Under the pieces are notes generated by a model. The model searched no databases and was not told the DNA's origin. It saw only the letters and a program-made list of their open reading frames with translations. Made by a program: the position numbers and the translations under genes. Of a stretch of 64,000 nucleotides of DNA, positions 1 through 64,000 are shown piece after piece. The stretch covers positions 2,976,001 through 3,040,000 of the forward strand of contig NZ_OY762974.1 in the NCBI RefSeq assembly GCF_963667135.1, in the 5' to 3' direction. Numbering within the stretch: position 1 is the stretch's first letter; the number at the start of each line of letters is the position of its first letter. This DNA comes from an uncultured Macellibacteroides sp. (GTDB lineage Bacteria > Bacteroidota > Bacteroidia > Bacteroidales > Tannerellaceae).

Positions 1-198
1 GAAAACCTGCTTGTCCCGTTGTATGCACTTGCCACAGGTGTAATAAGCGCGTTGGTGGGGGTAAGCAGCACCTTTATGAATGCAGGAATTTGGATATGGC
101 TGTTAGCCTTGCTTTTCACCATTTTCTTTGTAGTGTGCGTACTGGTTTTTATAAAGAGATCGGTAAAAGATGAAATTGAGAAATCAAAACGATTGTAA
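1..198 (+). CDS. C-terminal end of an integral membrane protein (partial)
   Basis: An open frame runs from base 1 to a TAA at 196-198, so only the last 65 residues are visible. They form two hydrophobic stretches (about residues 3-27 and 31-52) followed by a short basic tail ending EKSKRL. This looks like the end of a multi-pass transporter, possibly of the MFS type, but no diagnostic motif is present. The stop lies 2 bp before the start of the glycosyltransferase gene, so the two are probably co-transcribed. Confidence 0.6.
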   Translation, partial: ENLLVPLYALATGVISALVGVSSTFMNAGIWIWLLALLFTIFFVVCVLVFIKRSVKDEIEKSKRL

Positions 199-200
199 GT

Positions 201-1475
201 ATGAAGATATTATTTATCATACCCGGCTCCGGTGACTCCTTTTATTGCGGAAATTGTTTCCGCGATAATCTGCAGGCATCGGCATTACGCAAAGCCGGAC
301 ATACGGTAGTCATTATGCCGCTTTATCTGCCCCTTAAACATAAATCGTTTCAGGCTGATGCCCCTTTGTTTTTCCCGGCTACTACTTTCTATACGGCACA
401 AAAGTTTTTTAGTAAAAGAAAGATGCCCAAGTGGCTGGAACGTTTTACCGCGTCGAATGCGATGTTGAATATAGCTTCTTCTATGTCGGGTACAACTTCG
501 GCCCAAGGTGCAGAGGCGATGACATTATCCATGATCAACGGCGAGGATGCGGTGTTTCAAGAGCAGGTAGCCCAACTGATTCAATGGATCAAAGAGCAGG
601 AAAAGCCGGATATCATCCACCTTTCCAGTTCTTTATTGCTCGGTATTGCCCGGATGATTCGCTTGCAGATGGATATTCCCATTATCTGTTCCGTGCAAGA
701 CGAAGAGGTGTGGATCGACAGCATGAATGAAAAGGATGCTTCGGCCGCCTGGCAGGGAATTATTGAAAATAGCCGGTATATAGACCGGTTTATCACAACC
801 AGCCAATTCTACAAAGAGTTCATCCGGAAGCGTCTTCCTCAACTAACGGAGATTGATGTGATTTATCCCGGAGTAGACAGGCAAAAATATGCCTCCACCG
901 GTTACCCCGAAGATCCGGTAATCGGGTTCTTCTACCGGATGAATCGCACAAACGGACTTGATATACTGGCTAATGCGTTTATCAAGTTAAAGGAAAGGGG
1001 TACAATCAATAACCTCAGATTGAAAATAGCAGGAGGTTATACCGGAAAAGACAAGCGCTTCCTGAAGGAGATAAAGCGCCTGCTTTCGCCCTACAAAGAG
1101 GCGGTAGAGATAGTCGACGATTACAGTCTGGAGGATCATGCTGGTTTTTACAACTCAATATCCGTACTATCTGTACCTATCACCTTTGAAGAAGGAGTAG
1201 GACTGTATCTGTGTGAAGCATTTGCGGCTGGTCGCCCTGCCGTGGAACCCGCAACCGGTTCTTTTCCGGAGATTGTAGGTGAAGCCGGTATCTTGTACAA
1301 ACCCAACAGCTCCGATGCATTGGCAGATGCCCTGGAAAAGCTATTGACTGATAAAGAATTGTATATCCGGTATGCAGAGAAGGCCGCGGATTTATCCGCC
1401 TCTCGATACAATGAACTGGTGATGGCCGCAAATTTGCTCGCGCTTTATAAGCAATTTACTGGTAATCAAAAATAA
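201..1475 (+). CDS. Glycosyltransferase, GT4 family
   Basis: This 424-residue protein is probably a cytoplasmic retaining glycosyltransferase that moves a sugar from a nucleotide-sugar donor. The N-terminus (MKILFIIPGSGDSFYCGNC) is the first strand and glycine-rich loop of a GT-B fold. The C-terminal half has the GT4 donor-site region: an IAGGYTGKD loop, then EEGVGLYLCEAFAAGRP at about residues 329-345 with the E-x7-E arrangement, then PEIVGEAGILY. The length is normal for the family. It starts 2 bp after the upstream membrane protein gene and is followed 26 bp later by a secreted beta-propeller gene. The acceptor cannot be read from sequence; a cell-surface glycan is an inference. Confidence 0.85.
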   Translation: MKILFIIPGSGDSFYCGNCFRDNLQASALRKAGHTVVIMPLYLPLKHKSFQADAPLFFPATTFYTAQKFFSKRKMPKWLERFTASNAMLNIASSMSGTTSAQGAEAMTLSMINGEDAVFQEQVAQLIQWIKEQEKPDIIHLSSSLLLGIARMIRLQMDIPIICSVQDEEVWIDSMNEKDASAAWQGIIENSRYIDRFITTSQFYKEFIRKRLPQLTEIDVIYPGVDRQKYASTGYPEDPVIGFFYRMNRTNGLDILANAFIKLKERGTINNLRLKIAGGYTGKDKRFLKEIKRLLSPYKEAVEIVDDYSLEDHAGFYNSISVLSVPITFEEGVGLYLCEAFAAGRPAVEPATGSFPEIVGEAGILYKPNSSDALADALEKLLTDKELYIRYAEKAADLSASRYNELVMAANLLALYKQFTGNQK

Positions 1476-1501
1476 TTTGTCTAACACTTATATAAAACAA
1501 C

Positions 1502-2776
1502 ATGAAGACATTCGATCAAAAAAAGAAGTTTTGTTATTTAGGAGTAGCTCTGGCTTGCCTGGTTACTGTCGAGGTAACCGCTCAATCGCCCTACAGTTGG
1601 AGAGGTCCGGAACGTAATGGTAACTATCATGAAACCGGTCTGCTTAAAACCTGGCCAACCGAAGGTCCGGCACTCTTGTGGGAAACACTGGATGCAGGGA
1701 AAGGATATTCAAGTCCTGTGGTTCTCGAAGACCGCTTGTATGTAACCGGAATGAACGAAGATGAAACCAAGGAGATCTTTTCCGCCTATACATTGAAGGG
1801 GAAAAAGATTTACGAGATTGTTTACGGTTCGCCTTGGGATAAAACCTATCCCGAAACCCGTACCACGCCAACCATTGAAGGGAATAAGGCGTATGTAATC
1901 AGCGGAGCAGGAGAGATCGTGTGTATAAACATCAAAGACGGTGCCATTGTTTGGAAAGTAGATGGAGCCAACGAATTTAAAAGGAAAACCGGAATCTGGG
2001 GAACATCCGAAAGTCCGCTTGTATTCGATAACAAAGTGATTTACACGCCTGGAGGAGATGTAACAACAATGGTTGCCCTGAATGCGGAGACTGGTAAAGT
2101 TGTTTGGAAAAGCAAGCCTCTGGGCGAGAACGGCACCTACGTTTCACCTCTGCTGATTATGCATAACGGCAAAAAGAAGATCATTGCTGTAACGGGTCAT
2201 AATGTGGTAGGTGTTCATCCGGAGACAGGTAACATCGAGTGGACATTTAACGATTGGGGCAGCAAGGACGCAGGAAGAGAAAACATTGCTACCAATACGC
2301 CGATTTACGACAACGGATTTCTTTTCTTTTCTTTCGGTTACGATATAGGAGCCTTTATGTTAAAACTGAATGTCGATGCCACGAATGCAAGCCTTGTATG
2401 GCGCAATAACGACCTTGACACTCATCACGGTGGATTTGTTTTGCATAATGGCGTAATATTCGGTTCCAACTGGATTAATAATAATCAGGGAAACTGGGTG
2501 GCTGTTGACTGGAAAACCGGAAAGACTATCTATGATAATCCATGGAGTGGGGGAAAAGGTAAAGGTTCCATTGTAGCAGCAGATAACATGTTGTATTGCT
2601 ACGACGAACGTCGCGGTACGGTAGGTTTGGTAAAACCCAATGCCGAAAAGTTCGATGTGGTAAGCGAATTCCGGGTTACCAAAGGCGAAGGACCTTATTG
2701 GGCGCACCCTGTAATACAAAACGGAGTACTTTACATCCGCCACGGAAATGCCCTGATGGCTTATAAAATCAAATAA
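1502..2776 (+). CDS. Secreted PQQ-like beta-propeller protein
   Basis: This 424-residue protein starts with a lysine-rich N-terminus and a hydrophobic signal segment ending at VTAQS (about residue 29). The rest has the repeated tryptophan-docking blades of PQQ-type propellers, for example GYSSPVV, AYVISGAGEIVCINIKDGAIVWK, VVALNAETGKVVWKS and WVAVDWKTGKTIY. BamB and PQQ dehydrogenases share this fold, but there is no dehydrogenase catalytic signature, so a structural or binding role in the periplasm or at the outer membrane is more likely. It lies 26 bp downstream of the glycosyltransferase gene and is probably the last gene of that transcript, since a hairpin follows the stop. Confidence 0.8.
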   Translation: MKTFDQKKKFCYLGVALACLVTVEVTAQSPYSWRGPERNGNYHETGLLKTWPTEGPALLWETLDAGKGYSSPVVLEDRLYVTGMNEDETKEIFSAYTLKGKKIYEIVYGSPWDKTYPETRTTPTIEGNKAYVISGAGEIVCINIKDGAIVWKVDGANEFKRKTGIWGTSESPLVFDNKVIYTPGGDVTTMVALNAETGKVVWKSKPLGENGTYVSPLLIMHNGKKKIIAVTGHNVVGVHPETGNIEWTFNDWGSKDAGRENIATNTPIYDNGFLFFSFGYDIGAFMLKLNVDATNASLVWRNNDLDTHHGGFVLHNGVIFGSNWINNNQGNWVAVDWKTGKTIYDNPWSGGKGKGSIVAADNMLYCYDERRGTVGLVKPNAEKFDVVSEFRVTKGEGPYWAHPVIQNGVLYIRHGNALMAYKIK

Positions 2777-2791
2777 AAAAAAGAGATAATC

Positions 2792-2835
2792 CCGACTTGT
2801 TCAATGTATTTTATACTGGTACTTGAACAGGTCGG
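2792..2835 (+). terminator. Hairpin after the beta-propeller gene
   Basis: Arms of 13 bp at 2792-2804 and 2823-2835 pair with one mismatch around an 18-nt loop, 16 bp after the stop. There is no long U tract, so termination is inferred from position and symmetry. Confidence 0.5.
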
Positions 2836-2917
2836 CGATATACTCCTTTCTCTTATACTTGTACGCCGCAACCCACTTATCGTTTTACGAAAGTGCTATA
2901 AATCAGAATAATTGTTT

Positions 2918-2925
2918 TAATTTTG
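2918..2925 (+). promoter_or_regulatory. Bacteroidetes -7 promoter element for the LytS/LytTR operon
   Basis: TAATTTTG matches TAnnTTTG and lies 14 bp before the ATG at 2940. It falls inside the longer frame that could begin with TTG at 2823, which argues that translation starts at 2940. Confidence 0.65.
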
Positions 2926-2939
2926 CAAAAAAAATATCG

Positions 2940-3962
2940 ATGAACCTCTTAGATAGATACAGCTCATTCAAACTGGTGTTAATCAGCTTGGTTAGTGCGC
3001 TTTTTGTTGTTTATCCCAATATTGCCTGTCTTCCCTGGGAACTTAGTTTTCTGGATAACGAGGAGCGTACCACGCATATCGTGTTCTTTACTTTCAGATA
3101 CCTGTTTTTTGCTTCGCTGATATGGATATTAATCCGATTCAATCTGCGGAAGTTCAAGATGTACTCTGCCCGGAAGCGATTTTGGTCTGTTTTCCTCATA
3201 TCAGCAATTGCCTACTTACTGTACGTAGCCATATCCTATCTTTGCTGCACGAAGGCCGATTGCTTTACCAGCATCTTGTTATTCCAGTTTCTGGTGGTAT
3301 GTATTGTCTGCACGTTTCTCGGACACGTTTCCTTTCTTTATTCCGTACAGAGAAAAAAGGAACAGGAGATCGAGCTTTTACGAATTGAAAACCTGGAAAG
3401 TCGGTGTAATGCTCTTGCCAATCAGATAAATCCTCATTTCTTTTTTAACTCGCTGAACGGACTTACTGCCTTGATACGACGGAAAGATGACGAAGTAACG
3501 CTGGAGTATGTGAATAAGCTGTCGGATGTATTTCGTTATATTTTGCAAAGCGACAAGAAAGGGCTGGTCACACTAAAAGAAGAACTTGAATTCGTAGACG
3601 CGTTCCGATACATGATGGAAGTGAGGTTTGCCAATAAACTGGTATTTGATATTGAGGTAGACGATGATAAGATGGATCTCAAAATCCCCGTTCTTTCCCT
3701 GCTTCCAATTATCGACAATGTGGTAGTTCATAACACAATAGATAGTCAGCATAAGATGACGATCTCTTTCCGGTTTAACGAAAATCTGGAATTGGTTGTA
3801 ACCAACCCTGTTTACCCAAAGCTAACACCTCCCGTAACGAACGGAACAGGACTCAGAAACCTTGAAAACCGATTCTCTCTACTGATGAACGAACAGATAA
3901 GAATTGAAGACAAAGGGGATACATTCAGCATTTATTTACCTTTAAAAAGTAAATTGAAATGA
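2940..3962 (+). CDS. LytS-type sensor histidine kinase
   Basis: This 340-residue kinase belongs to the LytS/YehU (His_kinase PF06580) family. Four membrane segments occupy about residues 10-132. A charged coiled coil (RKKEQEIELLRIENLESR) leads into the phosphoacceptor motif QINPHFFFNSLN, with His at residue 166. The ATPase part has an N-box variant, LLPIIDNVVVHN, and a G-box, GTGLRNLENRF. No extracellular sensor domain is visible, so the signal is probably read in or at the membrane. The ATG at 2940 is preferred over TTG at 2823 because a promoter box sits between them. Its stop overlaps the response regulator start by 4 bp, so the two are translationally coupled. Confidence 0.9.
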   Translation: MNLLDRYSSFKLVLISLVSALFVVYPNIACLPWELSFLDNEERTTHIVFFTFRYLFFASLIWILIRFNLRKFKMYSARKRFWSVFLISAIAYLLYVAISYLCCTKADCFTSILLFQFLVVCIVCTFLGHVSFLYSVQRKKEQEIELLRIENLESRCNALANQINPHFFFNSLNGLTALIRRKDDEVTLEYVNKLSDVFRYILQSDKKGLVTLKEELEFVDAFRYMMEVRFANKLVFDIEVDDDKMDLKIPVLSLLPIIDNVVVHNTIDSQHKMTISFRFNENLELVVTNPVYPKLTPPVTNGTGLRNLENRFSLLMNEQIRIEDKGDTFSIYLPLKSKLK

Positions 3963-4714
3963 AGATACTGATTGTTGAAGATGAAACCGTTGCCTATGAA
4001 AATCTGGTAGATATTCTTGCCGTTATAGCGCCCGACTTCGAGGTAGCCGGAAATACCGAAAGTATCTGTCAGACTGTAGAATGGTTAAAGAAAAATCCGC
4101 TGCCCGACCTTATTCTGATGGATATTCATTTATCCGACGGGTTGGCATTTTCTGTATTTGAACGTATAAAGGTAGAAACTCCCGTTATCTTTACGACTGC
4201 TTACGACGAGTATGCCATCGAGGCCTTCAAAGTGAACAGTATAGATTATCTGCTTAAACCGATCAAAGCCGAAGAATTACAGCGTGCCCTAACAAAATTC
4301 AGAAAATGGACGCAGCCCGATATCGTGCAATATCTTGCCCGGCTTTCGCAGCTGTCGCCTGTACACAAGTATAAAGATAAGCTTCTGATTCCTGTAAAGG
4401 ATAAATTACTTCCTGTTAATCTAAAAGATGTTTCCTGCTTTTATACTACCGACAAGAGTACGTACATTTATATGAAAGATGGCAACATCTATCCCTATTC
4501 CAGAACGCTGGAACAAATCTGCTCATTGCTGAACCCGGAAGATTTTATCCGTGCCAACAAACAATTTATTATCGCCCGCAACAGTGTAGCCGATATTACT
4601 ATCTGGTTTGACAGTCGCCTTCTTGTAACCCTCGATGTTGATATTCCGGAACGGATTTATATCAGCAAAAACAAAGCTGTAGAATTCAAAGCCTGGATTG
4701 TAAGTGATAATTAA
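3959..4714 (+). CDS. LytTR-family response regulator
   Basis: This 251-residue regulator has an N-terminal receiver domain with acidic residues EDE near residue 7, the phosphoacceptor Asp55 in LILMDIHLSD, and a conserved lysine in YLLKPIKAEE. The LytTR DNA-binding domain fills about residues 145-250 (LLPVNLKDVSCFYTTDKST, then SRTLEQICSLLNPEDFIRANKQFI). The gene overlaps the kinase gene by 4 bp, so it is the cognate partner. LytTR proteins bind direct repeats of a 9-bp box about 22 bp apart, and four such boxes start exactly at this gene's stop codon. Confidence 0.92.
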   Translation: MKILIVEDETVAYENLVDILAVIAPDFEVAGNTESICQTVEWLKKNPLPDLILMDIHLSDGLAFSVFERIKVETPVIFTTAYDEYAIEAFKVNSIDYLLKPIKAEELQRALTKFRKWTQPDIVQYLARLSQLSPVHKYKDKLLIPVKDKLLPVNLKDVSCFYTTDKSTYIYMKDGNIYPYSRTLEQICSLLNPEDFIRANKQFIIARNSVADITIWFDSRLLVTLDVDIPERIYISKNKAVEFKAWIVSDN

Positions 4715-4800
4715 ATCAATTGATTTTGATGTGCAAATAAGTTTATTTCGACTTCGAAATAAGTTGACTTTGAACGTGAAATAAGTTGATTTTGCTGGTG
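4713..4800 (+). repeat. Four 22-bp tandem units containing LytTR-like boxes
   Basis: Four units of exactly 22 bp lie at 4713-4734, 4735-4756, 4757-4778 and 4779-4800. Each carries a 9-bp box at the same place: TCAATTGAT, TAAGTTTAT, TAAGTTGAC, TAAGTTGAT. The published LytTR consensus is [TA][AC][CA]GTTN[AG][TG] with 12-13 bp between boxes. Units 2 and 4 match fully, units 1 and 3 miss by one base each, and the gap is 13 bp. The unit tails differ from one another, which fits conserved binding sites better than recent slippage. Binding is inferred. Confidence 0.6.
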
Positions 4801-4841
4801 GAGGATGTTTAGCTTGCGAAGCGTCCGGAATAAAACAACAA

Positions 4842-4888
4842 CGTTTGCACCCGAGGCTATAAAGTATATCACCTCCTGGATGCAAACG
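4842..4888. terminator. Hairpin between convergent genes
   Basis: CGTTTGCA (4842-4849) and TGCAAACG (4881-4888) are perfect 8-bp arms, with GAGG/CCTC pairing inside. It lies between the plus-strand regulator gene and the minus-strand MFS gene, so it may end either transcript. Confidence 0.4.
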
Positions 4889-4911
4889 GGTTATTGGGTT
4901 GAAAGCTTGCG

Positions 4912-6510
4912 TTATGCCTGTTCTAATTCTTCTTCTTGTTCTTCCTTTATTTCGCGTTTAAACAACCTGCGGATAGCCCGATAGGTTGGATGATATGCCT
5001 GTTTGGGACGAATGTTGCTCACTTTTACCAAAAAAATCATCATGCACAGGATGCCTAACAGTGTAAGCCATCCGTACAGCTCTTTCATGGAAACCATCAG
5101 AGCCTGTTGCTGCAACGCTCCGTAGAGTTCTCCGGGAGCAAGCCGGTTAGCAAGAGGGTTCACATTGTCCAGGTTGGCTCCCAGAAGCATGGAATTACTT
5201 TTCATTATTACCTTAAAGGCATGCCCTAAAATAGCTGTTCCCAGAACAGATCCGAATCCCGCACTCACAAACGATTGTACAGATACGGCATGGAAAAAGT
5301 GATGAAAGGGCACACGCGACAGCGAGGTCAGAAAGACGATGGCTATAATCACGTACCCGAAACTTCTCAGGAAGATGGGGACGATCATGGACGACTTCGT
5401 TTGATGGAAGTCGATGGTGAAATAAGACATCATCAGATAGCCTATGATGGCAGTAAAGCCAATAACGGTCATGGTTTTGTATCTCCATTTACGTAGGGCA
5501 AACAACTGATAAGTGAGCAGAGCTCCTGTTGCAGTGCCTAAAAGCGACACCCAGTTTAAAGAGATTGTGTTGAGCGAATCGTATCCAAGCACGCCTTCCT
5601 TATAAATGTGTTCGAGCAAGTGGGAGGGAGCCAGCAGCAGGCCCACCACCATATACAGTATGAAAGTCGTATAAACAATTTCGTACCGCCACGTTTGCAA
5701 TGCAATAAAGGGGTGGCGTATAAACGATGCCCTCCAAAGGTTGATAAGCAGCGAACTTATTCCCAAAACAGAGGCTGCCTGGATGTATTCAGAGTCGTAC
5801 CAGTCGTAATGTTCGCCGTAAAGGCATACAAATATGACCGACAGCAGGGTTACAGCCCATAGCAGCGCTCCCATCCAGTCTACCCCGAACAGAGGAAGCT
5901 TGGGTAGAGATCGCATGGTGCGGAATAATATCATTACCACCAGTATAGCAGTTGCCAGCAATCCGATAACGAGCCAATGCATGTATTCCCAGGTTGAAAA
6001 GAAAGCGGTGTAAATGGTGGTCAGCCCTGTAACTTCCAAACAGCCGTAAACCAACAGGTAGATGTAGCAGAAGAAAACCGACAAGTCTCGTGTGGGAGTG
6101 AGCCAAAGCTGAATGGTTGAATTACATTCGAAAGTTCCCCACATGCGGAAGATACCTGCCACGAAGCAGGTGGCTACCAGCAGTGGAACATTCGTTGTAT
6201 GCATACAGATAAGGTTGCACACGATAAGCACAGCCGCACAAATAAGCAGGGAGGCTTTGGATGTAAACTGGAATTTGAGACGGAACATAATCGCAAATGT
6301 GAGTCCCATTCCCACCATGGAGGCATAGCCTGCCATCATGATGTCTTCCTGTCTCAGAGCCAAAGAGCCCACCATTTCGCTGACCGACGCAAGATAGACG
6401 CCTCCCGAAAGCTGGAATACCAGAACAATGAGTATCATTATCCATGGTCTCAGTTTTTCGGGCACATAATCGCGTATGGCCGGAATGGAAAAAGGTCCTG
6501 TTTCGTGCAT
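4912..6510 (-). CDS. MFS drug/solute exporter, DHA2 (EmrB-like) type
   Basis: This 532-residue inner-membrane protein has roughly 14 hydrophobic segments, the count expected for the DHA2 family of proton-driven exporters such as EmrB. Its N-terminus (RPWIMILIVLVFQLSGGVYLASVSEMVG) is the first membrane segment, and the C-terminus is a charged tail rich in Glu and Lys. It is the last gene of a minus-strand operon: outer-membrane TolC protein, HlyD adaptor, then this pump 3 bp later. The three together should form a tripartite export path across both membranes. The substrate is unknown; antibiotics, bile acids or fatty acids are typical for relatives. Confidence 0.85.
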   Translation of the reverse strand: MHETGPFSIPAIRDYVPEKLRPWIMILIVLVFQLSGGVYLASVSEMVGSLALRQEDIMMAGYASMVGMGLTFAIMFRLKFQFTSKASLLICAAVLIVCNLICMHTTNVPLLVATCFVAGIFRMWGTFECNSTIQLWLTPTRDLSVFFCYIYLLVYGCLEVTGLTTIYTAFFSTWEYMHWLVIGLLATAILVVMILFRTMRSLPKLPLFGVDWMGALLWAVTLLSVIFVCLYGEHYDWYDSEYIQAASVLGISSLLINLWRASFIRHPFIALQTWRYEIVYTTFILYMVVGLLLAPSHLLEHIYKEGVLGYDSLNTISLNWVSLLGTATGALLTYQLFALRKWRYKTMTVIGFTAIIGYLMMSYFTIDFHQTKSSMIVPIFLRSFGYVIIAIVFLTSLSRVPFHHFFHAVSVQSFVSAGFGSVLGTAILGHAFKVIMKSNSMLLGANLDNVNPLANRLAPGELYGALQQQALMVSMKELYGWLTLLGILCMMIFLVKVSNIRPKQAYHPTYRAIRRLFKREIKEEQEEELEQA

Positions 6511-6513
6511 AGA

Positions 6514-7548
6514 TTAATAGTTTACTTCACATTCCACATTCATACCGGAACGAAGACGGTTCATCGCTTCTTCGGCGTTTTCTTTGGTAAGCTCGATACG
6601 TACCGGAATGCGTTGTTCTACTTTTACGAAATTACCAGCCGAATTATCTTGGGGAAGAAGAGAAAAACTGGCTCCGGTAGCACGTGAGATTGATTTTACA
6701 ACGCCCTTGAATACCACGTCGGGAATTGCGTCTACTTCAATTTCGACTTCTTGTCCTTCTTTCATGGTTGCAGTTTGTGTTTCTTTATAATTGGCAATAA
6801 TCCACTTGTCGTTTTTGTCTACCAAATCAACCAATGTTTGTCCCGGCTGTATCAACTGGCCTTGTTGTATGTTCTTTCTTCCGGTTGTTCCATCACATGG
6901 AGCGATGATAACTGTGTAGGAAAGATTAAGCTTTGCCAATTCCAATGCTGCTTCTGCAAGTTTTATTCCTGAAACGGTTTGGTCCAAACGCTGTGTCTGT
7001 TCGTGTTTTACAAGTGTTGTAGATTTCTTCTGACGTACAAGAAATTCATATCTGGACAACGATGCATCGTAATTGGTTTTCATTTGATCGTATTGCTGTT
7101 TTGTAACAGCGTCTTGCGCTAACAGATTTTTGTATCGGTTATATTCGCGTTCGGCATTGTCCAAACGGATTCTGGCTTCCTGAATACTGGCATCGGACAC
7201 AGAAATGTTGTTTTGCGTAGTATTGATTGTCGAGGCCATAACCGATTTACCAGATAACGCATTTTGATAGTCAGCTTCTGCCTGAGCTAAACGAAAACGG
7301 AATTCGGTATCTTCGATAATAGCCAATGTGTCTCCTTTATGAACCGGTTGATATTCGTCGAAATACACTTTGGAAACAAAGCCTTGTACCCGAGAATTAA
7401 CCGGCACGATCAATTGCTTAACTTGCGCGTTGTCTGTATATTCCACATTGCCTAAGTGAATGAAGCGAGAGCAGATCCACGTAATTCCAATAATCATTAA
7501 TACACCTACTACAATGTTGTAAATTACTTTTTTTCTCTTATGTTTCAT
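6514..7548 (-). CDS. HlyD/EmrA-type membrane fusion adaptor
   Basis: This 344-residue adaptor links the MFS pump to the TolC channel. It has one N-terminal membrane segment (IVVGVLMIIGITWICSRFI, about residues 11-29), a biotinyl-lipoyl-like half motif (VNSRVQGFVSKVYFDEYQPV), a long alpha-helical hairpin around residues 80-185 and the returning lipoyl half with the IIAPCDGTTGRKNIQQGQLI region. A C-terminal beta-barrel ends in RSGMNVECEVNY. The architecture and length match EmrA. It lies 25 bp downstream of the TolC gene and 3 bp upstream of the MFS gene on the minus strand. Confidence 0.9.
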   Translation of the reverse strand: MKHKRKKVIYNIVVGVLMIIGITWICSRFIHLGNVEYTDNAQVKQLIVPVNSRVQGFVSKVYFDEYQPVHKGDTLAIIEDTEFRFRLAQAEADYQNALSGKSVMASTINTTQNNISVSDASIQEARIRLDNAEREYNRYKNLLAQDAVTKQQYDQMKTNYDASLSRYEFLVRQKKSTTLVKHEQTQRLDQTVSGIKLAEAALELAKLNLSYTVIIAPCDGTTGRKNIQQGQLIQPGQTLVDLVDKNDKWIIANYKETQTATMKEGQEVEIEVDAIPDVVFKGVVKSISRATGASFSLLPQDNSAGNFVKVEQRIPVRIELTKENAEEAMNRLRSGMNVECEVNY

Positions 7549-7573
7549 TATGAATGATGTTTTTTTGTTTTGT

Positions 7574-8893
7574 TTATAGATTTCCTGTAGCCTTCTTCAA
7601 TTTATAGTAATTGAAGAGAATATTAATTTCTGCATTTGCCACCTGTAGTTCTGCAGTTAGTTTTGAGTTGCTGGCATCCAACATGTCGGTAATTAATGCC
7701 AACTCGTTCAGGTAACGATTGTTTATTACATCGTAATTCTGCGTAGCCAGTTCGAGGCTTTTTATTTGTGTGTCATAAATAGTGAACGACTCCGCAAAAC
7801 GTACATAAGCTGCTTTTACTTCTGTCTGAATATTTTCTTGCAACAGTTGTTCGGTTTCAATGACTTTCTGAGTTGAAAGTTGGGCAAGCTTTGCCTTTTT
7901 GCCAGTCTTATAAAGAGAGGCAAGGTTAAACTTAACACCAACACCTACATACCAGTAATTAAAATTTTTATTAATAGGAGGAACTTCAATGGTGACAGGT
8001 CCATCCAAATGGTCACCCGCAATCAGGGCTATCGATGGCAAACGTTCGGCTTTGACAATCTTTTCGCTTTGTTTGGATTGTTCTATTCCGAGTTTGGCCT
8101 GTTGTAACAAAGGTGAAACCTCGGTTGCTGTTTGCTGCCATTTTTCTTCGCCCGAAACAAGTGGTAGCTTGCTTAATACACAAGTGTCAATTTCTATTAC
8201 GGTTTCTCTCGGGAGACCTAAAACAATTGTTAATTGATTGTTTAGTATGATTTTGCTATTTTCGACCTGAGTCAAAGCTAACTCCAGATTCTTTAACTGC
8301 AATTCATATCTTGTAATGTCGTTTTTTAGCGCAAGACCTTCAGTCTGTTTAGCCTTTATGTTGGTAAGCAATCGTTTTGTCTGCTCAATGTTTTTAAGAT
8401 AAACCTTGGCTTGATTGTCCAGTTTATTAAGCTCAAGGTAGTTTCCAACAAGCAAGAACCGAATGTCTTGTCTGTTTTTTTCTTTATCCAATTTAGCCAT
8501 CTGATGTTGCAGTCTGGCAATTTCTATTCCACTTGATATGGCACCGCCTGCATAGATTACCTGTGATGCTTCGATGGCAAAGTTATTGCCAAAATGAGGC
8601 ATTGGAGCATTTTCTCCATTTGAAAAATCACGGTCAGCAATCCATCCATCTCCCAGATAACTGGCAGAAAGTGATACGTCGACCGACGGAAGAAGGGCGT
8701 TCTTTGCCACTTTGACAGCCTGTTCGGCTTCCTGTTCGGCAATTGTATAAGTTCGGATACTTCTGCTGTTAGCTTCAGCCAATTCAAACATTTCTTCCAT
8801 GTTGATTTTTTGTCGGTGAAGGTTTTGGGCCCATAGTAAGGGGGTGATGTTTAGTAGTAGAAATAGAAATAAAACTCCTTTAATTTTTCTCAT
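7574..8893 (-). CDS. TolC-family outer membrane efflux protein
   Basis: This 439-residue protein has a signal peptide (MRKIKGVLFLFLLLNITPLLWAQ) and two TolC repeats of long amphipathic helices, for example EMFELAEANSRSIRTYTIAEQEAEQAVKVAKN at the start of the first and QLLQENIQTEVKAAYVRFAESF in the second. It forms the outer-membrane channel and periplasmic tunnel. It is the first gene of the minus-strand TolC-HlyD-MFS operon and is divergent from an AraC-type regulator whose promoter lies in the shared 160-bp gap, making that regulator a likely controller. Confidence 0.9.
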   Translation of the reverse strand: MRKIKGVLFLFLLLNITPLLWAQNLHRQKINMEEMFELAEANSRSIRTYTIAEQEAEQAVKVAKNALLPSVDVSLSASYLGDGWIADRDFSNGENAPMPHFGNNFAIEASQVIYAGGAISSGIEIARLQHQMAKLDKEKNRQDIRFLLVGNYLELNKLDNQAKVYLKNIEQTKRLLTNIKAKQTEGLALKNDITRYELQLKNLELALTQVENSKIILNNQLTIVLGLPRETVIEIDTCVLSKLPLVSGEEKWQQTATEVSPLLQQAKLGIEQSKQSEKIVKAERLPSIALIAGDHLDGPVTIEVPPINKNFNYWYVGVGVKFNLASLYKTGKKAKLAQLSTQKVIETEQLLQENIQTEVKAAYVRFAESFTIYDTQIKSLELATQNYDVINNRYLNELALITDMLDASNSKLTAELQVANAEINILFNYYKLKKATGNL

Positions 8894-9022
8894 TTATTAG
8901 TTGTTTACAGTAAGTTATCGTCTTAGTTTATAGGGGTGCAAAGTTCGGAAAAAACGATCTTTATAGTAAATCCCAAAATACATAGAATTGGTTTAATTTG
9001 GACATTAGCTAATTTTTTTAAT

Positions 9023-9030
9023 TACCTTTG
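9023..9030 (+). promoter_or_regulatory. -7 promoter element for the first AraC gene
   Basis: TACCTTTG matches TAnnTTTG and lies 23 bp before the ATG at 9054, in the divergent gap with the TolC-HlyD-MFS operon. Confidence 0.6.
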
Positions 9031-9053
9031 TACTCCGTAGAGAGCGTATATAA

Positions 9054-9953
9054 ATGAAGAATAATTTTCACATAATAACTGTTGATGAGCTATTTACTCC
9101 TGCTGATTCCTCGGGTGATATCAGAGGAGATATAAACTGTATTGAATTGGATTCACATGGAGTCTCTTCTCAATTCTCGTCGCCAATATTTCTGGACGCT
9201 TCAATTGCTATATTAGTTTTATCTGGAACTGCTGTGTTTCGTGTCAATTACAAGACACTGCCAATTAAAGCGAATACGATGATCTTACTCTCTGCTTCGC
9301 ACCTGTTTTACTTTAAGGAATGCAGCTTTGATTTCACCTGTTTATGTCAGTTTGTAAGCAAAAAGTTTATGGATGACATGGATTCGACGGATATGATTTA
9401 CCGAAGAATAAAATATGGGGTTAAAATGTATAATGAACCGGTGATGCAATTAAACAACGACAATACAGCTTTGTTGCTTGAAAGGCTTACAGCTGTTAAC
9501 AGGGCAATAGATAATACCGGGCATCTTTATTATAAAGAGATGATATTGAACACTCTTTTTGCCTTCTATCTGGATTTAAGCAATATTATTGACAGGCGCC
9601 CCGAATTTTATAATGAAGGCAATGTAACGCGTTACGAAAGTATAATCAAGTCATTTATCGAATTGCTGGTAACCAATTACAGAAAGGAACATAAAGTAGA
9701 TTTCTATGCCTCTCAACTCAATATATCGGCTCATTACCTTACATTTATAGTTAAACGCAGCACGGGACAAAGCGTTAGCGATTTTATTTTTGAAATGTTG
9801 TATAGTGAAGCCCGTACCCTACTGTCGCACTCCAAGTTATCTATACAAGAAATTACGACGATACTAAATTTCTCTGATCAATCATCCTTTGGTAAATTCT
9901 TTAAACGGAAAGCGGGCCTCTCGCCGGTAGATTACCGTAAAAATCAGACCTGA
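9054..9953 (+). CDS. AraC-family transcriptional regulator
   Basis: This 299-residue regulator has an N-terminal sensing part (about residues 1-190) with cupin-like strands (IAILVLSGTAVFRVNYKTLPIKANTMILL) and a C-terminal AraC double helix-turn-helix (about 195-297), including YASQLNISAHYLTFIVKRSTGQSVSDFI and IQEITTILNFSDQSSFGKFFKRKAGLSPVDYR. The last segment is the family signature. It is divergent from the TolC-HlyD-MFS operon and convergent with a second AraC gene only 5 bp away. By position it probably controls the adjacent MFS system; the inducer is unknown. Confidence 0.9.
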   Translation: MKNNFHIITVDELFTPADSSGDIRGDINCIELDSHGVSSQFSSPIFLDASIAILVLSGTAVFRVNYKTLPIKANTMILLSASHLFYFKECSFDFTCLCQFVSKKFMDDMDSTDMIYRRIKYGVKMYNEPVMQLNNDNTALLLERLTAVNRAIDNTGHLYYKEMILNTLFAFYLDLSNIIDRRPEFYNEGNVTRYESIIKSFIELLVTNYRKEHKVDFYASQLNISAHYLTFIVKRSTGQSVSDFIFEMLYSEARTLLSHSKLSIQEITTILNFSDQSSFGKFFKRKAGLSPVDYRKNQT

Positions 9954-9958
9954 TCCTT

Positions 9959-10831
9959 TTAATTCTTCCTGTACTCTTTGGGAGACACTCCAACATGCCT
10001 CTTAAAGTATTTGCCGAAAAATGACTGCGATGGGAAATTGAGTTCGTCGCTGATTTGCTGGATAGTCATGTTTGTTGATTTAAGAAGAGCTTTAGCGTCT
10101 AGCAATACATGGTTCTCAATCCAATTGTTTGCCGACTTACCGCTGTTTTCCTTGATTATTTTCGACAGATATTTAGGCGTTAGACATAGTTTATCGGCAT
10201 AAAAATCTAAGCTTCGCTGTTCCTTATAATGAACCTTTACCAGATTTATATATTTCTCTACAAGTACTTCATGCTTTGTTTTCTTTTCACTTTCCGCAGA
10301 TTTATGAAACAGGTAACTTAGCCCATAGAAAAATGCCAATGTAATATGCCGCACTATTTCCATCCGATGGGGGTTGTCTTTCATCCTCGCCACTCTTTGC
10401 ATGATTGTATAATAAAACTCCATGGACTCGAACTCTTTGCTGGTCAAAGAAATGGTTGGATTGTTCTGAACAGAAAGAAATAACGGGAAGGTTTCCTTTA
10501 CGTTGGTGAAGAGGTTGCTGGTAAACTGTTCCGTCATCAAAATAAAATGACCTGAAAAATCCTCGCTGATATTCTCATGCTGAAATATCTGTCCGGGAGT
10601 CAAAATAATCAGACTCGGTGATTGGGCTTTATATGGCTGCAGGTTGATGGATCCGCTCATCGATCCTTTTTTGCAAATTACGGCAACTACAACATCTAGT
10701 CTGAACGGATGATCGGATATAGATGAAATTACAGGCTTGTCAAATAATATCAGATCATCATCAATCGTATCTGCATCAGCCATATTTTCCAACTCTTTAC
10801 GCCAGTTGAAAGGAGATAAGATTCTTTTCAT
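9959..10831 (-). CDS. AraC-family transcriptional regulator
   Basis: This 290-residue regulator has a ligand-binding N-terminal half (SGSINLQPYKAQSPSLIILTPGQIF) and a C-terminal AraC DNA-binding domain (DFYADKLCLTPKYLSKIIKENSGKSANNWI, then IQQISDELNFPSQSFFGKYFKRHVGVSPKEYR). I use the ATG at 10831 rather than the in-frame codon 63 bases upstream because a TAnnTTTG box at 10850-10857 would fall inside the longer reading. It is divergent from the TolC-adaptor-RND operon that starts at 10976, so it is the likely regulator of that pump. It resembles the neighbouring AraC protein in layout, so an old duplication is possible. Confidence 0.88.
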   Translation of the reverse strand: MKRILSPFNWRKELENMADADTIDDDLILFDKPVISSISDHPFRLDVVVAVICKKGSMSGSINLQPYKAQSPSLIILTPGQIFQHENISEDFSGHFILMTEQFTSNLFTNVKETFPLFLSVQNNPTISLTSKEFESMEFYYTIMQRVARMKDNPHRMEIVRHITLAFFYGLSYLFHKSAESEKKTKHEVLVEKYINLVKVHYKEQRSLDFYADKLCLTPKYLSKIIKENSGKSANNWIENHVLLDAKALLKSTNMTIQQISDELNFPSQSFFGKYFKRHVGVSPKEYRKN

Positions 10832-10849
10832 TATTCTACTTATTTTCCA

Positions 10850-10857
10850 CAAATATA
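10850..10857 (-). promoter_or_regulatory. -7 promoter element for the second AraC gene
   Basis: On the minus strand TATATTTG matches TAnnTTTG and lies 18 bp before the ATG at 10831. Confidence 0.6.
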
Positions 10858-10944
10858 AAGTTATTGCTTGAATGGATAAAATAAATTCGACCAATAGTCC
10901 AATTGTAAAGCTTCATTGGCCTTTTGGAGGCTTTACATCCCTAG

Positions 10945-10952
10945 TACATTTG
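10945..10952 (+). promoter_or_regulatory. -7 promoter element for the RND efflux operon
   Basis: TACATTTG matches TAnnTTTG and lies 23 bp before the TolC start at 10976. The AraC promoter runs the other way about 90 bp off, so a single operator between them could control both. Confidence 0.6.
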
Positions 10953-10975
10953 CCACATCTTAAAACAGATAATTT

Positions 10976-12331
10976 ATGAAATCATTTTTATTATCCGCCT
11001 TATTTCTTTTGTTCTCAATTCCCATCTTATTTGCGCAAGATAATAAGGTGACCAGTTTATCTTTGCGTGAATGTGTGCAGGAGGCTGTCGACAAAAATAT
11101 CAAGTTGCGTACAGCCCGCATTAATCATGAAAAAGAAGGATGGAAAGTGAATGAGTCTCTTTCCGCTTTGCTTCCGAAGGTCAACATAAACGGAAGTTTA
11201 CAGGATAATCTAAAACTTTCTACCACTATCATTCCGGGCGAAATTTTCGGTAAGCCTGGTACAAATATGCCTGTGCAGATGGGTGCCAAATATAATGCGA
11301 ACGGCTCAATCGGCATTAACCAGGTGTTGTACAATCAAACTGCATTGACTGCCTTGCGGATTTCTAAGAAGTTGGAAGGACTGAACGCATTGAGTGTTGA
11401 AAAGGCAGGAGAAGAATTGGCAACAGAAGTTTCCAAACTTTATTTTTTGTTACTCACAACGGACAAACAAAAGTTGTTGATAGAAGAAAATATTGCCCGC
11501 ACCAAACGGATGAAGGATATCGTAAAGATGCTGGTGGATAATGGAATCAGCAAACAGGTAGATTACGACCGTATAAGTGTGAATCTGGAAAACCTATACA
11601 CTCAGCTAAGCAATACGGATGCCAGCAAGGAACAGCAGCTAAACCTGATGAAATACATGTTGGAGATACCGCTCCACGAAACCATTGTACTAACAGATAC
11701 AACCGAAATGCCTTTGTTGCGGCAAGGGTCCGAATTAATGTCTGATTTTTCGGATCACATTGATATTCGTATGCTTGAATCGCAAAAAGAAATCGACCGG
11801 TTGAATCAAAAAAAGGTTACTCACGGATATTTGCCTACCCTCTCTTTTACTGGTCAATATACGTATACGGGCTTAAGGCAACATTTTGGTAATTACTTTA
11901 ATGACAGTTCAGAAAACAATTGGTTTGCTTCTTCCTTCGTCGGCATAAGTTTGTCGATACCCCTTTTCGATGGAGGCGAAAAACGTTCAAAGTCGCGGCA
12001 GGCAAAGTTGGAGTATCAGAAAACAGTTATGACTCTTGATGATACCAAAGAGCATTTTAGTCTTAATTACCAAAACGAAATGAATAACTACCTTAACTAT
12101 AAAAGCAATGTGCAGCGTCAGAAACAAAATATAGCACTGGCAGAGAAAGTATATAAGGAAACAGCTTTGAAATATCGCGAAGGGTTGTCTACCATGAGTG
12201 ATTTGTTACAAGATGAAATGGGACTGAATGATGCGCAGGCAAGTTATTTAAGTGCGTTATATAACCTAAAAGAAGCAGAGTTGAATGTCATGTCGTTCAA
12301 TGGTGAAATCAGAAATTTAATAAACAATTAG
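10976..12331 (+). CDS. TolC-family outer membrane efflux protein
   Basis: This 451-residue channel has a signal peptide ending at FAQD (about residue 21) and two TolC repeats, starting SLRECVQEAVDKNIKLRTARINHEKEGW and, in the second, FSLNYQNEMNNYLNYKSNVQRQKQN. The segment GISLSIPLFDGGEKRSKSRQAKLEYQK is typical of RND-associated TolC proteins. It is the first of three plus-strand genes (channel, adaptor, RND pump) separated by 10-12 bp, so the system is encoded as one operon. Confidence 0.92.
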   Translation: MKSFLLSALFLLFSIPILFAQDNKVTSLSLRECVQEAVDKNIKLRTARINHEKEGWKVNESLSALLPKVNINGSLQDNLKLSTTIIPGEIFGKPGTNMPVQMGAKYNANGSIGINQVLYNQTALTALRISKKLEGLNALSVEKAGEELATEVSKLYFLLLTTDKQKLLIEENIARTKRMKDIVKMLVDNGISKQVDYDRISVNLENLYTQLSNTDASKEQQLNLMKYMLEIPLHETIVLTDTTEMPLLRQGSELMSDFSDHIDIRMLESQKEIDRLNQKKVTHGYLPTLSFTGQYTYTGLRQHFGNYFNDSSENNWFASSFVGISLSIPLFDGGEKRSKSRQAKLEYQKTVMTLDDTKEHFSLNYQNEMNNYLNYKSNVQRQKQNIALAEKVYKETALKYREGLSTMSDLLQDEMGLNDAQASYLSALYNLKEAELNVMSFNGEIRNLINN

Positions 12332-12343
12332 AATAAGGCTACA

Positions 12344-13402
12344 ATGAAAAAGAAAACAATAATTATTGGTACAGTTGTGTTTGTACTATTTGGTGTAATA
12401 GCCTGGACACTGGCAAACAATAAAAAGGAAATAGAGAGCCGGAAGGAGGTGAAAACAACCGACAACAGAATAGCGGTAACCGTTGAAACAGCTAAGGTAA
12501 GGGAAACAAGTAGTCAATTGAAATTAGTCGGACTGGCAGAACCTGATAAAGAAGTAATTGTGGCTTCCGAAAGTGCTGGCAAAATAGTTCAGATTAACTT
12601 CAAGTTGGGCGATTTTGTAGCCAAGGGAGCAGTTTTGGCCAAGGTGGACGACACATACAAACGTTTGGCATACGATAATGCTCAATTGAATTACAACAAG
12701 TATAAAGATGATTACCAACGCTACCAGGTTTTGTTAAAAGGGGAAGCTGTTTCTGAAAACCAGCTACGTGATATGAAAATAAGTTTTGAAAATGCAACCA
12801 TTCAATTGGAGAATGCCAAAAAACAATGGGATGATACTAAAATTGAAGCACCCTTTGGAGGTGTTATAACTTCAAAAAACACAGAACTTGGCGCCTATTT
12901 AAACGTAGGCTCATCCATCGCGGGAATGGCCGATATTGCCAGACTAAAGGTTTCGTTGGCAGTATCTGAATCTGATGTTTACCAACTTCGTAAAGGACAG
13001 GCTGTAAGTGTAAGCACCAATGTGTATCCAAACGCAGAATTTAAAGGGAACATTACGAGCATCAGTCCGCAAGGCAGCGATATGCATACGTATCCGGTGG
13101 AGATTCTTATTGCAAACAATAGTGATAATCCATTAAAGGCCGGTACGTATGTGAATGTGCATATAGATCTGGGCAAAACAAGAAAAGCTCTAATGATTCC
13201 GCGTAACGCAATTGTAAGCAGTGTAAAAGATCCTTCGGTTTACGTGGTAAAAGGTGAAACTGTTCAACTCGTAAAAATCAGCACTGGACGCGAATCAAAC
13301 TCTTACCTCGAAGTTACTTCCGGAATAAATGTTGGAGATCAGGTAGTAACCAACGGTCAGATCAATTTGGTAGATAGAGCCAAAATCTTCATCGTTAAAT
13401 AA
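12344..13402 (+). CDS. RND efflux periplasmic adaptor
   Basis: This 352-residue protein has an N-terminal membrane anchor (TIIIGTVVFVLFGVIAWTLA) with no lipobox cysteine, so it is anchored by a helix rather than a lipid. It shows the barrel-sandwich halves (AGKIVQINFKLGDFVAKG and IEAPFGGVITSKNTELGAYL), a short helical hairpin between them, a beta-barrel (SDVYQLRKGQAVSVSTNV) and a membrane-proximal domain. The helical hairpin is short, as in RND adaptors such as MexA, rather than long as in EmrA. It follows the TolC gene by 12 bp and precedes the RND gene by 10 bp. Confidence 0.92.
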   Translation: MKKKTIIIGTVVFVLFGVIAWTLANNKKEIESRKEVKTTDNRIAVTVETAKVRETSSQLKLVGLAEPDKEVIVASESAGKIVQINFKLGDFVAKGAVLAKVDDTYKRLAYDNAQLNYNKYKDDYQRYQVLLKGEAVSENQLRDMKISFENATIQLENAKKQWDDTKIEAPFGGVITSKNTELGAYLNVGSSIAGMADIARLKVSLAVSESDVYQLRKGQAVSVSTNVYPNAEFKGNITSISPQGSDMHTYPVEILIANNSDNPLKAGTYVNVHIDLGKTRKALMIPRNAIVSSVKDPSVYVVKGETVQLVKISTGRESNSYLEVTSGINVGDQVVTNGQINLVDRAKIFIVK

Positions 13403-13412
13403 CACACACATT

Positions 13413-16400
13413 ATGCCATCAATAGTTGAAACATCCATAAAGAAGCCATTACTGATTGTCGTTATCTTTACCATTTTGGTAATTGGCGGATTGGTCTCTT
13501 ACAATATGCTCAATCTGAACCTTCTACCTAAGTTTGAAGTGCCAATGATTACTGTACAAACAGTTTATCCCGGTGCGGGAGCTTCGGAAGTGGAAACCTC
13601 CGTGACCCGGAAAATAGAAGATGCACTTTCCTCGCTGGAGAACCTGAAAAATATCACATCTACCTCCCGCGAAGGGATATCTGTTGTTGCCATTGAGCTA
13701 AACGAAGGAGGTAATCCAAATCAAGGAGTGCAGGATATTCAGCGAAAAATCAACTCCATCAAATCCCAACTTCCGATAGAGATATTAGATCCTTCAATCG
13801 AAAAACTGGCTTTAGACGAAAAGCCTATCCTTAAAATGGCGGCATCGTCGTCGATGCCTGCTACCGGATTCTATAAATTGGTTGAAGACCGTATTCAATC
13901 CCGTCTGGCGAAACTACCTGGTGTTGGCGCGGTAAAGATGACCGGGGGAATCGAACGCGAAATCAGGGTGAATATAGATGCTCAGAAGCTTAAAGTCTAC
14001 CACTTGTCAATTTTGCAGGTGTTGCAAGCTATTCAAACGGCCAATCTTGAAGTCCCGGCAGGTAATGTGGAAAACACCGGAGCAGTTTATTCTGTCCGTT
14101 TAGCGGCCAAATATGCAGATCTTGACGAACTTCGTAATACGGTAGTCATAACAACGGCCGATGGTGGCGAGGTGAAAGTTACTGATGTAGCGGAAGTGGA
14201 AGATGGTATTTCCGAGCAGAAACTGATTAACCGAATAGATGGGAGTGATGCTATCGGTATTTCCATTCAGAAACAGGCTGATGCCAATGCGGTAGAGGTT
14301 GCCGACAAAGTTAAAATCGAGCTTGCGTCAATTGAAAAAGAATATGCGGACAATAACATGCATTTTGAAATTGCCACGGACGATTCCGTTTATACCAAAG
14401 CATCTGCCCATTCGGTGGTAATAGACCTTGTGTTGGCCATTATGATTGTAGCCTTCATCTGCTTTGTTTTTCTTCACGATTTACGGAGTGCGATCATTAT
14501 CATGGTTGCCATTCCCTTATCAATTATACCGGCCTTTATTGCCATGTATGCATTGGGGTATTCACTTAACATGATGTCTCTCATAGCCTTGTCGCTGGTC
14601 GTAGGTATATTGGTGGACGACTCTATCGTGGTGGTGGAGAATATGTTCCATCATCTCGAAATGGGTAAAACCAAATGGTGGGCTGCACTGGACGGGTGCA
14701 GGCAGATTATGTTTACCTGTATGGCTATTACCCTTGTTATTGTGGTGGTTTTTGTACCGTTGGCAATTGCGGGCGGAATGATAGGCAACATCTTGAAAGA
14801 ATTTTCTGTCCCTATTATTATTACCGTGCTTTGCAGTCTGGTTGTTTCTTTTACGGTAACGCCTCTGTTGATGTCACGCTATGGAAAACTTTCGGATAGT
14901 ACAAGTCCTACTTTATCCTCCCGTTTTTCGCATGCGGTGGAAAGTGTTTTTGAATCAATTAAAAATTGGTATTCCAGTGTGTTAGCCGTTGGATTACGTC
15001 ATAAAACGGTTGTGTTGATCGCTGCACTGATCTTGTTTATCGGGTCTTTCTCATTGATTTCAGGCGGATTTATCGGATTTGCCTTCATGCCCGAAACTGA
15101 TAAAGGAGAATTCCTGGTAACCCTGGATATGAACCCGCAAGTAACCGTATACCAGAATAACCAAATTTCGATGCAAGCCGAAAAGATAATCCGTAGTAAA
15201 CCAGAAGTAAAACGAGTGTATACGAATGTGGGATTGTCCAACACAAATAGTACAAAAAATAATGCAACTACCATTACGGTGCAAATGGTCGATAAGAAAG
15301 ATCGGAGTCTTAGTGTGGAAGACTGTGCCCGGCAGGTTAAAGCAGAGATTATGAGTGCTATCCCCGGCGTACGGGCACAAGCAACAGTGGCTTCCATAAG
15401 CGGTGAAAGTTCGGCCCCCATTCAATTTATTGTACAAGGTGCTGATATAGCACAAGTACAACAAACGGCTGCCATGATATTGGATGCTGTACGCCGAACC
15501 CCGGGAAGTGCAGATGCAGGTTATTCTATTGACGATCCGCGACAGGAGGTCCAGGTAAAACTAGACAGGGCTAAAATGGCAAAGCTGGGATTGTCTGTTT
15601 CTGATGTCGGTTCCAGTCTTCGCGTGGCGTTAACAGGCAACGACGATTCTAAATACCGTGAAGAAAATTTCGAGTATAACATTCGAATTGGTGTAGATAA
15701 TTTTGACCGCACACGTTCCGAAGATGTTGCCAAACTGACCTTTATAAACAAAAATGGAGAACTTATTGAGTTGAATCAATTTGCCGATATATTTTATGCT
15801 TTAGGTCCCTCTGCATTGGAACGTACAGACCGTATTTCATCCATCACTGTGAAATGTAACGTGGTTGGCAGACCAACAGGTACTGTGGGAACTGAAATTT
15901 CTACCGCCATTAAAGGAAAAATACCAGCTGGAATAACAATCAAAGAAGGGGGAATGATGGAGTTGCAGTCTTCGGCATTCAGCAGTCTGGCATTGGCATT
16001 TCTTGCCGCGATAGTGCTGATTTACCTTATTATGGTGGTGCTGTACGATTCGCTGCTTCATCCGGTGGTGGTGTTGTTTTCCATCCCATTGTCGCTTATC
16101 GGCGCATTTCTTGCCCTGGCATTAACAATGAACAATCTTACGATATTCAGTATTATCGGATTGATAGTACTGATAGGCCTTGTAGCTAAAAATGCTATTC
16201 TGCTTGTAGACTTTACCAATCACATGCGCCGCGACAAGAATATGGATACGTATAACGCGCTAATTGAAGCAGGCAGAGAGCGTTTACGACCTATACTGAT
16301 GACAACCTGTGCCATGATATTCGGAATGTTACCAATAGCATTAGCCTCCGGTAACGGCGCCGAATTAAAAAATGGTATGGCATGGGTAATTATCGGAGGA

Positions 16401-16547
16401 TTGACCAGCTCCATGATATTGACGTTAATTGTGGTGCCTGTAGTTTATCTGGTTTTTGAAAAGATGGCAGACCGGCTTCGTTCGGTTAATCGAAATAGAA
16501 TGAGAGCGAAAGTGAAAAACCGGCTTTTAAAACCAAGTGTAGTCTGA
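13413..16547 (+). CDS. RND multidrug efflux permease (HAE family)
   Basis: This 1044-residue proton-driven pump has the normal AcrB-type length: N-terminal membrane helix (LLIVVIFTILVIGGLVSYNML), a large periplasmic loop, a six-helix block at about 333-550, a second loop and a final six-helix block. The proton-relay region reads GILVDDSIVVVENMFHH with the paired aspartates at 402-403, as in drug/hydrophobe exporters rather than metal exporters, which carry DFGxxxDGA. It is the last gene of the TolC-adaptor-RND operon. A small secreted-protein gene lies 78 bp downstream and is split by a mobile element. Confidence 0.93.
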   Translation: MPSIVETSIKKPLLIVVIFTILVIGGLVSYNMLNLNLLPKFEVPMITVQTVYPGAGASEVETSVTRKIEDALSSLENLKNITSTSREGISVVAIELNEGGNPNQGVQDIQRKINSIKSQLPIEILDPSIEKLALDEKPILKMAASSSMPATGFYKLVEDRIQSRLAKLPGVGAVKMTGGIEREIRVNIDAQKLKVYHLSILQVLQAIQTANLEVPAGNVENTGAVYSVRLAAKYADLDELRNTVVITTADGGEVKVTDVAEVEDGISEQKLINRIDGSDAIGISIQKQADANAVEVADKVKIELASIEKEYADNNMHFEIATDDSVYTKASAHSVVIDLVLAIMIVAFICFVFLHDLRSAIIIMVAIPLSIIPAFIAMYALGYSLNMMSLIALSLVVGILVDDSIVVVENMFHHLEMGKTKWWAALDGCRQIMFTCMAITLVIVVVFVPLAIAGGMIGNILKEFSVPIIITVLCSLVVSFTVTPLLMSRYGKLSDSTSPTLSSRFSHAVESVFESIKNWYSSVLAVGLRHKTVVLIAALILFIGSFSLISGGFIGFAFMPETDKGEFLVTLDMNPQVTVYQNNQISMQAEKIIRSKPEVKRVYTNVGLSNTNSTKNNATTITVQMVDKKDRSLSVEDCARQVKAEIMSAIPGVRAQATVASISGESSAPIQFIVQGADIAQVQQTAAMILDAVRRTPGSADAGYSIDDPRQEVQVKLDRAKMAKLGLSVSDVGSSLRVALTGNDDSKYREENFEYNIRIGVDNFDRTRSEDVAKLTFINKNGELIELNQFADIFYALGPSALERTDRISSITVKCNVVGRPTGTVGTEISTAIKGKIPAGITIKEGGMMELQSSAFSSLALAFLAAIVLIYLIMVVLYDSLLHPVVVLFSIPLSLIGAFLALALTMNNLTIFSIIGLIVLIGLVAKNAILLVDFTNHMRRDKNMDTYNALIEAGRERLRPILMTTCAMIFGMLPIALASGNGAELKNGMAWVIIGGLTSSMILTLIVVPVVYLVFEKMADRLRSVNRNRMRAKVKNRLLKPSVV

Positions 16548-16625
16548 ATACCTGGACTTAATAAAGCAAGAAATATATTGGAGACTTTAAACATAGTATT
16601 AATTCGTAGTTAAAAACAGAGAAAA

Positions 16626-16964
16626 ATGAAAAAGCTAAGTATGTTATCAATCATGTTGTTCATGTTACTATCAGCGGTAACAATAAACGCCCAAGGCAAA
16701 TCGACTGATTTTTTTGTAGGTAAATGGGACGTGTTGGTTGAGGGAGCTCCTGGCGGTGATGCTAAATTGAGAATCAATCTTGAACGAAATGAGGGGAAAT
16801 TAACCGGAACGATTTCACGGGATGGAACAGAGTCTACCAAAATAACCAGTGTAGATGAAAAGGAAAATTACGTGACTGTTTATTATAACAGTGGTGGCTA
16901 CGATGTGTATTTTGATATGAGTAATATAGGCAAAAGCAAGCTAAAACAAAACGGTGCGAGTTGA
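16626..16964 (+). pseudogene. Small secreted protein, 5' fragment split by the integrated element
   Basis: The visible frame codes for 112 residues with a signal peptide (MKKLSMLSIMLFMLLSAVTINAQ) and a small beta-rich domain (FVGKWDVLVEGAPGGDAKLRINLERN is the start of it). Codons 1-98 are host sequence; the last residues, after FDM, come from the element. The missing C-terminus is found 22.3 kb away at 39218-39298. Joining at the shared ATGA gives a 123-residue protein that continues FDMKMTDDKGVEGSIMDMF in frame. It follows the RND gene by 78 bp. The family is one I recognise only as small exported proteins with a WxVxVxGxPxGD start; the function is unknown. Confidence 0.8.
16917..16940 (+). 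other. attL junction of the mobilizable element
   Basis: The shared ATGA at 16917-16920 is followed inside the element by GTAATATAGGCAAAAG. The motif GGCAA here mirrors TTGCC next to the ATGA at the right border, so a rejoined circle would carry TTGCC-14 bp-GGCAA around the crossover, the layout expected for core-type recombinase sites. Confidence 0.55.
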
Positions 16965-17038
16965 ACTTAATTGGTTTATAAATAAGTGATTTGCTCTTTT
17001 TACCAAAGCAAGGGAATGTGAAACATTGCAGTATTTCA

Positions 17039-17173
17039 GTTACCAAACCGTTAGCCGGACTGTTACCGAAAGCCCGACAGGTAACAAGGTGCGGGAAGAA
17101 GCAATCAGAACCGTTTCTTATGTAGTGATTCACACTATTTTGCATAACAAAGGACGCTTATACAACAGGTAAC
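17039..17173. repeat. Four GTTACC motifs between attL and the first integrase
   Basis: GTTACC occurs at 17039-17044 and 17062-17067 on the plus strand and as GGTAAC at 17080-17085 and 17168-17173. Two more copies lie near the right end at 38935-38940 and 39144-39149. A 6-mer is expected about once per 2 kb counting both strands, so four in 135 bp is a clear excess. Arm-type integrase sites or a repressor site are possible. Confidence 0.45.
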
Positions 17174-17200
17174 TTTGCCGTCAGAAAATTGACGGCAAAG
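17173..17200 (+). promoter_or_regulatory. Perfect 11-bp stem hairpin in the integrase leader
   Basis: CTTTGCCGTCA (17173-17183) pairs with TGACGGCAAAG (17190-17200) around a 6-nt loop, ending 19 bp before the integrase ATG. There is no U tract, so it could be an operator or a translation-control hairpin rather than a terminator. Confidence 0.45.
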
Positions 17201-17219
17201 CCCATAAAATATAAGTGTT

Positions 17220-18449
17220 ATGAAAGTAGAAAAATTCAAGGTGTTACTCTACCTTAAAAAGAGCGGTCTGGACAAGTCAGGTAAAGCCCCAATCATGGGA
17301 CGCATTACAGTAAACCATTCAATGGCACAGTTCAGCAGTAAACTATCCTGTACTGCTGAACTGTGGAATCCACGAGAAAGCCGACTGGATGGTAAAAGTC
17401 GCGAAGCGGTTGAGATCAATCAGAAAATTGAAGCATTGTTATTAGGAGTTCATTCAGCATTCGATAACCTTGAGGAACGCAAAAAGCCTTTTGATGCAGA
17501 ATCTGTAAAAAACACGTATCAGGGAAGCATAAACACGCAAATCACCCTGCTCACTCTTCTCAATCGACACATGGAAGGAATGAGAGCCTGTGTAGGAATA
17601 GATGTTGCTCCAACCACGTTAAACACTTACGTGTACACCCACCGTTCGCTCTGTAAATTCATCCAAAAGAAATTCAGAACAAAAGACATCGCTTTCGGAC
17701 AGCTGAACGAACAGTTCATTCGGGAGTATCAGGATTTTGCTTTGACAGAACAGGGATATGCGATGGATACCGTGCGTCATTATCTTGCCATCCTAAAGAA
17801 AATTTGTAAGATTGCGTTCAAAGAGGGGATTACCGAGCAGTTTCATTTTGCCCATTACAAGTTGCCCAAACAGCAAGAAACCACCCCCAAAGCATTAAGC
17901 CGGGAGAATTTCGAGAAAATACGTGATTTGGAAATTCCCGGGAATCGCTTCTCACACCTTTTTACCAGAGATTTATTCCTCTTTGCCTGCTATACCGGTA
18001 CAGCTTACGCAGATGTAGTCCGCATTACGGGTGAGAACCTGTTCAGGGATGAACAGGGCAGTCTGTGGCTCAAATACCGGAGAAAGAAAACGGACTATCA
18101 AGCCCGTGTCAAATTATTGCCTGAAGCCATCGCCCTGATCGAAAAATACAAAGACGAAAACAGGGATACCATCTTCCCTATGCAATCACAAGGTATGGTA
18201 AAAGCCAACATGAAAGGCTTACGAATTATGGCGGATATTAAAGAACCAATGACCTATCATTCAGGACGTCACAGCTTCGCAAGCCTTATTACCCTCGAAG
18301 AGGGTGTTCCCATAGAAACGATTAGCCGGATGCTCGGACATGGTAACATCAAGACTACCCAAATCTATGCACGGGCTACTCCGAAAAAACTTTTCGAGGA
18401 CATGGACAAGTTCATCGAAGCCACCAGCGACTTAAAATTAGTTCTTTAA
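17220..18449 (+). CDS. Tyrosine recombinase (integrase 1 of the element)
   Basis: This 409-residue recombinase has an N-terminal arm-binding part (about 1-100), a SAM-like core-binding domain (about 105-215) and a catalytic domain. Visible catalytic residues are His347 and Arg350 in YHSGRHSFASL and the nucleophile Tyr383 in TTQIYARAT. The usual first arginine is missing: the box reads CYTGTAYAD, with Ala at about residue 262. Loss or change at this position is known in Bacteroides recombinases such as IntDOT, so the protein may still be active. It is the first gene inside attL and is followed 35 bp later by a second recombinase. Confidence 0.93.
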   Translation: MKVEKFKVLLYLKKSGLDKSGKAPIMGRITVNHSMAQFSSKLSCTAELWNPRESRLDGKSREAVEINQKIEALLLGVHSAFDNLEERKKPFDAESVKNTYQGSINTQITLLTLLNRHMEGMRACVGIDVAPTTLNTYVYTHRSLCKFIQKKFRTKDIAFGQLNEQFIREYQDFALTEQGYAMDTVRHYLAILKKICKIAFKEGITEQFHFAHYKLPKQQETTPKALSRENFEKIRDLEIPGNRFSHLFTRDLFLFACYTGTAYADVVRITGENLFRDEQGSLWLKYRRKKTDYQARVKLLPEAIALIEKYKDENRDTIFPMQSQGMVKANMKGLRIMADIKEPMTYHSGRHSFASLITLEEGVPIETISRMLGHGNIKTTQIYARATPKKLFEDMDKFIEATSDLKLVL

Positions 18450-18484
18450 TCATTATTGCAAACTATTGTAAACAGAAAATCGCC

Positions 18485-19705
18485 ATGCGCAGTACATTCA
18501 AACTATTATTCTATATCAATCGGGCAAAAGTAAAGTCCGATGGCACAACAGCCGTTATGTGTCGTATAAGTATTGACGGTAAAAGTTCCACACTCACAAC
18601 GGGGATCTATTGCCGGCTCGAAGACTGGAACGCCCAAAAAGGCGTAATCAAGATGGAAAGAGACAATAACCGCCTGAGAGAGTTCCGCAATCGTGTCGAA
18701 CAGACCTACGAACATATTCTTAAATGTCAGGGAGTAGTCAGCAGTGAACTTCTGAAAAATACGATTATTGGGGTAAACTCCATTTCGACTAATCTGCTCG
18801 AAGCCGGTGAAGTGGAAATCGAACGCTTACGGGTTCGTTCAATAGAGATAAACTCGACCAGTGCCTATCGCCAATCCAAACTCTCACAGCTGAATTTACA
18901 AGAATTTCTTTGCTCCCGGGGAATGGAGAATATAGCTTTTTCGGATATTACCGAAGAGTTCGGGGAGTCGTTCAAAACCTCTATGAAAACAATCCATGAG
19001 CGGAAATCGGCATATATAAACAAATGCCTTACGTGGCTCAACCGCCTTATCTACATTGCCATTGACCAGCAGGTGTTGAGAAGTAACCCGCTTGAAGATG
19101 TAAGATACGAAAAGAAAGAACCGGTAAAGCACCGGTACATAAGTAAAAACGACTTGAAGCGGATTATGGAAGCCCCGATAAACGAACCACGGTTAGAGCT
19201 GGTTCGCAGGGCTTTCATTTTTTCTTCGCTGACGGGACTTGCCTATGTGGATATGCACCGCCTTTATCCGTCCCATATAGGGAAAACAGCTGATGGCAGG
19301 CTCTATATCCGAAAACAACGGACAAAAACAAATGTGGAAGCATTCATACCCCTGCACCCGATAGCAGAGCAGATACTTTCGCTCTACAATACCACTGACG
19401 GTAGCCAACCGGTATTTCCTCTACCTGTTCGCGATATGATTTGGTACGATATAAATCAAATAGGTGTTTCTATGGAGCTGAAAGACAATCTTTCCTACCA
19501 CCAAAGTCGCCACAGCTTCGCAACGTTGGCACTTTCGGCAGGACTTTCTATTGAGAGCATTGCCAAAATGATGGGGCATGCAAATATTTCCACCACACAG
19601 GGTTATGCACAAATCACCGAACAGAAAATATCGGAAGATATGGATAAATTAATGACGCGAAGAAATATGAAAAGTGCCGAAACTAGACAAAGAATAAACC
19701 CATGA
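18485..19705 (+). CDS. Tyrosine recombinase (integrase 2 of the element)
   Basis: This 406-residue recombinase has the same three-part layout as its neighbour but is clearly divergent. Catalytic His339 and Arg342 lie in YHQSRHSFATL and the nucleophile is Tyr374 in TTQGYAQIT. The first arginine box reads LTGLAYVDM, with Ala at about residue 253. Tandem recombinases suggest that integration and excision, or two strand exchanges, are shared between the pair; which one is needed is not readable here. The end overlaps the RhuM-like gene by 4 bp, so these genes form one transcript. Confidence 0.93.
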   Translation: MRSTFKLLFYINRAKVKSDGTTAVMCRISIDGKSSTLTTGIYCRLEDWNAQKGVIKMERDNNRLREFRNRVEQTYEHILKCQGVVSSELLKNTIIGVNSISTNLLEAGEVEIERLRVRSIEINSTSAYRQSKLSQLNLQEFLCSRGMENIAFSDITEEFGESFKTSMKTIHERKSAYINKCLTWLNRLIYIAIDQQVLRSNPLEDVRYEKKEPVKHRYISKNDLKRIMEAPINEPRLELVRRAFIFSSLTGLAYVDMHRLYPSHIGKTADGRLYIRKQRTKTNVEAFIPLHPIAEQILSLYNTTDGSQPVFPLPVRDMIWYDINQIGVSMELKDNLSYHQSRHSFATLALSAGLSIESIAKMMGHANISTTQGYAQITEQKISEDMDKLMTRRNMKSAETRQRINP

Positions 19706-20082
19706 GAAGAGAATTGAGAATCGGCGACAGCCAAATAATTACGATAGAAAATGGCATTGTACACATCCCTTTGATGGGCGATAGTTGGATGATACAACAT
19801 GAGATTGCCAGCTTCTTCGAATGCTTTGTTTCCAAAGTGAATAGCAATATCCGTTCGATACTCAAAAGTGCTGTGCTGTGTGAATCGGACGTTTGTCGAA
19901 TCTATCATTATCAAAACGGCAATTCAGTTGAGCAATATAGTTTGGAAATGATAATCGCCCTTTCATTTCGGATTGAATCGAAGAATGCGCAAGTATTTCG
20001 GAAGTGGTTGCTTAGAAAACTATCTAAAGCAGAAATCCCTGAAATACTGATAAGGTCTATTCAAAATCAGCTATTGAATTGA
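19702..20082 (+). CDS. RhuM-like small protein
   Basis: This 126-residue protein resembles the N-terminal part of RhuM-family proteins (PF13310): a short strand segment, a winged-helix-like region (WMIQHEIASFFECFVSKVNSNI), then EQYSLEMIIALSFRIESKNAQVFRKWLLRKL, which corresponds to the family's YNLDVIISVGYRVxSxRGxxFRxW block. Full-length RhuM proteins are more than twice as long, so this is either a short variant or the DNA-binding half. It overlaps the second recombinase by 4 bp and ends just before a hairpin. A role in controlling recombination or excision is an inference from position. Confidence 0.6.
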   Translation: MRRELRIGDSQIITIENGIVHIPLMGDSWMIQHEIASFFECFVSKVNSNIRSILKSAVLCESDVCRIYHYQNGNSVEQYSLEMIIALSFRIESKNAQVFRKWLLRKLSKAEIPEILIRSIQNQLLN

Positions 20083-20101
20083 CCAATCTTTTCCACAGAA
20101 C

Positions 20102-20136
20102 AACGGCAGGCTATCCAACTTCGGTAGCCTGCCGTT
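20102..20136 (+). terminator. Hairpin after the integrase operon
   Basis: AACGGCAGGCTA (20102-20113) and TAGCCTGCCGTT (20125-20136) form a perfect 12-bp stem with an 11-nt loop, 19 bp after the RhuM-like stop. It sits between convergent genes and may work in both directions. Confidence 0.65.
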
Positions 20137-20148
20137 TCATAACGGCGT

Positions 20149-20254
20149 AAAAGTTATTTCCCGTCCAACTTCGGTTATTTCCCGCTCATGGCTTCCCAGC
20201 CGTTTGGAGGGGCGGAAGCCCACGGGAATAACCGGTTGTCCGAGAATAACTTTT
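20149..20254. repeat. Long imperfect palindrome between convergent element genes
   Basis: AAAAGTTATT (20149-20158) and AATAACTTTT (20245-20254) are perfect arms, and inside them GGTTATTtCCCG/CGGGAATAACC and GGCTTCC/GGAAGCC also pair. The whole folds as one interrupted stem of more than 35 pairs by eye. It lies between the integrase operon and the first HTH gene. The function is unknown; a structured RNA or a protein-binding site are both possible. Confidence 0.45.
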
Positions 20255-20282
20255 GCGGTAAATGGCTTGTCAGACCACGCCA

Positions 20283-20582
20283 TTACTTAAACTTATCCCG
20301 ATAGCCTTCTTCCAGCAGTTTCTCAATATCGGAAGACCGGTACAGGATTTTACCGCCCAGTTTGACATAGGGAATACGCCCTTCGTTGCGATAATCCTGC
20401 AAACTCCTGCGACTGATTTTTAGTTTCTTCGACAACGCCTCGTCCGTATAAAAGCTCTCTCCGTTAAGCGTTGGCTTTCGGGAGGAAAACAAACGCTCTA
20501 AAGAAGATGAGAGCCTATCCAATGAAAGAAAAAAGGATTTTACCCTTTCGCTGTTTTCCTGTGTGATTAATTCGTTAGCCAT
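20283..20582 (-). CDS. Excisionase-type helix-turn-helix protein (HTH_17)
   Basis: This 99-residue protein has a C-terminal MerR-like winged helix of the excisionase group: YTDEALSKKLKISRRSLQDY, then RNEGRIPYVKLGGKILYRSSDIEKLL (about residues 42-92). The N-terminal 40 residues are helical and charged. Such proteins bend DNA at attachment sites to favour excision, or regulate transfer genes of Bacteroides elements. It is on the minus strand facing the integrase operon, with a similar HTH gene 137 bp upstream of its start. Confidence 0.85.
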   Translation of the reverse strand: MANELITQENSERVKSFFLSLDRLSSSLERLFSSRKPTLNGESFYTDEALSKKLKISRRSLQDYRNEGRIPYVKLGGKILYRSSDIEKLLEEGYRDKFK

Positions 20583-20719
20583 AAATGGTTCGTTTTTTTG
20601 ATGATTAATTCTACTTATCTATTTTTTACTCAATTCTTCATATAGCTGCCCCAGCCTGTGATATGTAACCCATAAGCCATGCAGGGATATTCAGGTATAA
20701 CTATAATCTTCTTCCATAT

Positions 20720-21031
20720 TTATATTCGTTTACCTTTATAAACAGCCACTTTGCGTTTATCTTCCACCAAAGGAACAATCTTTTCCACATCTTCCGCTTT
20801 GTAGTAGATCTTGTGGTTGATCCGGGTATAACCCAATGTTCCGTTATCCCTGAGAGTCTGTAAAGTCCTTAGTGATATGTTCAACAGCAGGCATACATCC
20901 TGATTGTCCAGCCATTCCTTCATATCCTTATCTCCGTGTAACCGGCAGAGAGTTTCCATGCGGGTTGCAAAACGTTCAAATTTCGAGAGTATTTTTTCAA
21001 ACGTCTGTGCATCGATATTTACTATTTCCAT
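20720..21031 (-). CDS. Excisionase-type helix-turn-helix protein (HTH_17)
   Basis: This 103-residue protein has the same fold as its neighbour: LDNQDVCLLLNISLRTLQTL, then RDNGTLGYTRINHKIYYKAEDVEKI (about residues 41-88), and a lysine-rich C-terminal tail. The N-terminal half is helical with two phenylalanines (FEKILSKFERFA). Two tandem HTH genes of this kind before the mobilization region are common in Bacteroides mobilizable elements. Their promoter should lie in the 560-bp gap to the right. Confidence 0.85.
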   Translation of the reverse strand: MEIVNIDAQTFEKILSKFERFATRMETLCRLHGDKDMKEWLDNQDVCLLLNISLRTLQTLRDNGTLGYTRINHKIYYKAEDVEKIVPLVEDKRKVAVYKGKRI

Positions 21032-21595
21032 AACATTTATATTTTAAAAATTTATTTCCTGTTTCAAAAATACGGTGGACATTGTCTACATAAAAAAGGA
21101 TTGAATTCTTTTGCAGTTACCCGCATTATCTTTCATACGTCCGGACTCCCTTTCCGGTATAAACTTCCCCTTCCTGCTACAAAATAAAACAGAATAATTC
21201 GCACTGCAATGGATTGATAACCAAGTGGAAGCATGTGGCGTTGAATTGGTTGCATGTGGCATCAAAGTCTGATTTACACCTTTGTTTCGGATAGGGATCT
21301 TAGACTGCAAGTAATTTACCAATTCCACCAGGCAGATTATCTAATTCAAAGAAAAAAAGCTGGTAAAACTGATACGATTAGCATAGTATAGATTGTCAAC
21401 ACATTATTCTTCGATGTGCAAATCAGTGCAGTTTGAACCATTTACCAAGTTGTTGGAGTAGAAAGATAAAGCAGACTCATCCATATAAACCCAATCTATA
21501 TACTATACTGATTAATCGTTGTTTATTTGCAAACGACAATCGGTTCACTGTACACACAGGAACCACACTATTCATTTTTTAATCCAGTATGTAAT
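21032..21595. other. Gene-free stretch with two spaced direct repeats
   Basis: No convincing gene lies here. GCATGTGGC occurs at 21231-21239 and 21252-21260, 21 bp apart, about two helical turns, as expected for two sites on one DNA face. The gap must hold the promoters for the HTH genes (leftward) and the DUF3408 gene (rightward); I found no exact TAnnTTTG box for either. Confidence 0.4.
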
Positions 21596-22096
21596 ATGAA
21601 AAACAAAGAGACAAGCAAAGAGACAAACAACACTGAAGACAATAAACCTTCCTTGGAAGATTGGATACCGAAGGCAACGATGTCAGAAAGGACAAACCTC
21701 TTTAATCCCACAAGTGAAGAAGTTCAAGGGCAATTCAACGAGATGAATTTGGGTGTGCAATCAAAAGAAGAGAAGGTGCAGCATACAGTTGCAAACATTA
21801 CTGACGATACTGTACAGACTGTACCTGAAGAACAGATTGTGTATACGGGATCCAAACGTACCACTAGCAAACAACGAAAAGAATCACTGGAAGAATACAG
21901 GCAAACTTTCCTGCAGGTTCCGAAACTGGAGAACCGAAAACCGGTATTTGTCAGTTGTGAGATGCGGGACAGATTAGACGAAATTGCCCGCAAATTGGGA
22001 GGGCGGAAGATGAGTGTATCGGGATTTATCGAAAACCTTGTCCGGCATCATTTGGAGATGTATCAGGAAGATATTGAGAGCTGGAAAAGGTTATAG
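21596..22096 (+). CDS. DUF3408 protein
   Basis: This 166-residue protein has a polar, likely disordered N-terminal half (rich in Lys, Glu, Thr) and a conserved C-terminal domain of about 60 residues: KPVFVSCEMRDRLDEIARKLGGRKMSVSGFIENLVRHHLEMY. This is the DUF3408 region, which resembles a ribbon-helix-helix fold. DUF3408 proteins are found mainly on Bacteroides conjugative and mobilizable elements next to mobilization genes, as here. I use ATG at 21596 rather than TTG at 21527 because the extra residues are not conserved-looking. A role in DNA binding at the transfer origin is an inference. Confidence 0.75.
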   Translation: MKNKETSKETNNTEDNKPSLEDWIPKATMSERTNLFNPTSEEVQGQFNEMNLGVQSKEEKVQHTVANITDDTVQTVPEEQIVYTGSKRTTSKQRKESLEEYRQTFLQVPKLENRKPVFVSCEMRDRLDEIARKLGGRKMSVSGFIENLVRHHLEMYQEDIESWKRL

Positions 22097-22178
22097 TGTA
22101 CTAACTGCAAATAATGGGATAAATCAGCGTACTATTCAATTTTATCCTTTCAATGCAACGAGTCTGCCTGATTAAGCG

Positions 22179-22216
22179 GAGCAAGTTTGTGTTTCGGTCA
22201 GACCGAAACCTTGCTC
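22179..22216. other. Candidate transfer origin (oriT) hairpin
   Basis: GAGCAAG (22179-22185) pairs with CTTGCTC (22210-22216), and inside it GTTTCGGTC (22191-22199) pairs with GACCGAAAC (22201-22209) around one base. The only interruption is a 5-nt bulge. It is in the 170-bp gap directly before mobC and the relaxase, the usual place for oriT. Nicking has not been shown. Confidence 0.45.
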
Positions 22217-22266
22217 TGCGAGGCGATATATCCCGCCGGTCTCATTAATAACTATAATACAATTAT

Positions 22267-22629
22267 ATGAAAACTATAAGAAACAGAAATACAAACGGCA
22301 GACCGGCCAAAGAACCTGCCGAAAAGAAAGGTTACAAGGTAACTCTGAAAATGGCAACCGAAGAATACTTTTCGCTCAAAGCCAAAGCAAGGGAGGCAGG
22401 AATATCCCGGAGTGAATATATCCGCCGTTGCATCCAATCCAGTGTAGTTAAACAATGTCTGACACCGGAGCTGATGGGTTACATCCGGCAACTTTGCGGG
22501 ATGGCTAACAACGTAAATCAGATTGCTCATAAAGCTAATGCTGCAGGATATGAAACAGCATATTCTCAAAATATTGCTATGAATCAACGGTTGGATAAGC
22601 TGATAAAAATGATAGAAGATGATTGCTAA
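22267..22629 (+). CDS. MobC/BmgB-type mobilization accessory protein
   Basis: This 120-residue basic protein has a ribbon-helix-helix-like first half (YKVTLKMATEEYFSLKAKAREAGISRSEYIRRCI) and a helical second half carrying the MobC hallmark LCGMANNVNQIAHKANA. MobC proteins bind oriT and help the relaxase open the DNA. The gene overlaps the relaxase start by 11 bp, which is the standard arrangement in Bacteroides mobilizable elements, and the candidate oriT hairpin lies 50 bp upstream of its start. Confidence 0.88.
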   Translation: MKTIRNRNTNGRPAKEPAEKKGYKVTLKMATEEYFSLKAKAREAGISRSEYIRRCIQSSVVKQCLTPELMGYIRQLCGMANNVNQIAHKANAAGYETAYSQNIAMNQRLDKLIKMIEDDC

Positions 22630-23563
22630 GATTGTTCAGGGAAGAGGCTTCCGGGGTGTAGTAAACTATGTACTTGACAAGAAAAATTCCCAATTACTGT
22701 ATGGTGAAGGTATACGGTTCAAAGACAAAGAATCCATTATTCAAAGTTTTGTCACCCAAAGTAAGCTGAATCCTAAAATTACCAAACCGGTTGCCCATAT
22801 CTCACTGGATTTCTCTTTACAGGATAAACAGAAACTGACAGACGGATTGATGGTGACTATAGCTCAGGAATACCTAAAAAGGATGGGGTATGAAAATACC
22901 CAATACATCATTGCCCGGCATCATGACACCGACCACCCGCACATTCATCTGGTGGTAAACCGTATCGACAATGATGGAAAACGTATTTCCGACCAAAATG
23001 AAAAATTGCGAAGTACGAAAATATGTATGGAATTGACAAAGGAACATAGCCTCTATATTGCTTCCGGCAAAGAAAATGTAAAGGAATATCGCCTGAAAGA
23101 ACCTGACAAAACCAAATATGAAATATATCATGCCTTACAATCAGGCATTGTAAAATCTAAAAACTGGCAGGAGTTGGAAGCGACACTGCTGAAAGCAGGC
23201 ATTACCACCGAATTCAGATACAATGGGAGTACGGACAAGATACAAGGCGTAAGGTTTACAAAGAACGGTTATTCCTTTAATGGTTCCAAAATTGACCGTA
23301 CTTGCAGTTACTCCAACATCAGTTATCAGTTGCATCAAAACGGTAGGGTAGAGCAAGACCCCATCCTTCAGACCGCAAAGCACAACCTACAGGACAACAC
23401 TATGGGATTTTCTTCGGTGGCGGAAACCGCAGCTTCTACGCTAGGAGGATTATTTGACCTGATTCAACCAATACAGACGGCATCCGGTTATGACGAAGAA
23501 CAAGTCGAAGCCTTGAGACAGGAGGCCAAAAGGCGAAAAAAGAAAAAAGGACGCAGATTATAA
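22619..23563 (+). CDS. Relaxase/mobilization nuclease (MobP family)
   Basis: This 314-residue nuclease would nick one strand at oriT and lead it into the recipient. The N-terminal domain starts MIAKIVQGRGFRGVVNYV, where Tyr17 is a candidate catalytic tyrosine, and carries the metal-binding His triad region HHDTDHPHIHLVVNRID at residues 101-117. The C-terminal third is variable and ends in a lysine-rich tail. The family is Relaxase PF03432 and the length is typical of Bacteroides mobilizable transposons. It overlaps mobC by 11 bp and is followed 39 bp later by a membrane protein gene. Confidence 0.93.
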   Translation: MIAKIVQGRGFRGVVNYVLDKKNSQLLYGEGIRFKDKESIIQSFVTQSKLNPKITKPVAHISLDFSLQDKQKLTDGLMVTIAQEYLKRMGYENTQYIIARHHDTDHPHIHLVVNRIDNDGKRISDQNEKLRSTKICMELTKEHSLYIASGKENVKEYRLKEPDKTKYEIYHALQSGIVKSKNWQELEATLLKAGITTEFRYNGSTDKIQGVRFTKNGYSFNGSKIDRTCSYSNISYQLHQNGRVEQDPILQTAKHNLQDNTMGFSSVAETAASTLGGLFDLIQPIQTASGYDEEQVEALRQEAKRRKKKKGRRL

Positions 23564-23602
23564 GCGAACTATTGTTATCAATCACGTATAAAAATAAAAA
23601 CT

Positions 23603-24253
23603 ATGGCTACAGACAAAATGAATTCTTCAGCGGTATATGAACTTTTCGAGGAATTGAAACAAAAGATTATGGAGTTGGAGAGGAAAGCAACTCTGGAGGT
23701 TCAGGCAGATACAGCTTCACATGCTGATAAAATAGAAACACTCGTGGAAGAATTGCGCACTTTTACCGCTCAAAGTCAATTCACGCCGGAACAAATCAAT
23801 GAATTACAACGAAACATGACGCAGGTTGCAGCTTATTCGTTAGGCAAAGCCAACAATAAACTGGATCAAATATTTGCCGGACTGTCCGCCCTTATTGATC
23901 CGATCAATAAAAAAATGGATCTGGTAAACCTGCCTGAACATTTCGTTATCCGTAAGGAGCATGTATACAGCTTTAAGCTGGATTTCAAAAACAGCCGAAC
24001 AGCTATTATAATTATCGTTATGGGATTAGCTATTTTCTTTTCATTAGCAGGGAATGTATGGCAATTCTACCTCAATAGCCAATTGAAGAACAACGACTTG
24101 AAATATCGCTATATTCAAATGATGGGAAAAATAAATCATGAAGCCTTCCTCAAACTGGATACAATGTTCACTTATGAACCAAACAAGGATAGTATTGCCG
24201 TTATCCGAAAGCAGGTGGAAGCTTACGAACGGTTACAGCTATATAAAAAATAG
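23603..24253 (+). CDS. MbpC-like mobilization membrane protein
   Basis: This 216-residue protein has an N-terminal coiled-coil region (ELFEELKQKIMELERKATLEVQADTASH), a single membrane segment at about residues 134-153 (TAIIIIVMGLAIFFSLAGNVW) and a C-terminal polar domain. Third-position genes after relaxases in Bacteroides elements often code such single-pass proteins, called MbpC in some. It may tie the relaxosome to the membrane or the helper's coupling protein. I see no catalytic motif, so the function is by context. Confidence 0.65.
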   Translation: MATDKMNSSAVYELFEELKQKIMELERKATLEVQADTASHADKIETLVEELRTFTAQSQFTPEQINELQRNMTQVAAYSLGKANNKLDQIFAGLSALIDPINKKMDLVNLPEHFVIRKEHVYSFKLDFKNSRTAIIIIVMGLAIFFSLAGNVWQFYLNSQLKNNDLKYRYIQMMGKINHEAFLKLDTMFTYEPNKDSIAVIRKQVEAYERLQLYKK

Positions 24254-24384
24254 TGACTCAGCGATGTGACGCTGAGCAAACAATGCTGTAGACAGGCAAT
24301 ATCAAATCAGAAAAAAGTCGCAGCACTGGAGAGTGAACGCAAAAAGCCAGAACGCTTAATTTTCTTTTACCACTTTCTTTAAGT

Positions 24385-24447
24385 CCCTCTCCCAATGGAG
24401 AGGGAACCAACGGTCAGCGACCTAAGGAGCTAATTAGGGTGAGAGGT
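24385..24447. repeat. Bacteroidetes-type intergenic palindromic repeat
   Basis: CCCTCTCC (24385-24392) and GGAGAGGG (24397-24404) form a perfect 8-bp hairpin, followed after 27 bp by TTAGGGTGAGAGG. Such CCCTCTCC..GGAGAGGG..TTAGGGTGAGG units recur in many Bacteroidetes genomes; here the usual middle seems interrupted by an extra stretch. It marks the boundary between the mobilization genes and the cargo. Confidence 0.45.
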
Positions 24448-24648
24448 TTCACCTTACTTGAAGACGAAGCCACTGACATCGACCGTGCCAATGGATTAGA
24501 CATTGCTGATTTCATTCTTGCAGAACTTAAATCTAAGAAAACCAAACTAGAAATTCAAAGTTTCTTCGGTCCTACTTTACAATCTATGATTGAAAAAAAT
24601 AAGAATTTGTTGATTCTAATAAGTGAATTAGCGTTAGAAGAAATCTAA
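24439..24648 (+). CDS. Short hypothetical frame, perhaps a gene remnant
   Basis: A GTG-started frame of 69 residues (MRGFTLLEDEATDIDRANGL...) reads through the end of a palindromic repeat, which makes the first residues suspect. The middle (ADFILAELKSKKTKLEIQSFFGP) is helical and could be the tail of a larger degraded protein. No ribosome binding site or promoter stands out. I do not recognise it; it lies between the mobilization genes and the Fur-family regulator. Confidence 0.25.
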   Translation: MRGFTLLEDEATDIDRANGLDIADFILAELKSKKTKLEIQSFFGPTLQSMIEKNKNLLILISELALEEI

Positions 24649-24742
24649 ATACCCGCAATGTAGAGTTCTGTTTTAAATCATTATATCACTGGAACTAATT
24701 CGCAATATCATTCATTTTTTCGGATTTTACCAAAACAATTAG

Positions 24743-24750
24743 TACATTTG
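24743..24750 (+). promoter_or_regulatory. -7 promoter element for the Fur-family gene
   Basis: TACATTTG matches TAnnTTTG and lies 46 bp before the ATG at 24797. The 7-1-7 palindrome of the cargo promoters is absent here, so the regulator gene does not seem to be controlled by that site. Confidence 0.6.
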
Positions 24751-24796
24751 TTTTCAAATACAGTCTATAAACTGGCGTAACATTATACTATTATCC

Positions 24797-25207
24797 ATGA
24801 AAGATACAGACGACAAACTGACGAGTAGAAATATAAAACCAACTGCTATGCGGGAATTGGTTTTGGACATTCTAACGGAACAGAAAATGGCAATTAGCTT
24901 ATCTGATTTAGAACAAAAGTTTCATAAATCTGATAGAGTTACATTGTACCGCACTCTCAAAACATTCGAGGAAAACAAGCTGATTCATAGCATAGACGAC
25001 GGAACTGGTGCAGTTAAATACGCTCTTTGTAAAGAATCATGCCAATGTCACCCGGAAGATTTACATGTTCACTTTTTTTGCCTAAAATGTCAACATACAT
25101 TTTGTCTGAGTGACATTCCAATTCCTTCTATCAATCTACCAGTTAATTTTAGTATGGAAAACATAAATATGGTTGTAAAAGGAGTGTGTTCAAACTGCAA
25201 CAATTAG
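24797..25207 (+). CDS. Fur-family metal-responsive regulator
   Basis: This 136-residue regulator has a winged-helix N-terminal domain with the recognition helix at about residues 45-60 (SDRVTLYRTLKTFEE) and a C-terminal dimer/metal domain. Structural zinc cysteines are Cys95/Cys98 (FFCLKC) and Cys131/Cys134 (VCSNC); further ligands could be Cys78, Cys82, Cys84, His85, His90 and His92. The extra cysteine cluster CKESCQCH is worth noting. It is the first cargo gene; a 7-1-7 palindrome of the Fur-box type starts 2 bp after its stop and recurs before the P-type ATPase gene. Control of metal export by a Fur homologue, rather than MerR or ArsR, is the unusual point. Metal identity is not shown. Confidence 0.9.
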   Translation: MKDTDDKLTSRNIKPTAMRELVLDILTEQKMAISLSDLEQKFHKSDRVTLYRTLKTFEENKLIHSIDDGTGAVKYALCKESCQCHPEDLHVHFFCLKCQHTFCLSDIPIPSINLPVNFSMENINMVVKGVCSNCNN

Positions 25208-25209
25208 TT

Positions 25210-25224
25210 TGCAACTCAGTTGCA
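25210..25224 (+). promoter_or_regulatory. 7-1-7 palindromic operator, copy 1
   Basis: TGCAACTCAGTTGCA is a perfect 7-1-7 palindrome, the geometry of Fur-family boxes. Its centre lies 21 bp before the first base of the -7 box at 25238, exactly as in copy 2 at 32429-32443. The site covers the region where the -33 element would be. Confidence 0.75.
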
Positions 25225-25237
25225 TAAACTTTTTACT

Positions 25238-25245
25238 TATCTTTG
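25238..25245 (+). promoter_or_regulatory. -7 promoter element of the pump operon
   Basis: TATCTTTG matches TAnnTTTG, 31 bp before the ATG at 25277. It lies downstream of a possible upstream in-frame start at 25220, so translation should start at 25277. Confidence 0.7.
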
Positions 25246-25276
25246 CGGTTGTTCTAACAGTTGTAATCAAATTTCT

Positions 25277-25672
25277 ATGAACAGAATGGGGAAAAATAGT
25301 AAGTTTATATTAATGTTACTGGCTGGTCTGGTAATATTACTTCATTCTACAATTCCGCACCATCATCATTTCGATTCATACAGCGACCACAATAATAGTA
25401 ATTCTTGCCAATCAGAAAAAAGAGGTGAGTCTTCCAGTGAAGCCAATAAGCATTGTCATGCTCTAAACAATATTGTTTTTACAAAAGCTAATGCAATAAC
25501 TTTTAATGCGAATACTGCATCAACTGCTATGTTGTTTGTTTTCGCTGCATTTGATCTGGTAAGACTCTACGACAGAGTTTTACTAACTATTTTCCCAATT
25601 AAAGATATTGTTATCCTAAAACAATATCTTTCCTCAGAACTATCCATTAGAGGTCCTCCTACCTTAGTTTAA
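25277..25672 (+). CDS. His-rich exported or membrane protein of the metal operon
   Basis: This 131-residue protein has an N-terminal hydrophobic segment (FILMLLAGLVILLHSTI, residues 10-26), then a metal-ligand-rich stretch with HHHH at 28-31, further histidines at 38, 59 and 61 and cysteines at 44 and 60, and a second hydrophobic segment near 84-105. It is the first gene under the palindromic operator. The location of the His cluster just outside the membrane suggests metal capture in the periplasm before export. I do not recognise the family with confidence; small His-rich proteins at this position occur in other Bacteroidetes metal loci. Confidence 0.7.
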   Translation: MNRMGKNSKFILMLLAGLVILLHSTIPHHHHFDSYSDHNNSNSCQSEKRGESSSEANKHCHALNNIVFTKANAITFNANTASTAMLFVFAAFDLVRLYDRVLLTIFPIKDIVILKQYLSSELSIRGPPTLV

Positions 25673-25746
25673 CTTCTTCTTACTTAGTATTTTTATTTCC
25701 CTGGCAGAAATGTCAGACTCTTGTTCATTTTTAAAATTTAGCTCTA

Positions 25747-26214
25747 ATGAGTAAAAGAAAACTGACAAAAAGGGAATTGCGGGAAAGGCAGGTTTTCGAA
25801 GATAAAAAATTTAATCGGACGTTGCTCATTAGTTTTAGCTCACTTTTCGTTTTTATAATTTTTTATTTAGTGTTTCATACCTTCTGGCATGATACAAAAT
25901 ACACCTACCGTCAATATGCATTATATGGCAAGCAAGTTCCGGCAGAGCTTGTATGTATGAATGGTGACAAACTTCTCAAGCATGAAAGCATAAAACTTAG
26001 TTACAAAGGAAAAAAATATTCCTTCTGCAACCAAGACTGTTATGATCATTTTGTCAACCACTTTACGGAAGATGCATTTATCTCGGATCCGCTTTCAGGT
26101 GACACTATTTGCAAAGCAGATGCTTTGTTGGGATTAAAAAATCAAGGAAATCCAGAGATTGTTTATTTCCAGAACTTAAAAACATTCAATCAATTTTATA
26201 AATCAAGAAAATAA
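25747..26214 (+). CDS. Membrane-anchored TRASH-like metal-binding protein
   Basis: This 155-residue protein has a basic N-terminus, one membrane segment (about residues 25-46) and a soluble domain with Cys70, Cys94 and Cys98, giving C-x23-C-x3-C. The TRASH domain has C-x19/22-C-x3-C and binds heavy metals, so the spacing is one residue longer than usual; a YHS-like fold is the alternative. The context KKYSFCNQDCYDHF fits both. It lies 74 bp after the His-rich gene and 7 bp before a 41-residue membrane peptide, all upstream of the CzcA-type pump. It is likely a metal sensor or chaperone facing the periplasm. Confidence 0.7.
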   Translation: MSKRKLTKRELRERQVFEDKKFNRTLLISFSSLFVFIIFYLVFHTFWHDTKYTYRQYALYGKQVPAELVCMNGDKLLKHESIKLSYKGKKYSFCNQDCYDHFVNHFTEDAFISDPLSGDTICKADALLGLKNQGNPEIVYFQNLKTFNQFYKSRK

Positions 26215-26221
26215 ATGACTT

Positions 26222-26347
26222 GTGAAAAAACATAAATTCCAGCTAAAACAAGTAATAAAATGGTTTTTCATTACTTCGGTCTGTTTGATTCTCATAATTG
26301 GAATCATTGCCAGAATTCAACACTTTTTCACAGTGCATTTAAAATAA
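26222..26347 (+). CDS. Small single-pass membrane protein, 41 residues
   Basis: A GTG-started frame runs 42 codons to TAA at 26345-26347 and codes a basic N-terminus (VKKHKFQLKQVIKW), one hydrophobic helix (FFITSVCLILIIGIIA) and a short tail with two histidines. It fits tightly between its neighbours: 7 bp after the TRASH-like gene and 15 bp before the pump gene. The strong membrane-segment pattern and the spacing suggest a real gene, perhaps a small pump subunit as seen in some RND systems. No homology is claimed. Confidence 0.5.
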   Translation: MKKHKFQLKQVIKWFFITSVCLILIIGIIARIQHFFTVHLK

Positions 26348-26362
26348 ATCAATAATTAAATT

Positions 26363-29300
26363 ATGATAGAACGTATTATTAATTTTTCAATAAAGAATAA
26401 GTTTATTATAGGCTTATTTGTAGTTGCATTAATTGGCTGGGGGGCGTACTCGCTTACTCAGTTGCCTATTGATGCAACCCCTGACATAACCAACAACCAG
26501 GTGCAGGTTATTTCGCTTGCCCCATCGTTGGCGGTTCAGGAAGTCGAGAGCTCAATTACAGCACCTATTGAGGTAGCTGTTGCCAATATCCCCAATATGA
26601 TTGAACTTCGCTCCATCTCACGTTTGGGCTTGTCGGTGACTACTATTGTGTTTAAAGACAATGTAGATATCTACTGGGCACGGCAACAAGTCGGGGAACG
26701 CCTAAAAGAAGCCGAGGACATTATCCCGGCGGGTCTCGCAAAAATTGAGATGGCGCCTATTTCTACGGGCTTGGGCGAGATATACCAATATCGCCTTGCT
26801 GTAGAAAAGGGATATGAAACTAAATATTCTCCAATGGACTTAAGAACCTTGCAGGATTGGACGGTTCGTCGCGAGATGTTAGGAACAACAGGTGTAGCGG
26901 ATATTAACAGCTATGGCGGATTCGTGAAGCAATATGAAGTAGCCATAAATCCCGAGAGACTTAGAAGCATGAACCTTACACTCACCGACATCTTTGATGC
27001 ACTTGAAAGAAACAACGAGAATACAGGTAGTGCGTATATCGACAAAAAACCAACTGCTTACTTTATCCGTGGCATTGGGTTGGTAAAATCATTAGAAGAT
27101 ATTGAAAAGATTGTTGTAAAAAGCAACTCATCGGGTATTCCTGTTTTAATTAGAGATATTGCAAGTGTTCAATATGGAAATTCCACACGATATGGTGCTA
27201 TGGTTATTGATACTACAGAGGCTGTTGGCGGTGTGGTTATGATGCTCAAAGGAGCAAATGCGAATGAAGTTACAAAGAATGTAGAAACCCGCATTGAAAC
27301 CATTCAGAAATCATTACCTAAAGGAGTGAAGATTGAACCGTTTCTTAATCGTTCTGATTTAGTGGGACGTGCTATTAGTACTGTTGCCAGAAACCTGATT
27401 GAAGGGGCATTAATTGTTATCTTCATTTTGATATTGTTTTTAGGAAATATGCGGGCAGGGCTCATTGTTGCCTCAGTAATTCCACTTTCAATGCTGTTTG
27501 CTGTTTCAATGATGCAACTTTTTGGTGTATCGGGTAACCTGATGAGTCTGGGAGCTATTGACTTCGGGTTAATTGTGGATGGTGCAGTAATTATTGTCGA
27601 GAGCGTGGTGCATCGAATAACAATGAGTAAACACCATCATCCGGGTATTAAAAGACTTTCGCAGCCACAAATGGATGAAACAGTATTCGAGTCGGCAAAA
27701 CGTATGATGAGTTCCGCCACATTCGGACAAGTTATTATCCTGATTGTGTATGTCCCAATTATGGCGTTGGTGGGTATCGAAGGTAAAATGTTTCGTCCCA
27801 TGGCACAAGTTGTGTCATTTGCATTGATTGGTGCTACAATTCTATCATTAACGTATGTGCCAATGGTTTCAACCTTATTCTTGAGTAAGAACACCGAACA
27901 CAAACCCAATTTTTCAGATAAGATGATGAATTGGTTTCACAAGATATTTAATCCGGCTATCCGGTTTGCCTTAAAACGGAAATTACTTGTATCAGCATCG
28001 GTCATTGCAATATTCATTGCAAGTCTCTTTGTCTTTAGTAGCTTGGGAGGTGAGTTCATTCCTCAACTGGAGGAAGGCGATTTGGCAGCAGGGGTAATTA
28101 CCTTGCAGGGTGGTTCGCTTACCAATACGGTTGAGCAGGTTCAAAAAGCTAATAAAATATTACTTGCTAACTTCCCTGAAATAAAACATGTTGTTTGTAA
28201 AATTGGAGCAGGCGAAATTCCAACCGACCCAACTCCAATGGAAACAGGTGATTATATTATTACGCTCAAAGATAAAAGTGAATGGACTTCGGCAAAAAAC
28301 CGTGAAGAACTGGTGGAAAAGATGGAAGAAGCATTGATACCGTTGGCAGGTGTAAAATTTGAGTTTCAACAACCGATTCAAATGCGTACCAACGAATTGC
28401 TTTCGGGATCAAAACAGGATATTGCTATAAAAATATTCGGCGATGACCTGAACACACTAGCTGATAAAGCTTCGCAAGTGGAAAAAATCATTCAAAAAGT
28501 TCAAGGCGTTGAAGATATTAATGTGGAGAAAGTAACCGGGTTGGCTCAGATTCAGGTTGAATATAATCGTGATCGATTGGCTCAATACGGACTCTCAATT
28601 GCAGAAGTAAACCGTGTGTTACGGACAGCATTTGCCGGAAGTCAGGCGGGAGTAGTATTCGACGAAGAAAAACGGTTTGGATTGGTAGTACGAATGGATA
28701 AGGATTACCGCCAAAGCATTGACGATGTAAAAAATCTTTCAGTTGCTTTGCCCAATGGCGGACAGATTCCTTTTGAACAAATTGCCAATGTTGAAATAAA
28801 ATCAGGTCCTGCACAGGTGTCACGTGAAGATACAAAACGCCGTATAACCATTGGTTTTAATGTTCGTAACAGAGATGTACAAAGTGTCATAGCTGATGTC
28901 ACAAAACAAATTGATGCAAAAGTGCAACTACCAACAGGTTATTACGTAAAATATGGCGGTCAATTTGAGAATCTTCAAGCTGCCAAGGCTCGTCTGGCAA
29001 TTGCTGTTCCGGTAGCGTTGTTGCTCATATTTGTACTCTTATTCTTTACATTTCATTCTGTAAAACAAACCTTATTAATCTATACAGCTGTACCCATGTC
29101 GTTGATTGGGGGTATTTTGGCACTTTGGCTACGAGGTATGAATTTTTCCATTTCTGCAGGGGTTGGTTTTATCGCTTTGTTTGGTATCGCCGTGTTAAAT
29201 GGCATTGTACTCATTGCCGAATTTAACCGATTGGAGAAAGAAGAAAGTATCACAGATATTTACGAACGGGTTATTAAAGGACTGAATACACGTTTGCGTC

Positions 29301-30757
29301 CGGTAATTATGACGGCTGCCGTTGCTTCGTTGGGTTTCTTGCCTATGGCATTATCTACCTCGGCAGGTGCTGAAGTGCAAAAACCGCTGGCAACAGTTGT
29401 TATTGGTGGACTGATAACAGCCACTTTACTGACGCTAATCGTTTTGCCTATCTTTTACATATTCTTTTCAACTTTTTCATTCAGGTCACTTTTTAAAAGG
29501 AAGTCGGTGAAAACCTTGTCTGTTTTGTTGATGCTTGTTGTTTGTTCTTCGGGTTTTAATTCAATAAATGCGCAGCAAACTAAAAGCATTAATCTGAAAC
29601 AAGCAATTCAAATGGCGTTGGACAGTAATTTATCCGTGCGTTCGTCAAAATATTCTGTTGATGTTCAAAAGGCCTTAAAGGGTGCTTCGTGGGATATTCC
29701 AAAGACTAGCATTGATGGACAATACGGGCAATTTAACTCCTATAGCAAAGACAATAGTTTCACTGTATCGCAATCCTTTGCTTTTCCAACGGTTTATATA
29801 AATCAAAACAAACTGGCTAAAGCCAATGTCAAAAGCAGCGAATGGCAGTTGAAAACTTCGCAGCTCGAAATTGCCACGCAAGTGAAACAAATTTACTGGC
29901 AATTGGCTTACCTGTATTCGAAGCAAAAATTATTCGCATATCAGGATAGTTTATACACTGGCTTCCAAAAAGCGGCAGAACTCAGGGCAAAAACGGGTGA
30001 AACAAACCAGCTCGAAATGATTTCAGCTCGTTCGCAAAGCCTCGAAATTAAAAATCAGTTGCAACAGATTAATGCCGATTTGGTGATTTATAATCAGAAA
30101 CTGCAAACTATTTTAAATGTTGGAACAACCCTGTACCCTGCCGATACAGTGTTACACCGTATCGACTATTTACCTGCTGCCGACAAATCCGTTTTAGCTG
30201 CTAATCCTTCTGTTAGCTATATTAATCAACAGGTTGAAGTGGCTCGGTTGGAGAAAAAAGTGGAAAGCAGTCGAATATTACCCGATTTGAGTATAGGGTA
30301 TTTCAGCCAAACCATGCAGGGAACTCAGGAAATAAACGGAGTGCCACGTGTATTTGGTACGGGCAACCGCTTTACCGGAATTCAGGTGGGCATTGCAGTT
30401 CCATTATGGTTTGCACCTTATTCTGCAAAAGCTAAGGCTGCAAAGTTTAAAGAAAAAGTGGCACAAACAAATGCGGAGTATTATTCAAAATCGCTTTCAG
30501 GTAGTTATCGTTCATTAATGCTTGAATTCAGCAAGAACAGCAATAGTGTTGATTATTACGAAAAACAGGCAATTCCAGAGGCCAATTTAATTATTGAACA
30601 GGCTACAAAAAGTTACAAAGCCGGAGCATTGGATTATCTGGACTACATTCTTAGTTTAAGTCGTGCATTAAGTATTAAACAAAGCTATCTCGATGCACAG
30701 AACGACTATAATCAAACTATTATTTCTATTGACTTTATTACAGGTAAAATATATTAA
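26363..30757 (+). CDS. CzcA-type RND metal efflux pump fused to a TolC-type channel
   Basis: This 1464-residue protein is two proteins in one frame. Residues 1 to about 1045 are a heavy-metal RND pump with TM1 (FIIGLFVVALIGWGAYSL), the periplasmic loops and the proton-relay helix DFGLIVDGAVIIVE at 400-413. DFGxxxDGA is the pattern of divalent cation pumps (CzcA, Zn/Co/Cd), not of copper/silver CusA. After the last pump helix comes a second signal-like segment (about 1050-1073, KTLSVLLMLVVCSSGFNSINAQ) and then two TolC repeats to the end. The fused form is known in Bacteroidetes; cleavage after the internal signal is an inference. It precedes the adaptor gene by 51 bp. Confidence 0.92.
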   Translation: MIERIINFSIKNKFIIGLFVVALIGWGAYSLTQLPIDATPDITNNQVQVISLAPSLAVQEVESSITAPIEVAVANIPNMIELRSISRLGLSVTTIVFKDNVDIYWARQQVGERLKEAEDIIPAGLAKIEMAPISTGLGEIYQYRLAVEKGYETKYSPMDLRTLQDWTVRREMLGTTGVADINSYGGFVKQYEVAINPERLRSMNLTLTDIFDALERNNENTGSAYIDKKPTAYFIRGIGLVKSLEDIEKIVVKSNSSGIPVLIRDIASVQYGNSTRYGAMVIDTTEAVGGVVMMLKGANANEVTKNVETRIETIQKSLPKGVKIEPFLNRSDLVGRAISTVARNLIEGALIVIFILILFLGNMRAGLIVASVIPLSMLFAVSMMQLFGVSGNLMSLGAIDFGLIVDGAVIIVESVVHRITMSKHHHPGIKRLSQPQMDETVFESAKRMMSSATFGQVIILIVYVPIMALVGIEGKMFRPMAQVVSFALIGATILSLTYVPMVSTLFLSKNTEHKPNFSDKMMNWFHKIFNPAIRFALKRKLLVSASVIAIFIASLFVFSSLGGEFIPQLEEGDLAAGVITLQGGSLTNTVEQVQKANKILLANFPEIKHVVCKIGAGEIPTDPTPMETGDYIITLKDKSEWTSAKNREELVEKMEEALIPLAGVKFEFQQPIQMRTNELLSGSKQDIAIKIFGDDLNTLADKASQVEKIIQKVQGVEDINVEKVTGLAQIQVEYNRDRLAQYGLSIAEVNRVLRTAFAGSQAGVVFDEEKRFGLVVRMDKDYRQSIDDVKNLSVALPNGGQIPFEQIANVEIKSGPAQVSREDTKRRITIGFNVRNRDVQSVIADVTKQIDAKVQLPTGYYVKYGGQFENLQAAKARLAIAVPVALLLIFVLLFFTFHSVKQTLLIYTAVPMSLIGGILALWLRGMNFSISAGVGFIALFGIAVLNGIVLIAEFNRLEKEESITDIYERVIKGLNTRLRPVIMTAAVASLGFLPMALSTSAGAEVQKPLATVVIGGLITATLLTLIVLPIFYIFFSTFSFRSLFKRKSVKTLSVLLMLVVCSSGFNSINAQQTKSINLKQAIQMALDSNLSVRSSKYSVDVQKALKGASWDIPKTSIDGQYGQFNSYSKDNSFTVSQSFAFPTVYINQNKLAKANVKSSEWQLKTSQLEIATQVKQIYWQLAYLYSKQKLFAYQDSLYTGFQKAAELRAKTGETNQLEMISARSQSLEIKNQLQQINADLVIYNQKLQTILNVGTTLYPADTVLHRIDYLPAADKSVLAANPSVSYINQQVEVARLEKKVESSRILPDLSIGYFSQTMQGTQEINGVPRVFGTGNRFTGIQVGIAVPLWFAPYSAKAKAAKFKEKVAQTNAEYYSKSLSGSYRSLMLEFSKNSNSVDYYEKQAIPEANLIIEQATKSYKAGALDYLDYILSLSRALSIKQSYLDAQNDYNQTIISIDFITGKIY

Positions 30758-30808
30758 TTCCACCTTATCGACCCTTATTTGGGTTAGATGTGTTAAAACA
30801 AAAACATT

Positions 30809-31993
30809 ATGACAAAATATAAATTTATATCACCAATCGTTATTTTAGCCGCTCTCTTGACATTTTCGTCATGTAACGGAAATAAAAAATCAGCTGTGGC
30901 AGAAGAAGAAACAGAAGTAATTCCCGAAGATATTGTAGAATTACGCGAAGATCAGGTAAAACTGGCCAATATAGAAATGGGCGCAATTGAATTGCGATCA
31001 ATGAGTGGAACATTAAAAGTAAACGGTACTGTCTCAGTTGCACCACAAAATCTGGCAACCGTTAGTATGCCAATGGGTGGGTTTGTAAAAAGTACAAACC
31101 TTATGCCTGGCAATGCTGTTCGGAAAGGGCAAACACTCGCCATTATCGAAAATCAGGAGTTTATCGACATTCAGCAAAATTATTTGGAAGCAAAAAACAG
31201 ATGTGAACTTGCCAAAACTGAATACGACCGTCAAAAAGAACTTTTCAAAAGCGATGTATCTTCTCAGAAAAACATGCAACAGGTTACTTCCAATTACAAT
31301 AGTCTCAAAGTTCAGGTAAAAGCTTTGGAACAAAAGCTGTCGCTTGTTGGAATTAATCCGTTCAAACTGAACGAAGATAATATCAGTCGGTCAGTGGCAT
31401 TGGTTTCGCCTATTACGGGGTATGTCAAGGCTGTAAATGTGAGTATTGGCAAATCTGTTTCAGCTTCCGATGTATTGTTCGAAATTGTAAACAGCGACAA
31501 ACTATTTCTTGAACTCACATTATTTGAAAAAGATGCTGATAAAGTATCTAATGGTGAAAAAATTCGCTTTTATATCAACAATGAAACAGAACAGCATGAA
31601 GCAGTTGTCTATCAAACTGGAAAGTCTATAAATAATGATAAGACTTACAAAGTGTATGCGAATGTTGTCGGACATTGTAAAAACATGTTACCGGGTATGT
31701 ATGTAAATGCTCAAATTCAAGCTAAAAGTGGTCAGGCAACCTCAGTTCCTTCTGCGTCTATTGTCAGTTTCGACGACAAAGATTATATTTTCGTATTCGA
31801 GAAAAACAAGGTAGAAAGTGGAAAACCTTTTACCGAATACCGGATGATTCAAATAAAGAAAGGCGTTTCTGATGACGGATTTACAGAAATCGTTTTGCCT
31901 GAAGGCTTCAACTTTAAAGAAGCAAAAGTCGTTATTAAAGGAGCATACAATTTGCTTTCAGCAAAGAAAAATGCCGGCGAAATGAGTTGTTAA
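30809..31993 (+). CDS. RND metal efflux adaptor lipoprotein (CzcB/CusB-like)
   Basis: This 394-residue adaptor has a lipoprotein signal with Cys22 (LLTFSSCNGN), so it is anchored by lipid on the periplasmic side. It then shows an acidic linker (AEEETEVIPEDIVELRED), the barrel-sandwich halves (VSMPMGGFVKSTNLMPGNAVRKG and ALVSPITGYVKAVNVSIGKSVS), a helical hairpin of about 60 residues and a beta-barrel. It joins the CzcA half of the fused pump to its TolC half. It lies 51 bp after the pump gene and 26 bp before the PII-like gene in the same operon. Confidence 0.92.
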   Translation: MTKYKFISPIVILAALLTFSSCNGNKKSAVAEEETEVIPEDIVELREDQVKLANIEMGAIELRSMSGTLKVNGTVSVAPQNLATVSMPMGGFVKSTNLMPGNAVRKGQTLAIIENQEFIDIQQNYLEAKNRCELAKTEYDRQKELFKSDVSSQKNMQQVTSNYNSLKVQVKALEQKLSLVGINPFKLNEDNISRSVALVSPITGYVKAVNVSIGKSVSASDVLFEIVNSDKLFLELTLFEKDADKVSNGEKIRFYINNETEQHEAVVYQTGKSINNDKTYKVYANVVGHCKNMLPGMYVNAQIQAKSGQATSVPSASIVSFDDKDYIFVFEKNKVESGKPFTEYRMIQIKKGVSDDGFTEIVLPEGFNFKEAKVVIKGAYNLLSAKKNAGEMSC

Positions 31994-32019
31994 TCAATTA
32001 AAATAAAAAGATTAAAATT

Positions 32020-32352
32020 ATGAAAGAGATAAAAGCATTTGTAAAGCCATTTAAAGTAAATGATATTTTGAATCAATTACTACAGGAGGGCTATCCCAAT
32101 ACAACAGTTTCTTTAGCTGAAGGAACAGGGAAATTTAAAAGTGAGGACTCTACACTTTCAACCCATTTTTCTATAACAGATAGCAAAGTGGCTAAGATTG
32201 AAATTGTGTGCAATGATGTTGATGTTGAAAAAATTGTTAGCATTATTTCCACTAAAGGAAGAACCGGCAATCCGGGTGACGGTATTATCTACGTTTCCGA
32301 AATACAAAATGTGTATAAAGTAAGGACAGGGTTGGAAAACAAGGAAGATTAG
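32020..32352 (+). CDS. PII-like (GlnB-superfamily) protein in the metal operon
   Basis: This 110-residue protein aligns by eye with GlnB along its length: MKEIKAFVKPFKVNDILNQLLQEGY matches the first strand and helix, VAKIEIVCNDVDVEKIVSIIS the second half, GRTGNPGDGIIYVSEIQNVYKVRTG the ATP-binding C-terminal signature. The T-loop is shorter and lacks the uridylylated tyrosine. PII-like proteins linked to RND metal-efflux genes are a described subgroup, so a role in sensing nucleotides or metals to tune the pump is more likely than nitrogen control. It is the last gene of the first cargo transcript, ending at a strong terminator. Confidence 0.85.
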   Translation: MKEIKAFVKPFKVNDILNQLLQEGYPNTTVSLAEGTGKFKSEDSTLSTHFSITDSKVAKIEIVCNDVDVEKIVSIISTKGRTGNPGDGIIYVSEIQNVYKVRTGLENKED

Positions 32353-32362
32353 TTTAAATCTA

Positions 32363-32396
32363 AAGACAGCTCAATGAATTGGGCTGTCTTTTTTTT
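32363..32396 (+). terminator. Rho-independent terminator after the pump operon
   Basis: AAGACAGC-CAAT pairs with ATTG-GCTGTCTT around two bases, followed by a T tract (eight T after the stem). It separates the pump operon from the ATPase operon, so the second operator is needed for the latter. Confidence 0.85.
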
Positions 32397-32428
32397 GATT
32401 AGTTATAAGTGTCTGAAAAGTAAAACTT

Positions 32429-32443
32429 TGCAACTTAGTTGCA
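32429..32443 (+). promoter_or_regulatory. 7-1-7 palindromic operator, copy 2
   Basis: TGCAACTTAGTTGCA differs from copy 1 only in the central base. Its centre is 21 bp before the first base of the -7 box at 32457, the same spacing as copy 1. Confidence 0.75.
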
Positions 32444-32456
32444 CTGCGTTTTTCAT

Positions 32457-32464
32457 TATTTTTG
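32457..32464 (+). promoter_or_regulatory. -7 promoter element of the ATPase operon
   Basis: TATTTTTG matches TAnnTTTG. The leader to the ATG at 32546 is about 80 bp, longer than usual in this window, with no clear hairpin. Confidence 0.65.
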
Positions 32465-32545
32465 TAGCGGATAAAGAATGAATAAAATCGTGGAAGTTTA
32501 TCTACATAAAGGTATTCTTATTTTAAAACTAAATATAAAGTAGAT

Positions 32546-34633
32546 ATGAAAAAATATAAGCTAAATAATTTAGATTGTGCGTCATGTGCAACTAAGATAG
32601 AAAGCAGTCTGTCAAAACTGGAGGAAGTAAAATTCGTAACGGTGAATTTTGCAAATGCCACCATGACTATTGATACCGATAATCTCGAAAAGGTCAAAGC
32701 TCAGATTAAGACACTTGAACCAGAAGTTGAAGTAGAAGACATTGACAAGGAGAAAACATTGGTTTCGGTAAGTGAACTTGCAGAAAATAAAGGAACAATA
32801 ATTAAAGCAGTCTCTGCTTTGGCATTATTAGTTATTGGGATAATATTTGAAGAAAAACTACACAATACTCCGTTTCAACTCGGTGAATACGCAGTATATG
32901 TTACCGCTTACCTCATTGTGGGTTGGAATGTGATAGCCTCAGCTGTAAAAAATATCATTAGAGGACAATTCTTTGATGAACAGTTTTTAATGGCCATAGC
33001 AACACTGGGAGCTTTTGCTATTCATCAAATGCCCGAAGCGGTGGCAGTAATGCTATTTTACGTGACTGGTGAATTATTTCAGGACATTGCAGTGGGTCGT
33101 TCACGCAAGTCAATCAAATCGCTATTGGAAATAAAACCCGATTATGCCAATCTGAAATCAGGCGTGGAAGTAGTCCGGGTTTCTCCCGAAGATGTAAAAG
33201 TTGGTGACATTATTGTCGTTAAGGCAGGTGAAAAAGTTCCACTCGACGGAACGATACTCGACGGAACTTCGTTTGTTGATACCGCAGCGTTAACAGGCGA
33301 AAGTGTACCCAGAAAGGTAAAAGAAAAAGATGCCGTATTATCCGGGATGATCAATCAAAATGGGCTCATAACTATCAAAGTCACTAAGCTTTTCAGCGAA
33401 TCTTCTATTTCAAAAATAATGGAATTGGTCGAAAACGCCACTTCACAAAAAGCGGAAACGGAGAAGTTCATTACAACTTTTGCGCGGTATTATACGCCCA
33501 TAGTTGTCATTGGTGCTCTATTGCTCGCCGTTTTGCCTCCACTGTTATTTGCCGGGCAAACCTTCAGCGATTGGATTTATCGAGCATTGGTTGTGTTGGT
33601 TGTTTCCTGTCCCTGCGCTTTGGTTATTAGCATTCCACTGGGCTACTTTGGTGGTATCGGCATGGCTTCAAGAAAGGGTATTCTGGTCAAAGGGTCCAAC
33701 TTTCTGGATGCACTCACACAGGTAAAAACCGTAGTTTTTGATAAGACGGGAACACTTACAAAAGGAGAATTTAAAGTTTCGGAGGTGGTTACTTCCAACG
33801 GCTTTTCCAAAGACGAAATCTTGGAATTTGCGGCCTATGCTGAGATGAATTCAAATCACCCGATAGCACAATCTATTTCCCTAGCATATCAAGGTAAAAT
33901 TGACATTGCAAGAATTACAAAAACTGAAGAAATTTCGGGACATGGTATGAAGGCAATCGTTGACGGTAAAACAATACTTGCCGGCAATGATAAAATGTTA
34001 CACAAAGAAAACGTTGCGCATTCGGTTTGTCAGGTTGACGGAACGGTAGTACACATAGCCATTGACCACGTTTATGCGGGTTATATTATTATTTCCGATA
34101 GCTTGAAAGACGATGCAGTTGAAGCTATTGAAAATTTAAAATCAAAGAATATTCAAACGGTCATGCTCACCGGTGACAACCAATTTGCTGCAGCAGCCTT
34201 TGCAAAGAAATTGAATATAGACAAATACTTCTATGAACTACTCCCCGAAGATAAAGTCAAACACATTGAACAGTTAATCATAGAAAATAAAGGAGGCAAA
34301 GTTGCCTTTGTTGGCGATGGAATAAATGATGCTCCTGTGATTGCCCGTGCTGATGTGGGAATAGCCATGGGAGCACTTGGATCCGATGCTGCAATTGAAA
34401 CTGCCGATGTAGTGCTAATGACAGACTCACCGTCAAAAGTTGCTTTATCCATTGAAGTTGCGAAAATAACGAGAAACATTGTTTGGCAAAATATTTACTT
34501 TGCTATGGGTGTAAAACTAATTTTCATCGTTCTGGGTGTATTCGGTGTTGCAACCATGTGGGAAGCTGTGTTTGGAGATATGGGCGTTGCTTTAATTGCT
34601 GTTTTTAATGCTATTAGAATACTGAAAAAATGA
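32546..34633 (+). CDS. P1B-type metal-transporting ATPase, Zn/Cd/Pb type
   Basis: This 695-residue inner-membrane ATPase exports divalent metal from the cytoplasm. Features in order: an HMA domain with CASC (about residues 11-14), membrane helices from about 85, the actuator TGES loop, the metal-site motif CPC at about 355-357, the phosphorylated Asp399 in DKTGT, and the hinge GDGINDAP. The last membrane segments read GVKLIFIVLGVFGVATMWEAVFGDMG, the pattern of P1B-2 (ZntA/CadA) pumps. This agrees with the CzcA-type RND partner that would move the metal from periplasm to outside. Its stop overlaps the next gene by 4 bp. Confidence 0.93.
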   Translation: MKKYKLNNLDCASCATKIESSLSKLEEVKFVTVNFANATMTIDTDNLEKVKAQIKTLEPEVEVEDIDKEKTLVSVSELAENKGTIIKAVSALALLVIGIIFEEKLHNTPFQLGEYAVYVTAYLIVGWNVIASAVKNIIRGQFFDEQFLMAIATLGAFAIHQMPEAVAVMLFYVTGELFQDIAVGRSRKSIKSLLEIKPDYANLKSGVEVVRVSPEDVKVGDIIVVKAGEKVPLDGTILDGTSFVDTAALTGESVPRKVKEKDAVLSGMINQNGLITIKVTKLFSESSISKIMELVENATSQKAETEKFITTFARYYTPIVVIGALLLAVLPPLLFAGQTFSDWIYRALVVLVVSCPCALVISIPLGYFGGIGMASRKGILVKGSNFLDALTQVKTVVFDKTGTLTKGEFKVSEVVTSNGFSKDEILEFAAYAEMNSNHPIAQSISLAYQGKIDIARITKTEEISGHGMKAIVDGKTILAGNDKMLHKENVAHSVCQVDGTVVHIAIDHVYAGYIIISDSLKDDAVEAIENLKSKNIQTVMLTGDNQFAAAAFAKKLNIDKYFYELLPEDKVKHIEQLIIENKGGKVAFVGDGINDAPVIARADVGIAMGALGSDAAIETADVVLMTDSPSKVALSIEVAKITRNIVWQNIYFAMGVKLIFIVLGVFGVATMWEAVFGDMGVALIAVFNAIRILKK

Positions 34634-35244
34634 AAAAAATATTATTTATAACATGCGTACTAATTTCTATGAATATGTATGCTCAAAAAACGAGAGAAAT
34701 AAAGAACAACGAAATAAAAGTTCTTTTTCTTAGTTCACTTGATTTCAAACAAGCGAAAGCTACCCAAATTAGTGATTTCTTGCACAAAGGGGATAAAATA
34801 AAACTTAATCAGTTTTTTATTTCTCCGGATATAACGGTTGTAGAACAAAATACAAAAAAGAGTTTCCCAAAAGACAGTATTTTTGCAATTCAACTAACTA
34901 ATGGACAGAATTACAGATTTATCAATCGGAAGCCATATCTTATTGCTGATACTTCTTTTCTTTATATCTATACCAGAAATGACGTTAAAACTGAATATCA
35001 GCAATCAGGTCCACACACTATCCATAAGGAAATTCCGGTAACCGTCTATTATTTTAGCTTTGGAGACCATAAAAAAGTGTATTCACTTACCTTGGTAAAT
35101 CTTCGAAAATATATTCTTATCGATCCTGTAGTTCACACAGCTGTGTGCAATAAATTTACCAATGATGAAATGCTGTCTGAAATTAACAACAGTACTGGAC
35201 ATTTCATTTTAAACGAAATAATACGCTCTAAACTCAATCAATAA
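34630..35244 (+). CDS. Secreted protein of unknown function, co-transcribed with the ATPase
   Basis: This 204-residue protein has a signal peptide (MKKILFITCVLISMNMYAQ) and a soluble domain with no motif I recognise. The mature part is rich in Lys, Asn and aromatic residues and has only one cysteine (in HTAVCNKF), so it is not an obvious metal-sulfur protein. The start overlaps the ATPase stop by 4 bp (ATGA), which implies translational coupling and a shared task, perhaps periplasmic metal handling. A DUF302 gene follows after 18 bp. Confidence 0.7.
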   Translation: MKKILFITCVLISMNMYAQKTREIKNNEIKVLFLSSLDFKQAKATQISDFLHKGDKIKLNQFFISPDITVVEQNTKKSFPKDSIFAIQLTNGQNYRFINRKPYLIADTSFLYIYTRNDVKTEYQQSGPHTIHKEIPVTVYYFSFGDHKKVYSLTLVNLRKYILIDPVVHTAVCNKFTNDEMLSEINNSTGHFILNEIIRSKLNQ

Positions 35245-35262
35245 CAATTTAATACTATCGCT

Positions 35263-35649
35263 ATGGAATACTATTTTAGCAAAACGCTTCATGCTTCCTT
35301 CGATGAAGCAATTACGATAACAACAGAAGGATTAAAATCTCAGGGCTTCGGAGTTATAACCGTTATTAATATGAATGAAAAACTCAAAGAAAAACTCAAT
35401 GTCGATTTCAAACGGTATACCATTCTCGGGGCATGTAATCCCCCATTTGCCTACAAAGCCTTGCTGGCCGAAGATAAAATCGGGACAATGTTACCATGCA
35501 ATGTGCTGGTTATAGAACAGGGAGAAAACCTCATTGAAATAGCAGCCGTCAATCCAATTGCCTCCATGCAGGCAATTTCGAACCCAGCTCTTGGCGAAGT
35601 CGCTCAACAAGTGACAAACTTGCTCCAAAAAGTTATTGAAAATTTGTAG
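35263..35649 (+). CDS. DUF302 protein
   Basis: This 128-residue protein fits DUF302: SFDEAITITTEGLKSQGFGVI at the start, then the conserved ILGACNPPFAYKALLAEDKIGTMLPCNVLV block with cysteines at both ends. It has no signal peptide, so it is likely cytoplasmic. DUF302 proteins often sit beside metal or sulfur/redox genes; their reaction is not known. It is the last gene of the ATPase operon and ends at a strong hairpin. Confidence 0.85.
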   Translation: MEYYFSKTLHASFDEAITITTEGLKSQGFGVITVINMNEKLKEKLNVDFKRYTILGACNPPFAYKALLAEDKIGTMLPCNVLVIEQGENLIEIAAVNPIASMQAISNPALGEVAQQVTNLLQKVIENL

Positions 35650-35688
35650 ATCAATTTGTTGACAATTATTTGCCGTTATACCAACAAA

Positions 35689-35718
35689 AGCAGGTCAATT
35701 TTATTAAATTGACCTGCT
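35689..35718. terminator. Terminator after the ATPase operon
   Basis: Perfect 13-bp arms at 35689-35701 and 35706-35718 with a TATT loop. It sits between the plus-strand DUF302 gene and the remnant gene on the minus strand, so it probably stops both. Confidence 0.75.
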
Positions 35719-35746
35719 AAATTAAACAAATACGTTATTCACACAA

Positions 35747-35845
35747 CTACATTTTCATACCTTTCATATCTGTTGTATGTTTCATCTTTGTTGAATCCTT
35801 TTTGTTTTCAGGTTTCATTTTCTTTGCTTCTTTTTTTACTACCAA
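35747..35845 (-). pseudogene. 3' remnant of a Lys/Met/His-rich metal-type protein
   Basis: The minus strand codes 32 residues in frame to TAG at 35747-35749, ending STKMKHTTDMKGMKM. Met/His/Lys-rich tails of this kind end many Bacteroidetes exported metal-binding proteins. In the upstream direction a stop codon follows at once, exactly where a strong palindrome begins (35845), so the 5' part of the gene was lost at that edge. The original protein can only be guessed. Confidence 0.5.
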
Positions 35846-35935
35846 TTATACATAACATGTAGTTAATAGGCTTTTCCCAGCAAATAGCTGGGGGATAAAC
35901 CCAATAAAAAAGCCTATAACCAAATTATGTATAAT
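35845..35935. repeat. 91-bp nested palindrome at the edge of the broken gene
   Basis: Three arm pairs nest: ATTATACATAA (35845-35855) with TTATGTATAAT (35925-35935), TAGGCTTTT (35867-35875) with AAAAGCCTA (35908-35916), and CCCAGC with GCTGGG at the centre. The shape recalls integron attC sites, but the attC core motifs (RYYYAAC, GTTRRRY) do not match. It may be the end of an inserted unit. The 130 bp to its right hold no gene I can support. Confidence 0.5.
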
Positions 35936-36071
35936 AGCCGCACAAAATCAACGCTTTTGCCCCGCTGCGCTGCCCGAAGACTAAGCCCCTACGGGAGAGC
36001 GGAAAGTGTTTAATTTCGCCAAACAATAGGCAGTAAGGCAAGAATAAAACAAGCATAGCTTGCGTTTAAAG

Positions 36072-36093
36072 GTAAGCCTCCGGTGAAATCCAT
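36072..36093 (+). repeat. IS66 left terminal inverted repeat
   Basis: Starts GTAAGCCTCCGGTGAAATCC; the 8-bp duplication GTTTAAAG lies directly to its left. Confidence 0.9.
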
Positions 36094-36142
36094 CTTTTTT
36101 TATTATTGTTAGGCTGTTATCTTTGCCAAAAACAATAAGATT

Positions 36143-36508
36143 ATGATGACAAAAGAAGAAGTAGCCTCCATTGTACTTCATTGTACGGAGCAAAAAGTAA
36201 GTTTTAAATCCCGTCTTGAAGAACTTGGAATTGCCCAATGGCGATTTTATGAGGCAAAAGGCAGGTACGAGAAGGCTAAAGATGCGTGTTCACCCAATGA
36301 ACTGCTTGAACTTGGAGATAAAGGTACTTTTATACCGTGTCCGCCCCTTACACGAAAGGCTAAGAAAGCATCAGCCTCTCAAAGTGAAACCAATTGCAAT
36401 CTGAATATCGAACTGCAGACTGCAGGCGGTGTAATGATCAGAATACAAGGTGAGCTTGACAGCTCTCAGCTCAGAAGTATAATCTTATGTGCTGTGGGTC
36501 ATGTTTAG
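36143..36508 (+). CDS. tnpA: IS66 accessory protein TnpA
   Basis: This 121-residue protein is the first gene of the IS66 set. Its N-terminus reads MMTKEEVASIVLHCTEQKVSFKSRLEELGI, followed by a helix-turn-helix-like part, and it ends in the LDSSQLRSIILCAVGHV block seen before TnpB in such elements. It lies 49 bp inside the left inverted repeat and overlaps tnpB by 20 bp, so TnpB is probably made by translational coupling. TnpA proteins of this family are needed for transposition, but their exact role is not known. Confidence 0.8.
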   Translation: MMTKEEVASIVLHCTEQKVSFKSRLEELGIAQWRFYEAKGRYEKAKDACSPNELLELGDKGTFIPCPPLTRKAKKASASQSETNCNLNIELQTAGGVMIRIQGELDSSQLRSIILCAVGHV

Positions 36509-36863
36509 TCTGGGTGACAGTAACCGCTACCTACTATATAGCGAGCCTACGGATATGCGAAAAAGCTTCCACACATTAAGTGGCCTTGTTACGAACAGGA
36601 TGGGTTCAAATCCTCATAACGGGGAAGTGTTCATCTTTATTAATAAGAGCCGTAACCGTATCAAACTGCTTCATTGGGAACCAGGAGGAATGGTGATATA
36701 CTGCAAGATGCTGGACCGAGGTACCTTCGTATTACCAGATTGTTCTTCAGTGAATAATGCGTCATACCCGATGCAATGGCGTGACCTGGTTCTTCTGGTG
36801 GAAGGAATCATGGAGAAACCCGATAGTAGGCAAACCCGACTGGAACATCTGAGAAATCTGTAA
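36489..36863 (+). CDS. tnpB: IS66 accessory protein TnpB
   Basis: This protein of up to 124 residues carries the IS66 Orf2 signature: PTDMRKSFHTLSGLV, then GEVFIFINKSRNRIKLLHWE and GMVIYCKMLDRGTF. The start could also be the ATG at 36501, which gives MFSLGDSNRYLLYSEPTDMRK and removes most of the overlap with tnpA. It is not related to the TnpB nucleases of IS200/IS605. It is intact and is followed after 80 bp by the transposase gene. Confidence 0.92.
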   Translation: MLWVMFSLGDSNRYLLYSEPTDMRKSFHTLSGLVTNRMGSNPHNGEVFIFINKSRNRIKLLHWEPGGMVIYCKMLDRGTFVLPDCSSVNNASYPMQWRDLVLLVEGIMEKPDSRQTRLEHLRNL

Positions 36864-36943
36864 TTATAACAGCAAATAATTAGTTAATAATTTGTATAAA
36901 CAATTGATATTCACTACATTTACCCTGTAAATAAAACGGGGGA

Positions 36944-38476
36944 ATGACAGAATCGGAAGCAAAAATATTACGAGAAGAGAATGAACGACTTAAGGGTTTG
37001 GTAGCCAGTTTGGAGAACCAGCTCGCATGGCTTCGTAAAAAGATATTCGGCAGCATGAGCGAAAAACATCTACCTCTGAATCCGGATAATCTCCAGCTTA
37101 ACCTCTTCCCAGAACAGATGAGTGCTGATGAGAAAGCAAGACTTGAGGCCGAGGTGGCCCTGGAGCAAGAAAATATTGAAAAAAAAGTAAGCCGCCATAA
37201 TGAGAAACCTTCACGCAAGCCCCTTGATACTTCCAAGCTTCCTGTTAAGGAGGAACATATCTATCCCAAAGGAATAAACGAAGAGGAATATACGGAATTG
37301 GCACCTGAAGTTACAGACTCGCTTGAGAGGATTCCTGCAATGGTATATATCAGACGGATCATACGTCATAAATACGTTCTCAAATCCAACATCCAGATCC
37401 AACATCCGGAAAGAAGAGCCTTTGAAATAGCAGAAATACCGCCTGTGGCAATAGATAAATGCATTGCCGGAGCATCTGTTCTTACCGATATCATCATGGA
37501 TAAGTTCATGTATCACCTGCCTTTCTACAGGGTGATACAGAAGTATAAAGAAAATGGCGTCATACTTAATGATTCTACCATTAACGGATGGTTCGCCGCT
37601 ACTTGCGAAAGACTAAAGCCGTTGTACGACAAACTAAAGGCAGAAATACTGTCAAGTGATTATATACAGGTTGACGAAAGTACAATCCCCGTAATAGACA
37701 ATGAGAAACATCGTGCCGTAAAGGGTTATATGTGGTGTGTGAGAGACGCGCTGCATGGATCTGTATGCTTCAGCTATGACTTCGGATCAAGGAGCAAATC
37801 CACAGCTCAGAAGTTACTGCTGGGCTATCATGGCAATATTCAGACAGACGGATATAACGTTTACGATAGTTTTGAAGGGAAGGAAGGGATTACGCTTTAC
37901 GGATGTTGGGCGCATGCACGTCGTAAGTTTGTAGAAGCTCTTGATGAGGATGACGAAAAAGCCACCCAGGCAATAGTCTATATCAAGAAACTATACCGGA
38001 TTGAAAGTCTGGCTGACGAGCAGAAACTTACCCCTGAAGAGAGAAGAGAGAAACGCAGAAAAGAAGCTTATCCCGTCATCTGCGAATTTGAAAAATGGCT
38101 GAGTGATACATGGCTGAAAGTCCTTCGTACAAGCCGAGTCGGTAAGGCTATACAATATTCTTATACGTTACTGCCACGTCTGGCCCGTTATGTGAATGAC
38201 GGAAGGATTAATATCGATAATAATCTTATTGAAAATGCGATACGTCCTTTAGCCATCGGCAGGAAAAATTATCTCTTCTGTGGTAATGATGATGCAGCGA
38301 TACGTGCTGCCATAATTTACTCGCTTATCAGCAGTTGTAAGGCTGTAAATGTAGATCCTCGAGAATGGATGATAGATGTCTTGAGAAAACTACCGATATA
38401 TAAAGAATCAAAAAAGAATATCTGCGAATTACTCCCAAAATACTGGGAGAAGAGTTTAAATACGGCAAACTCGTAA
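36944..38476 (+). CDS. tnpC: IS66 transposase TnpC
   Basis: This 510-residue DDE transposase has an N-terminal leucine-zipper-like coiled coil (EAKILREENERLKGLVASLENQL), the zinc-finger/linker region and the catalytic domain. Candidate acidic residues lie in IQVDESTIPV, the following QTDGYNVYD, and NNLIENAIRPLAIGRKNYLF near residue 430, the last being the IS66 C-terminal hallmark. Length and order match intact IS66 transposases, and no frameshift is visible. The stop is 100 bp inside the right inverted repeat. Confidence 0.95.
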   Translation: MTESEAKILREENERLKGLVASLENQLAWLRKKIFGSMSEKHLPLNPDNLQLNLFPEQMSADEKARLEAEVALEQENIEKKVSRHNEKPSRKPLDTSKLPVKEEHIYPKGINEEEYTELAPEVTDSLERIPAMVYIRRIIRHKYVLKSNIQIQHPERRAFEIAEIPPVAIDKCIAGASVLTDIIMDKFMYHLPFYRVIQKYKENGVILNDSTINGWFAATCERLKPLYDKLKAEILSSDYIQVDESTIPVIDNEKHRAVKGYMWCVRDALHGSVCFSYDFGSRSKSTAQKLLLGYHGNIQTDGYNVYDSFEGKEGITLYGCWAHARRKFVEALDEDDEKATQAIVYIKKLYRIESLADEQKLTPEERREKRRKEAYPVICEFEKWLSDTWLKVLRTSRVGKAIQYSYTLLPRLARYVNDGRINIDNNLIENAIRPLAIGRKNYLFCGNDDAAIRAAIIYSLISSCKAVNVDPREWMIDVLRKLPIYKESKKNICELLPKYWEKSLNTANS

Positions 38477-38496
38477 CTACTTGAACAAACTTTAAA

Positions 38497-38543
38497 CAAG
38501 TTCCGCCAACTTTAGACGACTTTGTTAAAGTTGGCGGAACTTG
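38497..38543. terminator. Perfect 18-bp stem hairpin inside the IS66 right end
   Basis: Arms at 38497-38514 and 38526-38543 are perfectly complementary with an 11-nt loop, 20 bp after the transposase stop. It may end the transposase transcript and shield the element from outside transcription. Confidence 0.6.
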
Positions 38544-38554
38544 TAGTATATGAT

Positions 38555-38576
38555 ATGTACTTTACCAGAGGCTTAC
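38555..38576 (-). repeat. IS66 right terminal inverted repeat
   Basis: Read on the minus strand it starts GTAAGCCTCTGGTAAAGTAC; the 8-bp duplication GTTTAAAG follows at 38577-38584. Confidence 0.9.
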
Positions 38577-38584
38577 GTTTAAAG

Positions 38585-39217
38585 CCGTTCCGGCAATATC
38601 GCCGATAAATGATATTGATAACCGAATAACTTATCAAAACCATTTCTCAAATAGGCAGAATGGAACACATATCTTATTTTTATTTTCCAAAACCGCAAGC
38701 GATGAATAGTTTTTAAAATAAAAATAAGAAATGTGACGTATTGACTCTTAATGCCCCGCAAAAGCCGTTCGGCAAAAATCTCGTGTATGTATTGGTAGTT
38801 TTTTCCGAACCGCTTTTGACTAATAGGGGGCAGAGGAATACAAAAAATGAAAATCCCAGCCCCTTTTTATGAGGGGCATTCATCGATTTTCATTATTTGT
38901 AAACGTGTTTGGCACTTTGTGCAATATAATGTGAGTTACCACCGTCCAATCTATTAACTGCTCCTCCTTTTTTCATCGAAAATGACGATTTTCAATGGAA
39001 TATAGAAACAATTTTAGTTAGAAAAGTTCAATGATTTTCTTCGATTAAATAATCTTTTCTATCTTTGTAATCTAAAGTCGTTCTTTGTATTTATGCAAAA
39101 AGCTGAATGAGGCAAAGGAAAGAACTTCGCTCGTTTCTAAACTGTTACCTCTCTAGAGGAATATTCTCGTAATTTGCTTGTTTTCAACACAAAAGAAATT
39201 CAATTGTGTCTTGCCAA
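38585..39217. other. Gene-free right end of the mobilizable element
   Basis: No gene is supportable in these 630 bp. They hold a 14-bp inverted repeat (CTTATTTTTATTTT at 38673-38686 and its complement at 38715-38728), two GTTACC motifs at 38935 and 39144 that match those near attL, and a promoter-like box near 39060. This is most likely the attR-side recombination region. Confidence 0.5.
39060..39067 (+). promoter_or_regulatory. Outward-facing -7 element near the right end
   Basis: TATCTTTG matches TAnnTTTG and points toward attR and the host genes beyond, with no gene of the element after it. It could drive transcription into the host fragment and the gene at 39389. Confidence 0.4.
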
Positions 39218-39221
39218 ATGA
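39208..39221 (+). other. attR junction of the mobilizable element
   Basis: The element ends in TTGCCAA next to the shared ATGA at 39218-39221, after which the host reading frame resumes. TTGCC mirrors GGCAA inside attL. Confidence 0.55.
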
Positions 39222-39298
39222 AGATGACAGACGACAAAGGTGTGGAAGGATCAATTATGGATATGTTTCCTTTTAAAGGTAAGCGAGTTAAAAAGTAA
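39218..39298 (+). pseudogene. 3' fragment of the split small secreted-protein gene
   Basis: The frame ATG AAG ATG ACA... codes MKMTDDKGVEGSIMDMFPFKGKRVKK and stops at TAA 39296-39298. It continues the 5' fragment at 16626 in frame when the two ATGA copies are merged, giving 123 residues in all. The GSxMDMF tail is what I would expect at the end of this kind of small beta-rich protein. In the present arrangement it has no signal peptide and is not expected to work. Confidence 0.75.
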
Positions 39299-39388
39299 AT
39301 TCGATCATAAATAAACAGAGGGTGGCAATCAAAAGCCACCCTTTGTTTGTTTTATCTTAAGTGATTCTTTTCTGTTAAACTAATAAAT

Positions 39389-39919
39389 ATGAAAATTATG
39401 AAGTCTAGATCAATTTTTTTGATGTTATTTTTGTTATTCACAGCATTTGTAGCCAAATCGGAAAACAGTGCAGTGGTTACTGATCAGGAAAAGGAACAAA
39501 TGAAGGAGCAGGTAACGGTCCTGATTGATAAGCTGGTTAAAGGATGCGAAGCGGCTAACGCAGACAGTGTAATGTCGGTTATGATGATTTCGCCCGAATT
39601 TACGTATGTGGTAAACCGTCAATCCAGCGATTATCAGGAGTTTAAAAAAGGGGTGCAATCATGGTTTGAGATGATAACAAGCCAGAAGGTTACCCTTGAT
39701 AACGAACGTTTTTCGTATCCGTTCTTTAATTCGGTTTTGTATGTGGCCGACTTATCTTTGGTGATGAATTACAAGAACGGACGTACCGTTATTACAGATA
39801 AGGGTGTGTGGACATTGATGTTTAAGAAGACGGGCAATGACTGGAAACTGATTCATGGTTCCGAATTTTATATTTACAAAGACGCTCCTGCCGAAGGTGC
39901 AGTAACTCCGGTTCAATAA
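39389..39919 (+). CDS. Secreted NTF2-like protein
   Basis: This 176-residue protein has a signal peptide (MKSRSIFLMLFLLFTAFVAKSE) and a mature part that looks like the NTF2/SnoaL cone fold: a long first helix (QEKEQMKEQVTVLIDKLVKGCEAANADSVMSVM), then strands ending in GVWTLMFKKTGNDWKLIHGSEFY, the usual last strand with WKLxHxS. Members bind small ligands or act as enzymes, and no catalytic set is evident here. The start may be the ATG at 39389 or 39398. It is the first complete host gene to the right of the element and ends at a bidirectional terminator. Confidence 0.75.
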   Translation: MKIMKSRSIFLMLFLLFTAFVAKSENSAVVTDQEKEQMKEQVTVLIDKLVKGCEAANADSVMSVMMISPEFTYVVNRQSSDYQEFKKGVQSWFEMITSQKVTLDNERFSYPFFNSVLYVADLSLVMNYKNGRTVITDKGVWTLMFKKTGNDWKLIHGSEFYIYKDAPAEGAVTPVQ

Positions 39920-39941
39920 AGAGCAGGAAAATGTAATATAA

Positions 39942-39977
39942 AAATGAGCCGGAAAGCTATTACTCTCCGGCTCATTT
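39942..39977. terminator. Bidirectional terminator
   Basis: AAATGAGCCGGA (39942-39953) and TCCGGCTCATTT (39966-39977) form a 12-bp stem followed by a T-rich tract, between convergent genes ending at 39919 and 40006. Confidence 0.85.
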
Positions 39978-40005
39978 ATTTTTTATACCTAATGGCGAAA
40001 AGAAT

Positions 40006-42333
40006 TTACAGCACTTCTATTTCATCAACAAAGATAAAAGCCGGACTGCCGGCACCTCCATGCCAAGAAGGCAAAGAAACCTTCTTGATGGTTACCTGTA
40101 CATAGTTGGCTTTTACTGAAGCGAAGCTTATTTCGTGAGGATAGATACCATCTTTGTCAGTCGCCTTCATTTCAGGCAGCACCTCTTTGGCAATTTCCCT
40201 GAAAGTCTTACCATCGTCAGATACCCTTACTATGATTTCACCGGCATCCATAATCCAGTCGCCTTTTACAACATTGGTGCTGAATTTTATCTTACTGATT
40301 TCGGTCGCCCCTTTCAAGTCGATCACCGCATCGATATCTTTGCCCTGAAAACCTAACCAACGTCCGGTTTTGTAGTTGCTATTGCCTTTGATACCGTCGG
40401 CCAAAGCAGGAGCACCATTGAACGAATAACCCTTACTCGGTTGTTCTTTCAACGTAATGGGCTTCATGGTTGCCTTGGAGAAATAGATTTTCTCCGAGTA
40501 TACGCGGCTTTCGCTGTTGGCACGGATTACTTTTGCCTGGAAGTGAGCATCCTGCTTTATCACTACCGGGTTTTTGTATTTGTTGCTTTTTGCTGTTGGC
40601 GTTGTGCCATCTGTTGTGTAATAGATGTCGCCTTCGCCAAGTGTAGATAGCGAAATAAGCAGACTGCCGTTTTCAGTGTCGGTTGTTAACCTGGCATTTA
40701 CATCAAAAAGATGTTTGGCAAAATTATACCCGTTCAGCGTATAATGATCAGTCAGCTTAGCGCATCTGTTCAGGAAAGACTGGTAATCCTTTTTCTCCTT
40801 GCTTGTCCATTGTACTTCCGAAAGAGCAGCCAAACGAGGAAGCGTCATATACAAGGCATGAGAGTAGGTGGGAATATACTCTCTCCAAAGATTAGCCTGA
40901 GCACCAATGATATATTTCTTTTCCTCTTCTTTCAGAATATCAGGAACAGGTTCGAATGAGTAAACTCTCTCCAAAGATGAGAAACCACCAATGGCAAGCG
41001 GCTCAAGATCAGTATCTGTAGATTGGTAATGGTCAAAGTAAACGTGAGAAGAAGGAGTCATTATTACGTCGTGATGCTGTTGAGCAGCCTGAATACCGCC
41101 CTCCATTCCACGCCAGCTCATCACCGTCGCATTGGGAGCCAAACCGCCTTCCAGAATCTCGTCCCATCCAATAATGTGACGGCCTTTACTTTCCACGAAT
41201 TTTTCCATGCGTGAAATCACATAGCTCTGAAGGTACGCTTCAGCCGAATGATGCTGGTCGGCTTTAATACCCTGGGCATTGATGCGTGCCTGACATTTGG
41301 GACACTTCTCCCACACGGTTTTAGGACATTCGTCGCCACCAATATGAATATATTCGGAAGGAAAAATATCTATTACTTCGGCAAGCACATCTTCCAGAAA
41401 TTGCATAGCCTGATCGTTGCCGGCACAAATTACATTGTCCGAAACACCCCATTGTGTCCACACTTCGTAAGGACCGCCCGTACAACCAAGTTCGGGGTAT
41501 GACGAAAGAGCAGCCTGCTGATGCCCCGGAAGATCAATCTCCGGAACAATTGTAATGAAACGCTCCTGTGCATAGTTAACCAGATCCCTCAATTCGTCCT
41601 GCGTGTAATAGCCACTGTAAGGTTTGCCGTCGTACACACCGGAGTTACGACCGATAACCGTCTCTTTCCTTTTCGAGCCAATTTCAGTCAGCTTCGGATA
41701 TTTCTTAATTTCAATACGCCATCCCTGGTCGTCCGTCAGGTGAAAGTGCAATCTGTTTACGTTGTGCAAAGCCAGCATATCGATGTAGCACTTAACCGAG
41801 TCGGCCGGCATAAAATGGCGGCTAACATCCAGCATCATGCCTCGGTAACCAAAGCGGGGAGCATCTGTAATCGTGACACCCGCGAATTCCACATTCTTTT
41901 TGCCTTTGGAAGCCGGAATAGATTTGCGTAAAGTCTGCACACCGTAAAATACACCGGCTTCGGTTGCACCGGCAATACGGATACCTTCCGAAGAGATGGT
42001 AAGCACATAACCTTCTTTATTTGCGATAGCCTTGTCTATAACCAGATTGATTCCACTGGCAGATTCGCCGGCACCCACTTTTAATTTGTTTCCTGTGGTT
42101 GACTCAATATATCCTGCAAGGAGATTGGCGACATTCTCCAACCGGATATTTCCTTTCGGATAAGAGATGGCAGCGGAGGCGGTTAGTGTGAATGAGGTTT
42201 GGTTATTCGGATTGATTTCCTGCGGAAGAGGAATAACCTGATAATTTCCTTTTACAAGTTGCTTTTCTGAACAAGAAAGCAACATCAAAACGCTAAAAAG
42301 AAACAGCATACCTGTTTTCGTTAGTCTGAGCAT
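40006..42333 (-). CDS. Beta-N-acetylhexosaminidase, GH20, lipoprotein
   Basis: This 775-residue enzyme removes terminal N-acetylhexosamine from glycans. A lipoprotein signal ends at Cys21 (LMLLSCSEK), so it is attached to the outer membrane or periplasmic side. An N-terminal GH20b domain (about 30-150) precedes the GH20 barrel (about 155-500) with the catalytic pair Asp334-Glu335 in HIGGDECPK and substrate-binding WDEILEGG and WRGMEGG. The C-terminal part has a chitobiase-type domain (YYTTDGTTPTAKSNKY) and a discoidin/CBM32-like domain. It acts by the substrate-assisted mechanism of the family. It stands alone, divergent from the CotH gene. Confidence 0.95.
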   Translation of the reverse strand: MLRLTKTGMLFLFSVLMLLSCSEKQLVKGNYQVIPLPQEINPNNQTSFTLTASAAISYPKGNIRLENVANLLAGYIESTTGNKLKVGAGESASGINLVIDKAIANKEGYVLTISSEGIRIAGATEAGVFYGVQTLRKSIPASKGKKNVEFAGVTITDAPRFGYRGMMLDVSRHFMPADSVKCYIDMLALHNVNRLHFHLTDDQGWRIEIKKYPKLTEIGSKRKETVIGRNSGVYDGKPYSGYYTQDELRDLVNYAQERFITIVPEIDLPGHQQAALSSYPELGCTGGPYEVWTQWGVSDNVICAGNDQAMQFLEDVLAEVIDIFPSEYIHIGGDECPKTVWEKCPKCQARINAQGIKADQHHSAEAYLQSYVISRMEKFVESKGRHIIGWDEILEGGLAPNATVMSWRGMEGGIQAAQQHHDVIMTPSSHVYFDHYQSTDTDLEPLAIGGFSSLERVYSFEPVPDILKEEEKKYIIGAQANLWREYIPTYSHALYMTLPRLAALSEVQWTSKEKKDYQSFLNRCAKLTDHYTLNGYNFAKHLFDVNARLTTDTENGSLLISLSTLGEGDIYYTTDGTTPTAKSNKYKNPVVIKQDAHFQAKVIRANSESRVYSEKIYFSKATMKPITLKEQPSKGYSFNGAPALADGIKGNSNYKTGRWLGFQGKDIDAVIDLKGATEISKIKFSTNVVKGDWIMDAGEIIVRVSDDGKTFREIAKEVLPEMKATDKDGIYPHEISFASVKANYVQVTIKKVSLPSWHGGAGSPAFIFVDEIEVL

Positions 42334-42537
42334 AATGCTTTTTTTGTGTTTATGTTAGTAATAAGTAGAGACTTAGCCTTGGCCGGGATAAGTAATCATG
42401 TACGTAATAATCCCTAATCAGGGGTAAAAATACAAAATTCCAGGCAATCGGACAATACCAATGCACACGCGCACAAATTAAAAAGCACCATCATCCTTAT
42501 TTATTTCAATAGTTTTTGTCTTTGTTTGTTTAATTGG

Positions 42538-42545
42538 TACATTTG
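42538..42545 (+). promoter_or_regulatory. -7 promoter element for the CotH gene
   Basis: TACATTTG matches TAnnTTTG and lies 38 bp before the ATG at 42584. Confidence 0.6.
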
Positions 42546-42583
42546 CGGCAATCGCAGCCACTGTTAATAAACTTTGAATTACT

Positions 42584-44950
42584 ATGAAAAAACTCACACT
42601 CGCATTATTCATGCTTTTTGTCTTTTGCAATATCTCTTTTGCAAAACCAATACTTACTAAAAGCAAATACCTGATTGCAACACTATTAGATGGAGCTACA
42701 GGCACTGTAAGCCCCGGAACAAACACCTACCCGCTGGCCTATTATGCCGACCGCGATGCAGAATCTGCCACCGAGTCGGATTATTGGATTATTAAAGAGC
42801 AGGGGAGTAATGAATATACGTTTCAAAATGCCTCCACGCTCCAATACATCAGGCACGATAATACATCCACTTCAGATCGTACAGCGCTTGTTCTTACAGA
42901 TGCTATCCAGGCCGATAAATCCACCTCTTTTACATTGGACCTGAAAGAATCCGCCAACTTATGTTATTACGTTATCCGCTCCGTTGTTAACCCCGAAAAA
43001 GTATGGAACAGAAGAGAAACGGCCTACGAAACAATTTTCCCGGTTGGCGTATTCACGGGTAGTGGTACCGCCAATGAATGTTTTATCCTATATGATTCGG
43101 AAGGCAATCCGGCCATTGATGATACTAAAACCGGCCCGGTACTTCCCTCTACAGACGTTAAGACCTTAGGCTCATTCACTAACTACGCCCATTGGCTTAC
43201 TTTCGATGGTAAAACACCTGTGGTAGATACATCGGCAAAAGAATTCTATCTATCCGTTCCGGAAGGAAAAATCGGAACGGACGTAACTATGACCGTTAGC
43301 TATTCGCTGCTGGATGCCGCCTGTAAATTATATATAGACAACACAGAAATAAGCAGCGGCACTACCTGCAATTTTAGCAATGTGTCAGCAGCCAAAAGCT
43401 ATCCTGTCGAAATTAGAAACGGAACAACCGTTGTGGCTTCGGGAACCATTCTGTTCAGTTGCCTCCCTTTGATTCAGATTTACTCTTCATCAGCAATCGG
43501 TACAGTCTATAATCTAACCCGTATTGCTGTCACCGAGCCAGACAAAACCGATACCACCGAAGTGATACTTTCGGATATTAAAACAAGAGGCGCCTATTCG
43601 AGTACGTTCCCCAAGAAATCGTATGCCCTGAAATTGAAGGATGTTGATGGAGTAACGTCCATAGACCGCTCCTTTTTAGGTTTGCGAAGCGACAATAATT
43701 GGATTCTGGATGCCATGTATGTAGATCCGGGTCGCATGAGGAACCGTGTATCCACCGACTTATGGAACGATTTTTCCACGCGACCTTACCATGCATCGTC
43801 CGAACCAATGATGATAAACGGAACCCGGGGCAGCTTTGTGGAAGTCTTCCTCAACGATTCGTACAACGGACTATATTGCATGACCGAGAAGGTGGACCGT
43901 AAGCAGTTGAAACTGAAAAAGCTAAAGTATTCGACAGACCTTACAACCGTGACCCAACGGGGAGGATTATACAAGGCGGACCAATGGAGCACTGGAACTT
44001 TGTTAGGGTATAATTTTCTGAACAGCGGTTTGCCTATGTACGACAACAACTCTGCGGTCTGGAGTGGATACGAAGCAAAATATCCAGACATGGACGACGG
44101 TGAACCAATTCAGTGGAAACCATTGTATGATGCCATTTATACATCCTCCTATCTCACAAACGATGCTACTTTCAGGGCTAATGTGGCAACATGCTACGAT
44201 TTGCCGGTATTTTTGGATTACTACCTGTTTATCGAATTAATGCTGGCCAGCGACAATCACGGAAAGAATACTTACCTGTATGTTTACGATCAGACAGTGT
44301 CCTCAAAATTAAGTCTCGCACCCTGGGATCTGGACGGAACCTGGGGGAGAAGATGGGACGGTACAACCAATCTGACTGTGGCCAACCAGGATTTTGATAG
44401 CTTTATTACCACCTACGAGCATGCCCAAAATAATTTATTTCTCCGTTTACGAAGACTTAATCTGGATGGATATACTACAAAACTGAAAGATCGGTACAAG
44501 GAGTTGCGCGGATCCTTTTTTTCCTATTCCAGCCTGATGGAACGTTTCCGGAAGTATAACGATCTTTTCGATAAAAGCGGAGCCGCATCCCGCGAAAGGA
44601 AACGATGGAATATGGAAGACAATAGCACGGAAATAAATTACCTTTCAACCTGGATTACCGATCGTTTGAGCTACCTGGATAATCAGTACCTGGGCGGACA
44701 ATACGTAGGTAATGCTGTTATCGATGTTTCGGCAAGCAAAATTAAGTTCGCCCCCAATCCGGTTCGCGATGTGCTGACTGTTTTCAATCTGACTGCCGGC
44801 GAAAAGGTACAGGTGATTTCTCTACAGGGAGATATTTTGATCCAAACTCAGTCCAATGGAGGAAACGTGGTTGTAAATATGAGCGGACTTGCTTCGGGCG
44901 TTTATTTAATCAAAGCAGGACAGGAAGTCTCCAAACTTATAAAAAAGTAA
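42584..44950 (+). CDS. Secreted CotH-type protein with T9SS sorting tail
   Basis: This 788-residue protein has a signal peptide (MKKLTLALFMLFVFCNISFAKP), an N-terminal region of about 190 residues, a beta domain and a CotH kinase-like domain (about 300-690) with GSFVEVFLNDSYNGLYCMTEKVDRKQL and the acidic LAPWDLDGTWG. The end is a type IX sorting domain: KIKFAPNPVRDVLTVFNL, then MSGLASGVYLIKAGQEVSKLIKK. CotH of Bacillus is a protein kinase of spore coat; in Bacteroidetes the role of such exported relatives is not known. It is probably anchored on or released from the cell surface. Confidence 0.85.
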   Translation: MKKLTLALFMLFVFCNISFAKPILTKSKYLIATLLDGATGTVSPGTNTYPLAYYADRDAESATESDYWIIKEQGSNEYTFQNASTLQYIRHDNTSTSDRTALVLTDAIQADKSTSFTLDLKESANLCYYVIRSVVNPEKVWNRRETAYETIFPVGVFTGSGTANECFILYDSEGNPAIDDTKTGPVLPSTDVKTLGSFTNYAHWLTFDGKTPVVDTSAKEFYLSVPEGKIGTDVTMTVSYSLLDAACKLYIDNTEISSGTTCNFSNVSAAKSYPVEIRNGTTVVASGTILFSCLPLIQIYSSSAIGTVYNLTRIAVTEPDKTDTTEVILSDIKTRGAYSSTFPKKSYALKLKDVDGVTSIDRSFLGLRSDNNWILDAMYVDPGRMRNRVSTDLWNDFSTRPYHASSEPMMINGTRGSFVEVFLNDSYNGLYCMTEKVDRKQLKLKKLKYSTDLTTVTQRGGLYKADQWSTGTLLGYNFLNSGLPMYDNNSAVWSGYEAKYPDMDDGEPIQWKPLYDAIYTSSYLTNDATFRANVATCYDLPVFLDYYLFIELMLASDNHGKNTYLYVYDQTVSSKLSLAPWDLDGTWGRRWDGTTNLTVANQDFDSFITTYEHAQNNLFLRLRRLNLDGYTTKLKDRYKELRGSFFSYSSLMERFRKYNDLFDKSGAASRERKRWNMEDNSTEINYLSTWITDRLSYLDNQYLGGQYVGNAVIDVSASKIKFAPNPVRDVLTVFNLTAGEKVQVISLQGDILIQTQSNGGNVVVNMSGLASGVYLIKAGQEVSKLIKK

Positions 44951-44952
44951 GC

Positions 44953-45005
44953 TAAGCACCATTTTGGTAGCCCCATAGACTATAGGGCTACCAAAATGGT
45001 GCTTA
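44953..45005. terminator. Perfect 21-bp stem bidirectional terminator
   Basis: Arms at 44953-44973 and 44985-45005 are perfectly complementary around an 11-nt loop, between the convergent CotH and helicase genes. Confidence 0.85.
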
Positions 45006-45019
45006 CAACCGCTACTTAC

Positions 45020-47053
45020 TTACCATACATTATCTATCAATTGCTGTTCAAATACTTTGTAAGGCTTTTCTAACGCGTTATCCTCCAGATGCTTCTGAAG
45101 GACTTTTCCAAAGGCCTCTTCGTCGTTCTTGTTAAAAGCACTTATCAAGTCGTTTTTCTTTTTGGGAAGCTTTCTTACTACGCCTTTTCTGTGTGCATGA
45201 GTAAATGCATTCATTATAACCTGTTTGTTTCTGCCATTGATGCGTAACAAAAATGAAAGTTCTCTTAAAGCCGCTTGGGGCAACATAAAGTCGGTTAATT
45301 TAAACAGGCATTTTAAATCGAATGTTCGACTAAACTGAACTTTATACAAATCACAAGCTTCCTCCTTTTTTGTTGATTTTAGGTGTCTTTCTGCTTGCAG
45401 ATATACAATCAGGTTATTAGTGATGTTCTTTTTATCCAGCCTTGTAAGCAAAGCATTTATTTTATTGGATTCGGTATAGTGCAATAAAACAGCTTTGATT
45501 AGTAAACCGAAATCAGTTTTTGGCAGATCGGCAAGAATAGCCTGAATCTCTTCGTTTCGTTGTTTTGCCACTTTGTAAATGATGTTGTCTGTAACAAGCA
45601 TCGTAAATACCTTCTCAATGAGTATCCAAACTTCTTCGTCGTTTGTCTTTAGTTTTAGTAAATCAAGGCAGTGATTAAAGAGAATCTGGCCAGCCTTTTC
45701 TATGTCGCCATTCCTGAATAACTGATCTGCCTGATCTGTTATAATAAGATCTGAAACAACAGCCTGACAGTTGTTCACGTTCTTCATAAATTCTACCACG
45801 TCTTCGTTTACAAACAGGCTTCTCTGCTGTAGGGGAGCTGTAAGGTAAAGACCTTCCAAACTTCTCGAACGGCTAAGGGCCACGTAAACCTGACCGCTGG
45901 CGAACGACATATTTCGCAGGTCTACGCATACTTTATCGAACGTAAGTCCCTGACTTTTATGAACAGTAATAGCCCAAGCCAGACGGAGAGGGAATTGTTC
46001 GATGGATCCTTCTACCACAGACTCTATTTCTTGCTCGTCGGGCAGGAAGGTTTGTTTTACTTTCTCTGTTATTGCTTTCTCCAGCTTGTATTCATTTCCG
46101 TTTACCATTACCCGGATGGTGGATTCGGTCAGTTCCGAAACCTTTCCGATGCTTCCGTTTACCCATCGGTGCTTAGGGTCGTTTTTGGTAAACATAACCT
46201 GCGCACCCTCTTTCAGTATTAATTGTTCTTCAAAATCTTTCGGATTTATCTTCCCTTTAAGTATTGCCTGGTATGTATATCGTTTGCCCGGCAAGTTATC
46301 GAGATGAATTTTATTGGTTTCGAAAGCCGTGTTGTTACGAAAGGTGAGCATGATGATACCCTCGTCTATTACTTCCGAAATAGGAACGATTCTTTTTTTC
46401 AACCCGTCGAGATGCGATTGAGTTGTTTTGTTTTTTCGTATGGCATCGAGAATGGATAGAAAGCGCGCGTCTTTCTGACGGTAACATTTCTTAAACTCGA
46501 TTTTGGGAATTGTGAACGTTTGAAAGATGTGAGCCCTGAAGAAAAAAGGTATACCCGGACCGTATATCTTTGCCAGCATCTCCTTGTCGTCGCCAGCAAC
46601 TACGGGAGGCAGTTGATACAAGTCGCCCATAAATATTATTTGTTTGCCGCCAAAAGGGAGGTGCGATTGTATATTATTCCGCAGACAGGTATTCAGGGCA
46701 TCCACTAAATCCGCACGAAGCATAGAGGCCTCGTCTATTACGATAACATCGCAAGCCAGAAGTAATTCCAGCTGGGTTTTTGGTAAATCCGTATTGATTC
46801 CTCTTGATATTACATCGAATGGAAAGCGGAAGAAGGAGTGGAGCGTTTCTCCCTGAATATTGATTGCCGCAATTCCCGTGGGGGCAAACAGCAAGAACTT
46901 TTTACGTGAATGTGCTTGAATATTCCGTATAAAGGTGCTTTTCCCGGTTCCGGCTTTTCCTGTAAGAAAGAAAGAGATGTTTGTTTTTTCAACAAGTTCC
47001 CAGGCCGATAATTGTTCTTTATTATCGGGATCGATAAATGAAGGTTTGTTCAT
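45020..47053 (-). CDS. PIF1-like DNA helicase (AAA family)
   Basis: This 677-residue superfamily 1B helicase has Walker A GKAGTGKST at residues 32-40, motif Ia FAPTGIAAINIQGETLHSFF (about 57-75), Walker B VIVIDEASML (about 105-112) and the C-terminal ITVHKSQGLTFDKVCVDL with the SQG motif, followed by ALSRSRS. These are the marks of PIF1/RecD-like helicases that unwind 5' to 3'. The C-terminal 230 residues are helical and of unknown role. It is a common single-copy gene in Bacteroidetes, probably in DNA repair or replication restart. It is followed upstream by a 924-bp gene-free gap. Confidence 0.9.
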   Translation of the reverse strand: MNKPSFIDPDNKEQLSAWELVEKTNISFFLTGKAGTGKSTFIRNIQAHSRKKFLLFAPTGIAAINIQGETLHSFFRFPFDVISRGINTDLPKTQLELLLACDVIVIDEASMLRADLVDALNTCLRNNIQSHLPFGGKQIIFMGDLYQLPPVVAGDDKEMLAKIYGPGIPFFFRAHIFQTFTIPKIEFKKCYRQKDARFLSILDAIRKNKTTQSHLDGLKKRIVPISEVIDEGIIMLTFRNNTAFETNKIHLDNLPGKRYTYQAILKGKINPKDFEEQLILKEGAQVMFTKNDPKHRWVNGSIGKVSELTESTIRVMVNGNEYKLEKAITEKVKQTFLPDEQEIESVVEGSIEQFPLRLAWAITVHKSQGLTFDKVCVDLRNMSFASGQVYVALSRSRSLEGLYLTAPLQQRSLFVNEDVVEFMKNVNNCQAVVSDLIITDQADQLFRNGDIEKAGQILFNHCLDLLKLKTNDEEVWILIEKVFTMLVTDNIIYKVAKQRNEEIQAILADLPKTDFGLLIKAVLLHYTESNKINALLTRLDKKNITNNLIVYLQAERHLKSTKKEEACDLYKVQFSRTFDLKCLFKLTDFMLPQAALRELSFLLRINGRNKQVIMNAFTHAHRKGVVRKLPKKKNDLISAFNKNDEEAFGKVLQKHLEDNALEKPYKVFEQQLIDNVW

Positions 47054-47437
47054 CCTTTTTATATTTGGTTTTGATTAAAAAGCTTTATTTGATAGTGATA
47101 TACAGTGTGGTAATCAGTGAATAGGTCTGATGGTTTTGGACTGATAGCTTTCTCGCAATAAAACGCTTCTTGAAAATTCTACTATTTAAGAATGCGAATA
47201 TAGTTATTAATTTAACACTTCAACTATAAAAGTACTAATAAATTGCGAAATTTGTTGATATTCGGATTAAACACAATAGCCGGATATCGCGATTGAGTAT
47301 GGACCACCTGCAATTTTGCCCCGGACTTTTCCCAGCCAAAGTGTTTAACGAAGACAGATTCCTGAAAAACAAATGAGTCATTTACCATTTATATCCAGTA
47401 AAGTAGCCCTATATCAATAGACTTCTATAACTTTGGG

Positions 47438-47573
47438 TACGAACAAGTATTCGTTTGACATATGGATACTTTGCGTTTGCGATATGAATATCTTTCGTTC
47501 AACATATCACAAATGCAAGTTATCCATATGTTAACTTTACCTTTGCGATATGGCAAACGAATACTTGTTCGTA
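47438..47573. repeat. 136-bp nested palindrome
   Basis: Perfect 20-bp outer arms lie at 47438-47457 and 47554-47573. Inside, CATATGGATA (47459-47468) pairs with TATCCATATG (47521-47530), and that inner stem extends to about 26 pairs with a few mismatches. The right side also carries a second copy of the TTTGCGATATG motif. No frame is present. It may be a small non-coding mobile unit (MITE-like) or a structured regulatory site. Confidence 0.6.
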
Positions 47574-47924
47574 GTCTTAGCGTTAGTTTACTTAATGCTT
47601 TCTTATACTTTATCGTTTAAAAGGTGCTAAATATAAGCTGATTGTGAATCCTTCTGCTGCGAAGAAGGTAGAGGACTCAGGCTCCGAAAGAATGGATAAT
47701 ACATGCTGCATGCCTGAAATTAAAAGGTGACAGGTGTGAGATCATTCGCATCTTTCACAAGCCATCTCTCACTCACTAAACCCTGATCAGTAAAGGGATC
47801 TGAAGCTTTTTGTGATAGATGACAGTTTAAAACGACAATAATTCGTTTTGGTTGGATATTGTTAGCGTCAACAAACAGCAAAGGAATTACTTTGCAAATT
47901 TTTAAAGGGATCTTTTATAAACAA

Positions 47925-47959
47925 AAAACTCCTGCAATCTTTGCGACTGCAGGAGTTTT
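47925..47959 (-). terminator. Terminator of the GGGtGRT operon
   Basis: AAAACTCCTGCA (47925-47936) pairs with TGCAGGAGTTTT (47948-47959) just after the stop of the minus-strand gene, with a T tract on that strand. Confidence 0.8.
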
Positions 47960-47977
47960 ATATTGTAATTGATTTAA

Positions 47978-48979
47978 TTACTTAGCCAATGCTTGTTCGA
48001 TTGATACTGCAACTGCAACAGTAGCACCTACCATTGGGTTGTTACCCATACCAAGGAATCCCATCATTTCTACGTGAGCAGGAACTGATGAAGAACCAGC
48101 GAACTGAGCGTCGCCGTGCATACGACCCATAGTGTCTGTCATACCGTAAGAAGCAGGACCTGCACCCATGTTGTCCGGGTGAAGTGTACGACCCGTACCA
48201 CCACCTGATGCTACAGAGAAATACTTGTGTCCGTTTTCAATACATTCTTTCTTGTATGTACCTGCAACCGGGTGCTGGAAACGTGTTGGGTTGGTTGAGT
48301 TACCTGTGATGGATACGTCAACACCTTCGGAACGCATGATAGCTACACCTTCGCGTACATCGTCGGCTCCGTAACATTTAACTTTGGCACGAAGACCTGT
48401 AGAATAAGGAGTTTCCTTAACTACGGCAAGGTCGCCACTGTTATAGTCGAACTGAGTCTGAACATAAGTGAAACCGTTGATACGAGAGATAATCATAGCA
48501 GCGTCTTTTCCTAAACCGTTCAGGATTACGCGCAATGGTTCTTTACGTACCTTGTTTGCCATTTCGGCAATCTTGATAGCACCTTCGGCAGCTGCGAATG
48601 ATTCGTGACCAGCAAGGAATGCGAAACATTTTGTTTCTTCGCGAAGCAAACGTGCACCCAGGTTACCGTGACCGATACCAACCTTACGGTCGTCGGCTAC
48701 CGAACCTTTGATACAGAATGCCTGCAAACCGATACCGATAGCTTCGGAAGCGTCTGCTGCATTTTTGCAACCTTTCTTGATAGCGATAGCTGCACCTACA
48801 ACATATGCCCAGGCAGCATTTTCGAAACAGATAGGTTGAGTTTCCTTACATGTTGTATAAGGATCGATACCAATAGCATCGCAGATAGCCTTTGCTTCGT
48901 CGATGTCTTTGATACCATATTGGTTTAATACCGCGTTGATGTTATCGATACGACGGTCATAACTTTCAAATAAAGCCAT
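47978..48979 (-). CDS. GGGtGRT family protein
   Basis: This 333-residue protein is named for its motif, seen here as SGGGTGRTLHPDN around residue 256. Other conserved blocks are GIGHGNLGARLLREETKCFAFLAGHESFAAAEGA and MGFLGMGNNPMVGATVAVAVSIEQAL. It has no signal peptide or membrane segment, and five or more cysteines, including CDAIGIDPYTTC. The biochemical role is unknown. It always seems to sit near a NifU-like scaffold protein, as here (two genes upstream in the same minus-strand operon), which suggests a link to iron-sulfur or cysteine chemistry; that is inference. Confidence 0.9.
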   Translation of the reverse strand: MALFESYDRRIDNINAVLNQYGIKDIDEAKAICDAIGIDPYTTCKETQPICFENAAWAYVVGAAIAIKKGCKNAADASEAIGIGLQAFCIKGSVADDRKVGIGHGNLGARLLREETKCFAFLAGHESFAAAEGAIKIAEMANKVRKEPLRVILNGLGKDAAMIISRINGFTYVQTQFDYNSGDLAVVKETPYSTGLRAKVKCYGADDVREGVAIMRSEGVDVSITGNSTNPTRFQHPVAGTYKKECIENGHKYFSVASGGGTGRTLHPDNMGAGPASYGMTDTMGRMHGDAQFAGSSSVPAHVEMMGFLGMGNNPMVGATVAVAVSIEQALAK

Positions 48980-49032
48980 AATGATATTGTCTTTAAATTT
49001 TTTTACCTTGTTGTTTATTAGAAACTTGTAAG

Positions 49033-49215
49033 TTACTTTTTAATGTTTTTACTTACAAAGAATAAGGAGATAAGAAGGTTGATAATGATCACGCCTCCAC
49101 AGCACGCCAGATAAAATGCCTTCCAGGGCGGTAGCACCAGATAACAGATTACAGAAGCAATCGCAATGATTGCAATCAGCCCGATGAGGACACGCTGTAT
49201 TACCTTCCTATTCAT
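49033..49215 (-). CDS. Small two-helix membrane protein, 60 residues
   Basis: This protein has a basic N-terminus (MNRKVIQR), two hydrophobic helices (about residues 9-27 and 33-53, the second with adjacent cysteines in LACCGG) and a lysine-rich end. Its start overlaps the upstream NifU-like gene by 8 bp and the GGGtGRT gene follows 53 bp later, so it belongs to the same transcript. I do not recognise a family; the tight placement is the main reason to call it a gene. Confidence 0.7.
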   Translation of the reverse strand: MNRKVIQRVLIGLIAIIAIASVICYLVLPPWKAFYLACCGGVIIINLLISLFFVSKNIKK

Positions 49216-49900
49216 TACGAGGATCGATGTATTTTACAGCTTCATTAAAACGACCGTAAGAGCCTTTCGCTTTTTCAAGCGCTTCATTGGCAGCAACACC
49301 TTTCTTCACCATTTCCATAAACTTGCCAAGGTGAACAAATTCGTAACCGATAACCTGGTCATCAGCATCCAAAGCCATGCGTGTGCAATAGCCTTCTGCC
49401 ATTTCAAGGTAACGGGTTCCCTTTGCCAAAGTACCGTACATGGTACCTACCTGGCTGCGTAGTCCTTTACCAAGATCTTCAAGACCTGCGCCAATTGGCA
49501 GACCACCTTCCGAGAAAGCCGACTGTGTACGTCCGTAAACAATCTGCAGGAATAATTCGCGCATAGCTGTGTTGATAGCATCGCAAACTAAGTCTGTGTT
49601 CAACGCTTCAAGGATAGTCTTACCCGGAAGAATTTCGGATGCCATAGCTGCCGAGTGAGTCATACCTGAACAACCGATTGTTTCGATCAACGCTTCCTGG
49701 ATGATTCCTTCTTTAACGTTAAGCGTCAGCTTACAGCTACCTTGTTGAGGTGCACACCAGCCGATACCGTGTGTTAATCCAGAAATGTCACTGATTTCTT
49801 TGGATCTAACCCATTTTCCTTCTTCAGGAATCGGAGCAGACTGATGGTTAGCCCCTTTTTTTACAACACACATCTGTTGTACTTCATGTGAATAAATCAT
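49208..49900 (-). CDS. NifU-like iron-sulfur scaffold-type protein
   Basis: This 230-residue protein resembles the N-terminal domain of NifU/IscU: cysteines lie in GWCAPQQGSCKL, LIETIGCSGMTHSAA and NTDLVCDAINTAM, and in known scaffolds three such cysteines hold the nascent cluster. Its length is well above IscU (about 130 residues), with a C-terminal extension to YIDPRNE. It is the first gene of an operon with a small membrane protein and the GGGtGRT protein. It is not next to IscS, HscA or other assembly genes, so it is probably a special-purpose scaffold rather than the housekeeping one. Confidence 0.8.
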   Translation of the reverse strand: MIYSHEVQQMCVVKKGANHQSAPIPEEGKWVRSKEISDISGLTHGIGWCAPQQGSCKLTLNVKEGIIQEALIETIGCSGMTHSAAMASEILPGKTILEALNTDLVCDAINTAMRELFLQIVYGRTQSAFSEGGLPIGAGLEDLGKGLRSQVGTMYGTLAKGTRYLEMAEGYCTRMALDADDQVIGYEFVHLGKFMEMVKKGVAANEALEKAKGSYGRFNEAVKYIDPRNE

Positions 49901-49969
49901 AATCGCTAATTTATTATAATATAAGATAATTATAAATACCTTACGTAAGTGTTCTTAAGTTAGACGTGG

Positions 49970-49977
49970 CAAAAGTA
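49970..49977 (-). promoter_or_regulatory. -7 promoter element of the NifU-like/GGGtGRT operon
   Basis: On the minus strand TACTTTTG matches TAnnTTTG, 69 bp before the start at 49900. Confidence 0.6.
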
Positions 49978-50001
49978 GTTTTTTTTTCTGCATCATGCAA
50001 T

Positions 50002-50030
50002 AAAAAAGGGAGGCTAAGCTCCCTTTTTTT
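50002..50030 (-). terminator. Terminator of the TlpA-like gene
   Basis: A GGGAG/CTCCC stem flanked by A and T tracts begins 3 bp after the stop at 50033 and ends in a U tract on the minus strand. Confidence 0.85.
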
Positions 50031-50032
50031 GA

Positions 50033-51169
50033 TTATTTTATCAGTTCTGCTAACTTGGCGTTTAATGCGTCGCCGTGCAGGTCTTTCGCAACGATTATTC
50101 CTTCTTTGTCGAACAACACTGTGTGAGGAATGCTGTTTACACCGTATAGGGCGGCTCCTTCGGAATCCCAGAACTTAAGATCGGACAATTGTTTCCATTC
50201 CATCTTCATCTCTTTTACTCCACCTAACCAGGCGTCTTTGTCTTTATCCAGCGATACGCCTACAATTTCGAAGCCTTTCTTGCTGTATTTCTTGTAAGTT
50301 TCTACCAATCCCGGCATTTCTTTGCGGCAGGGAGGACACCAGGATGCCCAGAAATCTACCAGCACGTACTTGCCCTGACCAACATATTCGGATAGCTTGT
50401 GCATGTTTCCTTCCATGTCTGCCATTTCGAAGTCGGTGAATTTCTGTCCTACTGCTACCTTTGCAAGGATATCCAGTCTGGCTATTACCCGGTCGATTCC
50501 CGGAACGGCCTTGAAGGTGGAGTCGGCTTTGGCAATGATTGCCTGTTGCATTGTTTCGCTCAGATAGGAGCTGAATGTACGGAATACAAAGGCTCCGGAT
50601 AGTTTGGTGGCATTTGCTTCGGCATACTTTCCGGCCAGGTCGAGACGGCGGTTAAAGAGGGCTTCGGCTTTTGTTTCTACTTCGGCTTTTGCTTCTGTGC
50701 TAAGGCTGTCGTAGTTGCCAATACTGCTCGAAAAGGCTGTTTCTTCTACCTGAATTTTTTCCATCTCATTCACAAATCCTTGTATGGCGTCATTTTCGGG
50801 CGAACCGGCAATGGTGGATATGGTGTCGAGTGTAACTGTAAGGGGTGCGTTTTCGAGAACCAGCACTGCCGAGTAAGGACGGTTCTGTCCGGGACCGGTT
50901 TCGCGGGGTGATATCGCTTCCATGGCTTCGGGTGCGAAGCGCAATACACGTAGTTCGGGGGTTGCCTGCTCTCCTTTGAAAAGGAAAGCGCCTTTATCCA
51001 CTAATGCACTGTCTACCGGGGCGGCGTCGCGCTTGCCGAATTCATACATGTATACATACTTACCGTTAAAATCGGCTCCGGAAACTTTGCCGGTAAGCTG
51101 ATAGCCTGGTTTAGTGCTGCAACCCATAAGGATGACAGCTGATGCGGCTAAGTAAAGAAATTTTCTCAT
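50033..51169 (-). CDS. TlpA-type thioredoxin lipoprotein with DUF4369-like domain
   Basis: This 378-residue protein has a lipoprotein signal ending at Cys17 (AVILMGCSTKPG), an N-terminal DUF4369-like beta domain (about 20-130), a helical linker and a C-terminal thioredoxin domain with the redox motif WASWCPPCRKEMPG (near residue 277) and the KGFEIVGVSLDKD strand. It probably reduces or moves disulfides in the periplasm or on the outer membrane, as in many Bacteroidetes TlpA proteins with this domain order. The gene is single and has its own terminator. Confidence 0.92.
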   Translation of the reverse strand: MRKFLYLAASAVILMGCSTKPGYQLTGKVSGADFNGKYVYMYEFGKRDAAPVDSALVDKGAFLFKGEQATPELRVLRFAPEAMEAISPRETGPGQNRPYSAVLVLENAPLTVTLDTISTIAGSPENDAIQGFVNEMEKIQVEETAFSSSIGNYDSLSTEAKAEVETKAEALFNRRLDLAGKYAEANATKLSGAFVFRTFSSYLSETMQQAIIAKADSTFKAVPGIDRVIARLDILAKVAVGQKFTDFEMADMEGNMHKLSEYVGQGKYVLVDFWASWCPPCRKEMPGLVETYKKYSKKGFEIVGVSLDKDKDAWLGGVKEMKMEWKQLSDLKFWDSEGAALYGVNSIPHTVLFDKEGIIVAKDLHGDALNAKLAELIK

Positions 51170-51421
51170 ATACGTTGTTTTTAATAAATAAGTGGTTAAA
51201 CTTAACTATGCGAAGATAAAGCATTCGTTGGATGATTCGAATAGTTTAGGCTTAAAAAGATTTAAGAACTAAATAATTGTTCTGTATGCTTGCCCCTGCG
51301 CTTTCGTATTTCAATAAATAGTGCGATATTTGCATCGTATTTATACAGACATGCAAGAACTGCTAACTGTTATATAGTTGACGATTCAAACGATAAGTTT
51401 CTAAATAAATCAGATTAAGAA

Positions 51422-53068
51422 ATGACAAAAAGTGCATTACAAATTGCAAGAGCAGCTTACCAACCAAAGGTGCCTGCTGCATTGAAAGGTGCTGTTAAGG
51501 CCGTAGAAGGCGCTTACACACAGTCGGTAGCCGATCAGGACGAGGTTAAGAAGTTATTCCCCAATACCTATGGTATGCCTGTGGTTACTTTCGAAAAGAG
51601 CAACAGTGCAAAAGCGATGCCTGCCATTAACGCAGGTGTAATTCTTTCCGGCGGACAAGCTCCGGGCGGACACAATGTGATTGCCGGTATCTTCGACGGG
51701 TTAAAGGCGTTGAACAAAGATTCTCGTCTGTTCGGATTCATTTTGGGTCCTGGTGGTTTGGTAGACCATAATTATATGGAGCTTACTGCCGAAATTATCG
51801 ACGAATACCGTAACACTGGTGGTTTTGATATGATCGGTTCTGGTCGTACAAAGCTTGAAACAAAAGAACAATTCGATAAGGGTCTCGAAATCCTTAAGGA
51901 ACTTGATATTAAGGCGCTGGTTATTATTGGTGGCGACGATTCAAATACGAACGCTTGCGTTTTGGCCGAATACTACAAGTCAATCGAATCGGGTGTACAG
52001 GTAATTGGTTGTCCGAAGACTATCGACGGCGACCTTAAGAACGAACAGATTGAAACTTCTTTTGGTTTCGATACTGCTTGTAAGGTATATTCTGAAGTTA
52101 TCGGTAACATTCAACGTGACTGTAACTCTGCCCGTAAATACTGGCACTTCATTAAGTTGATGGGTCGCTCGGCTTCTCACATCGCTCTTGAATGTGCTTT
52201 GCAGACTCAGCCTAATGTTTGTATCATCTCTGAAGAGGTTGAATCTAAAAACCTGTCGTTGGATGATGTAATCAACCAGGTTGCTGAGGTAGTTGCCAAG
52301 CGTGCTGCTAACGGTGATAACTTTGGTACAGTTTTGATTCCTGAAGGTTTGGTAGAATTTATCCCTGCTATGAAGCGTCTGATCGCCGAATTGAGCGACT
52401 TCCTTGCTCATCACGAAGATGAATTCAAATTGATCAAGCGTTCTGAACAACGTAACTATATTGTAAGTAAGCTTACAAAAGAAAACGCTGATATCTATGC
52501 AAGTCTTCCCGAAGGTGTTGCCCGTCAGCTTACTCTTGACCGCGACCCACACGGAAACGTTCAGGTTTCTTTGATCGAAACAGAAAAGTTGCTTGCCGAA
52601 ATGGTAGGTACTCGTTTGGCAGAATGGAAGAAAGAGGGTAAGTATGTAGGTAAATTCTCCACACAGGTTCACTTCTTCGGTTACGAAGGTCGTTGCGCTG
52701 CTCCTTCTAACTACGATGCTGACTACTGCTACTCTTTGGGTTATACCGCTTCTTGTCTGATTGCTTCGGGCAAGACTGGTTACATGTCGTCTGTACGTAA
52801 TACTACCGCTCCTGCTGCTCAGTGGATTGCTGGTGGTGTGCCTATTACCATGATGATGAACATGGAAAAACGTCACGGCGAAATGAAGCCGGTTATCCAA
52901 AAGGCTTTGGTTAAGCTTGATGGTGCTCCTTTCAATGCTTTTGCTGCAAAACGCGAAGGTTGGGCAATGACTACGGATTACGTTTATCCGGGTCCTATCC
53001 AATACTTTGGTCCTACTGAAGTATGCGACGAGCCTACAAAAACATTGCAATTGGAATTGGCTAAGTAA
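51422..53068 (+). CDS. pfp: Pyrophosphate-dependent 6-phosphofructokinase
   Basis: This 548-residue enzyme interconverts fructose 6-phosphate and fructose 1,6-bisphosphate with pyrophosphate as phosphoryl donor, a reversible step of glycolysis. The diagnostic sites are GGQAPGGHN (about 77-85), GGDDSNTNA (about 170-178), where Asp replaces the ATP-enzyme glycine, and PKTIDGDL (about 198-205) with Lys at the second altered position. These define PPi use. The length fits the long-form (PfpB) enzymes of Bacteroidetes, plants and spirochaetes. Codon use is biased towards highly expressed choices, as expected for a central enzyme. It is alone, convergent with the GH44 gene. Confidence 0.97.
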   Translation: MTKSALQIARAAYQPKVPAALKGAVKAVEGAYTQSVADQDEVKKLFPNTYGMPVVTFEKSNSAKAMPAINAGVILSGGQAPGGHNVIAGIFDGLKALNKDSRLFGFILGPGGLVDHNYMELTAEIIDEYRNTGGFDMIGSGRTKLETKEQFDKGLEILKELDIKALVIIGGDDSNTNACVLAEYYKSIESGVQVIGCPKTIDGDLKNEQIETSFGFDTACKVYSEVIGNIQRDCNSARKYWHFIKLMGRSASHIALECALQTQPNVCIISEEVESKNLSLDDVINQVAEVVAKRAANGDNFGTVLIPEGLVEFIPAMKRLIAELSDFLAHHEDEFKLIKRSEQRNYIVSKLTKENADIYASLPEGVARQLTLDRDPHGNVQVSLIETEKLLAEMVGTRLAEWKKEGKYVGKFSTQVHFFGYEGRCAAPSNYDADYCYSLGYTASCLIASGKTGYMSSVRNTTAPAAQWIAGGVPITMMMNMEKRHGEMKPVIQKALVKLDGAPFNAFAAKREGWAMTTDYVYPGPIQYFGPTEVCDEPTKTLQLELAK

Positions 53069-53091
53069 TTTGCCATACCTTTATAAAAGTA

Positions 53092-53119
53092 AAAGGGCTT
53101 CCCAAACGGGAAGCCCTTT
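53092..53119. terminator. Bidirectional terminator
   Basis: AAAGGGCTTCCC (53092-53103) and GGGAAGCCCTTT (53108-53119) form a perfect 12-bp stem with a 4-nt loop between convergent genes. Confidence 0.9.
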
Positions 53120-53139
53120 CTTGTTGCATATATAACGGT

Positions 53140-55008
53140 TTACTTTTTAATGAACCGCATGGTACGGGGTTGTTCTCCTTTCGTCTTACTGTTGAGGAGG
53201 TAATGTCCCGGGGACAGGTTGTGCAAAGAGAGGGTATGCACGCCTGGTTTTGCTGCATCGTATGTCTGCAGACATCTGCCTGCAAGGTCGTACAACTGCA
53301 GTTGGGCGGCTTTGGTTGTCTTTATATAAAGCACTTCGCCGGCAGGGTTGGGGTAGAGCTGCGGCGTATCTGCTTCGAGCGTTTCTAAAGCTGTTTGCAG
53401 TGTGCCTTCCAGTACTACTGTCTGCACCGACAGCGGGGGTAGGGTGAGGGTAACCGTTCCTTCCACCGGGGTTACAAATGTTTGCTGCATCGCATTGTTA
53501 CCGGCCGATACAAAAGTCTCTGTCTGCTGAGGCAGGTTGCTGATGCTGCAGACAGGATGAGGCTTGGCGGAGGGGGTAAAGGTTCCCGTGTTGATGGAAA
53601 TACTTTTGCTTGCTGTTTGCGAACGATTTACCAACTGAACAGTCATCGAATCGCCGGTGCTGTTGATGGTTGCGTAAGCAGATACCAGTTCTTCATTCGT
53701 TGAAGTTGCCGGTATGCTAATGGCATGATTGTATTTTGTGTTGAGGTGTAATACCTCGTACATACCCGGTTTCCAGTCCCATGGACTAAAGAGAGTTACC
53801 CCGTGTTTCATGAATTCGCCCAATTGAGAGGCGTACCAGCAGGCGGTTAGGTTGGCATTGGTGGTATTGATGCCTGTTTCGCTTAACCCCAGACCGATGC
53901 CATGGTTTTCGCCGAAATAGGTGGTAAGCCACTGATTGCAACGGGCAAAGATATATTCGCGGGTCAACGTGTTATCCCAACCTCCGTTCATAGTCTTGAT
54001 TCCGTTAGCTCCGGGATATACGTAGGTCTCGTCGAAAAACACTCTGTGCAGCTGCAAGATATCTGTCGCATTGGTTTCGGATGGGTAAAAGTGAATACAC
54101 AGAACATCCAGCAGGCGGATGCCGGTGGCCTTTTGTTCTTCTGCGCATCGTTTGATAAAATATTCCAGCCAGCAGTAGTGCTTTCCGTCAATTTTTGTAT
54201 CCTGAGCGTATTTAAACCACTGCCATTCGTTGGCTGTAACCGGTCCCACAAGCTGAATGGCTGGATCGGCCTGCCGGGCTTTTTTGGCTACTTCAAAGTA
54301 ACGTTGCATAAATTCCTCGGCGGAGCATTGCACCGGCATCACATCGTCGTGAGTTCCATTCCATATTTCGGGCTCGTTGTCCATGCTCCAGAAACGGGTT
54401 TGTTCCTTTTTTATGCCTTTGGTTTTGTACCAGTAATCCAGAATAGCTACCGTCGAATCGGCTGTCCAGTTCTGAAGATACATGCTGGTGTCTCCTTCTT
54501 TGGTTGCCTTGCTTCCTCCCGTAGAGTTAGGCGTACCTCCGCCTGCCAGGTTCTGGCTTACTCCGCTCCACCAGGCTGCCTTGTTGTAGGTCCAGTCGTT
54601 AAAGTTATGGGATGTATTGTCTGCCACCTTACCAAGAAGCTGGAATCCCCACATGGTTTGTACCCCGGGAAGGCGCTCCTGAAGCGACTCCATGGCATAG
54701 TCCCAGTCCGATTCGTATACATTATTATACCAGTCCGGGTGACTCGTTATTTTTTTCCGCCAGTTATATTTGGAAAGGTTATTGCCTCCGCACGAACGGA
54801 TCAGGGTAACGCCGGCATCTTCGTTTTGCAGCCACACAGCTTCTGTTACGGGTTGATCGGGGTGCGTGGACATTACATTGTTCTTTCCGTAAATGTAGGG
54901 GGAAACCGGAGTGCGTGCTCCGTTGGGTTGAATAGTAATAAGCACATCAGGCTGTGCCCATGTCATGGTAAAGGGCAATAAAAAGATTGCCCAAATGGAT
55001 TTTCTCAT
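53140..55008 (-). CDS. Secreted GH44-family glycoside hydrolase with T9SS sorting tail
   Basis: This 622-residue enzyme starts at the ATG at 55008, with signal peptide MRKSIWAIFLLPFTMTWAQ; a longer in-frame reading to 55185 is excluded because it crosses a promoter box. The catalytic domain has ARTPVSPYIYGKNNV near the start, RFWSMDNEPEIWNGTHDD with the acid/base-type NEP motif, and a second acidic site LGLSETGINTT. These match GH44 enzymes, which cut cellulose, xyloglucan or mannan internally. A C-terminal tail (LYPNPAGEVLYIKTTKAAQL, then MRFIKK) is a T9SS sorting signal, so it should be placed on or outside the cell. Other GH families cannot be fully ruled out by eye. Confidence 0.75.
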   Translation of the reverse strand: MRKSIWAIFLLPFTMTWAQPDVLITIQPNGARTPVSPYIYGKNNVMSTHPDQPVTEAVWLQNEDAGVTLIRSCGGNNLSKYNWRKKITSHPDWYNNVYESDWDYAMESLQERLPGVQTMWGFQLLGKVADNTSHNFNDWTYNKAAWWSGVSQNLAGGGTPNSTGGSKATKEGDTSMYLQNWTADSTVAILDYWYKTKGIKKEQTRFWSMDNEPEIWNGTHDDVMPVQCSAEEFMQRYFEVAKKARQADPAIQLVGPVTANEWQWFKYAQDTKIDGKHYCWLEYFIKRCAEEQKATGIRLLDVLCIHFYPSETNATDILQLHRVFFDETYVYPGANGIKTMNGGWDNTLTREYIFARCNQWLTTYFGENHGIGLGLSETGINTTNANLTACWYASQLGEFMKHGVTLFSPWDWKPGMYEVLHLNTKYNHAISIPATSTNEELVSAYATINSTGDSMTVQLVNRSQTASKSISINTGTFTPSAKPHPVCSISNLPQQTETFVSAGNNAMQQTFVTPVEGTVTLTLPPLSVQTVVLEGTLQTALETLEADTPQLYPNPAGEVLYIKTTKAAQLQLYDLAGRCLQTYDAAKPGVHTLSLHNLSPGHYLLNSKTKGEQPRTMRFIKK

Positions 55009-55046
55009 TTGTACAGAATTCGTTCTTAAATGGTTTTTACTCGATG

Positions 55047-55054
55047 CAAATCTA
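55047..55054 (-). promoter_or_regulatory. -7 promoter element of the GH44 gene
   Basis: On the minus strand TAGATTTG matches TAnnTTTG, 38 bp before the start at 55008. It sets the start choice for this gene. Confidence 0.6.
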
Positions 55055-55077
55055 TTATAATTCTCCGAATAATTACG

Positions 55078-55085
55078 TATCTTTG
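55078..55085 (+). promoter_or_regulatory. -7 promoter element of riboflavin synthase
   Basis: TATCTTTG matches TAnnTTTG and lies 29 bp before the ATG at 55115, back to back with the GH44 promoter. Confidence 0.7.
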
Positions 55086-55114
55086 ACTCGGATAAACAAA
55101 TTAAACCCATTGCT

Positions 55115-55717
55115 ATGTTCTCAGGAATTATTGAAGAAGCAGCACAGGTTGTTGCATTGCAGACGGATAAGGGAAACTTGCACATTACAATGAAGTGCTC
55201 GTTTGTGAATGAATTGAAAATAGACCAAAGTGTGGCGCATAACGGTGTTTGTCTTACTGTAGTAAGTAAAACAGCCGATACCTATACGGTAACAGCTATA
55301 AAGGAAACCCTTGAACGGTCCAATCTGGGAAAGTTTAAGATTGGAGATAAGGTGAATCTGGAGCGCAGCATGATTATGAACGGCCGTTTGGACGGACATA
55401 TTGTTCAGGGTCATGTGGATCAGACGGCTGTTTGCACCGATGTTAAAGAAGCGGATGGCAGCTGGTATTATACATTCGAATATGCTTTCGACAAGGAGAT
55501 GGCTCAACAAGGTTATATGACTGTCGAAAAGGGTTCGGTTTGTGTTAATGGCGTGAGTCTTACGGTTTGCAACTCGAAGGTAAATAGTTTTCAGGTGGCT
55601 ATCATTCCTTATACACACGATTTTACGAACTTCGGACAAATTGTAAAGGGTACCGTGGTAAACCTTGAATTTGATATTGTAGGAAAGTACATCAGTAAGA
55701 TGATGCAGTTTAAATAA
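55115..55717 (+). CDS. ribE: Riboflavin synthase, alpha subunit
   Basis: This 200-residue enzyme dismutates two 6,7-dimethyl-8-ribityllumazine molecules to riboflavin. It has two lumazine-binding repeats: the first from MFSGIIEEA with GVCLTVV, and the second, about residues 95-195, with VQGHVDQTA and GVSLTVCN. The N-terminal MFSGIIEE is the classical start. It is followed 9 bp later by a nitroreductase gene, a flavin-dependent enzyme, which makes a cotranscribed pair plausible. No FMN riboswitch is visible in the 30-bp leader. Confidence 0.96.
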   Translation: MFSGIIEEAAQVVALQTDKGNLHITMKCSFVNELKIDQSVAHNGVCLTVVSKTADTYTVTAIKETLERSNLGKFKIGDKVNLERSMIMNGRLDGHIVQGHVDQTAVCTDVKEADGSWYYTFEYAFDKEMAQQGYMTVEKGSVCVNGVSLTVCNSKVNSFQVAIIPYTHDFTNFGQIVKGTVVNLEFDIVGKYISKMMQFK

Positions 55718-55726
55718 AAAGCAATC

Positions 55727-56275
55727 ATGAAAGATTTTCTTTCCCTGGCTTCGCAACGTCAGAGTGACCGAGCTTTCGATGCTGATCGTCCCGTTGAAAA
55801 AGAAAAGCTGGAACGTATGCTTGAGGCGGGCCGTCTGGCTCCGTCGGCATGTAATTCGCAGCCCTGGCATTTTATAGTGGTAGATGATCCGGAGCTTAAA
55901 AACAAGGTGGCAGATGCTACGTCGGGCAAGGTAGTTGGTTTCAATCATTTTACTAAGCAGGCGCCGGTGCATATTCTGATTGTGGAAGAGAAAGTAAATT
56001 TCACATCGGCTTTTGGCAGCTTTGTAAAGGACAAGAAGTTTGCTCATATGGATATCGGTATAGCAGCCGCTCATATTTGCCTGGCTGCAGAAGACGAAGG
56101 TCTTGGTACTTGTATCGTTGGCTGGTTTAATGAAAGCAAGGTGCGTAAGCTGCTTAATATCCCATCGGGTAAGCGGGTACTGCTTGATATAATAGTAGGA
56201 TACTCTACCCAGCCCGACAGACCAAAGATACGTAAGGAGAAAGATAAAGTTATAACATTCAACTCATACGAATAA
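55727..56275 (+). CDS. Nitroreductase-family flavoprotein
   Basis: This 182-residue protein is an FMN-dependent nitroreductase-like enzyme. Visible blocks are ASQRQSDRAFDADRPVEKEKL, with the Arg-Ser/Asp flavin phosphate site, then RLAPSACNSQPWHFIVV and the C-terminal GLGTCIVGWFN and LDIIVGYSTQPDRPKIRKEKDKV. It probably reduces quinones or nitro groups with NAD(P)H in the cytoplasm; the true substrate is unknown. The gene lies 9 bp after ribE and ends at a terminator. Confidence 0.9.
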   Translation: MKDFLSLASQRQSDRAFDADRPVEKEKLERMLEAGRLAPSACNSQPWHFIVVDDPELKNKVADATSGKVVGFNHFTKQAPVHILIVEEKVNFTSAFGSFVKDKKFAHMDIGIAAAHICLAAEDEGLGTCIVGWFNESKVRKLLNIPSGKRVLLDIIVGYSTQPDRPKIRKEKDKVITFNSYE

Positions 56276-56310
56276 AAGAAAGGACGGGCATTTTATCCGT
56301 CCTTTCTTTT
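56274..56310 (+). terminator. Terminator after ribE-nitroreductase
   Basis: A 14-bp stem (56274-56287 with 56297-56310) and a T-rich end directly overlap the stop codon of the nitroreductase gene. Confidence 0.85.
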
Positions 56311-56357
56311 TAACGGTTAAATGTGGCTAAGTTTTTTCTGTAAACAAATAAAAAGAG

Positions 56358-56365
56358 TAATTTTG
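56358..56365 (+). promoter_or_regulatory. -7 promoter element of dnaB
   Basis: TAATTTTG matches TAnnTTTG and lies 20 bp before the ATG at 56386. Confidence 0.65.
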
Positions 56366-56385
56366 ATCCCCCAAACGATTTTATA

Positions 56386-57900
56386 ATGGCAGAGAATAAT
56401 AAGAATACAGGAAGAGGAAAGCAGAAAACAGTCGTCATTCCCGATATGGGACGTTTACAACCTCAGGCTAAAGAACTTGAAGAGGCTGTACTTGGCGCAT
56501 TGATGCTGGAGAAGGATGCTTATTCTATCATCAGTGAGATTCTGAAACCGGAATGTTTCTATGAGAAGTCGCACGAAATGATTTTTTCTGCTATTGTAGA
56601 CTTAGTTGCCAGTCAGCGTCCGGTGGATATGCTTACGGTTACCGAACAGCTTAAGAAACGCGGTGAGCTTGATTTGGTTGGCGGTCCGTATTATATCTCT
56701 CAGCTTACCAGTAAGGTGGCTAGTAGTGCGCATATCGAATACCATGCCCGTATTATAGCCCAGAAATACCTGGCCCGCGAATTGATTACCTTTACCGCTC
56801 AGGTACAGGGAAAAGCATTCGATGAAACGATCGATGTGGAAGATCTGATGCAGGAAGCTGAAGGAAAACTGTTCGAGATCTCCCAGAGGAATGTAAAGAA
56901 GGATGTTACCCAGATTAATCCGGTTATTAAAGAGGCTATGGAAATGCTTCAGAAGGCAGCTAACCAGAAAGAAGGGTTAAGCGGACTTCGTACCGGTTTC
57001 AATGCCCTCGACAAGATTACTTCGGGTTGGCAGAATTCCGACCTTGTTATTATTGCTGCACGTCCTGCCATGGGTAAAACGGCGTTCGTCCTTTCCATGG
57101 CTAAAAACATGGCTGTGAACTTCAATATTCCTTGTGCCGTGTTCTCTCTTGAAATGAGCAACGTTCAGCTGGTAAATCGTATGATTGTGAATGTTTGCGA
57201 AATACCGGGTGAAAAGATTAAGAGTGGTCGTTTGGAAAGTTATGAGTGGGAGCAGCTCGACTTTAAGATAAAGGAGTTGTATGATGCCCCGGTATATATT
57301 GACGATACCCCTAGTTTGTCAGTTTTTGAACTTCGTACCAAAGCCCGCCGTCTGGTTCGCGAGCATGGTGTAAAGATTCTTATCATTGACTACCTTCAGC
57401 TGATGAATGCGAGCGGTATGGCCTTCGGTAGCCGCGAACAGGAAGTAAGTATGATATCCCGGTCTCTGAAGGGATTGGCCAAAGAATTGAATATTCCTAT
57501 TATCGCCTTGTCTCAGTTGAACCGTGGTGTGGAAAACCGTCAGGGTGCCGAAGGAAAGCGCCCGCAGCTAGCCGACTTGCGTGAGTCCGGAGCCATCGAG
57601 CAGGATGCGGACATGGTTTGTTTTATCCACCGTCCGGAGTATTATAAGATTACGGAAGATGAACGGGGTAATTCTCTGATTGGATTAGCCGAAATTATTG
57701 TTGCCAAGCATCGTAACGGTGCAACGGGTGATGTTCGTCTTCGATTCAAGAGCGAGTTTGCCAAGTTTATGAATGTAGATGAGGATGTAGCCATACGTGA
57801 GTTTAGTTCAGGGATGAACGGCGATACGGGTATTCCTCCGATTCCTGCCGCAGGCAATGATTTTCTTTCTGCCGGCGTAAGTAACGAAATGCCTTTCTGA
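56386..57900 (+). CDS. dnaB: Replicative DNA helicase DnaB
   Basis: This 504-residue hexameric helicase unwinds DNA at the replication fork. The N-terminal domain (about 20-125) begins PQAKELEEAVLGALMLEKDAY, a linker helix follows, and the RecA-like domain has Walker A ARPAMGKT (about 225-232), Walker B ILIIDYLQLM (about 331-340) and the conserved SQLNRGVENR and DLRESGAIEQDADMV motifs. The length is normal, and I saw no intein. It stands alone between two other housekeeping genes. Confidence 0.98.
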   Translation: MAENNKNTGRGKQKTVVIPDMGRLQPQAKELEEAVLGALMLEKDAYSIISEILKPECFYEKSHEMIFSAIVDLVASQRPVDMLTVTEQLKKRGELDLVGGPYYISQLTSKVASSAHIEYHARIIAQKYLARELITFTAQVQGKAFDETIDVEDLMQEAEGKLFEISQRNVKKDVTQINPVIKEAMEMLQKAANQKEGLSGLRTGFNALDKITSGWQNSDLVIIAARPAMGKTAFVLSMAKNMAVNFNIPCAVFSLEMSNVQLVNRMIVNVCEIPGEKIKSGRLESYEWEQLDFKIKELYDAPVYIDDTPSLSVFELRTKARRLVREHGVKILIIDYLQLMNASGMAFGSREQEVSMISRSLKGLAKELNIPIIALSQLNRGVENRQGAEGKRPQLADLRESGAIEQDADMVCFIHRPEYYKITEDERGNSLIGLAEIIVAKHRNGATGDVRLRFKSEFAKFMNVDEDVAIREFSSGMNGDTGIPPIPAAGNDFLSAGVSNEMPF

Positions 57901-57991
57901 TTTTTTTTCTTGCTATGTAACATATGAGACTATTTATTGTTTTTCATTGCATTTACTTTGTATTATAATAAACTGCTAAAGTAAAAGAAAG

Positions 57992-58708
57992 ATGAAAGAT
58001 TATAAGCAAATGTCTGTAGGCCAGATTGTGGCCGATCGTTTTGAGAATGCCTCCGTATTTAAGAAATATGGAATCGACTTTTGTTGCGGTGGTGAAATCT
58101 CTTTCATCAGAGCATGCGAAAAAGTGAACGTAAGCATGGATATGCTGATTGAAGAGATGGAACAAACTTCGTCATCTACATCCGAAAGCATTGATTTCAA
58201 GAGCTGGCCATTGGATTTGTTGGTCGACTATGTATTAAAGATTCATCATAGAGGTATCCGTGAGAAGGGTCCTCAGATTATGGAATTACTAAATAAAGTT
58301 GTGCAGGTGCATGGCGACAATCATCCTGAGCTATTGGAGGTGAAGACGCATTTCTATGAATCGCTGGTCGACCTGGGACAGCATCTCGAAAAAGAAGAGC
58401 AGGTTTTATTTCCCTATATATATGAAATGGCAGAGGCGCAGTTAAATAACAAGCCGGTGGAAGAATTCCACTGTGGCAGTGTGCAATATCCGATCTCTGC
58501 TATGATGGGCGAACATGATGCAGAAGGCGAAAGATACCGGTTGATTTCTGAGCTGACCAACGGATATACAGCTCCGGCGGATGCCTGTGGAAGCTACAGA
58601 CTTGTACTGAATATGCTACAGGAGTTTGAACATAATCTGCATACACATATTCATGTGGAAAACAACATTATTTTCCCAAGAGCAATCGAACTGGAAAAAG
58701 GTTTTTAA
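57992..58708 (+). CDS. RIC-type iron-sulfur cluster repair di-iron protein (YtfE/ScdA)
   Basis: This 238-residue protein has the ScdA N-terminal domain with IDFCCGGE (Cys31, Cys32) and a hemerythrin-like domain with iron-ligand histidines in YVLKIHHRGI, VHGDNHPE, DLGQHLEKEE, GEHDAEGERY and FEHNLHTHIHVENNI. Such proteins repair iron-sulfur clusters damaged by nitric oxide or oxygen by supplying iron. It is probably monocistronic. Anaerobic Bacteroidetes commonly carry it, and it is likely induced by nitrosative stress, but no regulator site is evident here. Confidence 0.93.
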   Translation: MKDYKQMSVGQIVADRFENASVFKKYGIDFCCGGEISFIRACEKVNVSMDMLIEEMEQTSSSTSESIDFKSWPLDLLVDYVLKIHHRGIREKGPQIMELLNKVVQVHGDNHPELLEVKTHFYESLVDLGQHLEKEEQVLFPYIYEMAEAQLNNKPVEEFHCGSVQYPISAMMGEHDAEGERYRLISELTNGYTAPADACGSYRLVLNMLQEFEHNLHTHIHVENNIIFPRAIELEKGF

Positions 58709-58724
58709 ATATAAAAGGGTGGTT

Positions 58725-59936
58725 CTATTTAACGGCTGAGTCTTCTTCAGTTGCTGGATTGTCTTTCTCCAACAGTTTTTTATAGGATATATCCACCCCA
58801 AAAGCACCTAGCGGGGCTGTGATTAATATTGCAAGTACAGCCACAGTTAGCACAATCTTGCCACAGGATAGCCCCAGGGCAAGCGGAATAGATCCGATGG
58901 CTGCCTGTACGGTAGCTTTGGGCATATAGGCAATCATACAGAATACCCGTTCCTTTTTGGTAAGCGGTGTTTTCAGCAAGCTTACATATACTCCTGCAAG
59001 TCTGAATATCATGACGCCGAAGATTAGTAAAACCGCTGCGAATCCTGCAGCTACGGCATACTTAATATCTACTGTAGCACCAACGAGTACAAATAAAAGA
59101 ATCTCTGCTCCAACCCAAAGTTTGTTGAACTTGGCAGACAAGCGCTTAGCCAATATGTCATAGGTTTTTAAGAGCGTTGCACTCATACCCATCACTGCCA
59201 GTAATCCTGAAACAGGCAGTGTTCCTTTTAATAGCTTTTCCATGGCAACAAGTAAAAAGGAAATACTTAACAGAATGAGTACCTTAACGGAGTCGCGCAT
59301 ATGAAAGCGCTTGAAGTAGATGCTGAGAACCAATCCCAGCAAAATGCCTGCGGCTAGTCCCGTTACAATGGCTATGGGTATCTGTAAAAAGCTTGCCGAA
59401 GATACTTCACCCCCCGAAAGCAATCCGGTAAAGGCCGTAAACAACACAATAACAAAAACATCGTCTACCGATGCCCCGGCCATTATCAGCTGAGGAATGC
59501 TTTTTTTTGTCCCGATCTTGTTTTCCATCAGGAAAAGCATTTTGGGTACGATTACGGCAGGAGATACAGCAGCTATTACAGTACCCATCAAGGCTGCTTC
59601 CAATACAGAAATACCCAACAGAGAAGGGGCAAGCAGCACCATCCCTGCAATTTCAAAGCAGGCAGGAACAAAGCACATCAGCAAAGCCGGTCGCCCTACT
59701 TTCTTCAGATCATCCAGATCCAAAGCAAGTCCGGCGCGCGTAAGGATAATAACCAGAGCAAGCTGACGTAAATCGGCAGATATGGATAAGATGGATGGAT
59801 CAAGTAAATTTAAAGCATAAGGACCCAGGATAATCCCGGTAAATAACATTCCCAATAAGGCCGGGAGTCTTAATTTGTTGAATATATATCCCAGGGATAA
59901 ACCCAGAAGAAAAATATAAGCTAAGCTTGTCAACAT
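58725..59936 (-). CDS. Cation:proton antiporter, CPA2 family
   Basis: This 403-residue membrane protein has about 12 helices of the Na+/H+ or K+/H+ exchanger fold. Helix 1 (LAYIFLLGLSLGYIFNKL) is followed by GMLFTGIILGPYAL. The ion site is in the fifth segment, with ASVDDVFVIVLFTAFT carrying the paired Asp residues. It likely exchanges sodium or potassium for protons and helps control cytoplasmic pH and ion levels. No regulatory RCK or TrkA-type domain follows the membrane part; the protein ends in a short charged tail. It is convergent with the RIC gene. Confidence 0.9.
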   Translation of the reverse strand: MLTSLAYIFLLGLSLGYIFNKLRLPALLGMLFTGIILGPYALNLLDPSILSISADLRQLALVIILTRAGLALDLDDLKKVGRPALLMCFVPACFEIAGMVLLAPSLLGISVLEAALMGTVIAAVSPAVIVPKMLFLMENKIGTKKSIPQLIMAGASVDDVFVIVLFTAFTGLLSGGEVSSASFLQIPIAIVTGLAAGILLGLVLSIYFKRFHMRDSVKVLILLSISFLLVAMEKLLKGTLPVSGLLAVMGMSATLLKTYDILAKRLSAKFNKLWVGAEILLFVLVGATVDIKYAVAAGFAAVLLIFGVMIFRLAGVYVSLLKTPLTKKERVFCMIAYMPKATVQAAIGSIPLALGLSCGKIVLTVAVLAILITAPLGAFGVDISYKKLLEKDNPATEEDSAVK

Positions 59937-60076
59937 AACAGATATTTGTTTTATTAAGAAGTAGGGTAGGTATCATCAGCCTTTGAAGGCAGTTCAGGGC
60001 AGATCCCATTGCCAGATTTTCTGCAAATGTAAACGTATTTTTTGACGAGACAAACTAGTTGGGCTAATTAAAATAC

Positions 60077-60084
60077 TATCTTTG
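60077..60084 (+). promoter_or_regulatory. -7 promoter element of comB
   Basis: TATCTTTG matches TAnnTTTG and lies 32 bp before the ATG at 60117. Confidence 0.65.
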
Positions 60085-60116
60085 CGAAAACAAGTATTTC
60101 ATTTGAATTTATAACA

Positions 60117-60845
60117 ATGATGAAGATTGATGTATGTTTTACTCCGGCTTTGTATCCCTTTTACCATGTTCCTGATGCTGTTGTGGTAGTAGTTGATATT
60201 TTTCGGGCAACCACAACCATGTGTGCTGCTTTCGAAAATGGGGTTCACAGCATGCGTCCGGTCGCTACACTAGGTGAAGCACGTGCCTATAAGTGGCAGG
60301 GTTGGCTGGTTGGAGCTGAGCGTAATGTGAAACGTTGTGAATTTGCCGATTTCGGGAATTCGCCATTTGACTATCCGACAGAAAAGGTATTGGGGAAAAA
60401 GATTGTATTTACAACTACAAATGGTACGCGTGCTATTACTACAGCCTCGGAAGCCTATCGGGTTGCCGTAGGGGCCTTTAGTAATCTGACTGCCGTTACC
60501 AGATATTGCCTCCACCATAAAAGAAATGTAGTAGTACTATGCGCCGGCTATAACGACCGGTTTAATATAGAGGATTCTCTTTTTGGAGGAGCACTTGTAT
60601 CCTTGCTGCTTGAAACGGGAGAATATGAAACGGCTTCGGATTCTGCCGTTGTGGCTTACGAAATGTGGCAACATCAAAAAGACGATTTGATAGGATTTAT
60701 CAACCGTTCCGACCATATCTGGCGTTTACGTGCCAACGGTCTTGAAGATTCGGTTCCGTATTGCCTTACGCTGGATACGACAGAAAAGGTGCCCGAACTT
60801 GTCATGTTAGGCGGTGTACTGGAACTTTTTCCGGCTTCTTTTTGA
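60117..60845 (+). CDS. comB: 2-phosphosulfolactate phosphatase-like protein (ComB)
   Basis: This 242-residue protein belongs to the ComB family, which in methanogens hydrolyses 2-phosphosulfolactate on the way to coenzyme M. Conserved blocks are VVVVDIFRATTTMCAAFENG, GERN-type GAERNVKRCEFADFGNSPFDY, FTTTNGTRAI, VVLCAGYNDRFNIEDSLFGG. Bacteria of this group do not make coenzyme M, so the substrate here is probably a related sulfo- or phospho-acid. It is followed 53 bp later by a sugar-type oxidoreductase gene, perhaps in one transcript. Confidence 0.88.
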   Translation: MMKIDVCFTPALYPFYHVPDAVVVVVDIFRATTTMCAAFENGVHSMRPVATLGEARAYKWQGWLVGAERNVKRCEFADFGNSPFDYPTEKVLGKKIVFTTTNGTRAITTASEAYRVAVGAFSNLTAVTRYCLHHKRNVVVLCAGYNDRFNIEDSLFGGALVSLLLETGEYETASDSAVVAYEMWQHQKDDLIGFINRSDHIWRLRANGLEDSVPYCLTLDTTEKVPELVMLGGVLELFPASF

Positions 60846-60898
60846 TATTCTGTGTTTTTTGTCTATCTTTATTTTGTTAACAGTATAACAGCAACCTT

Positions 60899-61909
60899 AT
60901 GATGAATGCAACAACAGGTAAAATTCGTTTTGGAGTGGTAGGTACCAATTTTATTTCTGACTGGGTAATTGCCGGCGGAAAGCAAGACAGCCGGTTTGAA
61001 CTGGTTGCGGTTTGTTCCCGTAAAGAGGAAACCGGTGTTGCTTTTGCAAAGAAGCATGGTATTCCATATACCTTTACCTCCCTCGAAGAGATGGTTACCG
61101 GTTCGCTGATCGATGCTGTTTACATTGCTTCACCCAATTACAAACACGCAGAACAAGCAATCTTGTGCATGCGCCATGGCAAACATGTGCTCTGCGAGAA
61201 AGCATTCGCATCCAATACACGTGAAGCTCAACAAATGGTTTCTGTAGCCAGAAGTCATAACGTGGTTTTGATGGAGGCGATGAAGCCTACACTTACTCCT
61301 AATTTTCTTGCGGTTAAAAGTAACTTATCTAAGCTAGGTACAATCAGACGTTACTTTTCCTGCTACTGCCAATACTCTTCACGTTACGATAAATTTAAGG
61401 ATGGGGTAGTACTGAATGCCTTTAAACCGGAGTTATCCAACGGAGCACTGGTTGACATAGGTGTGTACACTATTTATCCCATGGTAGTTTTGTTTGGACG
61501 GCCCAAATCGGTTACTGCCAGCGGAGTCAAGTTGTCGTCCGGAGTAGACGGACAAGGAGTGGTGAATTTTGAGTATGAAGGAATGAATGCGACTGTACTT
61601 TATTCCAAAATAGCCAATTCGGCTCTTCCTACAGAAATACAAGGAGAGGAAGGAAATATTACCCTCGATCGGATAAACATTATCGGAGATGTAACACTTT
61701 CTTATCGTTCCGGAAACAATGAAATACTCACACAACCCGATCTGAAAGACGATTATTATTATGAAATAGCCGAATTTATTAATGTAATATCTTCCGGCAA
61801 GCTCGAATCGGACATCAATAGTCATGCACATACCCTTATCACTATGGAGATTATGGATGAGATTCGTCGTCAACTTGGCGTAGTTTATCCTGCCGATCGG
61901 AAAAGATAA
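60899..61909 (+). CDS. Gfo/Idh/MocA-family oxidoreductase
   Basis: This 336-residue NAD(P)-dependent enzyme has a Rossmann N-terminal domain starting KIRFGVVGTNFISDWVIAG, with a variant of the usual GxGxxG nucleotide loop, then DAVYIASPNYKHAEQAI and the catalytic GKHVLCEKAFASN, where the lysine of the EKP-type motif is kept as EKA. The C-terminal domain (about 125-330) holds LSNGALVDIGVYTIYP with the family's DIGxY/H site. Likely substrates are sugars, inositols or related polyols; which one is unknown. No secretion signal is present, so it is cytoplasmic. Confidence 0.92.
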   Translation: MMNATTGKIRFGVVGTNFISDWVIAGGKQDSRFELVAVCSRKEETGVAFAKKHGIPYTFTSLEEMVTGSLIDAVYIASPNYKHAEQAILCMRHGKHVLCEKAFASNTREAQQMVSVARSHNVVLMEAMKPTLTPNFLAVKSNLSKLGTIRRYFSCYCQYSSRYDKFKDGVVLNAFKPELSNGALVDIGVYTIYPMVVLFGRPKSVTASGVKLSSGVDGQGVVNFEYEGMNATVLYSKIANSALPTEIQGEEGNITLDRINIIGDVTLSYRSGNNEILTQPDLKDDYYYEIAEFINVISSGKLESDINSHAHTLITMEIMDEIRRQLGVVYPADRKR

Positions 61910-61967
61910 TCATTCTGCCTTGTAACAGATTCGTCATATCATGTAATGTAAACGTCTTATTTGTTTC

Positions 61968-61990
61968 GTGTAATGTGACAGATATTACAC
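61968..61990. promoter_or_regulatory. Inverted repeat upstream of the TonB receptor promoter
   Basis: GTGTAAT (61968-61974) and ATTACAC (61984-61990) pair with a 9-bp gap; a further TGTAATGT lies at 61942-61949. The site is 22 bp before the -7 box at 62012-62019 and is a candidate operator of a dimeric regulator. Confidence 0.4.
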
Positions 61991-62011
61991 ATAACTGAAA
62001 TATTGCTCTCT

Positions 62012-62019
62012 TACTTTTG
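62012..62019 (+). promoter_or_regulatory. -7 promoter element of the TonB receptor
   Basis: TACTTTTG matches TAnnTTTG, 29 bp before the ATG at 62049. Confidence 0.6.
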
Positions 62020-62048
62020 CATCGTAATCAAATTGGATGATGTAAAGT

Positions 62049-64000
62049 ATGAAGACGATACGTAACAGACTAATCTTACTCCTTTTCGGAGTTCTTCTTT
62101 CTCTTTCTATCTACGCGCAGACAGGCGTCATTTGCGGAAATGTTTCGGATGGCAAGTTAAACGAACCTCTTATCGGGGCCTCGGTAGTAATCGGAGGAAC
62201 CACTACGGGCGTTGTTACCGATCTGGATGGAAATTTCCGTATCGAAAATGTTTCACCTGGGACTTATTCTCTTTCTGTTTCCTATGTGTCGTATCAGACA
62301 CAGGTTATTCCTTCTGTTAAGGTTATTTCCCGACAGGAAGCAGTTGTTAATGTGCAACTGTCTGATGCAAACCTACAGTTGCAAAATGTGGTGGTTGTAG
62401 CACAACGTAAGCTGGGAACAGAAATGGCTGTACTAAATACGGTGCGCAATAGCTTGCCCGTGGTAAACGGAATTTCTGCACAACAGATAGCAAAGACGCA
62501 GGATAGTGATGCCGCTGAGGTATTGAGACGAATTCCCGGTATAACCATTATCGACGATCGTTTTATCGTAGTTCGGGGACTGGCTCAGCGCTATAACAGT
62601 GTTTGGCTTAACAATGCAACAACTCCTTCGAGCGAAACCGATAGCAGGGCTTTTTCTTTTGATGTGCTTCCCTCTTCTTTAATTGATAATATGATGGTTT
62701 ATAAATCGCCTTCGCCAGAATTACCCGCCGATTTTGCCGGTGGATTTGTGCGGGTGATGACTAAAAATATTCCTGAAGGGAATAGCTACTCGTTTAATTA
62801 CCAGGCTGGGTTTAATACCAATGCCTCTTTTAAAACCTTTAAACTGACCAATAGAAGCAGTGCCGATTACTTCGGATTTGGTGCCGGAGGCCGTATGCTG
62901 CCAGGCAATGCTCCTTCACATTTAAATGATGTTTCAACTCAGGAGGCTGCTTCCTTTACAAAGCAAATTAACGAACGTTGGGGCATTAAGACTTTTACGG
63001 CAATACCGGAACAGAAGCTTTCTTTCTCTATGACCCGCAGCTTTAATGTTGGCGATTATAAAATCGGAAATGTTACTTCGCTGAATTACAGCACGGCTTA
63101 CGATTATAACGAAATGGAAAACAACCGCTATCAGTCGTACGATATGGTAAACAAAACATCTCGTTACGACAACCACTACAACGATGTCGCTTATAAGAAT
63201 ACAACTAAGTTGGGTGCTCTGTTTAACTGGTCGCTGTTAGCTGGAAACAATAAATATGAGTTTCGTAATTTCTTTAACCAACGAGGAACGGCTTCACTGG
63301 TTCAACGCGAAGGAACCGACTATTATTCGGATCTGGATGTTCGTTATTGGGAGTCATTGTATACCGGCCGAACTACCTATAGCGGTCAGCTTAGCGGAGA
63401 ACATAAGCTGAAAGAGGAGATAAATAAGCTGGACTGGACTTTGGGTTATAGTTATGCAAATTACAATGAACCCGACCGGAAGGATGTGTATTCCAAACTG
63501 AACCCCGAGGGGAGCGCACTTCCATACCGTGTGGACGAAGCAAAGCGTTACTACCAGGAGCTGGACGATAATGGATTTTCGGCAGGGACAAACTATGAGC
63601 ATAAATTGCTGGTGAACGAAATGTTTACCCCTGTACTTAATGCCGGTCTGTATGGCGAGTACAAGACCCGCGATTTTGCAGCCCGCCGTTTTAGTTATAA
63701 TATGCTTGGAAATGGCTACGACCGGAATGCGGACTGGGAATACAATCATCTTTTTGCCGATGTAAATATCAGTGCGGATAAGATTTATATGATTGAAAAT
63801 ACGAATAAGAGTGATTCATATACATCCGATAATTTACTGGGAGCCGGTTATGTATCAGCTAAACTGAACTATGGCGAGAAACTTAACGCCAATGTTGGAG
63901 TACGTATGGAATACTATAGGTTACAGCTAGACGGCTTCGAAGCGGATGGTATTAAACCGGTAAATCTGGATCAGAGTACAACCGACCTGTTTCCCTCTCT
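62049..64000 (+). CDS. TonB-dependent outer membrane receptor (partial, 5' part)
   Basis: The frame opens at ATG 62049 and is still open at the window end, giving 650 codons. A signal peptide (LILLLFGVLLSLSIYAQ) is followed by a carboxypeptidase-like beta domain (about 25-110: GNVSDGKLNEPLIGASVVIGG, TDLDGNFRIENVSPGTYSLSVSYVSYQT) and a plug domain (about 120-235) with SDAAEVLRRIPGITIIDDRFIVVRGLAQRYNSVWLNN. The rest is the start of the barrel. This is the usual Bacteroidetes receptor plan. The plug lacks a SusC-type TonB-box extension, and no SusD partner is visible, so the ligand is unknown. Confidence 0.93.
   Translation, partial: MKTIRNRLILLLFGVLLSLSIYAQTGVICGNVSDGKLNEPLIGASVVIGGTTTGVVTDLDGNFRIENVSPGTYSLSVSYVSYQTQVIPSVKVISRQEAVVNVQLSDANLQLQNVVVVAQRKLGTEMAVLNTVRNSLPVVNGISAQQIAKTQDSDAAEVLRRIPGITIIDDRFIVVRGLAQRYNSVWLNNATTPSSETDSRAFSFDVLPSSLIDNMMVYKSPSPELPADFAGGFVRVMTKNIPEGNSYSFNYQAGFNTNASFKTFKLTNRSSADYFGFGAGGRMLPGNAPSHLNDVSTQEAASFTKQINERWGIKTFTAIPEQKLSFSMTRSFNVGDYKIGNVTSLNYSTAYDYNEMENNRYQSYDMVNKTSRYDNHYNDVAYKNTTKLGALFNWSLLAGNNKYEFRNFFNQRGTASLVQREGTDYYSDLDVRYWESLYTGRTTYSGQLSGEHKLKEEINKLDWTLGYSYANYNEPDRKDVYSKLNPEGSALPYRVDEAKRYYQELDDNGFSAGTNYEHKLLVNEMFTPVLNAGLYGEYKTRDFAARRFSYNMLGNGYDRNADWEYNHLFADVNISADKIYMIENTNKSDSYTSDNLLGAGYVSAKLNYGEKLNANVGVRMEYYRLQLDGFEADGIKPVNLDQSTTDLFPS

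Follow-up and report, generated by a model that had tools for sequence, protein, structure and literature searches.

The stretch of DNA analysed here (the window, 64,000 nucleotides from an uncultured Macellibacteroides sp.) carries a gene for a Fur-family regulator followed by two promoters, each preceded by a copy of one 15-bp palindrome and each leading into predicted metal-export genes. The features are as follows.

24797..25207, + strand: Fur-family regulator, 136 aa (PF01475, E 3e-9, above cut-off)
25208..25211, + strand: left-edge TTTG of operator 1; in relatives, conserved on the left side only
25210..25224, + strand: operator 1, TGCAACT-C-AGTTGCA, exact copy, centre C at 25217
25238..25245, + strand: -7 box of promoter 1, TATCTTTG, TAnnTTTG type
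25277..25672, + strand: small histidine-rich DUF6769 protein, first gene of promoter 1 (PF20558, E 7e-7)
25747..26214, + strand: YHS-domain-like protein, 155 aa (PF04945, E 3e-6; at 27.7 bits it falls short of the curated cut-off, 30.3)
26363..30757, + strand: CusA/CzcA-family RND pump with a fused outer-membrane efflux protein, 1464 aa (TIGR00914, PF00873, PF02321)
30809..31993, + strand: periplasmic adaptor, CzcB/CusB type (TIGR01730, 126.5 bits, cut-off 94.9)
32020..32352, + strand: P-II-like protein, 110 aa (PF00543, E 1e-17)
32427..32430, + strand: left-edge TTTG of operator 2, conserved as at operator 1
32429..32443, + strand: operator 2, TGCAACT-T-AGTTGCA, exact copy, centre T at 32436
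32457..32464, + strand: -7 box of promoter 2, TATTTTTG, TAnnTTTG type
32546..34633, + strand: heavy-metal P-type ATPase, cadmium/zinc type (TIGR01512, 530 bits, cut-off 313.5)
34630..35244, + strand: 204-aa protein, its start overlapping the ATPase stop, with relatives in loci L026, L031 and L033 of the set described below
35263..35649, + strand: DUF302 protein, 128 aa (PF03625, E 8e-22)

The start codon of the DUF6769 gene at 25277 was our choice, and the PF20558 match is on the longer frame from 25220. The RND pump scored 1160 bits against TIGR00914 (cut-off 701), and the adaptor scored 119.8 bits against TIGR00999, under the cut-off of 319.3. The ATPase reached 368.5 bits against the copper model TIGR01511 (cut-off 397) and gave strong matches, also under the cut-offs, to the narrower ZntA-type models NF008262 and NF033775. 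At E 0.001, neither Pfam nor NCBIfam gave a match to the 204-aa protein. This region of the window has a mobile look.

The coordinates and letters of the two palindromes, which differ at the centre base alone, agreed with the initial annotation, and direct measurement returned the 21 bp it had given from the operator centre to the first base of the -7 box at both promoters. The Fur-family gene that it had placed directly upstream of the first copy ends 2 bp before operator 1. A window scan allowing up to two mismatches matched only operators 1 and 2, both exact, so the absence of a third copy holds even at that tolerance; 100 shuffled versions of the window held a mean of 0.23 matches, with at least two matches in 2 of them. 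A genome-wide search, which the annotation had proposed with many scattered copies as an outcome that would count against its reading, found just two exact copies of TGCAACT-N-AGTTGCA in 4,461,457 bases, both in the window, with 0.02 expected per genome from the window's base composition and no exact copy of the reversed control motif in the same bases. At up to two mismatches the genome gave 15 matches to the palindrome and 8 to the reversed control, and the genomic near-copies are therefore mostly background. Both exact copies in the genome precede export genes and none lies in a Zur-type gene setting (zinc uptake or scarcity). A global regulon with many sites was rejected because the genome has just the two exact copies.

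The distance between operator and -7 box was conserved among relatives. In 91 loci collected by regulator similarity alone, with near-copies kept, exact TAnnTTTG boxes found 8–39 bp from the centre of a TGCA-N7-TGCA core lay at 20 or 21 bp in 67 of 75 cases, and the control cores TGCA-N6-TGCA and TGCA-N8-TGCA gave 0 boxes in the same loci. Of 81 loci (L018-L098), 75 had pump, adaptor or ATPase relatives close to the regulator, and 70 of 83 loci had a matching palindrome downstream of its gene; the 13 loci with none there, and the 8 of 70 operator loci with no -7 box at 5/6 matches, count against the reading preferred below. Non-redundant sets were cut at 80% (34 sites) and 70% identity (46 sites). 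In the 46 sites, spacer identity, which the identity cut itself somewhat lowers, was 0.30 (0.28 expected), and identity in the downstream stretch, mostly outside the cut, was 0.32 (0.31 expected). Both values are near chance, so the distance has been kept while the letters drifted. Loci with the regulator gene placed after the ATPase, or with the site ahead of the regulator, also kept the 20/21 spacing, and the layout was present on plasmid records from Bacteroides, Phocaeicola and Parabacteroides. Outside the sample, a site near the regulator or its operon had a best -7 box at 20/21 in 8 of 10 plasmid loci; in two of the eight another offset scored equally well (32 in L150, 11 in L153). A class-wide search for box plus promoter, which counts against the preferred reading, gave 20 matches, of which 8 were at 20/21, 1 at offset 19, 3 at offset 9 and 8 at offsets 24–29. 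Several of the 12 off-rule matches came from genomes in which two palindromes lie next to each other. At a TonB-receptor-like locus (L169) the spacing was 20 with no recognised export gene. An operator copy also preceded the ATPase in L020 (one mismatch), L022 and L039, and none was seen there in L029, L034, L035 and L069. Taken together, the shuffles, the genome count, the expected number and the spacing in relatives reject a chance origin of palindrome and spacing.

Upstream of 109 other upstream -7 boxes of the genome, TTG counts peaked at gaps of 19 (14) and 20 (7), compared with a mean of 2.0 at the remaining gaps. The operator centre occupies this canonical -33 position, which narrows the range of possible mechanisms. 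The window promoters, with TTTG at gap 26 and TTG at gap 15, have no canonically spaced -33 element when compared with the 109 others; this is weak evidence, since a -33 element could not be recognised at most sampled promoters of the genome either, only 21 of the 109 having TTG at gap 19 or 20. The left-edge TTTG, a putative promoter element, was found in 31 of the 46 non-redundant sites at 25 or 26 bp from the -7 box, compared with the canonical 19–20, and its mirror image CAAA in 1 of 46. Two other layouts were rejected. A canonical -33 element hidden in the palindrome did not fit the 109 promoters, where TTG at gaps 14, 15, 25 and 26 occurred just 2, 3, 0 and 5 times. A second -7 box overlapping the palindrome is not a general export feature, as an intact TAnnTTTG was present in 10 of 34 non-redundant sites and at neither window promoter.

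PF01475 was the regulator's only Pfam match, with no MerR domain in that search, and its AlphaFold2 model (pLDDT 90) had Fur, PerR and Zur folds as its best Foldseek matches. Against the curated Zur equivalog NF008646 it scored 25.8 bits, far under the cut-off of 167. Alignment predicts Zur-type sensor ligands H64/C78/H90/H92: C78 aligned with a cysteine in both FurB (2o03) and EcZur (4mtd), H64 with a histidine of EcZur, and H90 and H92 with histidines of FurB, all of which we take to be zinc-binding residues of those structures. H90 and H92 did not align with histidines of EcZur, which counts against the preferred reading. Each of the three histidines was present in 86 of 86 aligned relatives. 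C95/C98 (both in 86 of 86) and C131/C134 (each in 85 of 86) are predicted structural CxxC pairs; two such pairs form the structural zinc site of the Fur superfamily, though some members are without it. The regulator has three cysteines beyond the Zur-type set (C82, C84 and C103), and alignments of the relatives and to FurB placed a clade insert with C82 and C84 next to the Zur-type site. By their sequences, the regulators form one supported clade separate from Zur-like proteins, and the box, its fixed geometry and its export gene context go with this single clade. A C-x3-C motif was dropped as a marker of export regulators because L185, L194 and L195 also carry it.

The initial annotation had regarded the 7-1-7 symmetry as Fur-box geometry. 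The symmetry stands and the generic Fur box does not: judged by its letters, the palindrome is a Zur box, the same 15 bp as the Desulfovibrio Zur box ATGCAACnnnGTTGCAT predicted in 2004 (excerpt of PMC545781). In Bacteroidota the box was also found at COG0523, zur-like and merC genes. A pattern-only survey placed 25 of 30 export-context sites at 20/21 (23 of 28 minus the window's own two), a class recognised by protein similarity to the window, in some cases just 21–28%, whereas 0 of 14 Zur-context sites lay there (p 1e-7) and 8 of 14 overlapped the -7 box. Without L104-L106, which were classed as Zur by a 118-aa protein picked after the geometry was seen, the counts were 0 of 11 at 20/21 (p 1.4e-6) and 5 of 11 overlapping. 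Overlap with the -7 box is the placement expected of a repressor site. Among the five export-context sites off the rule, L185, L194 and L195 have regulators outside the export clade and were probably misclassed, and L167 and L170 have no exact -7 box. The same box is used in two promoter layouts, at 20/21 before export genes and often over the -7 box in Zur contexts.

Co-occurrence, conserved geometry and the supported regulator clade give good support to control of the export genes by the adjacent Fur-family protein, as the initial annotation had put forward, and we infer that the protein binds the palindrome. Our preferred reading (probability about 0.5) is a dedicated Zur-like Fur-family unit for the export of divalent soft metals (Zn/Cd/Pb type) in which the regulator, loaded with metal, would activate from the -33 position. 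A regulator dimer would bind the 7-1-7 Zur-type palindrome there, 20–21 bp before the -7 box, when metal fills H64/C78/H90/H92, perhaps with C82/C84/C103, and favours DNA binding as in Zur. The bound dimer would then assist RNA polymerase in opening a promoter whose -33 element is missing from the correct position, and excess metal would thereby switch the pumps on. Activation of zinc export by metal-bound Zur in Streptomyces is a precedent (excerpt of PMC11077047), but at zitB the first region protected by ScZur, about -78 to -40, is farther upstream (same excerpt), which counts against an activator here. A dimer at -33 would also cover the position contacted by sigma region 4, the usual place of a repressor, and a promoter element inside the palindrome could explain the fixed spacing. 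The odds on the sign of regulation are about even.

An activator is favoured over a repressor that would bind without the inducing metal (as apoprotein or with another metal), block the -33 position and be freed from the operator by excess Zn, Cd or Pb on the extra cysteines, an allostery the reverse of Zur's. This is a serious but less probable reading. The canonical -33 position is an ordinary occlusion site, the insert with C82 and C84 lies beside the Zur-type site, apo-Fur repression has been described in Helicobacter pylori (excerpt of PMC2671405), and apo regulation is named for H. pylori, C. jejuni and C. glutamicum Zur (excerpt of PMC6613475). However, occlusion needs no one-base spacing across such divergence, in Zur contexts the same box is often found elsewhere, over the -7 box, and the regulator retains Zur-type ligands that normally promote DNA binding. 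The window operators also leave the regulator's own promoter uncovered.

MerR-family regulators such as CueR and ZntR act on export genes from an operator fixed between promoter elements, with spacing kept to about 1 base and a promoter spacer over-long by 2–3 bp. A doubtful but possible reading would have the Fur-family sensor sit similarly between the displaced TTTG and the -7 box, where metal would make it realign or replace the -33 contact and position alone would set the sign. The same Zur box would then silence zinc-scarcity genes from over the -7 box and activate export from 20–21 bp upstream. The likeness is by analogy alone, in the fixed spacing of an operator inside the core promoter; the protein is unrelated, and the spacer to the displaced TTTG would be over-long by about 6 bp.

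It is improbable that the regulator senses oxidants or a different metal (PerR-like, iron or copper) and controls the pumps indirectly. PerR and Fur structures were among the best fold matches and a thiol-rich site is open to oxidation, but the ligand set resembles that of Zur, the ATPase scored above the cadmium-type and below the copper-type cut-off, and export relatives accompany the regulator in most loci (the 75 of 81 above). Slightly less probable still is another reader of the palindrome (e.g., a MerR-, ArsR- or CsoR-type sensor encoded elsewhere) with the Fur-family gene as a passenger: that gene ends before operator 1 and lies behind neither window operator, and some boxed export loci show no regulator gene in the 3-kb stretch covered (e.g., L157-L162), but the palindrome follows the regulator gene in those 70 of 83 loci, is a predicted Zur box elsewhere and occurs at zur-like genes in Bacteroidota, and its 7-1-7 symmetry fits a Fur-family dimer. 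Chance, or one promoter block inherited by recent transfer, has a negligible probability despite closest loci 92–98% identical in regulator and a mobile-looking region, and recent copying was rejected as the whole explanation, because spacing is constant in 46 non-redundant sites with flanks near chance identity and the layout recurs under different gene orders.

The export regulator has its palindrome, fold and Zur-type ligands in common with Desulfovibrio Zur and the Bacteroidota Zur-like proteins, and differs from them in facing exporters rather than uptake or scarcity genes, in a site at -33 and not over the -7 box, in its extra cysteines and in its separate supported clade. H. pylori apo-Fur (sodB, pfr) is a Fur-family repressor of a kind that would give metal-induced expression, but it is a global regulator that responds to iron, and we know of no fixed core-promoter geometry for it. 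Streptomyces coelicolor Zur at zitB is also a Fur-family protein with a 7-1-7 box before a zinc exporter; there a single Zur both turns uptake down and turns export on, and needs oligomers from about -78 to -40 and beyond upstream for full activation (excerpt of PMC11077047), whereas here a dedicated paralogue would use a single box within the core promoter. Neither regulator nor box was described for Bacteroidota in the titles and abstract openings searched, a scope mostly outside subscription journals; box and fold were already known, and the lineage and the fixed core-promoter geometry are new.

The Fur family is known from textbooks for repressing metal uptake, and an export-devoted Fur lineage with a promoter-locked operator would show how the family changes sign. 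A box centre 20/21 bp before TAnnTTTG provides a prediction rule for metal-export regulons in Bacteroidota, and the use of one box in two promoter layouts makes the idea that position sets sign directly testable by spacer swap. The spread through Bacteroidota of this shared spacing, together with a zinc-sensor-like regulator, suggests dedicated control of toxic-metal export.

Both copies of the palindrome TGCAACT-N-AGTTGCA were confirmed where the initial annotation had placed them, and the distance it claimed from the palindrome centre to the first base of a TAnnTTTG -7 box was indeed 21 bp at each. It had seen no third copy in the window, and the genome-wide search recovered no third exact copy in 4.46 Mb, with 0 exact copies of a reversed control palindrome; allowing up to two mismatches there were 15 matches compared to 8 for the reversed control in the same genome. 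The features concerned are listed below.

13413-16547: another gene for an RND-type pump, with 24% similarity to the pump-operon CzcA, immediately upstream of the integrase genes
17220-24253: two integrase-family genes, NikA/MobC-like protein, relaxase and DUF3408, upstream of the export block
24797-25207, + strand: gene of the 136-residue Fur-family regulator, ending 2 bp before operator 1
25210: operator 1; behind promoter 1, DUF6769 protein, YHS-like protein, CzcA/CusA pump-outer-membrane channel fusion, adaptor and P-II-like protein
26363-30757: single 1464-residue protein in which a CzcA-type pump is joined to an outer-membrane efflux protein
32020-32352: P-II-like protein closing the pump operon
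32429: operator 2; behind promoter 2, cadmium/zinc-type P-type ATPase, 204-residue protein and DUF302 protein
36489-38476: IS66 genes, downstream of the export block

The ATPase reached the cut-off of the cadmium-family profile model and did not reach that of the copper one. Several plasmid relatives of the 1464-residue fusion are annotated as CusA/CzcA at similar length, and the P-II-like protein is retained in many relatives. Judged by its gene content, the export block looks to lie on mobile DNA, because integrase-family genes, the NikA/MobC-like protein and the relaxase lie upstream and the IS66 set downstream. The window most probably belongs to a Bacteroidales genome, since the regulator's nearest relatives occur in assemblies labelled Bacteroidales bacterium, Paludibacter sp. 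and Paludibacter jiangxiensis. A second genome of the species, 92% complete, lacked the exact box, and within the genus one genome carried a copy (locus L164), next to a regulator sharing 45% identity with that of the window.

The palindrome alone was found in 25/395 phylum, 23/59 family and 35/375 class genomes. From these searches and that of the window genome, 71 sites at 70 loci were classified, generally one per genome, with second sites within genomes and four class-search genomes outside the classification. A spacing of 20 or 21 bp was found at 25 of 30 sites in export context (23/28 minus the window's two), at none of the 14 in Zur context (COG0523 GTPase, zur-like genes, merC, 118-residue protein), where the -7 box overlapped the palindrome at eight, and at one of 27 in other contexts, where the exact box was missing in 22, as chance palindromes would give. 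In the class search for box plus promoter, 8 of 20 matches lay at 20 or 21 and the remaining 12 at 9, 19 and 24-29. Fifteen loci (L104-L108, L117-L120, L181, L182, L184, L188, L190, L194) form a candidate Bacteroidota Zur regulon with the same palindrome; its genes include COG0523 GTPases, zur-like genes (joined in L118 and L120 by one for a MerC-like protein) and others, and TAnnTTTG often extends into the left half-site (TAnnTTTGCAAC). At L169 (1-1515, minus strand) a TonB-dependent-receptor-like gene lies behind TGCAACCGGGTTGCA with a -7 box at 20, a further target or chance.

At E 1e-10, and counting distant homologues, the regulator matched 101/395 phylum genomes; a scan of genome contigs supplied 52 loci. 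A palindrome match lay downstream of the regulator gene in 70 of 83 loci (regulator at least 44% identical), a 25-nt limit being waived at five, L055, L068, L079 and L089 needing the waiver. Of these 70, 62 had a -7 box (at least 5/6 matches) at 20 or 21, none had one elsewhere and eight had no box; with near-duplicates removed (n = 34) the counts were 30, 0 and 4. In 91 loci collected purely by protein similarity, exact boxes lying 8-39 bp from the centre of TGCA-N7-TGCA numbered 75, of which 67 were at 20 or 21, the site not being chosen beforehand and near-copies being kept; N6 and N8 control cores gave no boxes in the same loci. Adding the window and 26 more palindrome-found loci gave 94/104. 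Among 46 non-redundant sites, identity was 0.82 in the palindrome, 0.30 in the spacer (0.28 by chance) and 0.32 downstream (0.31 by chance). The inner pair varied on both sides of the palindrome (e.g., TGCAACCCGGTTGCA), as a dimer site would allow. L036 and L041 (both 9001-18402) carry tandem regulator-operator sets with each operator at 20 or 21, and the second regulator copy of L036 looks broken in the assembly.

The out-of-sample set comprised 10 of 17 plasmid records in which a homologue occurred. In eight, a site lay close to the regulator or to its operon and the best -7 box was at 20 or 21, tied in L150 (also 32) and L153 (also 11); the site lay ahead of an ATPase-regulator pair on a Bacteroides finegoldii plasmid and ahead of the regulator on a Phocaeicola plasmid. 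The Pontibacter locus had no site, and in the Bernardetia locus one lay in another part of the fetched stretch.

In a tree of 99 sequences, an export clade of 90 was supported at 98/97, the inner forks of the tree being unsure owing to few columns and long branches; all eight Zur-like-labelled proteins and a second protein from L018 fell outside. The gene of the latter (L018:3103-3516, minus strand; 35% identical) adjoins another CzcB/OEP set and has TGCATCATTGTTGCA upstream; the spacing differs there, with a 5/6 -7 box at 15. The regulator was the genome's only Fur-family match apart from one at 2,180,649, and its AlphaFold2 model (pLDDT 90) has a Fur fold. H64, H90, H92, C95, C98 and C103 were present in 86/86 aligned sequences, C78 and C82 in 82/86 each and C84 in 74/86. 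C78 aligned to a cysteine in both M. tuberculosis FurB and E. coli Zur, H64 to an E. coli Zur histidine, and H90 and H92 to FurB histidines, with no E. coli Zur histidine opposite; we take the aligned residues to be regulatory ligands in those proteins. A seven-residue insert relative to FurB bears C82 and C84.

The box itself is not new. In PMC545781 (2004), ATGCAACnnnGTTGCAT was predicted for Desulfovibrio Zur, and one copy matches the window palindrome. PMC11077047 names C79 and H87 for Streptomyces Zur and describes metal-bound Zur as activating a metallothionein in Synechococcus and, in Streptomyces and Xanthomonas, zinc export; at zitB the region protected first, -78 to -40, lies ahead of the core promoter, and the activating Zur is the same regulator that represses uptake. 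Neither a dedicated export clade of the Fur family nor the 20/21 spacing was found among the papers that the literature searches listed, most subscription journals lying outside them.

At 109 upstream TAnnTTTG boxes in 460 kb of the genome, TTG was enriched 19-20 bp before the box, in line with promoter elements centred at -7 and -33 as described in PMC7366714, and the palindrome centre falls at this -33 position. The site is one-sided, with T at -8 in 38/46 and A at +8 in 4/46, and TTTG at -9 to -6 in 31/46 with its mirror in 1/46. As this one-sided element sits at a symmetric operator, the sequence pattern suggests contact by RNA polymerase. Taken together, a fixed distance, one-sided TTTG, missing canonical -33 element and conserved Zur-type ligands speak for a metal-loaded activator. 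A repressor released by metal would have the same operator overlap with -33, and we regard it as a tentative possibility; because of this shared overlap, we put the activator at a probability of about 0.5. On that reading, the metal-loaded regulator would activate export from within the core promoter.
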